Assembly (NCBI RefSeq): GCF_000149955.1
Contig: NW_017264845.1
Span: forward strand, 129,472 to 193,471
Source: Fusarium oxysporum f. sp. lycopersici 4287
Taxonomy: Eukaryota; Ascomycota; Sordariomycetes; Hypocreales; Nectriaceae
Reading direction: 5' to 3'
DNA: 64,000 bases
Shown: one piece after another, positions 1-64,000 of the stretch
Numbering within the stretch: the first letter of the stretch is position 1
How the letters are laid out: each line of letters begins with the position of its first letter
The notes under the pieces: model-generated
Databases searched by the model: none
Seen by the model: only the letters and a program-made list of their open reading frames with translations
Told to the model about the DNA's origin: nothing
Translations under genes and position numbers: made by a program

Positions 1-331
1 CTCGGCATGATTTCCCCTGCTTATACAGGAATTTTATCTGGAGACACGGCGGCCCAGGCGCCATTGAGAACCTTCTGCAGATCCAGAGCGCGCTTAGGCG
101 CCAGAATTGGATACTACTGCCCAGAGAATGAACGTCTGCATCAAGATCGAGCAGTGTTGGTTCTATCAGTGCTTGGGCTCTACACTAATCAAAGAGAGTA
201 GTCGCATCAGAGCTGCGTCTTTCCAAACATAATATTGAGACATGCTGAATACTTTCCCGTGACCAACATCCATGCTACTGCACTCATCGACAGTGTCTGT
301 TTCCCCTTGATCTGAGCTTGCTCTTACAACA
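1..331. other. Window edge, no gene assigned
   Basis: A 64-codon open frame lies here but has no recognisable domain and no clear splice links. It may be the end of a gene lying outside the window or simply non-coding. A promoter for the gene starting at 332 is expected here, but no distinct TATA box was seen. Confidence 0.3.
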
Positions 332-1084
332 ATGGCAGAAGCAAATAGAGAAATGAACTATTCTGAGGCAGCCGACGCCGATTACCGGCTATTTCCAGAG
401 TGTGACGCACGCATTGGGCTCGACTGGGACACCTCCGGTCTCCAACTTGGCCAAACTGGCGTTGAGCACATTCCATGGATCCCCTTTGATGATCATCTAC
501 AACTCATCGCAGACTGGGAGGCCCAAACCCTGACAGAATATGCCATTCTCAACAGTACGGGGCCTCTTCTTGCAGATCTTGCGGCGCCTGGACTCGATGC
601 GTTTACCATCATTCAATCACTTGATCAGCAATTGTCCAACGGCCCTTCATCATCTGGAGCTGAGAAAATCATACCGAGTCTGGGTAGCACGTCCTCGCCT
701 TTCATGAACGATAGCAGGGTCCCGTTGACACTTTCCATGTCTCGGAACAGTCAGCATGACCTTTCACATACCAAGAGAGTGAAAACGTTGGATGAATTGC
801 CGAATGAGCTCAAATTTCTCATTAGCCGCAGAATGGAGCGCCAACCTTGGGACATGATTCACATGGACTACAACTTAATATTTGGGGATGCGACTAAGAA
901 GGCGTTGGAAATGCGTTTTTCGAGGCTTCGATCAAACAACCCGAATGTCCGAAGACTCTTTCAGAACGAGAAGTCTTTTATGCCAATCAAATTCTACTCG
1001 GATCACGGAAATCTTGAAACAGCGAGTGTGGACTCGGGCAGTGCCATTTCTGGCGTCAAAGATTACTACAATCAGAGCTCTTAG
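332..1084 (+). CDS. Hypothetical protein, 250 aa, single exon
   Basis: An uninterrupted 250-residue frame that opens with MAEANREMNY. The first half is acidic and serine-rich and looks disordered. Residues about 150-210 (from KTLDELPNELKF to NPNVRRLF) are predicted helical, rich in Arg, Lys and Trp, and resemble in general character a small Myb/SANT-like helical domain, but no defining motif is present. There is no signal peptide or membrane segment. It lies 0.85 kb upstream of a Zn2Cys6 gene on the same strand, so a regulatory role is possible but unproven. A 110-codon frame overlapping it at 882-1214 is treated as a shadow. I do not recognise the family. Confidence 0.55.
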   Translation: MAEANREMNYSEAADADYRLFPECDARIGLDWDTSGLQLGQTGVEHIPWIPFDDHLQLIADWEAQTLTEYAILNSTGPLLADLAAPGLDAFTIIQSLDQQLSNGPSSSGAEKIIPSLGSTSSPFMNDSRVPLTLSMSRNSQHDLSHTKRVKTLDELPNELKFLISRRMERQPWDMIHMDYNLIFGDATKKALEMRFSRLRSNNPNVRRLFQNEKSFMPIKFYSDHGNLETASVDSGSAISGVKDYYNQSS

Positions 1085-1927
1085 GGATAGCAATACTTAT
1101 GTTTTATGTTCAAGTATGGAGAAATTGTGGCTGAGCAAAGTTCTGCAAGCTCTTGTGATTGTATCACTCACATTAACCCGCCATCTAACAGGCCAATTCG
1201 GCATTCTTGAGTAGCTAAGGTGGACTTTCTCCAGGTGTCACATTTCATGACTCCCTTCGTCCGATAAACAATCAACGTACCTCGTATAACATACGTACTG
1301 GCAAGATGTTGGCCTCCTGCAGTTGGCTGTTATGAATCACCAACACCTTCAGGATGACAATCCTTGCAGGATCCGAAACCTGGAACTTCATATGATCCAG
1401 AGTCGAGGGGTTGGGGAAGAACAAAGTTTCTCAACACCGTTACCATTAGTGGGCCGCCACCTACTTAACCCAATGATGAAAAAGTCCACTCCACCATAAC
1501 CACTCCACTGGGACCGGACGATGTCCCGGGGCCAGTGCGTTGTCTGGGAGAGGTAATGAGGGTTACGCTATCGTATCGGTGATCGTCTCTTGAACACTTT
1601 TGGTTTTCGTCATAGTTGCCCTGTCATGTAATATGCGTGGTTCCCATTACAGATAATGGAGAGAAAACGGAGAATTGCTGTAATGTCATGCCTGACAACA
1701 TCAGCAAAAGACTAGGGTTATTTGAGCGGTTGATCCGCAAGCCCCTTGAGGTCTGCGCTTGCCATGTCTCATCGATAACACGATATCTGCCCCCCCCTCC
1801 CTCCGGTCCCGACGGATTATTCTTCCAGATTTCTGTGTGAAGGGCTCTGTGTTTATGCGCTATCCTTAAGCATCTACCTGTTAAAATTTGTGTATCTGTC
1901 GCGTCGGGCGCCGAGCTCTTCTGAAGC
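1085..1927. other. Intergenic, nothing recognised
   Basis: Open frames on both strands near 1616-1929 overlap each other and show no domain. The stretch just before 1928 is presumably the promoter and leader of the Zn2Cys6 gene. Confidence 0.5.
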
Positions 1928-2839
1928 ATGGACAGGCAGAACGAATGCGCTGTCTTGTCTGAGACAGAGCATGAAAGGGTATGTACCCCCTATATGGATT
2001 ATCATCGTGACATGAGCATCATCTTCTTACACGCTTGTAGGTTGCGATCTACCCTCAGATGGTAACGGTTCCCATTGATCCGATGTTGATGTTGCCAGTT
2101 CAACCGCGACTGATAGAGCAAACTGATCCAGTTTCTCCATCGCAGCCGCCTGTGACTAGTGAACTGTCAACAGTCCCTTACCCATCGGCGATGATACCAG
2201 GTGGCACCAATGCTATCTCAAGCAACTGGGACCCCATCATACAGGTCCAGCCTTACCAAACTTACCTGAACGCTCTCATATTCGAGAACAATACGAGACA
2301 TCGCGCAACCATCGCCTGTACTGAATGCCGCAAGCGGAAGGTTAGCAAAACAGCTTTCCCTGGGGATCTTGTCTAGATTTTAATCAATAAACAGGTCCGA
2401 TGTCAAACATCAATGTTCGGTCTTCATGGAAAATGCCGGAGATGCTGGGAAAGACACAAAGACTGCATCTTTACCCCGCCTGGCGACTACTACCCAAGCT
2501 TCCTTTCGCTTCCAGTCCCGCTGCCTACTCTTTCTCAACTTCCAATGGCAGGTAAACCGCCCTTCGTTATTGAGAGCTTCCCTCCACAATGTGCACAGAC
2601 TCCTCCAGGTCTTGGATTGATGTTACCGCGCGGTACCAAGTAAGTAATGTCTCTCTCATCGAGCCCCATTCAACTGACATGATTGGAGCCGCACAATAAG
2701 CAACGAGCCTAGTCGTGAAAATCAGTCAACAAAACGACAAAGAGTAAGTGGAGGAACCAGAAGGCGAGGGGATGTTTCAACAAGGTCTGAGACGGTTGAT
2801 AAGAATTCAATCATGAGAGTAGAAAATCTACTTCGTTGA
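1928..2839 (+). CDS. Zn2Cys6 (GAL4-type) transcription factor, 4 exons, 244 aa
   Basis: Proposed exons are 1928-1978, 2041-2340, 2395-2639 and 2701-2839. Every junction is GT-AG (donors gtatgt, gttagc, gtaagt) and keeps one frame, giving 244 codons plus stop. The second splice rebuilds a full binuclear zinc cluster: C-x2-C-x6-C (CTECRKRKVRC) followed by C-x2-C-x6-C (CRRCWERHKDC). This is the signature of fungal GAL4-like DNA-binding proteins, which act in the nucleus. The cluster sits unusually late, after about 100 residues rich in Pro and Ser. The tail is basic and short, and no fungal-specific middle homology region is present. It could be a compact cluster-type regulator or a truncated one; the introns make a real gene likely. 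Confidence 0.75.
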
Positions 2840-3729
2840 GATTCATTGCAGTTTTGAAAGTCGTTCTCTAAAACCACATGGGATAGATACTTTGCTGTTA
2901 CTCAGGATAGGCTAGCCCATGTTAATGAAATTTCACTTGGTTTCGTAATTGGATGTCTTTGAGATCTAATCGAAGGCGCTTGAACGGCGCTAGAACATAT
3001 GATCTCCCTGTAAGCGGCCCACTGATAACCCGCGGTTAAGACAGACAGATCAGTTATCTTATCTCATCTCATCTTATCTTATCTTCACAGCAGAACCAGT
3101 TTACTCCATAGACCAAAGGGAAGGGACAATCCGTACGAGACTTCGGTATCTGAGTCCGTGTCGAGACCCATAAAAATAACGCCCCTCATTGCCCCAATTG
3201 CTCTGTAACAGCCACCAATTCAATTGAGTTTCGCTCGGCGTTTTGAACCAGGCACTAAACTTGGCCACGGGCGAGCCAACAACCAGCAGAAAGGTTGACC
3301 AGTGCTGACCCCGGACTTGTATGTGAAGACGTGTCCAGTTTTCTGTCTGCCGAAAAGTGCCTGCGGCCCAGGTGATCTTGAAAGTACCGATCAATACACG
3401 TTTTGCGGCTGAATTCAAGTTACCAACGCGATTTCCTTGGTAAGAACTGCTTCAGTATCAATTGGTTACCCATTGTTCCTCCCGTCAAGGCAAGATCACG
3501 ATCCTTTCATTGCATGATGTGATCTCGATCTCATCTTGTGCTGCTGTCGGAAAAAAACTTAAACCGAGGTTCAAGACATCTATCACCAAGAGTTGCATTT
3601 ACAACTAATAAGATGGCTCAAGTATAACATTCTGCCGTGTAACAGTAGGCAAGACATCTCTTTTGTCTTTTAAAAATGCAGTTAACTAAGTATTTTTTAA
3701 AGCTAGTATAGATTGAGAAATACAAGAAC
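2840..3729. other. Intergenic, nothing recognised
   Basis: A 105-codon minus-strand frame at 3101-3418 has many Trp and no recognisable domain; it is not supported as a gene. A short CATCTTATCT-type simple repeat lies near 3056-3086. Confidence 0.45.
3056..3086. repeat. Simple repeat, (ATCTT/ATCTC)n
   Basis: About six tandem five-base units alternating atctt and atctc, seen directly. No function inferred. Confidence 0.7.
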
Positions 3730-4272
3730 TCAGTCCTCTATCCACCACTCAACCTTCCCTCGGCCAAGTGCGAGGGATCCAAACACCTCCCGGAATACTT
3801 TCTGGCTAACATCAATATCATTAATCCCACAAGCCTGACATTTATCCTGTACTACTGCCTTAACTTCACGCCCACCCACTTTAATAATAACACCTTTCCC
3901 ACAAAAGGGATTGTTATTACTTAGCTCTCCCATTAAGAGGTGAGACAAGGCGACAACGGTTGCAGTTTCATCCTGGCCACTATAATCCTTTCCACAGGCA
4001 CCTAACCCAAGTTCAAAGAAGGTTAAGTCTCCATAGCGATGGTCTGAGCTCCTGGGCGCGCCCTCCTCGTCCTCAGTAAATGTACCCTCCGTTGCGCTTG
4101 GAATGGCAGGACCATGCTGAGTATTCGATGAAGGCTCTAAAGTCCATGTTTTCAATGCAGCAGAGCTTGTATCTAGGGGAGTCTGGTTTTGACAACATAG
4201 TTTTGTGCAGTCTTGTTTTGTGTTTATAATAAGAAATGCAGTAATAGAATATAATAAAAGAATAAAATGCAT
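3730..4272 (-). CDS. Secreted double-psi beta-barrel (RlpA/expansin-like) protein
   Basis: A 180-residue intronless frame. Residues 1-17 form a hydrophobic signal peptide (MHFILLLYSITAFL). Residues about 18-75 are a Ser/Thr/Pro-rich linker. Residues about 80-180 match the DPBB fold seen in fungal barwin/RlpA/expansin-like small secreted proteins: a GDLTFFELGLGACG start, then a conserved PFCGKGV strand, VVQDKCQACGINDIDVS as the D-x-C-x2-C and DIDLS-like motif, and a terminal GKVEWW. The Cys pattern supports extracellular folding. Members of this fold bind cell-wall polysaccharide or inhibit proteases; the exact ligand here is unknown. It lies in a very AT-rich setting, next to a MITE, with normal coding composition inside, which can mark a transferred or RIP-bounded gene. 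Confidence 0.8.
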   Translation of the reverse strand: MHFILLLYSITAFLIINTKQDCTKLCCQNQTPLDTSSAALKTWTLEPSSNTQHGPAIPSATEGTFTEDEEGAPRSSDHRYGDLTFFELGLGACGKDYSGQDETATVVALSHLLMGELSNNNPFCGKGVIIKVGGREVKAVVQDKCQACGINDIDVSQKVFREVFGSLALGRGKVEWWIED

Positions 4273-4308
4273 ATTGTAATTTTTAAATTAATTATTTAAA
4301 TTTATATA

Positions 4309-4745
4309 ACGTAATTGATAAGCGATCCGACCGGACAAGTGATCCGACCAGCTTAACTTACACCTTAAAAGCTGTTTTTTAAAAGCTTATATAAAATTTA
4401 AACTAGGGCTAAAATAGCTAAAATTTTAAGAACTTATATTTTACTTTATAAGAAAGCTATATTATTAATAAAATAAGTCTAGCTAATTTGTGATATAAAT
4501 TATATATAAAAAAGCTTATTAATACTCTTTACACTGTATAAATAAGCTTTAGTACATAAAATAAAATAGTTAAAAATCTAAAACAATTATTTTTATATAT
4601 AAATAGCTATAAAATATATAAAACAAATATTTTTGGATTTTTAGCTATTTTATTTAATGTAGCTAGATATTATAGGGTAGGCTATTTTAGCTGTACAGTG
4701 CGCTGATCGGATCACTTGTCTGGTCGGATCGCTTATCAACTACGT
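4309..4745. mobile_element. Pogo-family MITE, ~437 bp, flanked by TA
   Basis: The ends are inverted repeats of about 45 bp with few mismatches, starting ACGTARTTGATAAGC and bordered by TA on both sides (4307-4308 and 4746-4747). Each end carries the word GATCCGACC twice, 17 bp apart. The interior is AT-rich with no frame. End layout matches the two autonomous pogo elements at 10.1 and 16.5 kb, but the repeated word differs, so this looks like a non-autonomous derivative of a third, related family. Confidence 0.85.
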
Positions 4746-4866
4746 TATATACATATTATATATTATAATTATATTAAATATGAAACATAAGATTTAGCTT
4801 GTTTTATATATAGAATTATATTATTTTTTAATTTAATAATTAAGCTATAAATATTATATTTTTATA

Positions 4867-5274
4867 TTATTCCCTCTTTTTAGATCTAAGTTGGTATTTC
4901 TGGCTCTGGACTTCTGTTTTAGTATGTCCTTTTGCAGGCCGTGATTTGCTAAGTTCTCTATGCTGATTTAAGCTCTCAGCCACAGGTGCGAGCCGTGGTT
5001 TGCAGTTTTCCTTTGCCTTTGGCTTATTGGTATGGCTCTCATAGCGGCGTTGAATCGAATTTCTCACAATGTCTGGATCGAACATATACTGCTCTTTAAA
5101 CTGCTCCCTGAGGTCAGTTTTCCAGCAATAAGCAAGATCTCTAAGGTACCAGTTATAATCTTGTCGATAAGATTCTGCGAAACTTGGGTCTTGTTTCTGC
5201 AAGGGTAGTTTACGCCAGTACCCGTTCTGAGCAGAGAACTTTAATAAACTCTGCCAGTTACAATATTTAGGCAT
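4867..5274 (-). CDS. Hypothetical protein, 135 aa
   Basis: An open frame with ordinary coding composition between two strongly AT-rich spacers, which argues that it is a preserved gene. The product is Lys, Gln and Arg rich (ending in a basic YQLRSKKRE), with Tyr/Trp-rich repeats in the first half such as YNWYLRDLAYCW. No signal peptide or membrane segment is seen. I do not recognise the family. It is 200 bp from and divergent to the thaumatin-like gene, so they could share a promoter region. Confidence 0.5.
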   Translation of the reverse strand: MPKYCNWQSLLKFSAQNGYWRKLPLQKQDPSFAESYRQDYNWYLRDLAYCWKTDLREQFKEQYMFDPDIVRNSIQRRYESHTNKPKAKENCKPRLAPVAESLNQHRELSKSRPAKGHTKTEVQSQKYQLRSKKRE

Positions 5275-5474
5275 TAATGATTTATTAATATAAAGGAAGG
5301 AAACACTTCCCCTTTAATATATATATATATAAAATATATTTACGTATTATAAATATAACTTTTAAATTTTATATTAATAGTAAGTATATTTATAGGAATT
5401 AAGTATATAAATAATAAATAAATTAAAATAATAATGAATACATATCTTATTTCTTAAATTATATTATAATTATT

Positions 5475-6242
5475 ATGCCAGTGAATACAGTTACTTTTAC
5501 ATTAAAGAATCAATGCAGCAGTGAAGTTATTTGGCCTGCTATCCAAGGCAGCCTAGAAGTTAATGGAAATACAATAAACGACCCGATTCCCGCTGGCTTG
5601 GCTTTGAACCCTTTCAAATCATTTACAACTGCACCGTTTCCAGTTCCCTGGTCAGGCAGAATTTGGGCTCGTCAACACTGTAAGGGCGATGGAACTAACT
5701 GTCGTGTGGGCGATTGCGGGGCTTCTAGCTGTTGGGGCAAGTCAACCAAGGCTGTTACTCTGTTTGAAGTTACTGCAGAGCCCGAGAAACTATGGTATAA
5801 TTTAAGTCTCGGTAAGTAGGAGTTCTCAAGAAGACATGCCTTCAAGTTCTTACAATAATCAGTCGACGGTTATACTACGGGCATATCTGTAGTTCCGGAC
5901 AAGAAGGGATGTAAAACCCTGACTTGTGATGTGCCCCCCTTCTTAGGAGGCCATGATCCCTCTAACACGCTATGCCCTGCAACCAACCTCAAGCTGTCAA
6001 ACCCTGAACAACCCTTCAAGAGCCTGGACCAAGTGGATGGCTGTCTTTCGGACTGCTCTCTCTATGGTACAGATGAATATTGTTGCCAGAACGCGTGGAA
6101 TGATCCGAATAAGTGTCCAGCCAGCAGTGCATGGTTCAAAGAGGCATGTCCTGATGCATATAGCTACCCTTATGATGATACAGCGGTGAATACCTGTGAA
6201 CTGACCGATATTACGATTGTGTTTAGCTGTAAGAAGAAGTAG
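5475..6242 (+). CDS. Thaumatin-like protein, 2 exons, 238 aa
   Basis: Exons 5475-5811 and 5863-6242 join across a 51-bp GT-AG intron (gtaagt donor) into 238 codons. The product carries 16 cysteines, the canonical number for thaumatin-like proteins with eight disulfides, in familiar segments: FTLKNQCSSEVIWPAI, WARQHCKGDGTNCRVGDCG, a VDGYTTG strand, GCLSDCSLYGTDEYCC and a C-terminal ITIVFSC. Family members bind or cut beta-1,3-glucan or act as defence-like proteins outside the cell. Oddly, no signal peptide precedes the mature-like start MPVNTVTFTL, and the sequence before it is AT-rich with no obvious upstream exon. Either secretion was lost, an upstream exon is hidden, or export is unconventional. 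Confidence 0.85.
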
Positions 6243-6793
6243 TGTCAGTTTGGTATGTTAATTTTACGTCAAACTGGTCAGTGGATTACTTCATAGAAGC
6301 GAGAGCGGATTTCCTACTCTTAGGATATACATGGAAGGGCGGTAAATAAGAGAATGGACCCCTGTTTTGCTCAAGAGACCTTGACAGGGAGAGTTTGGAA
6401 TACGGGGGGTACATGTGTATAAAACACAGAAGAGATTAGCAACGTAGTGACAATGTGGGAAGTTAGTATTATCTTAGCTGTATTACACGAATACAGATTA
6501 TTACTTGCAGCTGTTATATTACTTATCCGCTCTACTGAAACACTCACAGTTAGGATGGGAAATTGTAATCATAACCTTGAGGTCTACAACTGATACATGA
6601 CCTGACAATATTATTACATTGGGTTTACAAGGTTTACTATGCGGCCCTCTGACTACATGAACCCTGGTACTTGAGAAACCATCTGATGGCCAATTCCACA
6701 TATATATGTAATAACAACTATTATATTCTGACGCTATTAAGTCTGTCACGGCATCTTCTCAGATGCATGACTACCCACGAGGGGCCATTAGCC
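6243..6793. other. Intergenic, nothing recognised
   Basis: Holds the 3' flank of the thaumatin-like gene and probably the promoter of the next gene. Upstream in-frame ATGs from 6671 exist but give a low-complexity leader that looks untranslated. Confidence 0.5.
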
Positions 6794-8005
6794 ATGGAGA
6801 GCGAAGGTTCTTATCTCCATGCCATTAAATCTGATCCAGGAAGTCCGGGAGAGGTATGCTACCCTTCCTTACCTATAGGTCATCAGCACCAGGACCTCTC
6901 CGTTGGGCCTTCCCCTGAGGGTTCAGAGCAAGCCTGCGGAACTTGGGTCTTCACACCTCTCTGCCATTCAGATTCACCAACCGTCTACGAACCGTCCGTC
7001 GCGTCTTCGACTCAACTGCCATCAGACTTTCCATATCAACAGCTACATTCATACAGCATTGATGACAGCCTAACATGCGCTCCAGAGTTACAACCTTATC
7101 ACACACACCTATTGAAAACAAACTTGCAGCCAGATCGGGCAGCTGTATTCCAGAGGCTATGGAATTGGTCTCTTGCCATAAGCGGTTTAGAACCCAGCGG
7201 GATTGATTATGGCAGCCCATTCAGGGCCCAGAAACCACTTGTATGGGATCTGGAAACTATTCACAGCGCTATGCAATGTGACCAGGGTCGGCTGGACTCA
7301 CGCAACTTCCTGAGTCGTGGCCATATGGTTGCGCTAGCTGAAGAATTTGAGAAACGTATCGCGAGCTACGGCACTCGACATGTCTCGAGTGCAATAAGTG
7401 CATGGATGCAACTTGATGCGGGACAAGATGGGCAATCCCACGGGCCTCTCAGAGACCTGATTATTGATGAAATGACACGGGAGTTATACGCTCTTGATAC
7501 ACATTACAAGTTTAACCCGCAGGACAGAAAGAAGAAGCAGATAGAAAGTTGGATTCACGCGGGACGACTGTTACTGGCATTGGTGAAGGAAATGGGCTGG
7601 GGGGCGATGCTAGTCCCTGGATTTCAGTTGACGAATGATGAGTACGTTTCAGATTTAAACCTTACCCTTGCTATCTAGTTACTAAAGAACTACAGCATCA
7701 CCAAAATCGACTTGAAACACTTCAATCAGTTTGTTCAGGATGTTGAATGCTGCTATGCAGATTGGAGGAAGGAGTTGGAAGAGATATCTACCACCGTTCA
7801 CAGGATACTGGTGCGTGGTCATCCAGATGGTCAAATCCTCAGGATTCAAGGTCTCCCGAGCGGTAGCTTGCCATCAGACATGAACTGTTCACTGAGCTAT
7901 TGGTTATCGTATATCGAGGATCCCCGTTACCAGAGACCTTCTGGCCAAACACCTTTGCTTACACCCCAAAGCATTTCGGAATTTGATTACAGCACTCCTG
8001 ATTGA
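6794..8005 (+). CDS. Hypothetical protein, probably 2 exons
   Basis: The start at 6794 is preferred because the ATG context is good (gccATGg) and upstream codons look like leader. The frame runs to 7645 and continues from 7679 to 8005 if a 33-bp intron (gtttca to ctatctag) is removed; that is short, so the junction is tentative. The N-terminal third is Ser/Pro-rich. The middle is helical, with QPDRAAVFQRLWNWSLAI, MTRELYALDTHYKFNPQDRKKKQ and a WIHAGRLLLALVKEMGW helix. The second exon has a coiled helix (VEDVE-like CCYADWRKELEEI). No DNA-binding motif, signal peptide or catalytic motif is recognised. It could be a regulator-like or structural nuclear protein. Confidence 0.5.
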
Positions 8006-9550
8006 GGTGAGAGAGTCGAAGGTGTATTGCCCCTGTATCTAGCAAGGATCCGACTGAGACTACTGCATGCTCACTGCAATATCGAATGTCGATCCGCGGG
8101 CGGAACTCGTCAAGCCAGGCGTCATCGATATCTACATCCAAGAAGGTTCAGGGAATATATCTAAGTGTCTATTGATAAGCTCGAGGTCGATAAAGAAGTG
8201 GAACATGTTTAGCTCAGCAAACGAGCTTGAGTCATGTAAAAGACGTTTGTATCATGCTAAACAATCCAATTCTAGTCATGGCAGGTGTACTTGAAGTGTG
8301 GTGGGAGGTATACTGTGAATTCATGAGTCAATTGACGGGTTGAACATTTTGTGCATCACCTGAAATTGATATGATGGAAGTGAGTTGACTGCTTATTCCT
8401 TTCTTTGGCAATGGCGGGACCTGGACATGATAGACCTAATGAAATCCTTTGAATTTAATAAAGTGTCATAGTGATGCAGGAAGCTAGATATAGACGTTCC
8501 GAGATTTTTATTTGAGTCAGAAGGAAAGGTCCAACAATGAGAGTGGCGAGCTTTTTGGCTCAAAAGAAAGGGTTCGTATGCGCCAAATAAAGGTCAGATT
8601 TGACAACAAAAGAGCTGTCATAATTATCAAGACAGGCTCTAAAAATGGGTGTAGACAGCCTGGTTTTCGAGAACTTATGGGACTTACAACATGATGCGTT
8701 ACTCAGGCAAGTAAGGGTCGAGTAGCACTAACCAAACAGGTTTGGCGCCAGCGACCACCGAAACTTTGGCTGGCTGAACCGTTTCTCGGGCAAGTTAGAT
8801 TATTATCTGCATCCCCCCACTACAGCCTTCCAAACTGTTAGTACGCTAATAGTTCTATCCACTCCTATCCACTCTTGTCAACGAACCAGTCCAATACGCA
8901 TTTCGATTCTTGACTGAAATCACCACCAGGCTCATTAGAAACCGCCTCCCATTTCGCAACAATCGTAAACCGAACAGCATAAGACACATGGTCCATGAAG
9001 TGGATCAACCTTTTCCAACGACCACAAATTTGCCAAGGTTGACATTTGCGACACAACAGGGTGAGCAGCGATAGCCAGAGCGGAATTGTTCCGAAGCGCT
9101 AACAACTCCACAGTACGGAACAATCGAAAGTGGTCTAATCTTATCTCTCGGGTCGCGCTTGTTCCTCACTGAGTTAGTTCCTTATCATAATCACCATGGA
9201 ACGCTGTGTATTCATCACCACCCTACTGCTATAATACACGAGCTCGCTGTCGCTTTGGTGGGTGAAACTGACAACAGACTGTTTTAGGGCAGTAATAGGA
9301 GCTTGGACTGCAATGAAACCTTTGCATAGGGAAGCAATTCTCTCTGCGTAATTATAAAGACCTAAAGTCTGGTGTAATAATATATTTAGAGTTTGGCAGC
9401 TGTTGTAAAAATAATAATTATAGCCTTTAACCTTTTCTAAGGCTATTATATTTCCTAGCTTAGGGATACTTAAAGGATATATTATAAATGTAACCTCTTA
9501 GAAAATATGTTAAATAATATCCTGACTCTTCTTACTAGATTTAATACAGG
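8006..9550. other. Intergenic, nothing recognised
   Basis: Short frames on both strands (for example near 8512 and 8865-9123) overlap and show no domain. The last 200 bases are AT-rich. Confidence 0.5.
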
Positions 9551-9555
9551 CGATA

Positions 9556-9930
9556 TGTAACGACCCTAGCGGTTACGTCACGTGTACCCCACAAAAACTC
9601 ATGCAAGGCACCAGCCCCTCAACGGTTACGGGCCAATCAGAGCTAGATCACCTCACAGACAGGATCACGACGCTCCAGGAACTACCGTGATCCAACTGCC
9701 TCAGTGATCCTCTCAGATCACTTCTAGTATATAGACCACATTCATTAGCACTTTCATAGATTTAGCTCACCAGCTATCAATAAGACTTCTTTACATCAAT
9801 AAGCCTAACAAGCATTACTTGATCATTAACAAACGTGACAACCAATTCGCCCAGTTTAACGCCCTACGCAATCTGCAAACATAAACCTAGTACGGACTAG
9901 TTTCCCTGTTTGAAACCCATAACCGTCACA
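9556..9930. mobile_element. Solo LTR, 375 bp, with CGATA target duplication
   Basis: The block starts TGTAACGACC and ends CCGTCACA, the TG...CA form of an LTR retrotransposon. It is flanked on both sides by CGATA (9551-9555 and 9931-9935), a 5-bp target duplication. No internal retrotransposon region follows, so it is a solo LTR left by recombination between two LTRs. The clade (Gypsy or Copia) cannot be told from the LTR alone. Confidence 0.85.
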
Positions 9931-10107
9931 CGATAATTAAGGAATATAGACCCTTAAGGCTCTTAGGGAGGTTAATATGGCTGAGTTAGCCTTCTCCATA
10001 GGCGCCTAGCTAATTAAGCTAGATTTTAAGATTAGAAAATACTAGATAAATATATAAAAATATATTATTAAATACTTTAATTAAGCTTTATATTAGGTTT
10101 TACTATA

Positions 10108-11967
10108 ACGTGGTTGATAAGCGAATGCACCATCCAAGCGAGTGCACCAAAAATCCCTCATCCTACAACATTTTCATCTAATCAGATACTTCTCAACCAC
10201 CAAAGATGTCACAACCTTTAGATGAGGCTAGAATCCTTCTTGCACTTCAAGCCCTTCAAAATAACCCCAAATTAAGTCTCCGACGCGCTTCAAGTATCTA
10301 TAAGGTTAACTATTGGAAGCTACGTCGCCGTCAAAATGGCATTCAATCGCGACGCGATTGTATCCCGAACTCCCGGAAACTATCTGATCTAGAGGAACAG
10401 ATAATAGTTCAATTCCTCCTTGATCTGGATTCGCGAGGATTTCCTGCGCGACTGCGTTTTGTAGAAGAAATGGCTAATTCTCTTCTTGCCGACCGCGACG
10501 CATCACCTGTCGGCAAACGTTGGGCTCATAACTTCGTAAAGCGACAACCAGAGCTAAAGACGCGTTTATTTCGGAGATGTGGCTATCAGAGAGCTAAATG
10601 CGAAGATCCGACTATTATTCGTGGCTGGTTCAGGCTTGTACAGAACACAATCGCGAAGTATGGTATCCGATCGGATGATATCTGGAACTTTGATGAGACT
10701 GGCTTTATGATGGGCCTTATAATGGCCGGAATGGCAGCTACAGGCTCAGAAAGGCAAGGAAGACCAAAATCAGTGCAGCCTGGAAACCGGGAATGGATTA
10801 CAGTAATTCAGGCGATTAATGCGGAAGGTCAATCGATCGCGCCGTTCATCATTGGTGCGGGCCAATATCACCTTGCCAACTGGTACCAAGAAATCAACCT
10901 CCCGGGCGATTGGGTTATTGCAACAAGCCAAAATGGGTGGACAAATAATGAGCTGGGTCTTGAGTGGCTAAAGCACTTTGACCGATCTACAACTAAACGA
11001 TCAAATGCTCGATATCGTCTTCTGATCCTTGATGGTCATGAAAGCCACCACTCTACCGACTTTGAGAAATATTGTAAGGATAACAAGATTATCACGCTTT
11101 GTATGCCAGCTCATGCATCCCACCTACTCCAGCCTCTTGATGTTGGGTGTTTTGCAGTGCTGAAAAAGGCTTATGGTCGAGAAATAGAGCATCTGATCAG
11201 ATGCTCTATAACCCATATTTCTAAGACTGAGTTCTTTCCAGCCTTTTATGCCGCATTTAAAGCCACTTTTACTGAAAGCAATATCCGAGGGGGTTTTAGA
11301 GGAGCTGGACTTGCTCCTCTTGACCCAGAAGCCGTGATCTCAAAGCTTGATGTGCAGCTACGAACCCCAACGCCTCCTGGGGAGGCCAGCCAACCATTAA
11401 CCCCATGGGTTTCAAAGACCCCAAAGACAGCAATTGAGGCTCAATCTCAGTCTGAATACCTCGAAAAACGAATCAGAAGACATAAAGGCAGCTCCCCAGA
11501 GTCAATAATAGAAGCCTTAAAGTCAAATACTAAAGCAACAAGGGCAGTTATGCATGAGGTTGTCTTATTGAGGAATGAGGTCCGAAATCTTCGAGATGCA
11601 AATGAGATACTAAGCCGGCGCCGGAGGGCAAAAAGGACTAGACTACAGAAAGGAGGGGCAATGACTGTACAGGATGCATCGCAAGTAATTGATCAGATGG
11701 ATGTTGATGCGCAGATAGTGGCCGAATCATCGAGAAGTGGTGGTCGATGAAGGTCAGAGCGACCGGGTGGTCGGCGTTGTGGTGTATGCGGCAAGGCCGG
11801 GCATAATGCAAGGACCTGTCAGGTAGTAATTGAGACATCTGGGGAAGAGTATAGTAAGTAGATTTAATTAATTAAATGGTTTGTGGTGTTTTTAAATGGA
11901 TTTGAAAGTTAAAGGCTGGGATTTTTGGTGCACTCGCTTGGATGGTGCATTCGCTTATCAACCACGT
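10108..11967 (+). mobile_element. Pogo-family DNA transposon E1, 1860 bp, TA flanks
   Basis: Terminal inverted repeats start ACGTGGTTGATAAGC and carry GCGAATGCACC and GCGAGTGCACC 17 bp apart; TA flanks both ends (10106-10107 and 11968-11969). The ends are near-identical and the interior is one transposase gene, so this is a full-length and fairly young copy. Confidence 0.9.
10206..11750 (+). CDS. Pogo-type DDE transposase, stop before zinc knuckle
   Basis: The 514-residue frame has an N-terminal helix-turn-helix (residues ~10-55), a CENP-B-like second helical domain (~60-130), and a DDE_1 catalytic core with D163 in FDETGF, D276 in ILDGHESH and D312 in LQPLDVG, a D-D-35-D spacing. A coiled C-terminus follows. 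The frame stops at a TGA (11748-11750). Reading on in frame to 11861 gives a CCHC-type knuckle (CGVCGKAGHNARTC) that the related copy at 16.5-18.3 kb also has, with GAA at the aligned codon. The TGA therefore probably truncates the original protein by about 37 residues. Catalytic residues are intact, so it could still act if the knuckle is dispensable. Confidence 0.85.
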   Translation: MSQPLDEARILLALQALQNNPKLSLRRASSIYKVNYWKLRRRQNGIQSRRDCIPNSRKLSDLEEQIIVQFLLDLDSRGFPARLRFVEEMANSLLADRDASPVGKRWAHNFVKRQPELKTRLFRRCGYQRAKCEDPTIIRGWFRLVQNTIAKYGIRSDDIWNFDETGFMMGLIMAGMAATGSERQGRPKSVQPGNREWITVIQAINAEGQSIAPFIIGAGQYHLANWYQEINLPGDWVIATSQNGWTNNELGLEWLKHFDRSTTKRSNARYRLLILDGHESHHSTDFEKYCKDNKIITLCMPAHASHLLQPLDVGCFAVLKKAYGREIEHLIRCSITHISKTEFFPAFYAAFKATFTESNIRGGFRGAGLAPLDPEAVISKLDVQLRTPTPPGEASQPLTPWVSKTPKTAIEAQSQSEYLEKRIRRHKGSSPESIIEALKSNTKATRAVMHEVVLLRNEVRNLRDANEILSRRRRAKRTRLQKGGAMTVQDASQVIDQMDVDAQIVAESSRSGGR

Positions 11968-12765
11968 TATATTAAAATCTTTATAAGTTATTTAGCTGTT
12001 ATTAGATATAATATAATACTAATCGGCTGCCTCCTTAAGCTTATTACTAAGCTACTATTATTAAAGTTCTTTGCTTTTAAAGATAATCCCCGGTTTTAGA
12101 AGATAGCTAATTGCAGTTATGGCTTTAAGAAAGCTAGTCTAAGTGCAGGACTAGGAGCCTTTGAGGAAAGCCTTCTTCCTAGGATTACTACTGCTAACAA
12201 CTAAAAGATCTAAGCCTAGACTTATAATAGATTAGCTGAATTTATGGCTAGAACTATAGATACTTGCTAAATCTGGCTATTATACTGCCTTTATCAATGT
12301 TAACCGTGTTCTCGGGTTTGATCTAGCCATACTCTCTCTCCCGAATATTAAAGAAGCTTATCACATACGTTAGTTAGTATAGAAGTAGAAATACGGCGCA
12401 CTTCCATTGTGCATTACTGAATAGGCCTACGCCGTTAGAAATCGACGCTTTGTAATCAAGATGCATAATAAGACATATTCTAAGATTTTAATAACTGTTG
12501 CTATAGATGTTTGCCTGCGTTGGAGGGATGTCATTGGTCACTTCAAGAGCAACATTCTCCACGCGACAGGGGCTATTCGTATGTTCAAGACGCAGCCTGG
12601 AGATTCTACGCGATTTAAATGAAAAGCAACAGGGTTATTCTTATACAGCCATATGACGTCTTTCTTGGCTTAAGGTATATATAGACGCGCTTCCCACGCT
12701 TCAGAACCAGATATCAAAACCACAAGATTGAATTCCAGCCCAACAAACGCCGAAGCGTTGCACCA
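11968..12765. other. AT-rich spacer and reductase promoter
   Basis: AT-rich, RIP-like sequence up to about 12.3 kb, then more balanced sequence. It contains one member of the 17-bp palindromic motif family (12388-12404) and a TATA box for the next gene. No gene recognised. Confidence 0.5.
12676..12683 (+). promoter_or_regulatory. Probable TATA box of the SDR reductase gene
   Basis: TATATATA lies 83 bp upstream of the start codon at 12766, a fitting distance for a fungal core promoter with a short leader. Confidence 0.5.
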
Positions 12766-14021
12766 ATGCCCCCAATGTTCTTTCCTTATGAGCCAGACCT
12801 CGATGCCGGGACCACCGTCTTAGTGACAGGTGTAAGCGGGTTCGTTGGAAGCCATATCGCAGATCAGCTCCTTTCCGGAGGTTACAACGTCCGAGGCATT
12901 ACTAGGGACGCTGCCAAAACTTCGTGGATAGCTTCGCTGTTTGAGAAGAAGCATGGCCCAAACAGGTTTCAACTCTATACTGTGCCCAACATTGTAGAGG
13001 CTAATGCCTTTGCTGTTGTTCTGAAAGGTGCATTCTGGAAGTATTTCGTACCGTACTCAGCTCATGATCTTCAACAGGAGTTTCGGGCGTTGTTCATGCC
13101 GCATCGGATATCACGTTTGATTCACGCCCAGATCAAGTTATCCCTCCAACCATTGCCATGGGCTTGAATCTCCTTCGTTCAGCAGCGCAGAATCGGGATA
13201 TTAGGAGATTTGTGTACACATCATCTTGCGCTGCTGCAACGACTCCGAAACACGGGAATTGGCCGAAAATCTCAAACGACACCTGGAACGAAGAGGCGAT
13301 TGAAGAAGCCTGGGCCCCGCCTCCGTATCTTCCAGACAGGGGGTTTGCAGTCTACGCGGCGAGCAAAGCACAAACTGAGAGAGAACTGTGGAAGTGGTAT
13401 CACGAAAACAAGCCTGACTTTGTTCTCAATACAGGTAAGTACATCGTGGTAATTCACTGGTAGTGGTGGTTTGAGGCTTCTGAAGCTAACGAAGGCTCAT
13501 ATACGCAGTTCTTCCAAGCATGAACATAGGCGAAAGCCTCGACCTGGACAACCAGGGGCACCCATCAACTTCCGGCCTCATCGAGGCTTTATTCAGGGGC
13601 AATCACGAGCCGGTTAATGCGGCTCATCAGTGTAAGTAGATATTTCGTCACTAATGGTTATATACATACTAAAACAATTTCCGCATTAGACTTCTACGTC
13701 GACGTGAAAGACACTGGGCGCCTTCATCTGGCGGCTCTTCTTCACCCTGACATATGCGATGAGCGAATCTTTGCTTATGCAGGGCCATATACTTGGCACA
13801 TGATTCAAACAGTCATGAGAGACATTTACCCTGAGAAGGAGTTCTCTCCTGATATTGCTGAGGCTGGGTTGGACCGGAGCGAGATTGTATTGGCTCCTAA
13901 GGCTGAGGGGTATTTGAAAGAGATGGGCTACAAGGGCTGGACAACTCTGGAAGAAAGTGTGAAGATGAATACGGAGGATTTGTGTGACTTTGGTACCGGA
14001 CTCTCAAATAATCTATATTAG
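12766..14021 (+). CDS. NAD(P)-dependent extended SDR reductase, 4 exons, 357 aa
   Basis: Exons 12766-13027, 13078-13434, 13509-13631 and 13690-14021 join in frame across three GT-AG introns (50, 74 and 58 bp) into 357 codons, the usual length of the family. Residues ~18-30 hold the Rossmann motif TGVSGFVGSH (TGxxGxxG). After splicing, the VVHAAS strand and the FVYTSSCAA strand appear, and the catalytic YAASK (YxxxK) lies at about residue 190. This is the fungal aldehyde/ketone reductase group of the NAD-dependent epimerase/dehydratase superfamily (Gre2 or aldehyde-reductase-II-like), probably cytosolic and using NADPH. The substrate cannot be read from sequence. The gene is intact despite transposons on both sides. 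Confidence 0.88.
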
Positions 14022-14599
14022 GCTGCAGCCTTATAGGCCAACTTCTCGATTGGTTTCATCCAAGGATCTTCCCTGTGCTACTGGCGATCATGCATAGAAC
14101 CCGAACCAAGTCGGGCAATCCATCTAGCACAATCCTCTCCAAACCCCCTGGCATGAGGCGGACCGGGTTCGCGGCAAGCCTAGATCAGTGGTGCAAGTGC
14201 GACGTGGGTTGATCTGTGTCGTGAGAAACTTGGCGAAATTTTGAGAGCATTGGACATCACATGTTTAATTACGCGAAAAGTCTACCACAGCTCTTATCGA
14301 GCTAAAAGCTATATCATTCGATAGAGGAAGCTGTAAAGTATTTTGAACGTAATGAAATATCTTTTTGCAATTACATGTTGGAATTTTATGCCCGATCAAA
14401 GACGGAAAACGAGGTGCAATTCTCAAACGGTGCTCCAAAAGGTTTTTATTCCTTAGTGTTGTTACATTCGTATTACAAGCTGTTGACCATCCAATCTGCA
14501 GCTATACTTCTATGAATGATTGTTTTGACTCAAGGCAAGAACACCTCTGCCTCTTTGTTTCTATATTTGTGTGTGTCAACTGCTTTAAAATAAAGCGGG
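14022..14599. other. Intergenic, nothing recognised
   Basis: 3' flank of the reductase gene running into the left end of a decayed piggyBac element. No gene or RNA seen. Confidence 0.5.
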
Positions 14600-16485
14600 C
14601 GAAATCTCTTTGAGTGCCACAGCCCTTCAGGATGTCACGAGCACCTCATACTTTAGGTAATCACATTAGTACATGCGAGGTACGAGAAGTTCATCTCGAG
14701 ACGCATTTTCTTTAAAACACCATACAAATCAGCTTAAATCAGTCTCCATTAAAACAATAACTTCCCAAGCTACCCTAGATGAAGCACAAGATAGCTATGA
14801 CCTTGATGATCACAGCTTTCACACGCACTCACAGCGTGCAGCTGATGACCCACCGAGCTACCTATTTGTCCGGCCTAAGAAGCTGGCGATAGCCTCACTC
14901 CTTTCAACATAGAAAATAGTGGCTTTTGCACCAATATACTGCCGCCAACACCACTCGAATTATTCCAGCTTTTATACATATTTCCCTTATACAAAGCTGG
15001 ATTAAATACACTAACGCCTAGGTTGCTTATCTCATTAAAATGGCGTTATCGACAACTGGAACACCATAACCGAAGGGTCAAGGATACTCAAATAGGAGGG
15101 CATCTCCACCGCAACAGCATACATATAGCTCGGTATAATAATTTGTTTAGGAATTCATAGGGAAACATCAGTTGAAAGTCACTAGAAGTCTCCTAGCCTA
15201 GGAAATCAGTCCCCTTTACACCCAATCATCAAATTCATACCATTAAATAAGTTCCTTCTTATCACACAGTTCATCCGCACCTTCGACCACACCCAGCTCG
15301 ATGTGAGTGATGAGAGCGATCTCCCTAAGGTATTCCAAGATGCCGAGCCGTGGTCTAACCACATACAAGAAATGTCATCAGAGCTCTTTTTTCCTGGGAC
15401 TAATATCACTATAGATGAGTGTATGGTCCCTTTTAAAGGCAGATCCAAAGAGACAACGATCGTCAAGAACAAACCTACGCCGGTAGGGTTCAAGATTTGG
15501 GTTGTTGCGCAACACGGCTTCTTTCTGCGGTGGCTTTGGCATGTGAAGGCATCACCATACACAGCAGTCATCGTCAAGCTGCCCTTGCCGCATGAGAAGG
15601 GGGAAAGGGGAAAGTTGAAGACTACGGTGGCTCTCAGTAATACACAGAGGGTCATTATACACCTATGTAATTTGCTGCCAAAGCAGACATATCACGTCTT
15701 CACAGATAGCCTCTTCTCCTCGCCAAATCTCTTCCGTGCCCTTCAAGAAGCCGGCTACGGAGCCACAGGCACAGCGCGCCTAAATTGCGGCATTAGTAAG
15801 GTGCTGAAGAAGGCACAAGAGAGTGATAAGTCCGGCAATAGCGCTACTTTTCAGTATAATAAGGTAAGAGTTATCTTTATAATAGATAGCCTTGTAAGTA
15901 GTTTTAACATATTTCTATATATTTCCCTTACTAATAAGTCTCTCTCTCTCTTTCTTAGGTCTCTTAAATCGCTTACAAAGATAATAGCCTCATGCTTTTC
16001 CTCTTAACTATACACAGCAGTGCTAATAAGGAATACATGGAGAAGAAGAGGAAGAAACTGGCTAATAAGGAAGCATAATTACAAGCAATAAGGGAAATCT
16101 TGAGTAGTAATACCTTTAAAATCATTCCAATACCAACAGTTACTGCTAAGTATAATAACGAAATGAACCACTTTGACCGCGGCGATTAGTTACAGTTATA
16201 TATAATGTACAAGCACCGATTTCGCCGTGGCCCTTGGCAGGCGCTGCCTTAGGAGTTCCTTCTTGACGTAGCACTTGCGAATAGCTTTATTTTGCAGCTT
16301 AAAACACTATGCTCTAACTAGAAGCCCTACATAACTCTTAAAGGCTACAAGGAATGCATCTATAATGCGATTGTCAATAGATAGGCAACAGAAAGCCAGG
16401 CTAGAAAGAGGAACTGTATAGGGAAGGAAGAGGACAAGGAAGATGCTACTGCACGCCTAATTCACATATAAAAAGATATTAACTA
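14600..16485 (+). mobile_element. Decayed piggyBac-like element, copy 1
   Basis: The left end (ATCTCTTTGAGTGCCAC, about 14607) and the following few hundred bases align with the start of the better-kept copy at 57.9 kb, including a shared TAGGTAATCACA stretch. The transposase region continues to about 16483, where a pogo element has inserted. No right end was found beyond that insertion. The left boundary is approximate. Confidence 0.7.
15303..16470 (+). pseudogene. piggyBac-type transposase (DDE_Tnp_1_7), broken
   Basis: The open part (15303-16007) has TIDECMVPFKGR and HVFTDSLFSS, the first two catalytic Asp motifs of piggyBac-like transposases, and the RWLWHVKASPYTAV strand. After a probable intron starting at the gtaaga near 15864, homology resumes with MNHFDRGD, the third Asp motif, and RFRRGPWQALP, but the frame now has several stops (TAG in place of CAG, TAG in place of TGG). 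It is inactive. The N-terminal part upstream of 15303 is also degraded. Confidence 0.8.
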
Positions 16486-18350
16486 ACATACATGATAAGC
16501 ATGTGCACCAAACAAGTATGTGCACCAAAAATCCCTCAGCCATCACCAATGCCAGTTTAATCAATTAATGCTCAGCCAATGACCATGCCTCAACTCTATT
16601 CTGAATTTCAAATCCTTCTTGCGCTTCAAGCGCTTCGAAACAACCCAAAATTAGGTCTCCGAGGCGCTGCTAGGTTATACCAAGTTAACTATTGGGCGTT
16701 GCGTCGCCGACAAAATGGGATCCAATCGCGACGTGACTGGATCCCGAAATCACGCAAACTAACTGATCTGGAGGAACAGATCATAATCAAGTTCATTCTC
16801 GACCTAGATTCGCGCGGATTTCCCCCACGACTACGTGGTGTGGAAGAGATGGCCAACCGACTGCTCGCCGACCGTGACGCGTCACCCGTCGGCAAGCGTT
16901 GGGCTATGAACTTCGTCAAGCGACACAAAGAGCTCAAAACGCGTTTTTTTCGTAAGTACGACTACCAGAGACCCAAATGCGAAGATCCGACTATTATTCG
17001 CAACTGGTTCAGGCTCGTGGAGAACACAATCGCTAAGTACGGCATCTGATCGGATGACATCTGGAACTTTGACGAGACCGGCTTCATGATGGGCGTCATT
17101 GCAAGTGGAATGGTCGTCACAGGTGCAGGAAGGCGTGGAAAGCCGAAATCAGTGCAGCCTGGAAATCGGGAATGGATTACTGTCATCCAGGCGATCAATG
17201 CGGAAGGTCGAGCGATGCCGCCGTTCATTATAGGTGCGGGCCAGTATCACCTCGCCAACTGGTACCGAGAAAACAACCTCCCAGGCGATTGGGCTATTGC
17301 AACATCCCAAAATGGCTGGACTGATAATGAGATGGGCCTCGACTGGCTAAAGCACTTTGATCGGTCTACAGCCAAGCGATCCAATAGTCGCTATCGTCTT
17401 CTGGTCCTTGATGGCCACGAAAGCCACCACTCGGTCGACTTTGAGAGATATTGTAAGGAGAACAAGATCATCACGCTTTGTATGCCGCCTCATTCGTCTC
17501 ATTTGCTACAGCCTCTTGATGTCGGGTGCTTTTCCATGCTTAAGCAGGCATATGGCCGGGAAATTGAACATCTGATCCGATGCTCTATAACCCACATTTC
17601 CAAAACCGAGTTCTTTCCGGCTTTTTATGCCGCATTTGAGGCCACTATGACAGAGGAAAATATCAAAGCAGCTTTTAGAGGTGCCGGGCTTGTTCCACTT
17701 GACCCGGAACATGTGGTCTCGAAACTTGATGTGCAGCTACGGACTCCAACGCAAGTTGAGGAGGAGACTGGCCCCTCTACCCCATGGGTCTCAAAGACGC
17801 CAAAGACGGTGCTTGAGGCAGGGTCGCAATCGGAGTATCTCGCAAAACGGATCAGAAGGCATCACAGCAGCTCACCAGAGTCAGTTCTGGAAGCATTGAA
17901 GTCTCTTTCCAAGGGGACCAAGGCGGTCATGCATGAGATTAGCTTATTAAAGGTTATTGAGGTCCAAGATCTTGAACGGGCGAATGAGATACTAAGCCGG
18001 CGGCGGAGGGCAAAAAGAACCTGACTATAGAAAGGAGGAGCAATGAAAATAAAGGAAGGAAGGCAAGTAATTAATCAGATGGATATCGATACGCAGGTAG
18101 TGGCTGAATCGTCGAAAAGTTGTGGTCGGGAAGGGTCAGCGCGAGGGAAAGAAAGGCGTTGTGGAGCATGTGGCAAGATAGGACATAATACAAGAACATG
18201 TCAGATAGTTGTTTCGATATCTGATGAAGAGTCTGGCGATTAGTTTCAATTGATCGGATGATTTGTCGTGTTTTTGTGATCATTTCTATTTTGAAGGTTA
18301 AGATTTGTTGGTGCACATACTTGTTTGGTGCACATGCTTATCATGTACGT
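16486..18350 (+). mobile_element. Pogo-family DNA transposon E2, 1865 bp, inside piggyBac copy 1
   Basis: Terminal inverted repeats start ACRTACATGATAAGC and carry ATGTGCACC twice, 17 bp apart; TA flanks both ends (16484-16485 and 18351-18352). Its transposase is clearly related to E1 but its repeated end word differs. It sits inside the 3' part of piggyBac copy 1, so it is the younger insertion. Confidence 0.9.
16579..18243 (+). pseudogene. Pogo-type DDE transposase with nonsense mutations
   Basis: One reading frame covers the whole region but is cut by TGA at 17047-17049, TGA at 18022-18024 and TAG at 18028-18030. The aligned codons in E1 are CGA, AGA and CAG. Two of the three are therefore explained by C-to-T. 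The catalytic motifs are all present: [14 protein letters not shown] and LQPLDVG. The C-terminal zinc knuckle CGACGKIGHNTRTC is present at 18160-18200. Compared with E1 it has one full-length frame apart from the stops, so it was recently functional and was then inactivated. Confidence 0.88.
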
Positions 18351-18352
18351 TA

Positions 18353-19362
18353 TCACAATTTACAGATAATTGAGAGAAGTAATAAGAGTTAGACTGAGTC
18401 AGATATTTGGATTTTCACTCTAATGACCAGCTGCGTTTATTAAGGCGTACCTGTCCTAATCAAGCATGTAGACAAGAAATGCGCCGCATTTCCACTTCTG
18501 CACCCATCAGAATCTCCATATTCTTACCACAAATTTCTCCCCATGGCTGCAGCATACAGGATGACCTCGCTTAATTCATGGCCGACCGCTTGGCATCATT
18601 GCGGCCACGGTAAAAAAGCCCAAACCAGCTTGGAACGAAGACTATTTGTGGGCCAATGGCACGATACAGTACCCCGGAGTCCAGCTGCCGTAGAAGCCCG
18701 GCTTCGAGATATACTCCGTGGTGTCGGCCTCATGGTTGATCGAGCCACGTTCACCTTGGCCAAGACTTCATACTGATCTCGATGCTGGTTGAATACCTAC
18801 TAGAAAGATGACTTTTGACCCCACGAATTCAAAGTTGAGAACTGCCTGAAAAGATATGTTGATGTATAGAAAAGGTTCATTTGTTATGTATTTAGAGTTC
18901 AACATTTTGAAACACATCAGCAGCAAGATATATACAGCTTACAACTCGGACGCGATGAAACCATCATGATGTGTCATATACTATATCTGGTTGCTCTTCT
19001 ACAACGCGAGGCTGTGAAGTCTAACTGGAATGTGGATAAAGGACATAAGGAAGATAAGGATAAGCCTAGCGACTGTAATAATAGAGATAAGTATGAAGAT
19101 AAAGATGACGATCATGATGGAGCTAATAAGGAATGGTATTAACAAGTACGACCAAGTCGAGACTAAGAATCATGCCAACAAAAACGATAAACATTGCACT
19201 TGTTAAGGATTTAGGTGAAGATAGGGCCACATCCTTAATACGTGTATGCCAAGAAAGTATGATGACAAAGGAAGATTTCTGCGTAGCCGCTGAGTTTATT
19301 GTGTATTTAATGACTGAGCAGTACAAGAGACTCCATCTCAAGGCGACCACAGGCTGACCCCC
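18353..19362. other. Intergenic with one arm of an inverted repeat
   Basis: The first bases may be leftover piggyBac sequence. The 18463-18545 arm is inverted relative to 24750-24836 (see repeat entries). A 77-codon frame at 18543-18776 is not supported. Nothing else recognised before the 3' end of the deaminase gene. Confidence 0.5.
18463..18545 (+). repeat. Left arm of a ~85-bp inverted repeat, with 17-bp palindrome
   Basis: The reverse complement of this stretch matches 24750-24836 at roughly 85-90 percent by eye, including the shared core GGTGCAGAAGTGGAAATGC. Inside, 18476-18492 is a near-perfect palindrome, GAAATGCGCCGCATTTC. Confidence 0.8.
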
Positions 19363-20951
19363 TCACCGACTGCAGCGATCAACCTCGCAATAGGCGGGAC
19401 CATCAGAATCTGTTGACTCTGATCTCTTCACAAGGTATCTCGGTGTAGCAGAGTAGGTATTTGAGTCATGTTGCTTGCTTTTGGTGGTCCTCTGCTGCAA
19501 AGTTCGCTTCGCGTCATTGCGCACTTTTTCAGCGATGCTCTTCAAGAGCTTCCTGTGAGCTTCTCGAGCTTCCGCATCGTCCTCGTCAGAGATTTCCGGT
19601 AAACGCCAATTTGGGTACAGATTCAGATGTGACGGCCGAACTTGTATCTGGCTCTGTGAGTGCGAGCTGAAGTAATAGTGGCATAAGCGACAAGTTGGCT
19701 TGCTGGCGCCGATGTATTGCCATTGCCGCCAAAATCTATTTGGCCTTGTGATTCCGTTCTTGGTGAGGTAGTGATGAATGAGGACTTCTGCGTGTACGAT
19801 TGGCCTGAAAGTTCTCTTCAAGAGTTGAATTTGGATAGCCTTATCCAGACCCATCCTGCGGAGATCCTCTGCATCCTGCATAAGCTCTGGCATCTTTACT
19901 TTCTCAAAAGCCTCCATGTGTTGAACAATAGCAACAGCTGTCAGGTCCGACTGTACAATGGGCTTGGATATGCGAGTACTAGACGGTAGTGAGGTGATCT
20001 TGAAGTCCTGAAATAGTAGCGGCCAGGCTGCTGCTGCACAAACAATAAAGTTCGCAGCTTGACGGTAGGAATGCCAACGGCCGAGATAATGTTTTAGCTC
20101 GCACCACGGCCCAGACCTTAGGAACTCGCTGCCCCTGGCTTTCGTCCTGACGGCTTTCTTGATCCCTGTCATCGCCAGCTGGGCATTATGGATCAGGTTG
20201 ATCAGCCTTTCACAATCTCTCAGTGCTAGGGTAAAGTTAGTCTCGGTATGTATAAAGTACGTCGACAGAAGGAGGGAGACTTGCACTTGATTTCCTCCTG
20301 CTCGCGTATGTTGTTGACCGAGAAGTTGCATTTCTCTCTGGGCTTTTGAAGCTCACTCTTCAAGGCCTCTGTTCATCGTTGGAGTCAGTGTCATGTAGTG
20401 GGCGTTGCTATACGCTATGTCATACCATCTGCGGACTGTCGCCGTTCGTGATCTTCCAGACAAAGGCCTAAAGCCTTATCAAGTTTGTCTTTGTATTCGG
20501 TAATTCGGGGCATGTTGAAAGCTAATATCATCCTGAGTACTCTCTTCTCGAGGGCATCGGAGCTAAGATTTTGGGGGTTCTACCCGGCCAACTATAGTAA
20601 GTTCGTTACGAATCTCGCGGTTGCCCTAGTCTCCTCTTCGTCCTTCCTGTTCGCTGCAAACACGAATTCGGGCCCATTCGTCCCTTCGAGAATCGTCATG
20701 GCGGTGACCGAATTTCCACCTCGTTCATTGTCACAGACCTGGGCGAGCTTATTTACAAGCACACGAAAGGCTTCGAAGTCGGATTGCAGGTTGTCAAAGT
20801 CGACCGTCGCGTGGCTTTCTGGTTCTTCTCGGGCCAGGTTGCAGCTTTGAATCATTGCATACTCGAGAACGATTGGCTCGTAGAGAAGTCTACGCTGGAA
20901 GGGATCGAGACCAGCATAGTATTGGAACTCCGAAGTCTGGACTACCGCCAT
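19363..20951 (-). CDS. OTT_1508-like deaminase-family protein, multi-exon
   Basis: The gene starts at 20951 and ends at 19363. Exon 1 (20951 to about 20610) encodes the family's N-terminal part, with FRVLVNKLAQVCDNERGGNSVTA and the FVFAANRKDEEE strand. Middle exons between about 20600 and 20250 keep coding sense (ALEKRVLRMILAFNMPRI, then ALKSELQKPREKCNF), though the exact junctions are uncertain and some introns would be very short. The last exon holds the zinc-binding deaminase motifs VHAEVL (HAE) and KPTCRLC (P-x-C-x2-C). OTT_1508-like proteins belong to the nucleic-acid/nucleotide deaminase superfamily; their fungal substrate is unknown. No in-frame stop is seen in the exons. It is bracketed by an inverted repeat together with an OrsD-type gene. 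Confidence 0.78.
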
Positions 20952-21198
20952 TCTTGATGATGCGTGATGATGCTATCATGGGAGAACTCCTGCCTGGTAG
21001 CTTGATGTAGCATTAGCCGAGCTATGGTGATCAAACGCCTGGAGTAAAGATAGTTAAGCAGTTTTCTGCCAGGGTTCCTAAGGCAAATGAATAATCAAGT
21101 CTAACTCTTTAATCCTTCGTACTAGGCCGGCATCATATCAGACTGAATGAATTCCCCGATATAACAGAAATTATTCTATACTAATAGCTTAATTCTGG

Positions 21199-24100
21199 TC
21201 AAATACTGTGTAAGTGAAATTGGGCATTTTGTATGGGGAAACTTTTTTTTTGCTTGCATATAACTAGGTTTAATTCGACGACGTGGACGAACGGCCCGAT
21301 TCTTAGCGGTGCATCGTCGCTTATGGGCTCGACTGCCTCATCATCTCCCTCAGGTGACGGTCTGGACATATAGTCACAGGTAAACGAGTTGACGTCTTCT
21401 TCGATTCCAATAACCAGTGATTCTTCGCTATTAGGCTGTGCTATTGCTTCAGTCGACATAGTACCGCGCACAGACGACAAATTCGGTCTCAATCGCAGTC
21501 GCTTGTTATTCGAGGGCGATTCCTCTAAATCTGATATGAAAGGCCGCTTTTGAGATGGTGTAAGCCTATGATGAGTGCTTGCGTAGTTCAACTGGGCGCG
21601 ATCGGCCTCAACGGGGATAGACCTGGGTTCACCACTTTTATCACATCCCCATAAGAAGATTTGCCAGCTTGCCGATGCTCGTTCATAAGCTCGGAGCAGC
21701 GCCGGTTGAAGATGATCTGGATAGGCGCCGTCGAGACCGTAGGTTGTATGCCGCTGCATAGGCCTGTGTCCGCTCTGCCATGCATAAGCCACTTCATGTC
21801 CCGCCGTCCCGGTCGTATCATCAAATCTACTGAAGCGTGCAGCAGCGGCATGAACATGGCCTTCCGTTATAGCAATTGAGATTTGACGGTACATCTGGAC
21901 CCCAATGCCGGATGGGATACCAGTGGCAGCATTACAATACCGCCGAAGCTCCTTGGTGAATGTTGAGGCGGTCCAAGGTGTTGGTTTTAGGCCTACCTGG
22001 GAAAGTGGGGAGAAGAGAAGTGCGTTAGTATGCTCGATATGAAAACATTCACGCAAGATTGATATTGCCACTGGCCGTATATAGACGAGATACTGGAACA
22101 TAAGCCGAGAGACAGGTTTGGAAAAGAAGCGGATGACATAAAACTCGTTGTTAGTGGCCAGACGAGGCTTGTGGTGCCTAGTTATGGAGCACATTTTTGC
22201 ACCCCATAAGCCAATACCTCGCTCTCTTGAAGCAGTATTGAAACGCTCTAGCGTCAACAGCTCCGTAATCCGTGCGCACTGGCCGCCGTCAAAGTTACAA
22301 AGCACCATTAGTCCCTTCAAGTGATCATCGTGAGCTTCCAAATATGCGCGAGCGGCTTTGGCATCTCAGGTACTCTGGTTTTGACCCTGTTCTTGGAGCA
22401 GACCGTCGACCGGGGATATGCATGCTCTCAGTAGTAACTCGGGGTAGGCATCTGTTAGCTGATTGACGGGATCGGATACGAAGGAGTAGCCCGGTGTTGT
22501 CGTTGATAGATTATCTCGAATCAGCGACAAATCGATGTGAGTAGGCTCCCAATCATACATCAAACGGGAACAGGATGCTGTGACTGAGCGTAGCACTTTA
22601 CAAGCCAGGCCACGAGAGTCCACCATCGAAAGTCGTTAGTTGCCATTCCAGGACAGTACCTCGCCGTCATCGCTCTAATGGAATCGGAAAGTGGACCCTT
22701 GAGACCGCCGAAGAGCGTTGCCGTAAGACAAGAGACTCAAGAATTCGCCCATGGGCGATAACGTGCCATCACACATGCACTCGCGCCGGGCCGCATTGAG
22801 CCTTCGCAGCAGCCCGTGACGCGGCGGGCGTGCAATACCACCGTAGATACGTGAGAAATGAGGCAGCACGGCTTCGAGAAAGACCAACCGAGAACAGTAC
22901 ATAAGTCTCGCTAGGATAGGGGTGAACCGGTGAGGCTGGAGGTATTCGTTGCCGTCAGGGGTTGACAGCCCGCGTACAGCACTGAAGTACACCAACATCG
23001 TCGAGCTCGCGAGCCCACCTTCAAAGTCCTCGGTGATAGCAAAGTAACAAAAGCGTAGTAAGATGTCGGCCGCGGGGTCTTGGGAGAATTGCTCCTGGTT
23101 GTCCAAAGGCCAAGCGGAAGTTGACTCGGCGTCAGAGAGATTACCTGCTTCTATAGCCACTCTACTCTGACTGTCGTATTCCGATTTGTCCTGTTCATCA
23201 CTCTCCTCATATTCACTTTCGTCCTCGCCTTCATCCTCTTCATCATCATTATCATCATTCTCCTCTTCTTCACCCTCATCATCGCCACTCTCATCACCGT
23301 TCATACTCTGCCCTCCATCCTGGTTCTCGGTACGGTCCATATCAGCAGGCCCCTCAGACTGCCAGATGCCATCCACCCAGAGCTCACGGAGAGCTCTAAA
23401 CTGATGTTTGTTTATCGTTCGGCCTGAAATTGCCCCGCATAGTTATCGGCAATAATCTGCAGAATCGAACCCAGAAGCAGATAAAGCGCTTCAATTCCTT
23501 CCGGTAGAGCTTCTTTGAAGATGACTTTGCTACCAGCTTAAAGGTCGCTTTGTAGGGGCGGTCTGGGAACCTGGAACGAAGCCACCTTCTCAGGCATATA
23601 TCAGTCCTCCGAACGGTCTCGCCGCATTGGTCGAGGAGGCGATCAAGTGCTACCATTATCAATGCCAACCTTCATTTATCTCGCACCAGGCTATAGATTA
23701 CTTCTTCTCCCTGGATACCCAGGGGCATAGGCTAGTTGGTTATATAATTAGGTAACTCCGTAAGTGCAACTAGGATATCACGATATATATATTTGAATAT
23801 CGTTTCCCAGCCTATATGCCGCATCTAATTCGCCTGTAAGGCGATATATGCCATTGCTACACTGTCATATAGTCTTATATGGCCTCCCTCTATATCCCTT
23901 AATCTTGCATGTTTATTAGCAAAGAGCTTTTCGGCAAGGTGCTTAACGGCATCGGGACTAGCTTGCAGGAGAGTACTATAAGATAGAGAGCCACGGCTGG
24001 GGTTATTATCGGTGATAACCTATGGCCTTCGTATGTAGTTCGCTGACCAGCTCTGAAATAACAAGCCTTGCTAGATGTGATCACATAGCCAGTGTCGCTT

Positions 24101-24440
24101 CTGCTGCCGAGCTGCGAGCTTGATGTCTTTGCTGTGCCTTGACTTCATATAGGCTAGTAAGACCTTTTCGCTGATAAAGCGAATACCACAATGTTTACAG
24201 GCCGAACCCTTATATACCATAAGGTATAGGTGAGGCGGCGAGCCGTTTGGTCGCAGTGGAAGTATCCCTGGGTTTAGAAGATTAAGAGAATAGATTGGTG
24301 GCTTTAAACCACGGCGGGCAGACTTAGGTATATGATGCTTGTCGCCTGGGTGATGCGGCGCGCATATAAGGTTAATAGCAAAGCCGCATTTGATGCAAAT
24401 TATTGCTAGCTCTGGCGAATTGTAGTATAAGCCGAGACTC
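21199..24440 (-). pseudogene. OrsD / RecQ-associated C2H2 protein, decayed and 3'-truncated
   Basis: The N-terminus lies at about 24440-24060 with two zinc-finger pairs (CIKCGFAI and CKHCGIRF) typical of the OrsD family. 23668-23396 matches the middle of the 35.5-36.8 kb copy (LLDQCGETVRR against IIDHCENTVRS). From 23376 to 21199 there is a single frame cut by three stops, TAG and TAA around 22640-22675 and TGA near 22363, all transition-type. It includes a long acidic Asp/Glu tract (23150-23320) and a region with MYRQISIAI, AYAWQSGHRP and TTYG that resembles the Arg-His-Tyr layout of a tyrosine recombinase. In related fungal proteins a helicase domain follows; here the frame instead ends in sequence resembling a pogo inverted repeat. 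Confidence 0.7.
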
Positions 24441-24690
24441 TTAAGCTTTTAAAGCTAACGCGGCTACAATGTGATAACAGTATCCGTATATATCGCAAGG
24501 CCTCTTATATTAATAAAGTTAAGAAGGCACCAAGAGGATCAGACACCCTCTATAAAGTTGTATTTAGCCAAGAATAAGGAGAGAGCTTGATTACTACTCC
24601 CTTCCTCCTAATCGACACAATGGAAATTACTACACGCTGTGAAGTCTAAGAGCGCGGTCATCTATATGGTTAGCACAGGCCTTTGTAGAA

Positions 24691-24750
24691 GAAACGCGGC
24701 GCATTTCGCATTCTCGGTTTACAGGCCCAGATAGAAATACAGCGCATTTC
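24691..24750. repeat. Two further 17-bp palindromic motifs
   Basis: GAAACGCGGCGCATTTC at 24691 and GAAATACAGCGCATTTC at 24734, 43 bp apart, are variants of the same palindrome. Confidence 0.7.
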
Positions 24751-24836
24751 CTGAGGGGAAATTCGGGGTAAGAAAATGGAGATTCTGATTGGTGCAGAAG
24801 TGGAAATGCGGCGCATTTCTGGTCTACATTCTTGAG
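24750..24836 (-). repeat. Right arm of the ~85-bp inverted repeat
   Basis: Inverted relative to 18463-18545; contains the palindrome GAAATGCGGCGCATTTC at 24803-24819. Together the arms enclose the deaminase and OrsD-type genes. Confidence 0.8.
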
Positions 24837-25679
24837 TACGGAATATCGTCACCTTCAGATTATGCGAAACTCCGTGGCCGACGAACCAGTTACCAAGCGA
24901 TAGCAGAAGTACTACAACCCGTTTCAGGCGTATTGTAAGTGCCCTCAACCGGTCTCCAGATGCAGTATGGTAAAAGAAGAAGCTTCTTCGCCTGATGGCA
25001 TCGATAAGATAGACAAGCTCGAAACATAGCAGTCGTCGTGGGAGGAGAGGGACAACGATGTTAGAGACCCAATAACGTATTAGCATGAGTGCGGACGGCG
25101 GTATTCTCATCTTTCACGAAATGGCGTTAGACTTCCTTACGATTCAGCCGATGTCAGCAGAGTGTGATGCCTCTACGAAGCAGGCTTAATGCTGGTATTA
25201 TAAGTATGTGCCAAGTGTTGCAGTTGTGGTTACAGGCTGGGGTGATCGACGACCTGGACGAATTGTTTCTTTCAGTCGGGGAGAGTACTGGTACTGGGGC
25301 GGATGAGATATCGTGGGTAGCAGTGGGATGTGAATATGGTTCACACAGACTCATGCGATGCGAAAATGGGCTCCGTTTCGCGTTCACTATTGATAGTCGA
25401 AAATAAGAACGGGCCTATTTGAACATCGGGTGATCCGTGTCGAATTCGAAATATATAATTGGTCGAGAAGTAGAAACCGGGCCCGTTTCTGTATTTAATA
25501 CTCAGTAGGCCTTATAGTTAGCTTTCTTCTCTCCCTTATATCTCTTTCCTTTCCTCTCTCATTTCATATCTCTATCCCTTATTATAATTGCGTAAATAGC
25601 AGAGCAAGACAGCTTTTTCTACTTAGCTAACCCAATCCCAAACCCTAGTTAGGCGACTCAATCTTAAACTCTAACTGAT

Positions 25680-26339
25680 CTACCCTAAAATCTCCTTTAA
25701 ACTCCCCTTCTTAATATCATAAAGATACCACTTAATATTCTCCTTTAACTCCTCTCTTACTAATTTACTCCCCTTAAGGAATTTAACGTCCCTGACAACA
25801 CTATTTGGGAGATCACTGACGGCGCCGAAATCAACACTCTCCACCTTCATTTCTGCTGCAGCCCGAGGGTCCCGCTGTTTGAGAACACTGCGCACCTTCT
25901 CGTTGGTGAAGTGTGTACTTCTGCAATCTGTATGGTGGATTATCATGACTTGTTTAAAGGTGATAAGATTATCGAGAGCGAGTATGTCGTTAAGGAGGGG
26001 CTTTACTTGACCCCTACGTTACGGAGAATTCCTGCTTCTGTTGATTGTTAGCTGTCGGGGAAGTAAAAACAATTGAAGAGTGATGGGAAGAAAGAAAACA
26101 CGCACCCCCGAAGTTGAGACCTAAGATGTAGGAAGGGTCGCTACGAGGGTCGGCACAGGCGACGACGAGGGTTTTTGCAACGGCGACTTGGTTCTCGGCC
26201 AGGAATTGGAATGTTGGTTCTGGTTTGTGAGATGTCATGACGGTCCTATGTTTGGTTAAGGCTTAAAGTTAGGGGAGCAGGTGGAGAGGACGGACTTGTT
26301 GCGAGCTAGAAGCTCTTCGATCGTGATTTTTTCGGCCAT
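25680..26339 (-). pseudogene. Beta-class carbonic anhydrase with one-base frameshift
   Basis: Start at 26339 (MAEKITIEELLARNK). Two introns fit: one after the first 44 nt (donor gtccgt) and one after FG (donor gtgcgt, acceptor caacag). The middle exon has CADPR, the C-x-D-x-R zinc/Asp-Arg dyad motif, and the last exon HHTDC, the H-x2-C motif, so the active-site set is complete. Between them the expected RNxGG turn is out of frame: a run of four G at 26011-26014 (minus strand) appears to lack one G, giving a TAA within a few codons. The enzyme interconverts CO2 and bicarbonate. Unless this is a sequencing error, the gene is dead. The short length fits the compact fungal beta-CA group. Confidence 0.72.
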
Positions 26340-27012
26340 TTTGAATTGGGTTGGTGCTGAATTTGTTTGGCGAAGCTGATAGTTAAATAAATCCTTAAAT
26401 TGGTGTTGGAAGAATTTGCTGTGGAATGGATACTCGAGTGTGGAAATGTCTGACGTTTATATACTCAAGTATGGCTGTCGTCGAGTCCGGACCAGGCTGA
26501 ATGTAGAATAAATGCAGAGTAAGCAATTCGAAAAAGGAACGAGGTGGATATGATTAGAACTGATCCTTTAAAAATTAGGAGCAGTGAGGGGTTCGGAATC
26601 AATCTAGACCTACATCGAGAAATCAACTTGTTGAATAAGTTCATAGGTTGTGAGAAAGTCCACGCCATACCCAAACGAGGCAGTAGCACCCTGGTTGAAT
26701 AAGTTTACAGCTTACGAATCCACGCTATACCCGACGGAGGCAGTAGTACCCTGGTCCACTTTCTTAGCTCCACGAATCATGTCGATTTCAACTTTTCAAA
26801 AACATGTTGACAAAGCATATGGGCACGCCGTCTCTGGCCTGATCCTCGGCTTGATTACGACGTACATGCTATATGAACGCATCACTTGCGTGGGATTTTT
26901 CTATGTCTTGCCAGGATACTAATTTCTCAATCGCGACTAGTCAGCATGGTTGCGTTCGTCTTCATCACCTCAACTGGGCGGCCAGGCCAAGCGGAGTCAG
27001 AAGTGGATAGAC
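26340..27012. other. Intergenic with a two-copy tandem repeat
   Basis: Promoter side of the carbonic anhydrase gene, then a tandem duplication at 26631-26754. A 90-codon frame (26650-26922) runs through the duplication and is not supported by any domain. Confidence 0.5.
26631..26754 (+). repeat. Tandem duplication, units of 64 and 60 bp
   Basis: Both units begin TTGAATAAGTT and end GAGGCAGTAGYACCCTGG. They differ by a few substitutions and a four-base indel, so the duplication is not new. Confidence 0.8.
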
Positions 27013-28528
27013 ATGGGATTCGACGCCACACTATGCGCAGTATGGCAATCGCTCGGCGAGCGAAGGGTGACTATGGACAACATAATCGGCGACAACTTCC
27101 TCTCTTCCTCGAGCCTACTGCAAGTAAGGTGAAAGAAAATACATCTCTCCAGCAAGAACTGTTCAATTCGGCACTAGAGGTCGCCCATATGGTACCCTCG
27201 CCTCTTTCGGCACAAGGTTATGAGCTCGCAAAACTCACGTACGGGTTTCGAACTCTTATCACTGTCGGCTCTAGCTTCTGTGCACCTCAGTAGAGCTTCT
27301 GTCCGAATACTAACTTCCAGACCCACGAGACTGCAAAAATTGGCCCAATTGCGCCATCCTTCGTGGCTGGACTTCGTCCCTGCACGGTATGCGGAAAGCG
27401 GATTGCTCCAAGCCGCCGTCGACTGTACTTTAGCTCGAGCGCACCGCTCGCTACATCCGGATTCGGGGATCTCAGAAACTGCAGTGGTCAAGCTCTACCT
27501 GAAAGCCCTGTCTCAGCTCCAGGAAGCGTTAGGGGATAAGCTGGAGAGACGATGGGCGCGTGCAGATGTGCTATGTGCGATTAAAATACTCGCGTTTTAT
27601 GAGGTAAGGCGCGTTGAATGTTGAAGTGGTCATTTGCTTACAGTACCTTTTTAGTTTCTGCAATTCTCCCAGTCAGCACAGTGGCTCCACCATATTACTG
27701 GTGCGCAAAAGTTGATGAGACTTCGAGGTCCGGAAAATTATTCAACAGATTTCGAGCAGCAGATGTTGATGTCTCAAACGGGCACAATAGTGAGTAAACT
27801 GTATGTGGCATATTGCATGTGAAATAGTTTGCTAATATTGCTAGTTTCACGAATCTATGTCTATCGGCGAAGACTGTTTCCTCGAGGAGCTAAAGTGGAA
27901 AGCACTTCTGTCATCAATCGCCACTGTTGAGAGACCGACGAACATAATAAAGAGTCTTGATTGCCACCCCGTGCTCTCCTCTCTTTGGATACACGCAAGC
28001 CCAGCTGCTCGTCTCTTTAGGCAGACAAGTGTTTGTGTCAATGGTACCGGAGCTAATGACCCAGGAACGATTCTACAATTGATCCTTGAAGCGTATCAGA
28101 CATGCCAAAATCTTCTTACATGGCGTGAAGATTTTGTCAAATTTGCCGCTGAGCTACAGCCCGACCGGCACAGTTCCAGACTCCGCGAGCTCCTCGGGGT
28201 ATCCTTTGCCGTCCAAATCGTGCTAAATCGGTTAATTATAGCACTACAGCCTCGTGCAGCAGCAGCTAGAACGTTTGAAAACGAGACACAAGCATTCGCA
28301 GATCGAATTATTGTGCTCTGCCACGAGGCAACGGAAGAATCCTTACCTATATCTAATATGCTCTTGGCTGAGAAGATTGTTATTGCAAACGCAACGAAAG
28401 AGAGTGAAGATGATTGGATGTGGGCTGTTTCAGGAGAAACATATAGTACTTGTCAAGGGATTCAATGTATACCTGCAACTATCTTCGAACAGTGGTACAT
28501 TGCTCTAGGCAGTCGGGATGTGGACTAA
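27013..28528 (+). CDS. Fungal transcription-factor-like protein without zinc cluster
   Basis: Exons 27013-27123, 27178-27603, 27655-27789 and 27845-28528 join in frame over GT-AG introns of 54, 51 and 55 bp (451 codons). The product matches the C-terminal regulatory half of Zn2Cys6 regulators (Fungal_trans_2 type): FELLSLSALASVHLSRA, RPTRLQKLAQLRHPSW, RYAESGLLQAAVDC, ADVLCAIKILAFYE, QWLHHITGAQKLM, then LLGVSFAVQIVLNRL near the end. The usual N-terminal cysteine cluster is absent: upstream codons contain only one Cys. The start at 27013 is a choice among in-frame ATGs (27073 is possible). It may be a truncated regulator or a partner lacking DNA binding. No internal stop. Confidence 0.7.
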
Positions 28529-29208
28529 TAGATAGCTACACAATCAAGCATAATCACAAGCCCAATGAAGAACAACCTGCTTTACATCTAAATATATCCT
28601 ACCCCTTTTGCAAAGTGTTTCTTTCGGTGAAAACACACTCGCGGATACACGCGCTCAGGGTGCGGCCGTCGTAGTGCGGCATCTCACCTCGAGTTGCGGG
28701 GGACGATATGGAGATTGCGGTCAAGGCACATCCGTGAAAGCACACCCGAATTTGAGGGAAACTTGGGATAGAGGCCGAAACGCTGATTGGTAGGTTGGGC
28801 TGGCGGGGTTTCCCGATCAAGGAAGTAAAAGGGTCCTAATATGGTCTTTCCCTTGCTCAGCTGAGAAGAACGGAAAAAACAAATGAAAGGCCGAACGTGA
28901 CGAGAAGAAGAAGAAGTAGAAGCAGGAGAAGGGAAGAAGAAAAGGAGAAAGGTGAAAAGAGCACGACAGCAGATCGCACCTGTATAAAACACGTCACTAT
29001 CAGACACTAGTCTTTCCCGCAGGCCTGAATTGGAAGAGGAGAGTGGATAGCTGCTATAGGTTTGCCGAGTCGATGCCATGCTGTGTCCTGCCTCTCTCCA
29101 ATGACAGACAATATTATCCCACGCAGTAGTGAGATATCGTGCAATGCAACTATATCCATCTGATATAGCAAGCTGTTCAATTAATAGCAACCCTTTGCAA
29201 TGTAACCG
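28529..29208. other. Intergenic, nothing recognised
   Basis: A 168-codon minus-strand frame at 28684-29190 is Ser/Phe-rich over an A/G-rich stretch (about 28860-28960) and looks like low-complexity DNA rather than a gene. Confidence 0.45.
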
Positions 29209-29880
29209 TTACCCCAGATCGGCACTAGCTAACCCCAAGCACCAATAAGCAGCTCGGCTTCGACCAAGACGATACGGACCAAATTTGTTAACCCCACAAC
29301 CCCATTTTGGTGGCCGATTTGACCCAAATCGCCTGCGAATAGTTCTTAGATTCAGCCCTCTTGCCACCTCAAATAGCTCGCTTCCCGGCCCACTAGAGAA
29401 TAGTCGCTGATAACAGACTCCTGTTCTCCACGGACTGTTGCTCCTTTCTTCATCTGTCATAGCAGCTGAGCGACGTCCACCTTTAAGTTCCATGTCCCAA
29501 TCATGCTTAACCCTGAGATGTTCTCGAATCCGCCTCAACTCTGTGCCCACATATGGGCAATTGGACCGAGACGACGTGCTTTGCTCTGGGATAAACTCAC
29601 ACCGAATACCTCCAGTGCCTAGCGGACCTAAAGCTGCGATTGGCGGTGCATCATCGGGCCTGGGTGGTAGATTAACGTGGGCCTCTAGCTGACCCTCAAA
29701 GATATCATGCTTAGATGCCCACTCTTGCGCAAGACTGATCTCCTGACTGTTAAGACTATGCGGAGCACTGCGAAGATGTAGCTTTACTTGCTTCCGCGTA
29801 CCCATGGTCTGGCATATGCGGCAGCAGAGAAGCCGGAGTTCTGACTCATATGTAAAGTACTCCATTGCAAACAAATTCAA
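29209..29880 (-). pseudogene. OrsD-type N-terminal zinc-finger fragment
   Basis: 223 codons with the family's N-terminal layout: CCRICQTMG followed by HLRSAPH, then a LPPRPDDAPPIAAL linker, a CPYVG...RIREHLRVKHDW finger, and PWRTGVCYQRLFSSGPGSELFEV, which corresponds to the VPWIEGVACQRFFPSREGSRWFQV segment of the 36-kb copy. It ends soon after, whereas related proteins run for many hundreds of residues, so it is a truncated copy. No known domain follows downstream on the minus strand. Confidence 0.68.
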
Positions 29881-30006
29881 TAAGATTAAAATATTACATT
29901 AACCTTTCAAATTTGTTAATTGTTATACAGCATTAATGCTTTTCCTGAATCCCTTTGTTCTACATTGGAAGTTCAAGTAGAATTTGACCTGGATGAAATT
30001 AGACAT

Positions 30007-31003
30007 GGGAATTGATAGAGCGGCATGATGTTTTTGATACAGAGGCATGACCTTACAGCGGCATGACTTTCACGGGCTTTGATTCGCTAAATTTTTAATT
30101 GTTAGTAGATTATGGATTCTGCCCCCTGCACTAAAAGTACTACAGCTTTAGCTCCCCACATTTCTTCGACCTTAGTTTCCGAAGCAGTCGTGATAGCTCA
30201 AGGCGCGTAGACGCGTTCCCAGATCCTAACCCAATATGTTTTATCGCTTCCAAAATGTCGTCCCCTACAGTAGAACGACGTATAGGCCTTCGCAGGCCGC
30301 GAAGCTCAAGCCCCAGCAATTAAATACACCGCGAAAAAGGACAGCGAACAAGCCGACAAGCCAGGTTTAGCCCTCCTTTACTCGTAAATCGACCGAACTC
30401 TGCAAGCAGTTCCGCCTCAAGCATCGGTCAATACTATGGGATCAGCGACGAAGACACGCTAAGCAATCTCTTTGCTTCTTATCCACAGACTTTTTCGACC
30501 TTCCCACGGCCCCGCGGCTCGCAGGGCCTCCACGAACCTGTGTGGAATCTGCGGTTTGATCAAGAGATTCACCTTCAAAATGACTTTCCATCAGGGAGAA
30601 CACGACTTCAGCGAGTCAAAGCCCTATTCCAGGCCCCGAAATCGATCCTCTATCTAGCATCCGGAGGGCGAGGAGTCAATGGGAGCTAGTTGACAGCGAT
30701 GAGGATATACTTCCTTCTATAGTAGTCAGAGTAGAGCCTCAGACATGTTTCCTGAGCAATAAACAGAGCAAGAATCTTCCATTCAAAACGAGGCCTCTTG
30801 AGACACCCTGCTATGCCAAGATCTTGAGCACTGGGAGGGCTTCAGGCAAGAATAAGGTCCTGTTAAGAGAGCTGGTCACGCTGAGTTCGTCAGGAAGTAT
30901 ATATGGGTCTGCGCGGAACTGGCCAATTGGATGTTCTAAAAAGTCATGCCGCTGTAAGGTCATGCCTCTGTATCAAAAACATCATGCCGCTCTATCAATT
31001 CCC
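30007..31003. mobile_element. Non-autonomous DNA element with identical 64-bp inverted repeats
   Basis: 30007-30070 and 30940-31003 are identical inverted repeats starting GGGAATTGATAGAG. Each arm contains GGCATGA three times (two as CGGCATGA, one as AGGCATGA). The 870-bp interior has no transposase motif. One frame stays open for about 135 codons from ~30583 to the right end, but its product is not recognised. No clear target duplication is seen. Perfect arms in a region full of transition mutations imply a recent insertion. Superfamily unknown. Confidence 0.85.
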
Positions 31004-31774
31004 TAAATATATCAGATGTTATTTCAAATCCAGTGGTTTAGATTTTTCTTAGCATAGAATTTTGGCATATTTAAATAAATCGTTTGGCAGTTTGTCGGAT
31101 TGCATTTGATTTGTAGGCAGCGCTACATTTAGCCGTGAGAGTGATAGCCGATGGCTGATAGTGCAGCTTGAAGCCAACTGGGATAAGTGATCGACTGGAT
31201 TTAAAAGGGATTAAACGAATTATTGAATCTACGTGAATCAGCTTTTGTCTCTTAAATTAATACAATACATATTACTAATAGAGAAGAGGCCAGAAGCGAC
31301 CGGGGCCCTAGGCCCTGTTAGTAAACATGATCGCAGCTGTGTGTTTACTGGATATGAATACACGGTAGGGCAGTGCAAATACTCAATACATACGAGACCA
31401 CCCCCTCCCCTCCCTCATTGATGCAGGGTTACATTTTAGGTTACGGTGAGTGACAGCAGTGCCATGTATGAAATCTGACCTTTAAGTAATTCTGCCTTAC
31501 CCCGCTCGTATCGATAGGCTGACTTCTCAGTGTTTGGGATGTACATAACTGGGGGACTTTCCACTCAAGGCTTTTCTGCAGCGTTCTATCGTTAAATAGC
31601 CCCAAGTGAAACAGAAAGCAAAAGCCCTGCGGCCTATATTTGATTCCTCTAGCCTAAAATCAGGTTGTTTACCTAAGACCAGTCGTAACAATTCTATTAC
31701 GGTAAGTTACGAGGGCTAACTATGACGTTCATCTTCAGAGCACGGTTAAATATCGTCAGACACCCTTATCTACT
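31004..31774. other. Intergenic, HET gene promoter side
   Basis: AT-rich first part, then ordinary sequence leading to the HET gene. No gene recognised. Confidence 0.5.
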
Positions 31775-34598
31775 ATGGAACAAGATCTACCAAGCTTTCA
31801 ATCTGACGTTACTGCCCTGCAGCCACACTCTTGTACTTGTTGCCAGAAGCTGCTGATCCATAATATGTCGACCTATGGTAGTGTTACAGGCAAGTTTTCC
31901 TATACGAAAGTAGCAGAGATGGCTTCCTCGGGTTGCCTGCTCTTCCAGACTTTACAAACAAAGTTCGACCGTATCTCATATCCAACTTGTCGAACACGTC
32001 ATGACTTGACTTTAGAACCACGAACTTGGAGTGATGGTGATATATTGCGGGGTCTAGGCTTCAGATGGGAAATGAAGCCAGAAGATCATCAAGTCAGGGG
32101 TTACGAGGACGATAAAGAAGAGAATATGTTATTCGCTTTGGTTCCAAAAGGTGACCAAGATCTCAATCCAGGATGAAATAAAGATATGATCTGTCATGCT
32201 TACTAAATCAATAGATAATCTTGCTCATAAATTTGTTGAGGCTTCGCCTTTCAATCTGCATCCTGGCTCGGCTGAAAGCTTCGCATGGGTTAAAAAGCGG
32301 TTTCACAGATGCCGACGCCGTCATGTCGAATGCGAAAAACGTGCCAGAGAGAATCGACAAAACTTGGCTATGCCGAAGAGACTACTGGACGTAGGTCAAC
32401 TTGGTGACCCCTTCATCGGGTTGTTGGAAGCAAGCGACGATGCCAGAGTATCCTTTGCTATTGGCAGTTATGTATGGGGCAACGGCTTAAAAGAGGACGC
32501 TATAAAACAAGCTCAAACGACCAAGGAAAACATAGGCTACAGAATGGCTTCTGGAATCGAAGCCACAGGCCTACCAAAGAGTATTCAGGACCTCATCGAA
32601 GTCACGCGACAGATCGGTCTTCGATACCTTTGGCTGGATGCTTTCTGCATCGTCCAAGATGACAACGACGATAAAGACCATCAATTTAACTCACTAGCTG
32701 AGTTTTACAAGCAGGCAGACATTCTAATTTCAGCAGCAAGCGCTTCGGACTGCGGCGAGGGATTTCTACAATCCAGAACAGTTGATCGGTGTTACGGCTC
32801 GATCTTTGAGTTGCCTTACGAGTGGAAAGTTGATGGCCACGAGACTCGAGGATCCTTGCTCTTGTCGGAAATGGACTTGGACGGTTCCACAGACAATGAC
32901 CCTGTGCATATGCGAATTTGGACATTTCAGGAACATCTCGTGTCATCGCGGGTCATTAGCTTTGGCTCTCGACAGATCAAGTGGACATGCCAGCAAGAAA
33001 AGAATTCTGTCGATGGTGGCAATTACCACGAAATGATAGGTGGCCTGGAGTACAACCTTAGAATAGCATTTTCCCCATCTCGATATCCCTACGAGACTTT
33101 AGTGGAAAAGGGATGGAGGGTTATGAGTTGGATGGAGATCGTTGAGGAATATTCTAAGCGTGACTACTCTCGTCTAGAAGACAGGGTCCCGGCGTTTTAT
33201 GAAGCTATGTCACTTTTAGCACCTCACATGGGCTGGACAAGAGATCAGTGTGTTTATGGAATATGGAAAACTGACGCCAGCCGTCAACTTTTGTGGAAGA
33301 AAGACAAGCCTCTGACTACTCAAGAGGTTGAGGAACTTAAAGTTTCTGCAAAGGATGGAAAACTTGGACCATCGTGGTCTTGGGCGACATTACCCGGCGG
33401 AGTTATCTATGATATCGGCTCACAGCTTCGCCAACTGGGCGATACTAATCCAACTATCGAATTCCAGAAGATTGATGGTCAACCACCATGCCTCACGATA
33501 GAGGGTTTTGTTCAGGAAGCCGACTGGATTGGGAATTATACAATCGACGTACCAGCCGAGGATGTCCAGCTCTTTCAAGTTGATCTGGATGTCGAAATGC
33601 CACCACAGCCAGTATTTTTGCTTGATTTGTCCGCATCCTATACATCACCATTCAGAACGGCACATCAGAAAGACTTGTCGCTAACGGTCGTACAGGAAGA
33701 TGACCTTGTTAACTATATTATCGAAAGAGAGCGTGCTTTTCAGCCTCTGACGAGGCAGGAAATACACGACTTTGCACAAGCCTTGTCAGCCGTCAACGGG
33801 GATATCTCGTATATCGGCAAGAACTGGGTCGACAGGTTTATATCCCGCCATCAGACTATAGAAATGAAGCCATCGAGAGTCATAGATGCTGCGAGGAAGC
33901 GTTGCGTCACGAAGGAGATGCTTAGGGAGTACTATGACGGTCTCAACTGGGTCATTCAGTCTAAAAACATTTTACGGCAACATTCGTATAACGTAGATGA
34001 GACTGGCGTCCAACTGGGGGAAACCAACGGCGGGACTGTAGCCTGGACCGTCATGACATCTAGTTCAGAGCGTATAAAGTCAGACAATTCGACTTGGAGC
34101 TCGATATTGGAGTCTATATCAGCAGACGGTCGTCGTCTTACCCCGACGGTCGTTTTTACGGGAGAAAACCTCCAAGGACAGTGGTTTCCGAGCGTTTTCC
34201 CTGCTTGGAAGTACACTACGAGTCCCTCGGGCTGGTCCAACGCCGACATCTTCCTTAGATGGTTTATGGGGGTATTTATACCTGAGACTACGCCGTCAGA
34301 TCCGTCCCAATGGAGACTTTTAGTCCTAGACCAGCACAAGTCACACATAACAGCAGAATTGATGAAAAAGGCTTGGTTGAACAAGATTTGGCTCTCTTGG
34401 TTGCCCTCACATTCTTCACATATTACACAGCCGCTCGATATTGCCGTATTTGGACCGTTAAAACGGTACTATCGTCAGTTAACCCGATTTTGGGCCTCAT
34501 ACGAAGCGACCTCGCCACATCAGCAACAACTATTCCTAAAAGCTTATGAAGAGGCTTCCCAGAAAGCCCTGACTCGTAGGAACATATTGAGTGGCTAA
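31775..34598 (+). CDS. HET-domain protein fused in frame to pogo transposase, 919 aa
   Basis: Exon 31775-32150, intron 32151-32214 (TACTAA-like branch site), exon 32215-34598. The N-terminus has the Cys-rich start common in HET proteins (SCTCCQKLL, ASSGCLLFQ). The HET domain spans roughly residues 205-345, with SYVWG, the GLPKSIQDLIEVTRQIG block, LRYLWLDAFCIVQDD and FYKQADILISAA. HET-type sequence continues to about residue 600. From about residue 606 (TAHQKDLSL) the same frame becomes a pogo transposase: CENP-B-like helices (IGKNWVDRF), D720 region VDETGVQLG, ~D829 VLDQHKSH and ~D864 QPLDIAVF. The first transposase helix-turn-helix is missing. HET proteins control non-self recognition and cell death. 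The frame ends at a TAA that replaces a probable Trp codon. Confidence 0.8.
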
Positions 34599-35231
34599 AA
34601 AGCCACTGGTCTATTCCCAATCGATGTACAGAAGGCGTTGAAGTCTTTGAAGCCCAAAGAGAAGAAACGCAAGTCATTTGAAGGGCCTATAACACCAAGG
34701 AAGCGGCAAGTCGTTTCCGAGACCGTGTGGGGAACGCCTCAAAGAAGTCATGATATTGAAAAACAGCTCCAAGAGGCTCAAAAAGACGGAAATCCGTCAA
34801 TCCGCGACTTCAATTGTATCCTGAAGAAGGCGATGAAGTCTATTGACCAGAAGAACAGTTAGATAGAGCGCCTAGAAGAGGAAAAAGCTGTACTTGAAGC
34901 GTCAGCAGCAGTAAAAGCTCCTACAGGTCGAGTACCCGTTCAATTTGACCCTAACCAAGCTTTTCCTGAGATTGAACAGATCATCACAGCACGAGATCAA
35001 GCCGAAAGGAATGTCTTACATCAGATCGAGGAAAACAGACGAAAACAACGGAAAAGAAAGCCGCCAAAAACACCAACGGTTGAGAGGACGTTCTTTAATC
35101 AGTATCCAAAATCTTAAATTAATTGAATAAATACTCGTTGTTGTATATTTGATTGAAGTCATCTACAGATCCGGATGTGAGGTAATCACGGGTGTGCGGG
35201 GACTGGGGGTGTACGGGGTGTTGGGGAAATA
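33650..35231 (+). mobile_element. 5'-truncated pogo element E4 fused to the HET gene
   Basis: The left boundary is the point where HET sequence gives way to transposase (about 33650); no left inverted repeat is present there. The right end (about 35190-35231) has GTGTGCGGGG and GTGTACGGGG 17 bp apart, the same end layout as the other pogo elements here. The missing left end suggests a deletion or recombination rather than a clean insertion. Confidence 0.65.
34599..35117 (+). pseudogene. C-terminal tail of the fused transposase, beyond a stop
   Basis: The same frame continues after the TAA at 34596-34598 with KATGLFPIDVQKALKSL, the segment that normally follows the DDE core, then a coiled, Lys/Glu-rich tail. 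A second in-frame stop, TAG at 34860-34862, sits where CAG is likely. Both stops are transition-type. Confidence 0.7.
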
Positions 35232-35527
35232 TGTTAGTACCCAGAGTCATCGTAGTCGTCTTCGGAGTCATCGTCTTCAGAGTCATCGTCATTGTTATCA
35301 TCCTCGTATGGATCCCAGTCTTCAATATCAGCATTCTTACCTTCTTCGTCTTCTTCGCTTTCTGTTGCATAGGTTCTTCGATTATCATGAACCGTAGTAT
35401 TACTAGCGTTATTAATAGATAGGACGCCAGATATAGTGGGGGAAGGGCCAGTAGGATTATCCTCCTGCCTCTCTATCGCCGGCCAGGTCCCCTTAGAGAT
35501 TTTAAAGAGGCATCAGATATTATAATT

Positions 35528-36820
35528 CTAGATGCGATCCAGCTTAGTATAAATTTCTGGTCTTACTTTGGCTTCTATTACATCTTTTCGTGTGCTGCTT
35601 GCCATATGGTATAGCCGGAAAACAAAGGCTAAGAATTGTTTCTGGGTCCTCTTGTACCTCACCTTGCTATTTTTATCCGCCATAAGAGCGAAGGGGGACT
35701 CTCGATGACTTTGCAGCCTCGAACTAAGTAGCCAGCAAAGGATGTTGTGGCTAGTGCTGCGAACTGTATTCTCACAATGATCTATGATAGAATCGAATGC
35801 TCCCATAATGTATAATATCTTTTGTTCGTCTTCTTGAGGGCTCACAAAGTTTAGAGTTTTATCTAAAGCACCCTGTCCTAAGATATAATCGGTGTTCAGG
35901 CAGTGGCGATTAGGTGGTCTCGTCATCGCCTGCAGTACATCTCGTCGGGAACCCCGATAGACAGAAGACCATTGCGTCCTGTCTAACCACAGACTCGTGG
36001 CGGCGAAAGTCTCTCTAGAAGCATTATTGCCAGTCATATAAGACTGGTTCAAAGCATTTTGATATCCAGCCTCCCGTTCCATAATTTGTTGTAGATGGGT
36101 GGCCCTTTCGGATGTAAGATCCCGAGGCGCTACCTGTGGTTTTGTAGGAGTTCGTTTCGCCTTCAGTGCGCTTGCATTGCATCTTTCGGTTTTGAAGTTG
36201 ACTTGGAACCATCTGCTGCCTTCTCGAGAAGGAAAGAAACGCTGACATGCTACCCCTTCAATCCATGGTACATTATCAGTCGATGAAAGCCCTTCTGCTG
36301 GCCTTCCTATACTCCTAGGATTGACCCAGCCATGAGATTTACGATAATGTTCCTGCATCGCCTGCAGCTGACGGACGTTGAAGTTATTGCATTGTCGGCA
36401 TTTCAGTACGTCGAGTTTTGGTGGGGCAAGCCAAGAGATGGGCTCGGTCGTTGGCGGTGGATACTGCAGTTGGGGTAGCTCAGTCCGACTTCGCAGCACG
36501 TTCGGTATCATTTTAATCTCCGTAGTCAGTCGGCGTCGAGTTCCCAGATCAACATCGGCATGCTTTTGGGAAAGATGTGTGGCCGTTTCGCCAGCTAAAC
36601 ACGCATACTGACACGGTTGGCACACGATAACTCGATATTCTGAAAGAAGAACAAAAGGATATATAGGGTTGGAACAGCCCAGCTCTGTGAAAAGATTGCT
36701 TGCCATGCCTTGGCTCGTCAGGAGGTTCTGATTCTCGAATACGGTCTGCACAATGTCTCGAAGTACAAAAGGTTGAAGTCTGAGCAGGAGCTTTACGCGG
36801 TACGTTCTGTGTATGGCCAA
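35528..36820 (-). pseudogene. OrsD-type C2H2 protein, N-terminal part only (430 aa)
   Basis: An open frame with VCQPCQYACLAGETATHLSQKH (first finger), KCRQCNNFNVRQLQAMQEHYRKSHGW (second finger), PWIEGVACQRFFPS, and a helical region ending MASSTRKDVIEAKV. The fingers and spacing fit the OrsD family. The true start may be the internal ATG near 36704 (MASNLFTELG). Related proteins are much longer and often carry a recombinase-like and a RecQ helicase region, both missing here. The frame itself is intact, so a short protein could be made, but the likely state is a truncated repeat copy. Two relatives lie at 21.2-24.4 and 29.2-29.9 kb. Confidence 0.68.
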
Positions 36821-36869
36821 ATCTCGACGTGTAACCCTGGTCCAATCACAGACCAGAGTCGACCCCCAG

Positions 36870-37283
36870 CGAAACTCAAGGCTACCCCGCGACTAGTGAC
36901 TTTAGTAAATTCAAGTCTACCCCCGGTCAAAAAATCAAGTCTACCCCTTGTAAAGTGGGGCAAAATAAATCAATTCTAGTAGAATTGATTTTGGTATGTA
37001 GGACTAGGCTGCTTGTCCCTCCATGATCTGATGTACTACAATGCACGGTCCATGCAGCATAACCAATCATATTACACGATCCCAATCTCAACGACCGCAT
37101 CAAAAAAAATTGGCCAAACTTCAAACTTATCGCAACGCTTCAATCTAGCTTGGAACTTATTTATGGCTTGGGTAATTACTTACTTAATTGTTATCTTTCA
37201 ATATATACCACTTTGGGCAATTTTAATCGGCGGGTTCAAATGAGCTTGCCCCCTCTGTTTGCTAAATGAGCTTGCCCCCCATA
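36870..37283. repeat. Possible degraded element with C-rich end words
   Basis: Three copies of a CAAG[T/G]CTACCCC word on the left and two copies of AAATGAGCTTGCCCCC on the right, all in the same orientation. They share a ...CCCC form but are not clean inverted repeats, so the assignment is weak. Confidence 0.35.
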
Positions 37284-38559
37284 CTTCAATAGCGCCATTT
37301 TATTTTATATGGGATTCTAAATGATTTAGCCCGCAAGATCACTTCTGAATGGTTGATAGGTTGGCATCCCTTCTGTACCTTATCCCCGTAAGTGATCAGG
37401 CATCATAGTGGCTGCCAATTCTCTCAAATGAAGTGATTGATCACATCTTACATATTCGGTACATTCTGCCTACCCATGGCGATCGCGGCCTTTGATTCAA
37501 TGGCAAGCCGGAAAAATGAAACGGGGCCTCTCTCGGCATTGACCATTCCCGAGCAGGATACTCAAACATTCAGGACAGAGGAACCAATCAACAACGATTC
37601 GTAGCGCACGTTGATATCATAGGAATGTAGCTTTGCAGAACGCCCGTGAAGATCCGATAACAGAATCAGCAGGTGGATGCAAACGAGCCGTGTCGCTATG
37701 CCATTGCCATTTGGCGTACGAGCATCGGCGATTCCAACACGGCAGTCTTTCCTATTTACCTCGGTCAATGAGTAAGGTGGTCATAATCCTGATTTACCGT
37801 AAGCCACAGCTGAAGCAGCGGTGCTTCCGCCTGCAGCTTACGGAGTGCACCTGAGACACAGTGACGATGATCCCCCGGCTCCCCGCACTCAGCTGTCAAG
37901 GCGGCAGCCACAGGACGAATCTTCAACGGACACAGACAAGTGCCGACTTCCGAGGCAACCTAAGATCCAGGTGCTGATTAAATTGGCCTTCTGTGTGGAG
38001 CCTATCCTAGAAGTATACAGGGCGACGATCATCTGTAGGGCGGTGACAACTGGACAACCTGTCAAGGCGGGACGGGACGGAAAGGGCCCACTCGAGCCGC
38101 GTCTTAGTGGGACGGCCCAGTGGGAACGTTTGTTTTGGCAAATAGCTCGATGCCGCTGCCGTCCCATCTCTGCCTCTTATGGCCAGGTGTCATAAACTCG
38201 AAGGTCAATTGGTGTCTGTTATCAGTGTCACGACCCAACCCCTCGACTACCGCCAAATTTTTGAGCAAGTTTTCAAGCTGACACAGATTCTCAATGTCTG
38301 AGGCCTCCTTAGTCCGATCTGCAGACTGAAACCCGCGTAATCCCGCCCTACATCTATTCGTTCACCCGGTACCAGAGTTCAAAGACATTCATAATTTCAA
38401 TGACGTCATTGGAAACCGAAGTCTAAGACACCGAAAATTTACTAGTCTCTATGGCCACCAAGACAGTCTAGGGGAACACAAATCGGGTTAAGGCGGTTTT
38501 GCGGTGAATGATAACTTCTGTCAATTACGTAGGTACTTGAGGAAGTAATCCTGTCCGTC

Positions 38560-38567
38560 TATATAAA
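38560..38567 (+). promoter_or_regulatory. Probable TATA box of the 8-Cys secreted protein gene
   Basis: TATATAAA lies 115 bp before the start codon, followed by an A/C-rich leader typical of well-expressed fungal genes. Confidence 0.55.
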
Positions 38568-38681
38568 CTGGCCAAAACACCACACCAACAGGATATTTCT
38601 AGCATCAGATCAAAACACATCTTCCCAGATACACCCATTACCACTATCACAAAGTCTTTTCAAAACCACACTTCATTTACC

Positions 38682-38942
38682 ATGCGTTTCCTTAAGGCTC
38701 TCCTTCTTGCTGTTCCTGCTGTCTATGCCTGCGGTGATAACGCTTATAGGTGTAAGAACCCAGACAAAACCGTTAGCGAGATGTATAGGGTCACCAAGAA
38801 CATCTGTGATGAACTTAAAGAAGATACCTGCTGGTGTTATCATTGGGCCGAGGACTACTGCGATCCATTTGGCGATAACATCAAGAAGTTCAAGCAGAAG
38901 TGCGAGGACTATGGCGAGAACTGGTACTGGTCTGAGTGCTAA
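38682..38942 (+). CDS. Small secreted cysteine-rich protein, 86 aa
   Basis: Signal peptide MRFLKALLLAVPAVYA (residues 1-16), then a mature part of about 70 residues with eight cysteines (spaced from CGDN through CWCYH to the terminal WYWSEC). It is acidic and rich in Tyr and Trp. There is no intron; the coding context (catttaccATG) is good and a TATA box precedes it. Size, secretion and even Cys number are those of candidate effector or antimicrobial-type proteins. I do not recognise a named family, and no activity should be assumed. Confidence 0.75.
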   Translation: MRFLKALLLAVPAVYACGDNAYRCKNPDKTVSEMYRVTKNICDELKEDTCWCYHWAEDYCDPFGDNIKKFKQKCEDYGENWYWSEC

Positions 38943-39649
38943 GCTAGGTAGGTATGGAAGGCTACAGAAATTCAAAACACTATAAATCACTGCTAACAGG
39001 CCTTTAATAGTACTAAGCCAAATCAAGCCAGTGTTGGGGTAGGGTTCAACGGCCATCTTGCCTCGTGAATTGGTGGTTCTGGGATGATGGGACCGACGTT
39101 ATCTAGCTGGTTAGTGCTTGTACGGAAATATCAGTTGTTGATTTAGCATTAAAAAGTTCCAAACCACAAATACAACGCTCTCTTCTCTAAAATAGACCTC
39201 CTTATACCCTTGTGATCACTATGATGCAGCCTCAATGACCATTAGATAACCCTAACGATTGCTGCAGAACGAACAAAACTTCTGTTAGCCGGGATATTTA
39301 GGAAGTTAAAGAAATTACAAAGTCAAATGCGTGCAGTCAGTTGCATTCGGGTTGTGAGTACTGTTGTAGGTCAGTCTATTGCAGGTATAGCTATCTATTT
39401 GTTGTTTTCTAGTTGAAATACGCTTTGGGCCGTGGGTATCAATAAGGAACACACCTTGCCATATCTAGGAACAACCTTTTGTTCTCTCACAGCGACCCAT
39501 CTCAGCAATCGTCATCTCTGGCGTCGTGTTTCATAAAAAAGATACTAGAAGTCCATGGCCCTCCATATCACCAAAGACTCCGCGAAAATTCTTGTTCACC
39601 AAATCTGATTGCCAGAATAGACAGAAATACCCTAGCTTACTTTGATAAA
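38943..39649. other. Convergent intergenic region
   Basis: 3' flanks of two convergent small secreted protein genes. Nothing else recognised. Confidence 0.5.
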
Positions 39650-40033
39650 TCACAGATAACCCCAAGACGACGGTGAATCCCACTTGCAGAAGTTGAGGCC
39701 CAACAGAACTCCATGAGCGGCCCAATCACCCCCATCCCATCCATCATAACATCCGTTTACAACCTCCTCAAAGGCTTCCTCACAGGCTTGCTTAGTGACA
39801 AAGTTTCCAATCTTTCCAACATTTCCAGTTCGTCCACTAGAGTCATTGAAGTCTGTCCAGTCCCCCTTATACTTGTTCCAGTTGTTAGAGCAATATTCAG
39901 TTCCAAAGCGCTTGAACTGGCTCTTGGAAACACAGTCTAGTTTATGGGCACCTTCTGCATGGTTGTGACAGCGGCCTGCAAGGGTGCTGGAGGTAAACGC
40001 AAGAATGCAAGATACGGGCAGAGAAAGTTTCAT
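39650..40033 (-). CDS. Small secreted cysteine-rich protein, 127 aa
   Basis: Signal peptide MKLSLPVSCILAFTSSTLA (1-19), then a ~108-residue mature part with six cysteines: GRCHNH, LDCVSK, TEYCSNN, QACEEAF, NGCYDG and NFCKWD. The C-terminal block GDWAAHGVLLGLNFC looks like a folded core. There is no intron. A TATA-like ttataaag lies about 145 bp upstream on the minus strand. It is convergent with the 86-residue secreted protein. The family is not recognised; a secreted defence or host-interaction role is only inference. Confidence 0.72.
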   Translation of the reverse strand: MKLSLPVSCILAFTSSTLAGRCHNHAEGAHKLDCVSKSQFKRFGTEYCSNNWNKYKGDWTDFNDSSGRTGNVGKIGNFVTKQACEEAFEEVVNGCYDGWDGGDWAAHGVLLGLNFCKWDSPSSWGYL

Positions 40034-41719
40034 GCTGGAGAGCTGTACTGCTGGTCAGTATACGAGGAACGCTCTGAGCATGGGAAACAATACCAGAAGA
40101 TGCGATGAGTTTGGAGTGTGTTGTGGTTGTTGACGGATGGATAGTTGGCGAAGGTGCCGCCAGCGTTGAGCCTCTTTATAATGGACTCAACCTGCAATAG
40201 CAACAAGCTATCTTGCAGGTTATGATATGACCCCACGCCTGGTCACTACTCACGCCGCTACTCGACGAATGATACCATCAAGCATGGTAGCTTGAGCACA
40301 GAGAGCTGAAGTGGCGGGAATTACCGTCACCGTTGTGGTGATATCATACGAGAGTAAATTGCAGATCAATGTATCTACGCTGATCATGACGGGAAATACA
40401 TGATAGCTCGCCTGGTTAGCTCAGCCGACGATATCCTGAGTATTGCTGATCGGCGCACCCCCTTTCCCGTGTCCATTTCTTTGAATAATGGTTACCATGA
40501 TTACAACATGATTATGAGCACAAATCCAATCTGTCAAAATTGACAGCTCAAAAACTCACAATTCTCATGCAATGCATTGATTCACAGAAGAGGAAATGCC
40601 AGCCAAGCTGAAAAGCTGGGCTGAGACCTGCATATGTTTATTGGCGCTTGTGGGTGGAGTACACAACACGGCACGGCACGGCATATTTGTCACCCGGGAA
40701 AAGATCTGCGTATGGAATGTAGGTCTGCAAAAACTTTATCGGCGGACATATACCGAGCTGCAGCTCCCACTCTGTACACGATTTGCACCAATCAATCGAG
40801 GGAATCAACAGTAGGAGAAAAGATACTGACTTCCGCTTCCAGGGTTTCATACGTGCCCTCCTGTGATTGGGTGGCAGTGGGTGCCCATCACTAAGTTGTC
40901 CTGAACACAGAAAGTCATTGGACCTTCGACAGGCAGTGATAGCCAACAATGTCACTCAGAAAGCAGTCACCTGGTCGATGCATGCGTGAACCAAGAGAAG
41001 CTTGGATTAATCTTTATGCAAAACCTTGAATGAGAGTTGAGATAATATTGCCCAAACCATCGACCGGCATCAGGAACGCTTGAAATCCATGGCGACGAGT
41101 GGGACACCTAGGAACTAGTACAGCGTGACTGTGTTTTACGCATGAGATGCATAAAAACAGAAGTGTATTTTAATTAATTATGTCGAGGTTTATGAAACAG
41201 CGTGGAACAGTGTACGTAGAGGCTTAGCAAGGTGACCTGTTAATGTCTATAGTCTTTAACTAATCGTTGGGACCTTCTTAGCAGCTCTGTAACAGTATCA
41301 ATAGATAGGAAAGTTTCAGAATAACACTCTCCTGTTGCTATCGAAGAAGATTCTTCGGAACCGTCAGACTACGTCTAGCTGGAATAAATATAAATTCTCT
41401 ACTACACGTACATTTCTTTATAGCTTTTTCCAAGATTAATACTCAAGTCTATACCTAGCGCCAGAGTCTCTTTTCCAGTCTTAAATCTCTCTAACATGCT
41501 TAATCTCCTTACTTATTGAAACCCTAGCTTAATTATATTTCTTTAACCTCTATCCCAAAATACTTATAACTACAATATTAGCCAAGGGATATACTAAAGC
41601 TAACATAGTGAAACCTATAGCAGCCATATACACACAAGATTAAGAAATAAGGGCAGCCTTATGCAACACAGTAATATAATCTATAGCACCCCTCAAACTT
41701 CACTCTCCCCTTCCTCAAT
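40034..41719. other. Intergenic, nothing recognised
   Basis: Frames at 40596-40955 on both strands overlap one another and have no domain. From about 41160 the sequence becomes AT-rich and RIP-like. Confidence 0.5.
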
Positions 41720-42810
41720 GTGGCTTGCATTAATAGCTTTGCGCTCACAAAGACTGCTCTTATCAATCCACAATATTTCTCCTCGCCCTTCTTAGCAATA
41801 ACTTGCATGCCCGTTAAAAGCTCGTCGCCACCAAAGATCTAGCCAATCTCTTCCAGACCTTTGCCCTTTATCTTAGGCAGATACCACCAAGCGAACACGC
41901 ATTCAACGCCAAGTACGGCATATGCAAAGATATAGTAACGCCAGTTAATGCAGTCTAAAATAACAGGGTTAACATAGCCTGTGAAGAAGCTGGCCAAGTA
42001 GCCATAGAACTAGAAGATTATAGCTATCTTAGAGCGCAACGAGTAGAGGGAATACTTAATAATGTATAGCACGGTTAAGATAGCAAAGGGTTAGTAGACA
42101 ACCTGGAATAGGAAAATCATAGTAATAATAACTAGCGCTAGAGGCTAATCGGAAAAATGGTGGTCCTCGTTTAAGGCAGAACAGGTAGTCTATACTATAA
42201 AGATAACTAATATAGTAGTAATTCCAAATATAATTAGACTGTATTGGCCAACTTGACTAATAAGCATAGTAAAGACAATAGAGTAATATAGCTGCTAAAT
42301 AGCAGTAATTATATTAATAAGAAGTTATATATTAGTATCAGTAATACTAATACTATTTAAGATCTTAGTCAGGTAATAGCCAGTCAAGCCCAGGCCTAAT
42401 AACTAAGTAGTAAAACCTATGAAAAGTATGAAAAGTGTGAAAAGTAAGATTTAGAGGCTTTTGCGGTTGCCACTGGTGCGGATAAACTCGGTCTACTAGA
42501 TGGCCTTATGCTTCTTTTCCTCTTCCAGGGTTACTTCGATCTCAAGTAGCTTGAAGCGCACTAGGCGAGAGTTATAGCCGCCGCAGGAGTAATACTAAGA
42601 GAGCACACGCAGAGCTTTATCTCCACGATCTTTGTACATAAGCCAACGGAGAGACTTAGGGACCTAGATGCTAAGAACTAGCTGCAGAATAGCTGGCATG
42701 CCCTGCAAGAGACTAGGAAGCCTCTAGCTCCAGGAGGAGTTCATCTTAAACGTGCTAAACGTAGTCTAAGCAGCAACGAGATGGCCCTGGTAGGTATAAC
42801 ATATTAGTAT
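41720..42810 (-). pseudogene. MFS sugar (lactose/hexose-type) transporter, relic
   Basis: The minus strand keeps transporter sense between stops: YQGHLVAA and a WSWRLPSLLQGMPAI block near 42720, SLRWLMYKDRGDKAL near 42640, the RLVRFKLLEIE loop, and near the 3' end WRYYIFAYAVLGVE, WWYLPKIKGKGLEEIG and a FGGDE tail that match the end of sugar/H+ symporters. Many TAG stops replace Trp or Gln codons. The N-terminal six helices are missing upstream, where the GH27 relic begins, so a deletion joined the two. The substrate of the ancestor was probably a sugar taken up for the neighbouring glycosidase. Confidence 0.75.
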
Positions 42811-42849
42811 TATTACTTGGCAGTGCATGCTCATCAATTCTATAACCAA

Positions 42850-44183
42850 GGTAAGCTTCTGATCTTCCTATTTGGAAATGACGAGGACTTTTGTTTGCGT
42901 TGGCTTGAGGCCCTTCAAGCTAACCTTGCCGCCAGATACAGCAATTTCTTTTCTTACCCAGATGCCCCTGATCTTCCACTGTTACTCCATAGAAAGATCA
43001 AGGATATCTCCCAAGGAGATCTCAACGTCTACGTCCTTACTGCCATAGTTCTAGGCCAAGATTACATATCGCCTTTTCCCAGAACTCAGTAGCCCCGCCC
43101 AAACCTAATAACTACCTTCTTCAGAGAGCTTTGGCAGATAGACGGCAGCCTGACCCGTATTATCCTGGTTTAAGGCAATAACCCCCTATTCTTATATATA
43201 GCGAGAGAGGTATCACTAATGTTATGGAGATCGGCGCCAATAATAAGGGGAGACTTAAGTGCCGCCTAGAAGGAGAAGTAGGTTTATTCTTCTAGCTCTA
43301 TCATAGTCCAGGTCCCAATCCCCAACGTATCTATATCAGCTAGATCAGAAATCAGCTTTAATATCCTTATAAGTAATAGTTTTACTAACAAATATACTTA
43401 TCCTAAGCTCCTAGTTTCGAGAATAGGCTGATCTCTCTTATCTTGCATATTATGGTTATTATACTAATGCCAGCATAGCCCTGGTCTATGCAATAAGCCG
43501 TCTTGCATATGCTTGCTCTGTCTTTAGCAAAAGATAAGTAGATATCGCCTAATATTCGGTAAGACTCGCCTATCTAGTCGGCCTAGAGCCAGGTAAACTA
43601 GTTACCCTATTTGCTTTGCAAATAGAAGATTTAACGACCTGAGGCATCCAGTAAGTATATTATCTTAAGAAATTACTCCTACATGGAGAGAGTGTTGCTT
43701 TAGAAGCCACCACAGTTATCATACTTAAGGTAGTCGATACTCCAATTAGCAAAGGTTTATGCATCTATTTCCTTATAGCTATGACTGCCAGGATACTTTC
43801 CGCACGTGAAGATGCCGTCATCACTATAGATGCCCACTTTGAGTCCCTTGGAGTGAATGTAAGAGGCCGTTGGGCGAGATACCACCAGGAAACCTGGTGT
43901 GATTTACCGCGAGCTTACTGTCTGCATCCGTCGTCAATCACCACGTAGTCATACCCAAGCTTAGCAAGACCAGGATAGATGAGGGCATTAGTGGTTGACC
44001 TAATCAGCTCGTCGCTCACGTTGAGTTTGAAGCTATTTCACGAATTCCAGCCTTTCCTAGGTCAGCACAAGTATTTGCAGCGGCATATTGTCGATAGCAC
44101 TCACCCATCTGTGGCTTTTGGGCCAAGAGCTTGGTCGCCAAGGCCACCCTTACTGATAAAAGAATGTAGATAATAGATCTCAT
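42850..44183 (-). pseudogene. Secreted GH27 alpha-galactosidase, relic
   Basis: Start at 44183 with a signal peptide (MRSIIYILLSVRVALA), then an intron whose removal gives MGWNS followed by TGA where family members have Trp. Further on are [33 protein letters not shown] and IDYLKYDNCGG, hallmark GH27 segments; the last contains the catalytic nucleophile Asp in the YLKYDNC context. The C-terminal beta domain (NYGSKDVDVEIS, VSLKGLKPTQTKVLV) ends near 42870. Several stops and at least one frameshift make it inactive. The enzyme would cut alpha-galactosides outside the cell. Its orientation matches the transporter relic next to it. Confidence 0.78.
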
Positions 44184-44335
44184 TGTGATTGACGAATTGA
44201 GCGAGGTGCAAGAAAAGGTTGATGCGAGATGGAAATCTTTGAAGCGTAATTTTCTGCCGTCAGATTAATTCGATGTCGCCGGACTATAACGTGATGCAAC
44301 ATGTCCGTTATTTCTTCCAAGTCGCCTGATACAAA

Positions 44336-44656
44336 GTGTGCAATTTTGGAGAGATCGACTTGGTGAACAACTGTTCGGACCAATTACCGCAGGAACACTA
44401 CTTTCTCATCGCAGGTGAATCGGCATATATGAGTATATTTGAGCAGACCACTGGACCAGAACAATGCTATAACTGCCAAGAGCTCAGTCACAAGGCATTC
44501 TCATGCAGTAAGAATCGAGTATATGCAAGGTGCGCCGCCGAAGGCCACCATCACAGTAAGTGCCAGGCACAGATACCCAGGTGCGCCCTCTGCAGCGGTT
44601 CGCATGAGTCATTTAGTAGAAATTGCCTGAAACTTTACCCTAGATGGCATAAGTAA
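44336..44656 (+). pseudogene. LINE ORF1 (gag-like zinc knuckles), 5'-truncated
   Basis: 106 codons with a perfect CCHC knuckle CYNCQELSHKAFSC, a second (ARCAAEGHHHSKC) that has lost its first Cys to Tyr, and a third CALCSGSHESFSRNC. This is the C-terminal end of fungal LINE ORF1 proteins, which bind the element's RNA. Confidence 0.7.
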
Positions 44657-46852
44657 GTTGTTGCAGGTAATTCAACTGAATGTGAGAAAGCAGGATATGG
44701 TACATGAGAGCCTCATGAACGATAAGCAACTTTAAGATTATGCAGCAATAGCGATCTAAGAGCCCCAGGCATACCAAAAGGACAGCAAGCTACTAACGGT
44801 CCCTATGGGATACCCCAGATGGGTTAAGATAGTCCCCACGGTTTAGAGAGAGGGCAGGTGGCCGATCCGAAGCATGTTGTAGGTAAACAAGGATGTGGAG
44901 GCAGAGCAGATACCGATCGAGACAGCGGATATGACGGCAGCCATCTTGCGACTCCCTGAGCGGCTGGTTCTGGTTGTTTCGGTTTATGTGCCAGGAGGAG
45001 ACGCCTAAGCTTTACAAGTCACCTGCAACGGTCTGCGTCAGGTCATCTCAGACGTAAGAGGACAAGCCGGTAGACTGGTGGACGTGGTAGTTGTCGGAGA
45101 CTTCAACCGACACGACCAGCTATGGGGAGGAGACGATATATCCTTGACGAGGCAAGGCGAAGCGGATCAGATTATCAATCTTGTGAATGAGTTTGAGCTT
45201 ATGAGCCTGCTCCCGAGAGGAACGAAGACGTGGAGCGGTGGAGATTTTGAGACGACAGTCGACCTGGTCTTCGCTTCCGCGGACCTAGCGTCTTCGACTG
45301 TCAAGTGTATGATACACGGTACAGAGCACGGGTCCGATCATCGTGCTATTGAGACCGAGTTCGACGTCTCCGTCCCGTTGCCCCAAGCTCAAGAACGGCT
45401 CTTACTCAAGAACGCACCATGGATGGAAATCAACGTTCGAATTGCCGCAGCATTAGGGTCCACGCTGGAGGAAGGTACCGTACAGCAGAAAACTGACAGG
45501 CTTATGGCAGTGGTGCTAGAGGCGGTTCGCGCTCTGACACCCAGAGCTAAGCCGTCACCCTATGCAAAACGCTGGTGGACCTCAGACCTCACGCAACTCC
45601 GGCAGATATATACACACTGGAGGAATCGCACCAGAGCATTGAGGCGAGCAGGATCGGCATGTCAGGAGCTTGGGGAGACGGCCAGGGGAGCAGCAAAACA
45701 GTATCATGATGCTATCAGACAGCAGAAAAAGACGCACTGGAATGAGTTTCTAGCTGACAACGACAACATCTGGAAGGCAGCAAAGTACCTCAAGTCTGGA
45801 GATGACAAAGCATTCGGCAAAGTGCCCCAACCTACAAGGGCCAACGGCACACGGACGACCAACAACATCGAACAGGCCGAGGAGATGTTAGCCAACTTTT
45901 TCCCTCCACTGCCGGAACACATCGAAGAGGAAGGGAAACGACCTCAGCGCGGAGCCGCCATCGTCATGCCAGACGTTACTATGGAGGAGGTAGAGCGACA
46001 GCTCTTCTCGGCAAAGGCGTGGAAAGCACCTGGCGAGGACGGACTACCCGCAGCAGTCTGGAAAGAGATCTGGCCCTCTGTTAAGCACCGAGTCTTCTCG
46101 CTGTTTCGTGCATCGCTAGAAGAAGGAGTGCTGCCGAATCAATGGAGACATGCTAAGATTATTCCACAGAAGAAGCCAAATAAAGAAAACTATTCGATCG
46201 CAAAGGCGTGGAGGCCCATATCGCTCCTATCTATCCTAGGCAAAGTATTAGAGGCAGTTGTCGCAGAACGGATCTCGCACGCTGTTGAGACACACGGATT
46301 ACTGCCAACAAACCACTTTGGAGCTCGCAAGCAGCGTTCCGCTGAGCAGGCCCTGATGCTGCTACAAGAGCAGATCTACGCCGCCTGGCGGGGACGGTGG
46401 ATCCTTAGCCTGGTGAGCTTTGACATTAAAGGAGCCTATAACGGAGTGTGCAAGGAGAGACTTATCCAAAGACTGAGAGCAAGGGGCATACCGGAAGATC
46501 TGCTTCGATGGATCGAAGTCTTTTGCTCGCATCGCACAGCGACTATTCAGATCAACGGACAGACATCCGAGATGCGAAGTCTACCACAAGCTGGGCTGCC
46601 ACAAGGCTCACCTCTGTCTCCGATTCTGTTTCTTTTCTTCAATGCAGACCTTGTACAGCGGCGCATCGATTGCTACGGGGGAGCGATAGCGTTTGTGGAC
46701 GATTTCACGGCGTGGGTGACAGGTCCAACGGCAGAGAGCAACCGTGATGGGATCAAAGAGATTATTAAGAAGGCACTGGACTGGGAAAGGAGAAGTGGCG
46801 CGACCTTCGAGGCAGAAAAGACGGCGATCATACACTTCACTCGGAAAGCATA
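44657..46852 (+). pseudogene. LINE ORF2: endonuclease and reverse transcriptase
   Basis: The endonuclease part starts at about 44660 ([16 protein letters not shown]) with several TAA/TAG stops, then is open from 45078 ([15 protein letters not shown], then [10 protein letters not shown]). The reverse transcriptase core follows: [59 protein letters not shown] and AFVDDFTAW (the [F/Y]xDD catalytic box). The frame runs to FTRKA at 46850, where element E3 is inserted; the apparent residues after that are transposon sequence. It nicks target DNA and primes cDNA synthesis in the family. Confidence 0.82.
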
Positions 46853-49065
46853 CCATCCACAACCCCTCTTTCGGCATAACCCCTCTTTCGGCAAGCAAAA
46901 TAAAAAAAGCTTCACCAAAACTCATCAACTTCACTTACACAAATATTGGCCAAAATAAATAGCTACTTGGAGGACAATGCCTTTACTGATTATAGAAATG
47001 ATTGGAGTTAACGATTGTAGCCCTCTAAGGCTGTGCGGGGTATGCGATGTATGCATACCGTGCTATGGAAATAGTGTTAATTCAATCATCAATTTCCTCA
47101 CCGCTCTTTTCTATGTTTTTTGGCATTTTTCTGCGACAACGACAAAAAAAATGCCTAGGTCGAGACTTCGATGGAAATATACCGAGGAAGACATGGCAGA
47201 GGCTATATTGGATGTTACTGATAATGGCTTTTCGCCCCCTCAAGCCGCTCATAGACGGGGAGTACCTCGGAGCACTCTAATAGACAGACTTAATGGCCGC
47301 GGGGCCGTGAAAGAGCAGATCCACCCTCATCGACGCTTGTCCAAAAGCCAAGAGGATAGGCTGGCTCTCTGGATTCTCCGTCAGGAGTCCTTGGGCTATG
47401 CTCCGTCCCACAGTCAGATCCGCGCTTGTGTCATGGGCTTGTTGAGGCAGCAGGGCGAACATCCCGACTTAGGACGCAACTGGGTGATCAAATTGATTAA
47501 TCGCCGCGCAGACCTAAAGACCAAGATGGGTAAACGTCAAGAAGCCAAGAGGTTCGACTCTTTCACACCTAGAGCGGTTCATTGGTACTTTGATATCCGG
47601 GATGGACAGTATGGCTGGATTAAGCCTGAAAACACCGTCAACGTTGATGAAGGCGGTATTATGACTGGTTTCGGTAAGCGCTTACCACTATTCCTTGACA
47701 GTGCTTGAGTTTTGACCGACTAATCCACTTCATTCAGGACTAGATAGCTTGGTTGTTGGAAGCGCGGACCCGAAACGCAAGGCCTTTCTCAAAGGACCAC
47801 AAACTCGGAATTGGACTTCATTCATCGAAGCTATCACTGCTGACGGCCGCGCTTTGACTCCTGGCATAATATTCAAAGGGAAACAACTCCAGAAACAGTG
47901 GTTTCTTGAGGAGTTCAAGCAGATAGCAGACTGGTATTACATAACTTCGCCCAACTGGTGGACTGATGACCACATAGGCATTGAATGGCTTGAAAGAGTT
48001 TATCTGCCCCAGACAACACCTGCCGACGAGTCAGACGCTAGACTGATCATTTTAGATGGTCACGGAAGCCATGCAACAGTATGTCCTCCATTTCCCCCAT
48101 CTCACGATCAGTGCTGAGTGGTGGAAGGATGAATGGATCGCCACGTGCTTTTTGAACAACGTTTCTTGCTGCTATCTACCAGCACACTGCTCTCATGGAC
48201 TCCAGCCACTGGATACTGGGGTATTTAACGCATTAAAGGTTATATATCGATAAGAGTTAGAAAAGTTCGCTTTATTAATTGATTCCACTCCAATAGACAA
48301 GGTTAATTTTATTAGGGCCTACGCTAAGGCTTGCTGAATTAGAATGACTAAGAAGAATATACTGTCTAGCTGGAGGGTCACTAGAAACTGGCCCATTTCA
48401 CGTGCAAAAGCATTACAGCACCCTGAAATCCAATAAGATAAGCCAAACGGCAGCCCAAGAGTGACTCCTGAACCCAGGCCATATCTTGGCTCGGACGATA
48501 CGCCACAGACGAGCCGTCAAATTCGTGATTGGCTTGAACAAAACATCAAAGACGCGGAGACGGTATAACGTGATAGCCAAGGGCTTTGAAGCTCACCAGC
48601 AGACAGTAGCGGCGCATACGCAGAGGATTGCCAGCCTAGAGGAAGAATTGGCTTGGCTGAAAAGAGGGAAGAAGAGGAAGGCGGTGCCGAATCCTAACAA
48701 ACGTTTTATGACTCTTGGAGAGACTCTAGCTGGTAAGGAGCCCATACCAGAAGGGGCGACTCGTTATACGCCTGTCGGGGTGGAATTTGTCTCTTCAAGC
48801 GAGCAAGAGTCAGAATCGGAGGCTGGTTCTGTCATCGAAGTCAGAGAGGAAAACATACCCCACCAACCAACCAGGCGGTCGCGGCGGATGGTGAAAAAAA
48901 CCAGAGTACAATAGATAAATCTACTTATGACTCATTAAATGAATGATTTTACGCATTTCTGTCAAATTGGTCAAATTCTGTGTAAGTGAAGTTGATGAGT
49001 TTTGGTAGAGCTTTTTTGATTTTGCCTGGCGAAAGAGGGGTGGTGGCGAGAGGGGTTGTGGATGG
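46853..49065 (+). mobile_element. Pogo/Fot-type transposon E3, 2213 bp, inside the LINE
   Basis: Inverted repeats of about 90 bp (~87 percent identical) start CCATCCACAACCCCTCT. The left arm contains AACCCCTCTTTCGGC twice, 17 bp apart. TA flanks both ends (46851-46852 and 49066-49067). The interior is a decayed transposase gene. Confidence 0.88.
47151..48914 (+). pseudogene. Pogo-type transposase of E3, with introns and stops
   Basis: Begins MPRSRLRWKYTEED with an N-terminal helix-turn-helix and CENP-B-like domain, and NVDEGG at the first Asp motif (47643-47660; Gly replaces the usual Thr). An intron at the gtaagc near 47674 with acceptor cattcag restores GLDSLVVG. Next are ILDGHGSHAT, a probable second intron, then HGLQPLDTGVF. 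In the next 200 bases the frame is cut by TAA (for CAA) and TGA (for TGG). From 48486 to 48914 a coiled Arg/Lys-rich tail remains open. It is inactive. Confidence 0.78.
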
Positions 49066-49145
49066 TATGACACTAAATCAGCCGTCAACGGAAGTGTTCC
49101 CCCGTATGTCATTTTCAAGAACCAGCCCGTTACCACCCGCATTTC
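49066..49145 (+). mobile_element. Probable short continuation of the LINE after E3
   Basis: Reading across the TA target joins FTRKA to a stretch ending PPYVIFKNQPV, which resembles the post-catalytic segment of Tad1 reverse transcriptases. It stops after about 25 codons. A 91-codon minus frame covers the same DNA, so the call is uncertain. Confidence 0.4.
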
Positions 49146-49722
49146 CTGATACCTCAGTGTCCGAAATGCATCGGAGTCTTTCGAATGATAGAGTTGTCAC
49201 TTTCCCTGTTAACTGAATAAAAGACTCCATTTCCGGTGGCTGAGGCTTGTCGCAAGATTGGATTTCCACGTATTGACCGCAAGCCGTCAGATTGTCATCA
49301 CGTTGTAATTGCTTCAGGAATACGAGATTGACTCTGGCTCCTTGCCGCGTCATGTTCTACGTAAGAAGTCGTGAAAAGGAGGTTTGAATATTCTCTTTGA
49401 GGTTACCATCGTGATAGCGCTTACGGAGTCCTACGGACTTCGAGTGCCAAGCCCGGCGAACATCGCCAAACCACCCCGGTTGATATCTATAGACCCTGGT
49501 TCCAGCTTACGTGTAGAACAGAAATGGTTGTAAGTCAGAACAGCAACTTGCGAATCTTTGCAGCTCTCTTAAGAATTATGAAAAGTTGAAGTATTAACGT
49601 AAACCTACCTACAGTGGCGTAGGCTATAAATCGCCCTTGCTCCCTTCTTGCTCTTAGGTAGTCTCAACAAAGACCAAGCAGATTCATACTCTCCCATCCA
49701 ATACTGTCTTTCTTCTGATTCA
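49146..49722. other. Intergenic, nothing certain
   Basis: A minus-strand 91-codon frame (49078-49353) reads like protein but shows no recognised domain. No other signal. Confidence 0.4.
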
Positions 49723-50984
49723 ATGTATTTCATCTTGTTGCTTTTTTTCTCGGGCATTGTCTTGGCCGCCCGCCTCTGGTTATATGCCCCAGACACGGAG
49801 CCGATGCTCGATACGCAGTGATCGGCATCGAAAAGGGCTCACTGCCTCCTCTTGACGACATCTGCTGCCTCAACGACTTTGAATGGGCTGCTCAGAATGT
49901 GCTCAACTCGAGCCTCTATGCTGCTCTGTCCGGTGGCGCTGGTACTGAAGGGTCGTAACGCATGAACCAGGAGGCATTCCAAGCGTACAGATTCCGCCCT
50001 CGCACCATGGTTGACATCCTGTCAGTCGACGAGACCTTTACGACACACATGTTGGGTTACAACTTTTCCCTGCCGTTTTTTATCACCTCTTGCGGTGGAG
50101 GCGGATACCTACACGAAGACGGCGAGTTAAACCTCATCAAGGGTGCCTCTAACCAGAATATTCTCTATATCGCCTCTATGAGCGCCTCCAAGAGCCAGGA
50201 GGAGATTGCCGACGCAGCAGCCGATGGCCAAGTCTACTTCCAGCAGTTCTACAACAAGGGCTGGGACGGTGCCAAGCTCAAAAGCTATCTCGATAGCGTC
50301 GAAAAGTACGGCGCCAAAGCGATTGCCTTTACTATTGATTCGGCTGGTGATGGTGACCGATGGAAGGCTGCCCGCTGGGGGGTGGTTCAACTGATTCTGC
50401 TGCTACGTGCATCACCTGGGATTACTACGACAAACTCAAGATCATAACAGACCTGCCTATTCTCTTGAAGGGCATCACTACCGCTGATGATGCCAAGAAA
50501 GCTATTGAACACGGCGTTGATGCTATTTACCTGTCAAATCACGGTGGGCGTCAGCTCGACGGAGCACCCTCTGGCTTCGAGACAGCGCTTGAGATGTATG
50601 TCCTAGTTAATCCAGCTTATTTGAACATGGAGCATCTTCTAACAAATTAAAACAGATTCCAGGAAGCACCTGGGGTCTTTCAGCAGATCGAGGTCTATGC
50701 CGACGGCGGTGTTCGGTCCGCGGGCGACGTCCTCAAGCTACTCGTGTTGGGTGTCAGAGCAGTCGGTGTCGGCCGTTCATTCATGTACTCTCTTGTCTAT
50801 GGGACTGATGGAGTTATCAAGGCTGCCGAGATCCTGAAGCATGAGCTAACCATCAATGCTCAGAATTTGGGCCTTGGTAATCTCGGCGATATCGATGGGA
50901 CATATGTAAGTAACAGTTGTTCCTTGTATGGAGTTATGCTAACATGTACCCCAGCTTCAAAGGAGGATGTTTCCGTCTTTGTAA
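49723..50984 (+). pseudogene. Secreted FMN-dependent 2-hydroxyacid dehydrogenase, broken
   Basis: Starts with a signal peptide (MYFILLLFFSGIVLAA). A frameshift near 49815 is followed by GSLPPLDDICCLNDFEWAA, an in-frame TAA at 49956-49958, then QAYRFRPRTMVDILSV. From 49962 the FMN_dh fold is clear: LPFFITSCGGGGYLHEDGE, IYLSNHGGRQLDG (substrate-binding His-Gly-Gly-Arg), EVYADGGVRSAGDVLKLL and AVGVGRSFMY. One G is missing near 50377-50384, shifting the frame. Two introns near 50597-50663 and 50909-50954 fit. The family oxidises L-lactate or similar acids; a secreted form would act outside the cell. At least three lesions indicate a pseudogene. Confidence 0.75.
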
Positions 50985-51569
50985 CAAGTATACCAATGGG
51001 TTGAGGTTTTACTATTAAGCTGGCGAGGGTTATCCAAGCCACCAATTCAAGCCACATTAATGCTTAAGAAGCATCATGTCGCAGTTAGATAGATAGATAG
51101 AGTTTATTACGCCCGGGAGAACGAATCTCATAGGACCAGTAGGTACCCTACTTCTCGTGCTAAGTCTTTTCCGTTTTAGTCTTGCTTGACTCTGTTTGAC
51201 ATGCCTGCTTGAATGCCGACTTCTTCAAGTGTTCATCATCCCATCTTCAGCAGCCAAAGCATGGTCTGTCAACTTGAGGCTATTCAATGCTAGTAGCCAA
51301 CTGTGATGTTAACTGGTATTAATATTTAATATGTTCTGTCTTCCCTTCTTAACTTAGTCTTCCCCTTGCCATCGCAAACTTAACTGTCGCTCGCACCGCC
51401 TCTAGGTTGGGTGCCCATTTAGGTCCATCTGCAGCCGACTTGCCACCCAGAAAGAAAGAAAAGTTTCCTATTATGCCTTACCCTACCCTGTCGCATAACT
51501 TCACGCTCCGTCTCCTATCTTGTGTATCGGAACAGGAAATATTCTATCGTCTCTGGTGCGCGTCTGCAC
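50985..51569. other. Intergenic, nothing recognised
   Basis: Short GATA simple repeat near 51090. No gene. Confidence 0.5.
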
Positions 51570-51866
51570 TCACATATGCCCCATGGTGAGGCCGTCGTCT
51601 TGGGATGGTATCCACATCATCTTGACCCTGTTATTTCCATTTCCCAGTCGCTTGACGTGCTCATAGATCTGACGAACGGTGACCTGGCCGGACTGCTGTC
51701 GCGGTCGCGTGATTGCTTTGAGTGAAGACTGGCTACTCAATAGTATAGTAAGGTCCCGACGTTGCAGATCATCGGGCATGCATCGCAATGCCATTGCTAT
51801 CGCCTCCAGCTCGGCCGTGTGCCGCGGAAAATATGACGTAGGACTACCGCGAAACAAATTATCCAC
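51570..51866 (-). pseudogene. LINE RNase H domain fragment
   Basis: 98 codons with AELEAIAMALR, a TILLSSQSSLKAI strand and PRQQSGQ...IYEHVKRL, then VKMMWIPSQ, the layout of the RNase H domain that ends Tad1-type LINE ORF2. It is truncated at both ends and oriented opposite to the LINE at 44.3 kb, so it belongs to another copy. Confidence 0.72.
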
Positions 51867-52354
51867 TAACTTAGTTTAGAGATTTTTAAGAATAGGGAAG
51901 GTAAAGTGCTCAGCGGTGCAGATATATGACTAGCATTTCCCCTGAGCTAAGGGACCACCAGGATACGCAGGTCCTCAGATATCTATATCAGACGCAATCA
52001 ATATAGATTCAGAAGGGCTTTAACAAGTAGAGTATATCGTCATATAATCTTAGTACTATTTGGCTCTCAGTTTTTCAAGCTTCACATTCTGTGCGTGACT
52101 TGATCTCTGCGCTAATTCCCATGTGCTGACCACCGAATCTAAACTACAGGCAGGAGTTACACTCACATTAAGTCTAAGATATCTGCAATGACTCAACCGC
52201 ATCCCAAGGTCCAAAAGATTCCATGTATACTCAGTTTCCGATAAAATCTTGAGTGTATTTAACTATCCGTTTGGTTTAGATCGAAGTATTGTTGGTAGTC
52301 ACAAGACAATAAAAACTCTTAGTCATCCTTAGCTTTCCCAACTTCCCCAAGTCA
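51867..52354. other. Intergenic, nothing recognised
   Basis: No gene or repeat recognised. Confidence 0.45.
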
Positions 52355-52990
52355 TCAAATGTTGATCACAACCTTCCCCAAGTTATGTTTCTTCCATTGA
52401 TACTGATAAGTGTCCTTGTTGTCATCAAAAGAAAAGACCTTAGAGTCAACAACGGGGTAGATCTTGGCCAAGTCAATTGCTCGATTCATTTCCACAAATT
52501 ATTGCTTAGATCAAACAAAAACACCTCGCACTATGCAGATATAGTTCAGGGCATCCATCAAAGGTGGTTGCTTGTCGCTATCAGCAGAAGTCAAGAATCC
52601 AATAATAGTGATAAGACCCTTAAGCTTGATAGCCTTGAATAATTGGGCGATGCCAGCGGTACTGCCGATGTCGAGAATATGATCGAATCCAAGGCCTCCA
52701 CGAGTCAGGGCATGAGCCAACTCGCCCTAACTAGAATCCTTTCGGTAGTTAATAATATAACTAGCACCAAGCTCCTTGAGAGTTTCAGCCTTCTCATTCG
52801 ATGGCATAGTGGAAACAACAGTGGCAACTGCGGCAGCAGCAAATTGAATTGCAGCCAAGCCGGCGCCACCTGTTCCCTGGGTCAAAACCCAATCACCAGC
52901 CTTGATTGCCTTAGAATGGATAATAACTAGGATCAAGAAAACCACCCTTAGGGTCCCGAGTCAGACCTAATGTAGCACTGTACATAGCTT
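52355..52990 (-). pseudogene. Zinc-type alcohol dehydrogenase / quinone oxidoreductase relic
   Basis: Minus-strand frame with KAGDWVLTQGTGGAGLAAIQFA (the Rossmann segment of MDR enzymes), ELGASYIINYRKDSS, then TAG where family members have Trp, then FDHILDIGSTAGIAQ and LINYI-like C-terminal parts. TGA and TAA follow where Gly and Gln are expected. The C-terminus DTYQYQWKKHNLGKVVI ends the frame at 52355. Upstream about 60 residues, including the catalytic-domain end, are deleted. The gene is dead. Confidence 0.75.
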
Positions 52991-53020
52991 CATTTTGCAA
53001 CCAGGTTGAAAATAGGGGGT

Positions 53021-53958
53021 ATATCACATCGTATAATCCTCGGCCTATGTGACCCTCAGGGTAATTGAAGGGTCGTTAGGAGAATCTCGTCATAGTAGGT
53101 AAATACGAACCTATCAAACGATAAAAACTAGTTCATCATTTAGGAAAAAATCAAGAGCTTCAATGTAGTTAAAATCCCTTATTGAATGTGATACCCGAGA
53201 CGGTGTGCTGCTTTGACCTACAGCCCTTTTGAGTAGTATCTAGTAGGGTTAGAGATGACATCGCTCTGCGAATTCAACTGCTTGGCATGTGCTTCTGTTT
53301 TGCGCTAAGTTTTGCAAGAAACATGGGGGCAAACAGATGACGCTAGGGCAAGGATGGTACTTGAAGATTGTCACGCTGTTGGTGGTGGGGGCTGTGAAGT
53401 TGGCGGTGTGGAGGGTGCAGCTTCATTGGTTTGAAAGGGCCGCCAATGTATGAGTCGTTTGCGCCCGCAAAGAGGGTCGTCGTGGTGGGCTTGGTTCTTG
53501 TCGCCGTGTGGGAGGTCTGGTCTCGGCCGGGTGAAGCCGAAACGGTAAAATTCGCGGATCGCCAGTGGTTCCGACGAAGGCGCCCCCTCTACACCGATCT
53601 GCATGTCTAATTGGCCCCCCCTTGCGGCTACCCCGTGGGGAACTAATTTGAAGGCGGACGTAGTACAGCACCATTGACATCAATACACTGTATTAGTGAC
53701 GTCTTGCACTAATCTGAACCTGGCGAATATGCGAGGATACCTTATTAGGGGGGCTGCAAGTCGCCCAAGGCCACTTGACTAGCAAAAGTCGGATTGATTT
53801 GCAAAAGAAATCAAGGTTCCTCAGTTTAGGCAAAGGTCTTACGAGAGTGTATATACCCTTGTTTCAGTAAATAACTACACCTACTATGATAAAGGATATT
53901 ATAACCCTGCTTGCAACTCCGCTTCATCGCCAAATTAATGAGATGATTACAATTTGAG
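53021..53958. other. Intergenic, nothing recognised
   Basis: Frames at 53371-53683 on the minus strand are Pro/Arg-rich shadows of a G-rich stretch. Confidence 0.45.
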
Positions 53959-55341
53959 TTCAAAAGTATCGGAACGCCCTACCTCCAACCACCTCATTCC
54001 ATTTGCATGCGATAATTTTACTTCTAATGAAATCAATCAATTTACAATAAATCAATATATATGATATATTAAATGAAAGCCCTGCTTTCTCTCTCTAATA
54101 TTAGGTATACTATCTCTATACATAAATACGGGCTTTAAGTCTACAGGGCAGAGACTAAATAAGGTTATTAATCTCTTCCGTTGTAATCTCCGCCCACGCC
54201 AACCTTATATATCTAACCAATTCTTGGATATTAGATTCATTCTTCTTTAGGTTTTCTAAGTAAGGGTAATACTTCCATATTTTAGACTTAAAAGCTTCCT
54301 AATATGCTTAATAGAGTTAAGATCCGGCGAATATGCAGGCCAGTTAATCTACTTAATTAATTGCTTTAATAACCAATTAGTCGTTAACTGCGGAGTATGA
54401 ATTCTTGCGTTATCCTGCTGGAATTATTGCGTGCCGTTGTATATAGGAAGTAGCCCTTTTATTAAAGCTAGTTAATAACTTTGTAATATATATCCTCTTC
54501 TTCTGGCCGCGTTATCGCGGATTATAATTGTATTGTCGGATTATCCACCTCCCTAGATTGCTCCCTAAAGTATAGTTGATATTTTAGACTTCTCCTAAAC
54601 TGTGAGATTAATAAATAGTTTTATAAACTTCTCGTAAGTCTTACAGAATAGCCAGTCTTGTTTATAGTTAGGTTAAGACTAAATTATAGACTTATCAGAG
54701 AAAATTATCTAAAGTCGTTATTAGTTTAGTGAAACCTTCCTGAGCTTAAGTGGTACTTCATCTTTGATTGTCTCTATCTCTATCAATTCATTAATATTGT
54801 CCTTCCAGCCTTGATACTATGAAAGCCGCTGTCGTGCTATTTCTATTGATAATGGTATTAGCTGGATTACTATTTATTTGTGACCATAGTGAAGGCAGAT
54901 AACTCAAAATAGTATAGATCGTGAGAACTTGCTACCCAGCGTATCAACAATCACCTTATATGTGATACGGCAGTCCTATTTGAGTGAGAGTAATATATAC
55001 CGGATCTCCTAAATTGTGAGTTTCCGGGGATGTCCGGGTCTTGGACAATTGTCCAGTTTCTCATTGTCCAGCGTTAAACTATCCTTGCGACAGATGGTGG
55101 TGATCACTTCGCGTCGCGCGCGATATCACGGTATGACCTTCCTGTCTCTACGTTGCGAACGATGAGAGCTTTGGCCACTGGACTTAGCTCCTGTTTAGGG
55201 GGGCGATTGGCGCACACTTACGCTAGGATTCCTCGACTTGGACTTTCCATTTGTTATAGTTGTAGATAGTTGAAGATGTAGAGTCTGTCGCGTGGCGAGG
55301 TGGTGGATTACGTTGCGGTGTGTTCTGATACTTTTGGACAC
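53959..55341 (-). mobile_element. Tc1/mariner element, RIP-degraded, ~1.4 kb
   Basis: Inverted ends begin CAAAAGTATCRGAAC (left about 53961, right ending about 55337). The interior is AT-rich with the transposase on the minus strand. Exact ends and target duplication are not clear. Confidence 0.75.
54090..55250 (-). pseudogene. Tc1/mariner transposase, broken
   Basis: Reverse complement around 54430-54290 reads FQQDNARIHT (second catalytic Asp) and, 30-some residues on, WPAYSPDLNSIKHI (third Asp region), the classic Tc1/mariner pair. A TAG interrupts the stretch between them, and stops are frequent elsewhere. Inactive. Confidence 0.75.
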
Positions 55342-55851
55342 TTATTTTAGCTTAAACACTATCATGTAACTCGCCCACAACTGTTGCAATTCTACACCAA
55401 TCTGCGATAAAACTAAATTAATAGAGAGAAATCTTCAGAAGAAACTGTTATTCGAAAATAGATCAATCTAGTGACTGGAAAGCCCGACCTTTTACTCTTT
55501 ACCGCACCATCAAGAAAGCTGCAGACAAGCTAAGGGTATTATATTTTAATCAAGACTTTATGGCTAAGATAGTCCCATCTGCTAGTGGCTGGGATGTGGA
55601 TACTATGTAAGGAACTATGCAATCTCTTGATGTCTTACATAACCTAACCCCATTGTATAATCTCTTAATAAAGGGCGAAGTTAAAACATAGGAAACAAGA
55701 AAATATCACTTTCATCTTATAATGAGAAGACGCATCGAGGGAAAAATTCACGACTGGTTATTGACCACGTTATCCTTATTCTCGAGCGAATGCCACGCCT
55801 CTTGTTGGCTCGAATATTTGTAGAAAGACCTATTGCCTTCTGGCCGCCGTG
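55342..55851. other. Spacer with an unidentified coding relic
   Basis: From about 55440 one plus-strand frame has coding character (SDWKARPFTLYRTIKKAADK) with TAA and TAG interruptions up to about 55760. It may be a gene or gag relic, but the family is not recognised. Confidence 0.35.
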
Positions 55852-57246
55852 CTAGTTGTCCCTCAGCGGTCTGGTATCATCGTCCTCCTTGCTTGCAAAT
55901 CCGTTCTCACGGAAGCTAGCGACACTACCTGTGCCATGGCTGCTTGACGTCTGCTCGGCATCAATGCAAATTTCTCGTGTAGTGTGAATAGCTGTCCCCA
56001 CTTGCAAATCTGAACACGAATATCGGCTAGCAAACTTGTCTGCGTCGCTCATCGTCTCTTGATTACGATTGGCAGCAGTCGCCCCATTTGGCATTTCCCG
56101 CAGTTCAATAGAAACTGCATCTGATACGTCGTCAATCTCCTCCACCAACGTCCTTTGATTCCTGCTGACAGAAGCGAAGCTTTTGTTTGGGAGTCCAGTA
56201 CATCCTTCCTCGGCATGGCTGAAAGCACCCTCGGAGATGACGCCACAGTCGCGTTTCCTAGCGACCTTGCTTATTAGATCAGCCATGGACATCTCGATTT
56301 TGAGCTTGACAATATAGGCAAAGGGATGGAACTGCATGTAACTAAAGCTGCTGTTAGCGTTGTTGTCCACACTCTATTATATACTTGACTTACACGAATG
56401 TGTTGTTTAAACTCATCATGGAAATAATGAGAACGTCCATGCTAAGAGAGAATCCAACGATACATATGTTGAATTTTACTAGACTTCTATACTTTGTCAG
56501 GCCATGCATTACTAAGTTGCGTTGAACGATTCTGATGAAATAAAAGTTCAGTGCTCCGTCGACAATCAGATAGATCGCCTTCTCAACACGGTCCCACCAC
56601 TCGTTGATCCAGATATATCTCTCTGAAATTTGTAGACGAGCGGGAATCCAAATGTTGTAAACCGAAATATTTACAGCGGTAATTAAAACTGCAACACCGA
56701 CTTTGAGACGGTAGGCGTGTTTTTTATCCGTAAGAAGGATGGAACAACGGTTAATAATAATTTGGAGGAGGAATTGGACCTGGTCAGATTAGCATTGATA
56801 ATCAATTTCACGAGGATAACCGAAGCATACTTGAAGGGCCCATGTGGTAACTGCTAAGATTAGCATCTGTTACAAAAAGGGCTCCAAAAAGGCGGACATA
56901 CGAATAGTAAAATAAAATGCAAAACTAGAGACATTGGAATGTTAGCACTTCGAAATCCGTAAATGGGAGTTGAGCCCAACCTGGGGGGTATATAGCCTTT
57001 CAAGTGTAACCAACAGATAATACTGAAGATGAGGCAGACAAGAATCTCCAGCCATATCATCCACACATAAGCGTTGCGGAAAATGCTAAGGCGATGCCTC
57101 TTGTAAATATGCTTTGTTTGCTTCATAGCAGTCCAGGTTGTGAGCCAGCCGAAGCCAATTGTGAAGCCCCAGGCAAGTGAGGCGACAACTATATCGTCTT
57201 CAGTGACTTCTTGAAGCACATAGTGGGGAGAGAGGAGGGTAATCAT
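55852..57246 (-). CDS. Multi-spanning fungal integral membrane protein, 4 exons, 418 aa
   Basis: Exons 57246-56902, 56866-56831, 56779-56394 and 56341-55852 join in frame with GT-AG introns of 35, 51 and 52 bp; the first intron is unusually short. About seven hydrophobic helices are present, for example in ASLAWGFTIGFGWLTTW, WMIWLEILVCLIFSIICW, VGVAVLITAVNISVYNIW and ICIVGFSLSMDVLIISMM. The conserved RLQISERYIWINEWWDR and QFHPFAYIVKLKIEMSMADL segments are typical of a large fungal family of receptor-like membrane proteins with no known ligand. The last ~130 residues are a polar cytoplasmic-looking tail. No stops or frameshifts. It probably sits in the plasma membrane. Confidence 0.78.
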
Positions 57247-57939
57247 GATGGATCAGGTAGGAAGACAGCAGTAACAGGAATGGATCACAACTCTGGCAAA
57301 CGTTCGATTGCAAGGCACCAACAACCTGTATATTATAGCAATGGAGCCCTGCGTATTCACATGCGCAACTTCAGGCTACTGCACAGTGTGGTGTTCCTAG
57401 GAGCTGGTAGGCTCGCAACTTACTTTACAAAGAGCGCCATAGCCGTCGTTACGACACCTCTTTGCAAGTTATCCATAAGGCCTGGAGATGGCCAAAGCTT
57501 ATTGACCTACATCATTCTCGCTGGTCTGCTGCCTGAGTCATACCAGTCCTCTCTCATTCAGTTTAGAGATGCCCTATCATGCTCCTTCGGTATATTCCGT
57601 CAGCTCCCCCTAGCCGCGCAGATGACAGGGTTCGCAGGAGATGAAGTCGGCGCCACTAATGAGGGGAATTGCGGAGAATGTTGCATCGTAGAGGCATGTG
57701 TTCTCGCAATTGTGGAGGATGGGCAAATCGGCTCAGAATAGCATGCTTTCAAGACCCAAGGTCAACATTCTGGAGTAAGTTCAGCCGTCACATCGGTAGA
57801 CAGGGGTTAGATTTCCTATTGATTAACCGCAGGGCTCTTGGTCGGTGCTAGTCTATCCCATATTCATAAGCTTTACACACAGACACCAAAAACCTAATCC
57901 TGTGATTAGTGGCGCAGTACATGTCCTAACTGGTCTAGT
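57247..57939. other. Intergenic, divergent promoter side
   Basis: A 176-codon plus frame (57211-57741) starts inside the antisense of the membrane protein gene and shows no domain; it is treated as a shadow. Confidence 0.45.
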
Positions 57940-60117
57940 TATCTCTTTGAGCGGCACAAGACTGCAAAAGAGGTCACTTTCCCCACCTTTCTTAGGTAAT
58001 CACAGCAGTACAAGCGGGGTACGGGATGTTCCTCAAGGGACGCATTTTTGCCAAAACATCATACAAATCAATAAAAATCTGTCTCAAGTAAAACTATGAG
58101 CTCTTCTTCAATTCCCGATCAATTACAAGATAGCCTAGATGATCACAGCTTTCACACTCACTCACAGCGGGGCCCCGGTGAACCCCACCGGGGTGCCTAA
58201 TTTTCCGCCCGAAGAAGGCAGAGGAAATCATTTTACGCCTTTCAACATAGAATATCGTGATTTTCAGGTCAAATCTCTACCCAAGGAACCACTCGAATTA
58301 TTCCAGATCTTCATACCTATTTCCCATGTACAGTTATGGATTAAATACACTAACGACTGGATCACTTATCTCATCGAAAATGCCATTATTGACAACTGAA
58401 ATAGCCCCCTTTCCAAACACTCCCGTATCCTTCAGTGGGACGGCCTCTCCACCGCAACAGCATATGCATGGATCGGGATCATGACTTACCTAGGAATTCA
58501 TAGGAAAAACTCGATCAAAGACCATTGGAAGTCCTCTAGGCTTGGAGATCAGCGCACTCCTCAATCCAATAATAAAAGTTTATGCCGTTACGGAAGTTCG
58601 AGCTGATTACACGGTATTTCCGCACTTTTGACTACACATAGCTCGATGTGCGTGATGAGGGCGATCTTCCAAAGACCTTCAAAGCGGCTGAACCATGGTT
58701 TGATCACATACAGAAGGCGTCTGCCGAGCTCTTTATTCCAGGGACTAGCCTAACTATAGATGAGTATATGGTCCCTTTCAAAGGCAGATTCAAAGAGACA
58801 ACAGTCATCAAGAATAAACCTGCGCCCGTAGGGTTCAAAGTCTGGGTTATTGCGCAACACGGCTTCTTTCTGCGGTGGCTTTGGCACGTAAAGGCATCAC
58901 CATACAAAGCTATTACCGTCGAGCTACCTTTGCCGAAGACGCAGGGCAAGAAGGTAAAGCTACAGACCACAGTAGCTCTTAGCAATACACAGAGCGTCGT
59001 TATCTACCTATGCAATTTGCTGCCAAAGCAGACATATCACGTCTTTACAGATAACCTCTTCCGTGCCCTTCGAGAAGCCGGCTGTGGAGCTACAGGCACG
59101 GCACGACCTAACTGCGGCATCACGCCTGAGTTAAAGCATGCCAAAGAGAGGAATAAAGCCGGCAAAGGCTCCCTCCTGCAGTATAACGAGGTCCTCGCGA
59201 TCCCTACAAAGGGTAACAAGGTACAGATTTTATACGGTCTTTATATATAATTTCCCCTACTAATCTGTCTCTTCGAGGTCATGCAAATCGGCTGGAAAGA
59301 TAGCAGTATCGTGCATTTCCTTTCAACTGTGCAGACTGGGGCTGAAGGCGGCCGTATATCTAAAAATAGGAAATTCCCTCCCAAAAAAAAAGGCACGAAG
59401 TCAGAGTCACAGCGCCTCCAACAGGTCTTTGGTGGTGATACCTTCAAAGTCATACCTATTCCTTCCGTTGCCGCTGAGTATAACGATGAAATGAATCACG
59501 TTGACCGCGGTGATCAGTTGAGATCATATACAACGTATGAGTATCGATTTCGCCGTGGTCCTTGGCAAGCGCTGCTTTGGGGATTCCTCCTTGATGTTGT
59601 ACTTGTGAATCGCTTCATTCTACAGCTAAAATCACCACATCCCCATTGGAAGCCCTATACGACTCTAAAAGACTGGAAGGAATGCATCTACAACGCCATT
59701 TTCAACCGATATGCCGGGGAAAGTCAGGCAAGGAAGAGGAACCGTACAGGAATGGAAGAAGACATCGAAGATGATGAAGCACGGCAAAAACACCTGCAAA
59801 GAGATATCAACCATGTCTTTAGGGATAAATTCAGCTTGCCTAGCTTGCAAGGGCTTCAGGCAGGGGCAGCCTCGACCCTTTAAAAAAGGAAGGCAAAAGG
59901 AAGCTATTTACAGCCGATATCAGGAAATGCATCAATTACGCGAACCCGATACGACTGTAAAGTATGCAAAGTGGCAATTTGTAACAATGAGATCTGCCAG
60001 TACTTCTACTACACGCAAATTTAGGTGTGTGCAGAAGTACCTTTTGTTTCGTTCATTTTGATTGGATCTACATCCCTGTCGGTACCCCGCTGCAGTCTTG
60101 TGCTGCTCAAAGAGATA
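57940..60117 (+). mobile_element. piggyBac-like element, copy 2, 2178 bp
   Basis: The ends are inverted repeats of about 24 bp, TATCTCTTTGAGCGGCAC at 57940 and its complement ending at 60117. A TTAA duplication, usual for piggyBac, is not seen. The interior carries one transposase gene on the plus strand. Confidence 0.85.
58135..60061 (+). pseudogene. piggyBac-type transposase (DDE_Tnp_1_7), nearly complete
   Basis: The N-terminal part (58135-58640) reads PLELFQIFIPISHVQLWIKY, then has TGA in IIDN*NSPLSKH (family has Trp), and a frame change before VRDEGDLPKTF. From 58648 to 59220 and, after a 57-bp intron, 59278 to 59883 the frame is open, with TIDEYMVPFKGR, HVFTDNLFRAL and MNHVDRGDQLRSY, the three catalytic Asp motifs. 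Near 59950-60010 another frame has CKVCKVAICNNEIC, the C-terminal Cys-rich domain. A few lesions separate it from an active enzyme; it could have been the source of activity for the MITE at 62.6 kb. Confidence 0.8.
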
Positions 60118-60863
60118 GGAAGGCATTGACGGAAGGTACTGCTCTTTCTTCTTCAAATTAAGTGTAAAGTTGCAGGGTGGAAATGAGGCATGTAAGTGGT
60201 GGGTGGGACGATTCCAGACTTTTGGCCTGTCATTTTAATAACCGAGCTAATGCAGGCATGTTGAAGCGCTACCCTCAACTCGACCAAACTGTTAAGTAAA
60301 AAGGGTTGATTGTGTTGTTGTTGTTAGTTCTAAATTACATGTATCCGAGAGGAGCACAGCTCCTTACATAGTATCCACATCCCAGCCACCAGCAGATCGG
60401 ACCACCTTAGTCACACGGTCTCAACACAAACTACTGGAACATCCCGTATCCCCCGCTATCACTACACTTGCTTTATTGGAACATTCGAAAAGACGTTTGT
60501 GGCAGTTGCGCCTCAACATGGATCTTGACTCGATCAATCCCAATACTAATCCCGCTCGCAGAGGCCCGAGCACAGCCGTGGCGCAACAGACGATGCCCTC
60601 ACCAATAGCACCCATGGATCGAGTCAGTTCCCAAATTCCCCGCGTTCCTTAGCTGTGCATCCGGGATCCATACGTGCCGTGTCCCGCTAGAGAAGGGGGA
60701 CGACACAAGCTAGACGCGCAGATCAGGAGCCCACTTATGTCGCTAGATGTCCGCGTCCTGGAAATGTAACCTTCCCTAGCGATGTCATCCCTCCCATGCC
60801 GCTCTTCACTATTTTCTCACTCTGTGGTGTGATCTTCAGTGATTTACATCAGCCAGCAGCACC
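60118..60863. other. Intergenic, nothing recognised
   Basis: Contains a 44-codon plus frame at 60518 and overlapping minus frames, none with a domain. The last 100 bases are the DUF7703 leader. Confidence 0.45.
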
Positions 60864-62066
60864 ATGTTGTCGCAGTCTCGTGACATCGAGAGTGCCAAAC
60901 GCGATGAGGCGGGACCCAAGTACAGCGCTGAGTCCATGCTGGTAATTGTATGCCTCTATCTCCAAAGCTTCAATCGGTGAATAGATTGATGTGCTGATGC
61001 TAACGATACCATCTAGGTCTGTGCTACCCTGGCGCTGTGCAATGCCGTCGAACTTCTGACGCTTATCTTTATGACCTTCAAGCGATGCGCAGGTCTCTAT
61101 TTCTGGAGCATTCTTCTGGCGTCGTTTGGCGTCCTTCCTTACTGCGCGGGCTGGTTGATTGTCTACTTCGATATTACCCACGACTATGTGGGTATGATCA
61201 TCGATAGCATCGGCTGGGTCCTACTAGTCTCTGGTTAATCCGTGGTCCTGTATTCGCGGCTCCATCTGGTCGTTACCGATGCCAAGGTACTGCGGGCGGT
61301 ACTCATCATGATTATCGTCAATGGCGTCGTATGGGTAAGATCTGGACCTTGAGTAGTTCTTCTTTACAGCTACTAACTAAACCTCAAGCATATAAGTATA
61401 ACAGTCGTCCTATTCGGATCGCCCTATAGCCCACACGAGAGCCGACGCGGATTCAACGCTGTCTTTAATGTTCTGGAGAAAGTCCAGATGACGTGTTTCT
61501 GCATGCAGGAACTTATCATTTCCGGTATATATATCTGGAAGACGATTAACATTCTCAAGACAGCACTCGGCAATACGCGACGTATCCTATGGCAGTTGTT
61601 CGCCATCAACTTGATCATAGTCATCATGGACTTCACTCTTCTCATCATCGAATACGAGAACTTCTACGTTTGGGAGCAGGGCATCAAGGTAGTAACATGC
61701 TCGATCAAGCTCAAGCTGGAGTTTGCCGTCCTTGGTGAGCTCATCGACTTCATCTGCCATCGCGGCGGAACCCAGTCAGGTTCGAACCGGGATTATCGAA
61801 ATACTAGTGCTTTTGTAGAACTTTCTGCTGTCCGAAAGGATGACAATAAGGACTCATGCAACAAGACATATCCAGTGCGTCGTAAAGACACTGAAACAAA
61901 CAAAGTGATCGTAGCTTCGAACACGGTGCCAGACGATGCTGCGAGTGACGAGATTCGTGTCGTAACCAGGGTTGATGTCGAGAGTTTATCCACCTTTCCA
62001 AGGGATGATCAAAGCACTGATGAACTGTACGATCACACTATTGCAAAATCCACTGAAATTGAATGA
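60864..62066 (+). pseudogene. DUF7703-type membrane protein with one in-frame stop
   Basis: Exons 60864-60941, 61017-61334 and 61389-62066 join cleanly in frame (introns of 75 and 54 bp). The product matches fungal DUF7703 integral membrane proteins: several helices such as ALCNAVELLTLIFMTF and YCAGWLIVYFDI, the SVVLYSRLHLVVTDAKVLRAVL segment, and VQMTCFCMQELIISGIYIW, then a polar C-terminal tail rich in Asp and Thr. A single TAA at 61238-61240 lies just before SVVLYSRLHL, where Gln is typical, so it is one C-to-T change from open. Function of the family is unknown. It is either a young pseudogene or uses readthrough. Confidence 0.75.
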
Positions 62067-62619
62067 TATATGGTATACATATGTAGATTGGTATAATAGT
62101 AATTAATTACATCAGACACGAAGAAACAGTATCGGCCGTGGTACATACATGCCTTGCTTTATAGACAGCTCAGCTACTTTTAGGCTTGTCGAGTTTTGGC
62201 GATTCGTTGTCAAAGTGCAAAAGAGTGTATTGTGCCCAGTATTCTATCTCGTTCCATTGCCAGTGTTACTCAACCCCTAAGTGGTTCTGCTCTCACATGT
62301 ACTCCATCTCCATGGTGTATCTATCGCAATCCACGCTTCACCCGCTAACTCCTGTATTTACCCCGCAACCCCCCGCATTCCACTTTCACTTGAAAGAGGC
62401 TTCTCAATACAGAACCTCCAAGCAAATTTCAAGTCAAAGCGGTGATCTAGCCCTTTGATTGGTTGATATCTTTACCTTCTTTTCTTCATGAGTTTCGAGT
62501 TCAACCTTATTTGAGGGATCTGAACGCGTCGACGCGCGCATGACGTGTATCATGGTTATCTATCTAACTTTCAAGGGAATTTGCGCTTTGTAGAGTTGAA
62601 AGAATTCATCATAGCACCG
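62067..62619. other. Intergenic, nothing recognised
   Basis: No gene recognised; frame at 62186-62458 has no domain. Confidence 0.5.
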
Positions 62620-62908
62620 TATCTCTTTAAGCGGCACAAGACTGCAATGCCGTCACAACAGGGGGACCAGACCAATCAAAATGAGCTAATTAGCTGATAT
62701 AGGCCAGCTTGTACTCTCATTGCTATGGAAGGTTAATAGCCAATTAGACTAGCTGGATTAGATAGCTATACCGCAATAGAGATAGACCAGTTACAGAGGA
62801 ATAACAGCCTTTTCAGAGCTGCCCCTGGCAGATTCTTTGTAGCCTTCTTGTACGTGGGGTCAAGTGGGGCGAGTGACCTGTAGCAGCCTTGTGCCGCTCA
62901 AAGACATA
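62620..62908. mobile_element. piggyBac-type MITE, 289 bp
   Basis: Starts TATCTCTTTAAGCGGCAC and ends with the near-complement (GTGCCGCTCAAAGACATA). The ends match those of the piggyBac element at 57.9 kb; a GTCAC word follows the repeat on both sides. No coding frame. Likely mobilised in trans by that family. Confidence 0.85.
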
Positions 62909-64000
62909 ACTTCTCTCTTGATGCCCCGCCTTATTACCGTTTATATGATCATCGTCACTCCTCGATTACGCTAGCTTCATTACCGTTCAGGAGGTTGCGT
63001 ATTTCTTCTTTGATATGCTCTTTATACCTCAACTATCGCCAAGTCAACCCGGCCTTTCGAACATGCGTCCGTACCACAATGAAGATGAACCGATCACATG
63101 CGCGAAACCCCAATATCACATGTTATGTGCACGCTCTATCTTGCGAACCTATTTCTTTCTTGCCTCTTCCCCGCCGGACCTTTCCCCCGGACCGGGAAGC
63201 CCGTCGGCCGTTAAAGTTAAACCTCTCCACTTCAGACGCCTAACTCTCTTTAGATTCCCTTGGGCAGCGTTAAGGCGTACCTATCCCCATAATAGCTAAA
63301 CAGTACTTCAATCTCGCAAATTGTGCTCTTGACTAGGTATCTTATTAAGTCTCTTTTTGTCATTGGCTTATTATTGGCCAAGGTACGCCCATAAGCCTTA
63401 GTACTGTCCAAGGATAGGAGCACATTATGGCGAGAAATGGATACTTGAACGCGGCTGCTGGCCAATAATATGGCCAGGGCCAACTGTTCGGAATACGTTT
63501 GTCCGGGGCATTGGAAAGACTGATGAACTCGTCGATTGTAGTGGAGTCGCAGAGAATTTCCGGCGCGACGACACTTTCGCTGGAATGAGTAAAAGGCGGG
63601 CTTTGCCGTCCGTATCAACATACCTTGACTAACTACCTTCCCATCGTTGGCTGCTGTCTAGCACTACTGTCGAAATATATATTCTAGCCACCTCTAGGGC
63701 GACCCTCGTACGGCTACCCCAGAGGTGATCCAGTGGGGACGACCCGTGCCAGTTCGAGTGAAAGCATCGCGTCCTCGATGAACAGAGTCGATAACACTAA
63801 CACCAAAGCTCTTAAATGAATGCTAAATGCCTTCTGGTACCCCCGTAGCTTGTATTTAACTCAACAATTTCGGCCATTGCAGTCTCATACGGAGGGCGGC
63901 TATTATAGGCACGAGCTACAGCCTTCCTCTTCTGGACGCAGATGGAAGACAAATCAGCTAGGCAACCCAAGTAACGGTCGAAAGGTTGCAATTGAAATTG
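62909..64000. other. Right flank, nothing certain
   Basis: A 123-codon minus-strand frame (63250-63621) is open but unrecognised, and frames at 62995-63299 overlap one another. No tRNA or rRNA seen. Confidence 0.4.

Follow-up and report, generated by a model that had tools for sequence, protein, structure and literature searches.

We have examined an open reading frame in Fusarium oxysporum f. sp. lycopersici 4287 in which a HET-domain gene is joined to a Fot-type pogo transposase, a frame which is very probably an accidental chimera generated by deletion and whose product, as we infer, represents a HET allele that has been disabled and not a chimeric protein with a useful role. Both partners are truncated at their joint, the tail missing from the HET partner was not found in the genome, an OrsD-like gene adjoins the transposon, the loop of a palindrome within the transposase has been inverted and the locus is present in a second copy. 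The chimera is most likely young and cost the HET gene its tail. The analysed genome comprises 61.2 Mb in 71 contigs, and the window, the whole stretch of 64,000 nucleotides that was analysed, corresponds to C71:129472-193471. Positions below are those of the window.

31775..32150, forward strand: first exon of the HET gene (376 nt), opened by ATG; the spliced product is colinear with the related proteins P0002, P0003 and P0007
32151..32214, forward strand: intron of 64 nt, GT-AG; predicted orthologues read across it with 0 extra residues
32215..33653, forward strand: HET-derived part of exon 2 with PF06985, from Pfam; its tail was compared in 18 relatives
32215..34595, forward strand: exon 2 as a whole, followed by the stop TAA at 34596-34598
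33651..33655, forward strand: HET/pogo deletion junction; the assignment of no fewer than 2 nt (TC), and perhaps of 4 nt (TCAG), is ambiguous between the two sides
33652..35234, forward strand: pogo element without its first 275 bp, by homology to the full copy L008 of 1,858 bp
33654..34595, forward strand: transposase part of the fused frame, 314 codons in the element's own frame, with HTH_Tnp_Tc5 and DDE_1
33924..34283, forward strand: tract in which all 30 substitutions separating the C71 copy from the C15 copy fall (30 of 360 bases), including the C15 TAA at 34173
34590..34607, forward strand: 18-bp palindrome, its loop inverted relative to L004, L007 and L008, creating the TAA at 34596-34598
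34860..34862, forward strand: TAG, a second stop, within the tail of the transposase; 9/9 copies compared have CAA
35191..35234, forward strand: 3' terminal inverted repeat, then TA at 35235-35236, from comparison with copies
35234..36892, reverse strand: OrsD-like gene, PF12013 at 35528-36892 by Pfam, together with an acidic frame at 35234-35512

Splicing of 31775-32150 to 32215-34595 yields a product of 919 aa, and the HET/transposase frame of 919 codons proposed in the original prediction is open as claimed, with its two exons, GT-AG intron and three Pfam domains. In the exon frame of 802 codons, which extends without interruption from 32190 up to the TAA at 34596, Pfam places HET (PF06985, E 2.5e-23, above the curated cut-off) at residues 93-248, HTH_Tnp_Tc5 (PF03221, E 2.2e-07) at residues 501-557 and DDE_1 (PF03184, E 7.9e-29) at residues 634-800. 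Host and transposase domains are accordingly contained in a single open frame, as expected of a fusion gene. The aspartates of the transposase core lie in YNVDETG, LVLDQHK and TQPLDIA, with a spacing which we take to be pogo-like.

The transposase part belongs to an abundant sequence, with at least 126 matching places in the genome. Eight of these copies (L003-L010, among which L004-L006 score alike) align without gaps and with 90-92% DNA identity, every one beginning at 33652, and the domains of the fused element (PF03184 and PF03221) are those of the Fot/pogo transposons of Fusarium. Inverted repeats, tested in six of the eight copies, are 46-50 bp long in five and 34 bp in L004, and the full element L008, 1,858 bp by manual count, carries TA on both flanks. 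In contrast, the element in the window has a repeat and TA at its 3' end only, two stops in its tail and a 5' end resting on the HET gene, having lost the first 275 bp which held the 5' repeat, the start codon and the first helix-turn-helix. The transposase had been predicted to lack only this first helix-turn-helix; it is indeed absent, but ∼173 C-terminal codons are excluded as well, being located beyond the stop, the fused frame retaining 314 residues where copy L004 encodes ∼535. As judged from its ends, the element is a truncated and probably immobile copy.

Truncation of the HET partner is equally evident. Database searches with the HET half gave 31 matches, the nearest named proteins being from Fusarium oxysporum, and the fused protein is colinear with and closely similar to the P0002/P0003/P0007 group (F. 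oxysporum, Fo47) as far as SASYTSPF, where the HET part of exon 2 ends at the Phe codon 33651-33653, the last two bases of which also fit the transposon. Close relatives extend 49 residues beyond SASYTSPF or its equivalent. In the 18 proteins compared (P0002-P0020 minus P0005), a tail of the GLVLV...RGRF type is kept in 14, another annotated tail is present in three and one ends before the tail; the fused protein, in contrast to the P0002 group with its own conserved 49-residue tail, has no GLVLV...RGRF sequence. Nor was the native tail found in the genome: a query of 70 residues, comprising the 21 that precede the break and the 49 that follow it, gave two genomic matches, both covering residues 1-22 only. 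The HET half itself gave 73 genomic matches, two of them 100% identical (C71 and C15) and all others at or below 43%. In a structural model of native P0002 (23 sequences, mean pLDDT 79.2), the lost part corresponds to the last four of eight strands following residue 540, with pLDDT of 69-92 in the blocks concerned; to judge from the model, one half of a folded beta structure appears to have gone with the tail. A model of the fusion was not used: its HET half was uninformative, with a mean pLDDT of 49.5, and a single alignment combined relatives of HET with those of the transposase. Neither Foldseek against the PDB (E 0.001 or better) nor a profile search of the sequences in the PDB (up to E 0.1) returned a match.

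The junction is not the product of a simple insertion into the HET gene, as no native tail was found downstream or elsewhere and the 5' end of the element is lost; on this point the original prediction, which located the junction near 33650, was correct, and its alternative of a recent relic is also likely. The junction lacks an inverted repeat because the 5' end of the element is missing. TCAG fits both sides of the junction if the native serine codon is AGY, otherwise TC alone fits, and these shared bases could be microhomology. On the opposite side of the element, the acidic frame ends at the transposon edge and would form one gene with the adjoining OrsD-like frame. A paralogue of this region on C2 (L061, 95.8% identical) contains the right-flank sequence without the element, and there the acidic frame continues. 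The C2 site reads CA at the position of the window's TA and is therefore a diverged paralogue, not an exact empty site.

One deletion explains why the left flank of the transposon, the 5' end of the element and the HET tail are all absent at a single point. In the sequence of events that we propose, an OrsD-like gene facing the HET gene would have received a Fot-type pogo element in its 3' part or next to it, the two neighbours having presumably been convergent before the deletion. A single deletion, perhaps aided by 2-4 nt of microhomology, would then have removed the last 49 HET codons, the intergenic sequence and the transposon's initial 275 bp, and the two open frames would have met in phase, for which the chance is 1/3 at a random joint of two coding frames. 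Inversion of the palindrome loop, the source of the present stop, would have followed, and the locus now exists in two copies, on C71 and C15, within a large duplication. That the deletion was one event, and its order relative to the other changes, are likewise parts of this proposal.

The stop codon that closes the fused frame had been described as RIP-like, a suggestion that is not borne out. Position 34596 is occupied by TTC or TTT in 9/9 aligned copies. L004, L007 and L008 read AGTGGCTTTTTAGCCACT at the palindrome and the window carries the reverse complement of those 18 bases, which indicates that the TAA was made by inversion of the 4-nt palindrome loop from TTTT to AAAA, probably through a template switch; an imperfect palindrome is present at the same site in L003, L009 and L010. 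RIP is thus rejected as the origin of this TAA. Across the element, changes that C71 shares with C15 but that six relatives lack show no excess of C>T or G>A, these accounting for 10/31 specific changes and the reverse for 11/31. At 0.89 and 0.97, the two RIP indices of the element fall inside or just beside the values spanned by nine relatives (0.79-0.91 and 0.96-1.15), although by the usual RIP thresholds the index of 0.97 alone would class the element as RIP-like. The stop of the C15 copy, TAA at 34173, is a different case, being a C>T change in CpA, of the RIP type, and is also found in L003; from this pattern, RIP may have acted on the copy that donated the C15 stop.

The C15 copy of the locus is collinear with the window over 5,406 bp (30690-36095) and differs by 30 substitutions, every one inside the transposase. 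C15 slices corresponding to 9501-14000, 14001-18500, 26500-31000 and 36000-40500 are 100% identical, that at 14001-18500 scoring slightly lower, and clustered differences between C71 and C15 occur only at 33924-34283 among the five slices compared. Nucleotide states in this tract form a patchwork of those in other pogo copies, the 34173 stop being shared with L003, and the tract could have arisen by gene conversion or from misplaced reads. Repeats that match each other at C71:581410 and C15:2351473 suggest that more than 400 kb were duplicated, of which the comparison covers the five slices. As the C15 stop is inside the transposase, one of the two copies, as assembled, cannot encode the full core. 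Part of the window has a third copy, 12000-18500 matching C2:4929109-4935619 at 97-99% identity.

The pattern of substitution was analysed with the 30 C71/C15 difference sites excluded from the counts. In the fused core, 7/14 specific changes are nonsynonymous compared with a neutral expectation of 0.72 that rests on an assumed transition weight (p 0.06), and beyond the stop 9/13 changes are nonsynonymous or create a stop (p 0.51), core and tail not differing significantly (Fisher p 0.44). The core value hints at constraint on the fused core, although ordinary copies are similar: in the cores of six of them, 14/24 changes are nonsynonymous (p 0.10; Fisher p 0.74 versus the fused copy). By these counts, the substitution pattern of the fused core resembles that of ordinary transposon copies. 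At 80 core positions invariant among 20 relatives (16 proteins and 4 genomic copies, single left-out relatives departing at 0-8 positions), C71 retains 79 and C15 retains 78, one of the C15 losses being the stop. Retention in C71 speaks for the youth of the copy and is neutral as to its use. Decay of the core was also considered as a sign of a relic; it is unsupported for C71 (79/80) and weak for C15 (78/80).

These observations bear on the reading which, after the accidental chimera, survives best, namely that the frame is a young, expressed fusion in which a HET effector is carried on a Tc5/CENP-B-type DNA-binding region and DDE core, bringing a cell-death protein to chromatin or transposon ends. 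We consider this improbable. It is consistent with a 919-aa frame that is open with its domains in order, with a C71 core that is scarcely changed and keeps its three aspartates, with a nonsynonymous share slightly below neutral and with a HET part that is open and has near relatives, such that an expressed protein is conceivable from the sequence. By analogy, it also has precedent in the domestication of pogo transposases, of which the fission yeast CENP-B homologues are an example (PMC10799480). Loss of the native HET tail, the stop in the core of the C15 copy, the absence of the joint from all 19 proteins described below and a substitution pattern like that of ordinary copies all argue against it. 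Domesticated pogo transposases and candidate fungal host-transposon fusions (PMC10799480) likewise combine transposase and host domain in one frame; in contrast, no sign of conservation across genomes or of selection beyond that of ordinary copies was found for the HET-pogo frame.

A search for fused relatives, as the original prediction had advised, was performed on proteins, in a database clustered at 90% identity in which members may be hidden. None of the 19 proteins from the junction-centred search (0/19) carries both sides of the HET/pogo joint, and the HET relatives mostly end in the native tail. The fusion was thus not found in more than one lineage among these proteins, and the proposal of a new host-transposase gene is not upheld, given the missing joint in relatives, the lost HET tail, the stop in the duplicate and selection resembling that on ordinary copies. 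P0009 was rejected as a relative of the junction: it matches with 85% query coverage and 53% identity, but its BLASTP match stops six residues past the junction and its tail compared with the transposase gives a best E of 0.51. Literature searches, with most subscription journals beyond their scope, found no described HET-transposase fusion, and the main text of a study of transposable element domains in F-box genes (PMC12062965) contains none of HET, heterokaryon, DDE_1 or pogo as whole words.

One of the 31 HET matches, the partial protein BFJ70_g16897 (P0005), is annotated with HET, HTH_Tnp_Tc5 and DDE_1, joining the same HET gene to a pogo transposase, and to that extent counts against an accidental origin. 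Up to the seam, its HET part and that of the window differ twice. However, the seam is 14 residues earlier than the junction in the window, and the transposase is of another pogo family, 78% identical over 265 residues to the window element at 10182-11750. This element, its transposase uninterrupted over 522 codons (10182-11747), is one of two pogo transposases of that other family in the window, the second (16561-18021) having one stop at ∼17047. The seam corresponds to CCA/GTATTT in the window HET gene and to CAG/ATAATA in the window element of the same family, that is, to a GT in HET and a point after AG in the transposon, so that a predicted GT-AG intron would produce it. The seam is therefore provisionally read as a joint made by the gene model, although a second pogo element may lie near the same HET gene in isolate BFJ70. 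As the element differs and the seam fits splice sites, P0005 was rejected as proof of a conserved fusion. Repeated capture of the HET gene by pogo, a reading founded on that possible neighbour, with independent, expressed in-frame fusions at similar C-terminal positions here and in BFJ70 bringing the effector to chromatin or transposon ends, is in our judgement highly improbable.

Hardly more can be said for a truncated HET protein that is still in use, either through early termination of transcription or polyadenylation within the transposon or because the transposon tail accompanies it without a role. The HET domain is intact in sequence, and a HET domain of ∼150 aa is given as the common feature of incompatibility proteins (PMC5613156); nevertheless, 14 of the 18 relatives conserve the 49 residues that are lacking here, and these are modelled as beta strands. 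Least likely of all is an assembly error at a repeat boundary, as the identical junction is found on two contigs, lies inside the element with at most ∼4 nt in common, short for an overlap-based misjoin, and the HET tail has no other copy that could be found, even though the junction is at the edge of a repeat and 30/30 C71/C15 differences fall in one transposon tract, as they would from misplaced reads.

The accidental chimera provides a base-level case in which one deletion would yield an in-frame host-transposase frame of the kind that domain screens count as candidate fusion genes. It also documents, amid repeats and duplicated sequence, a HET allele without its tail, as well as a stop codon created through inversion of a palindrome loop. 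If expressed, the frame would be a natural test of the tolerance of a HET domain for a foreign DNA-binding tail.

Other features are present in the window. The HET start codon is preceded, at a distance of ∼770 bp, by a 997-bp element (30007-31003) whose inverted repeats, 64 bp each at 30007-30070 and 30940-31003, are perfect; related pieces occur elsewhere in the genome. A LINE-type endonuclease/reverse transcriptase frame and, directly after it, a frame encoding HTH_psq and HTH_Tnp_Tc5 domains occupy 45009-47705, and an OTT_1508-like deaminase domain (E 1.5e-21) lies on the reverse strand at 19366-20352. The window also holds a further OrsD-like frame and frames read as putatively piggyBac-like.
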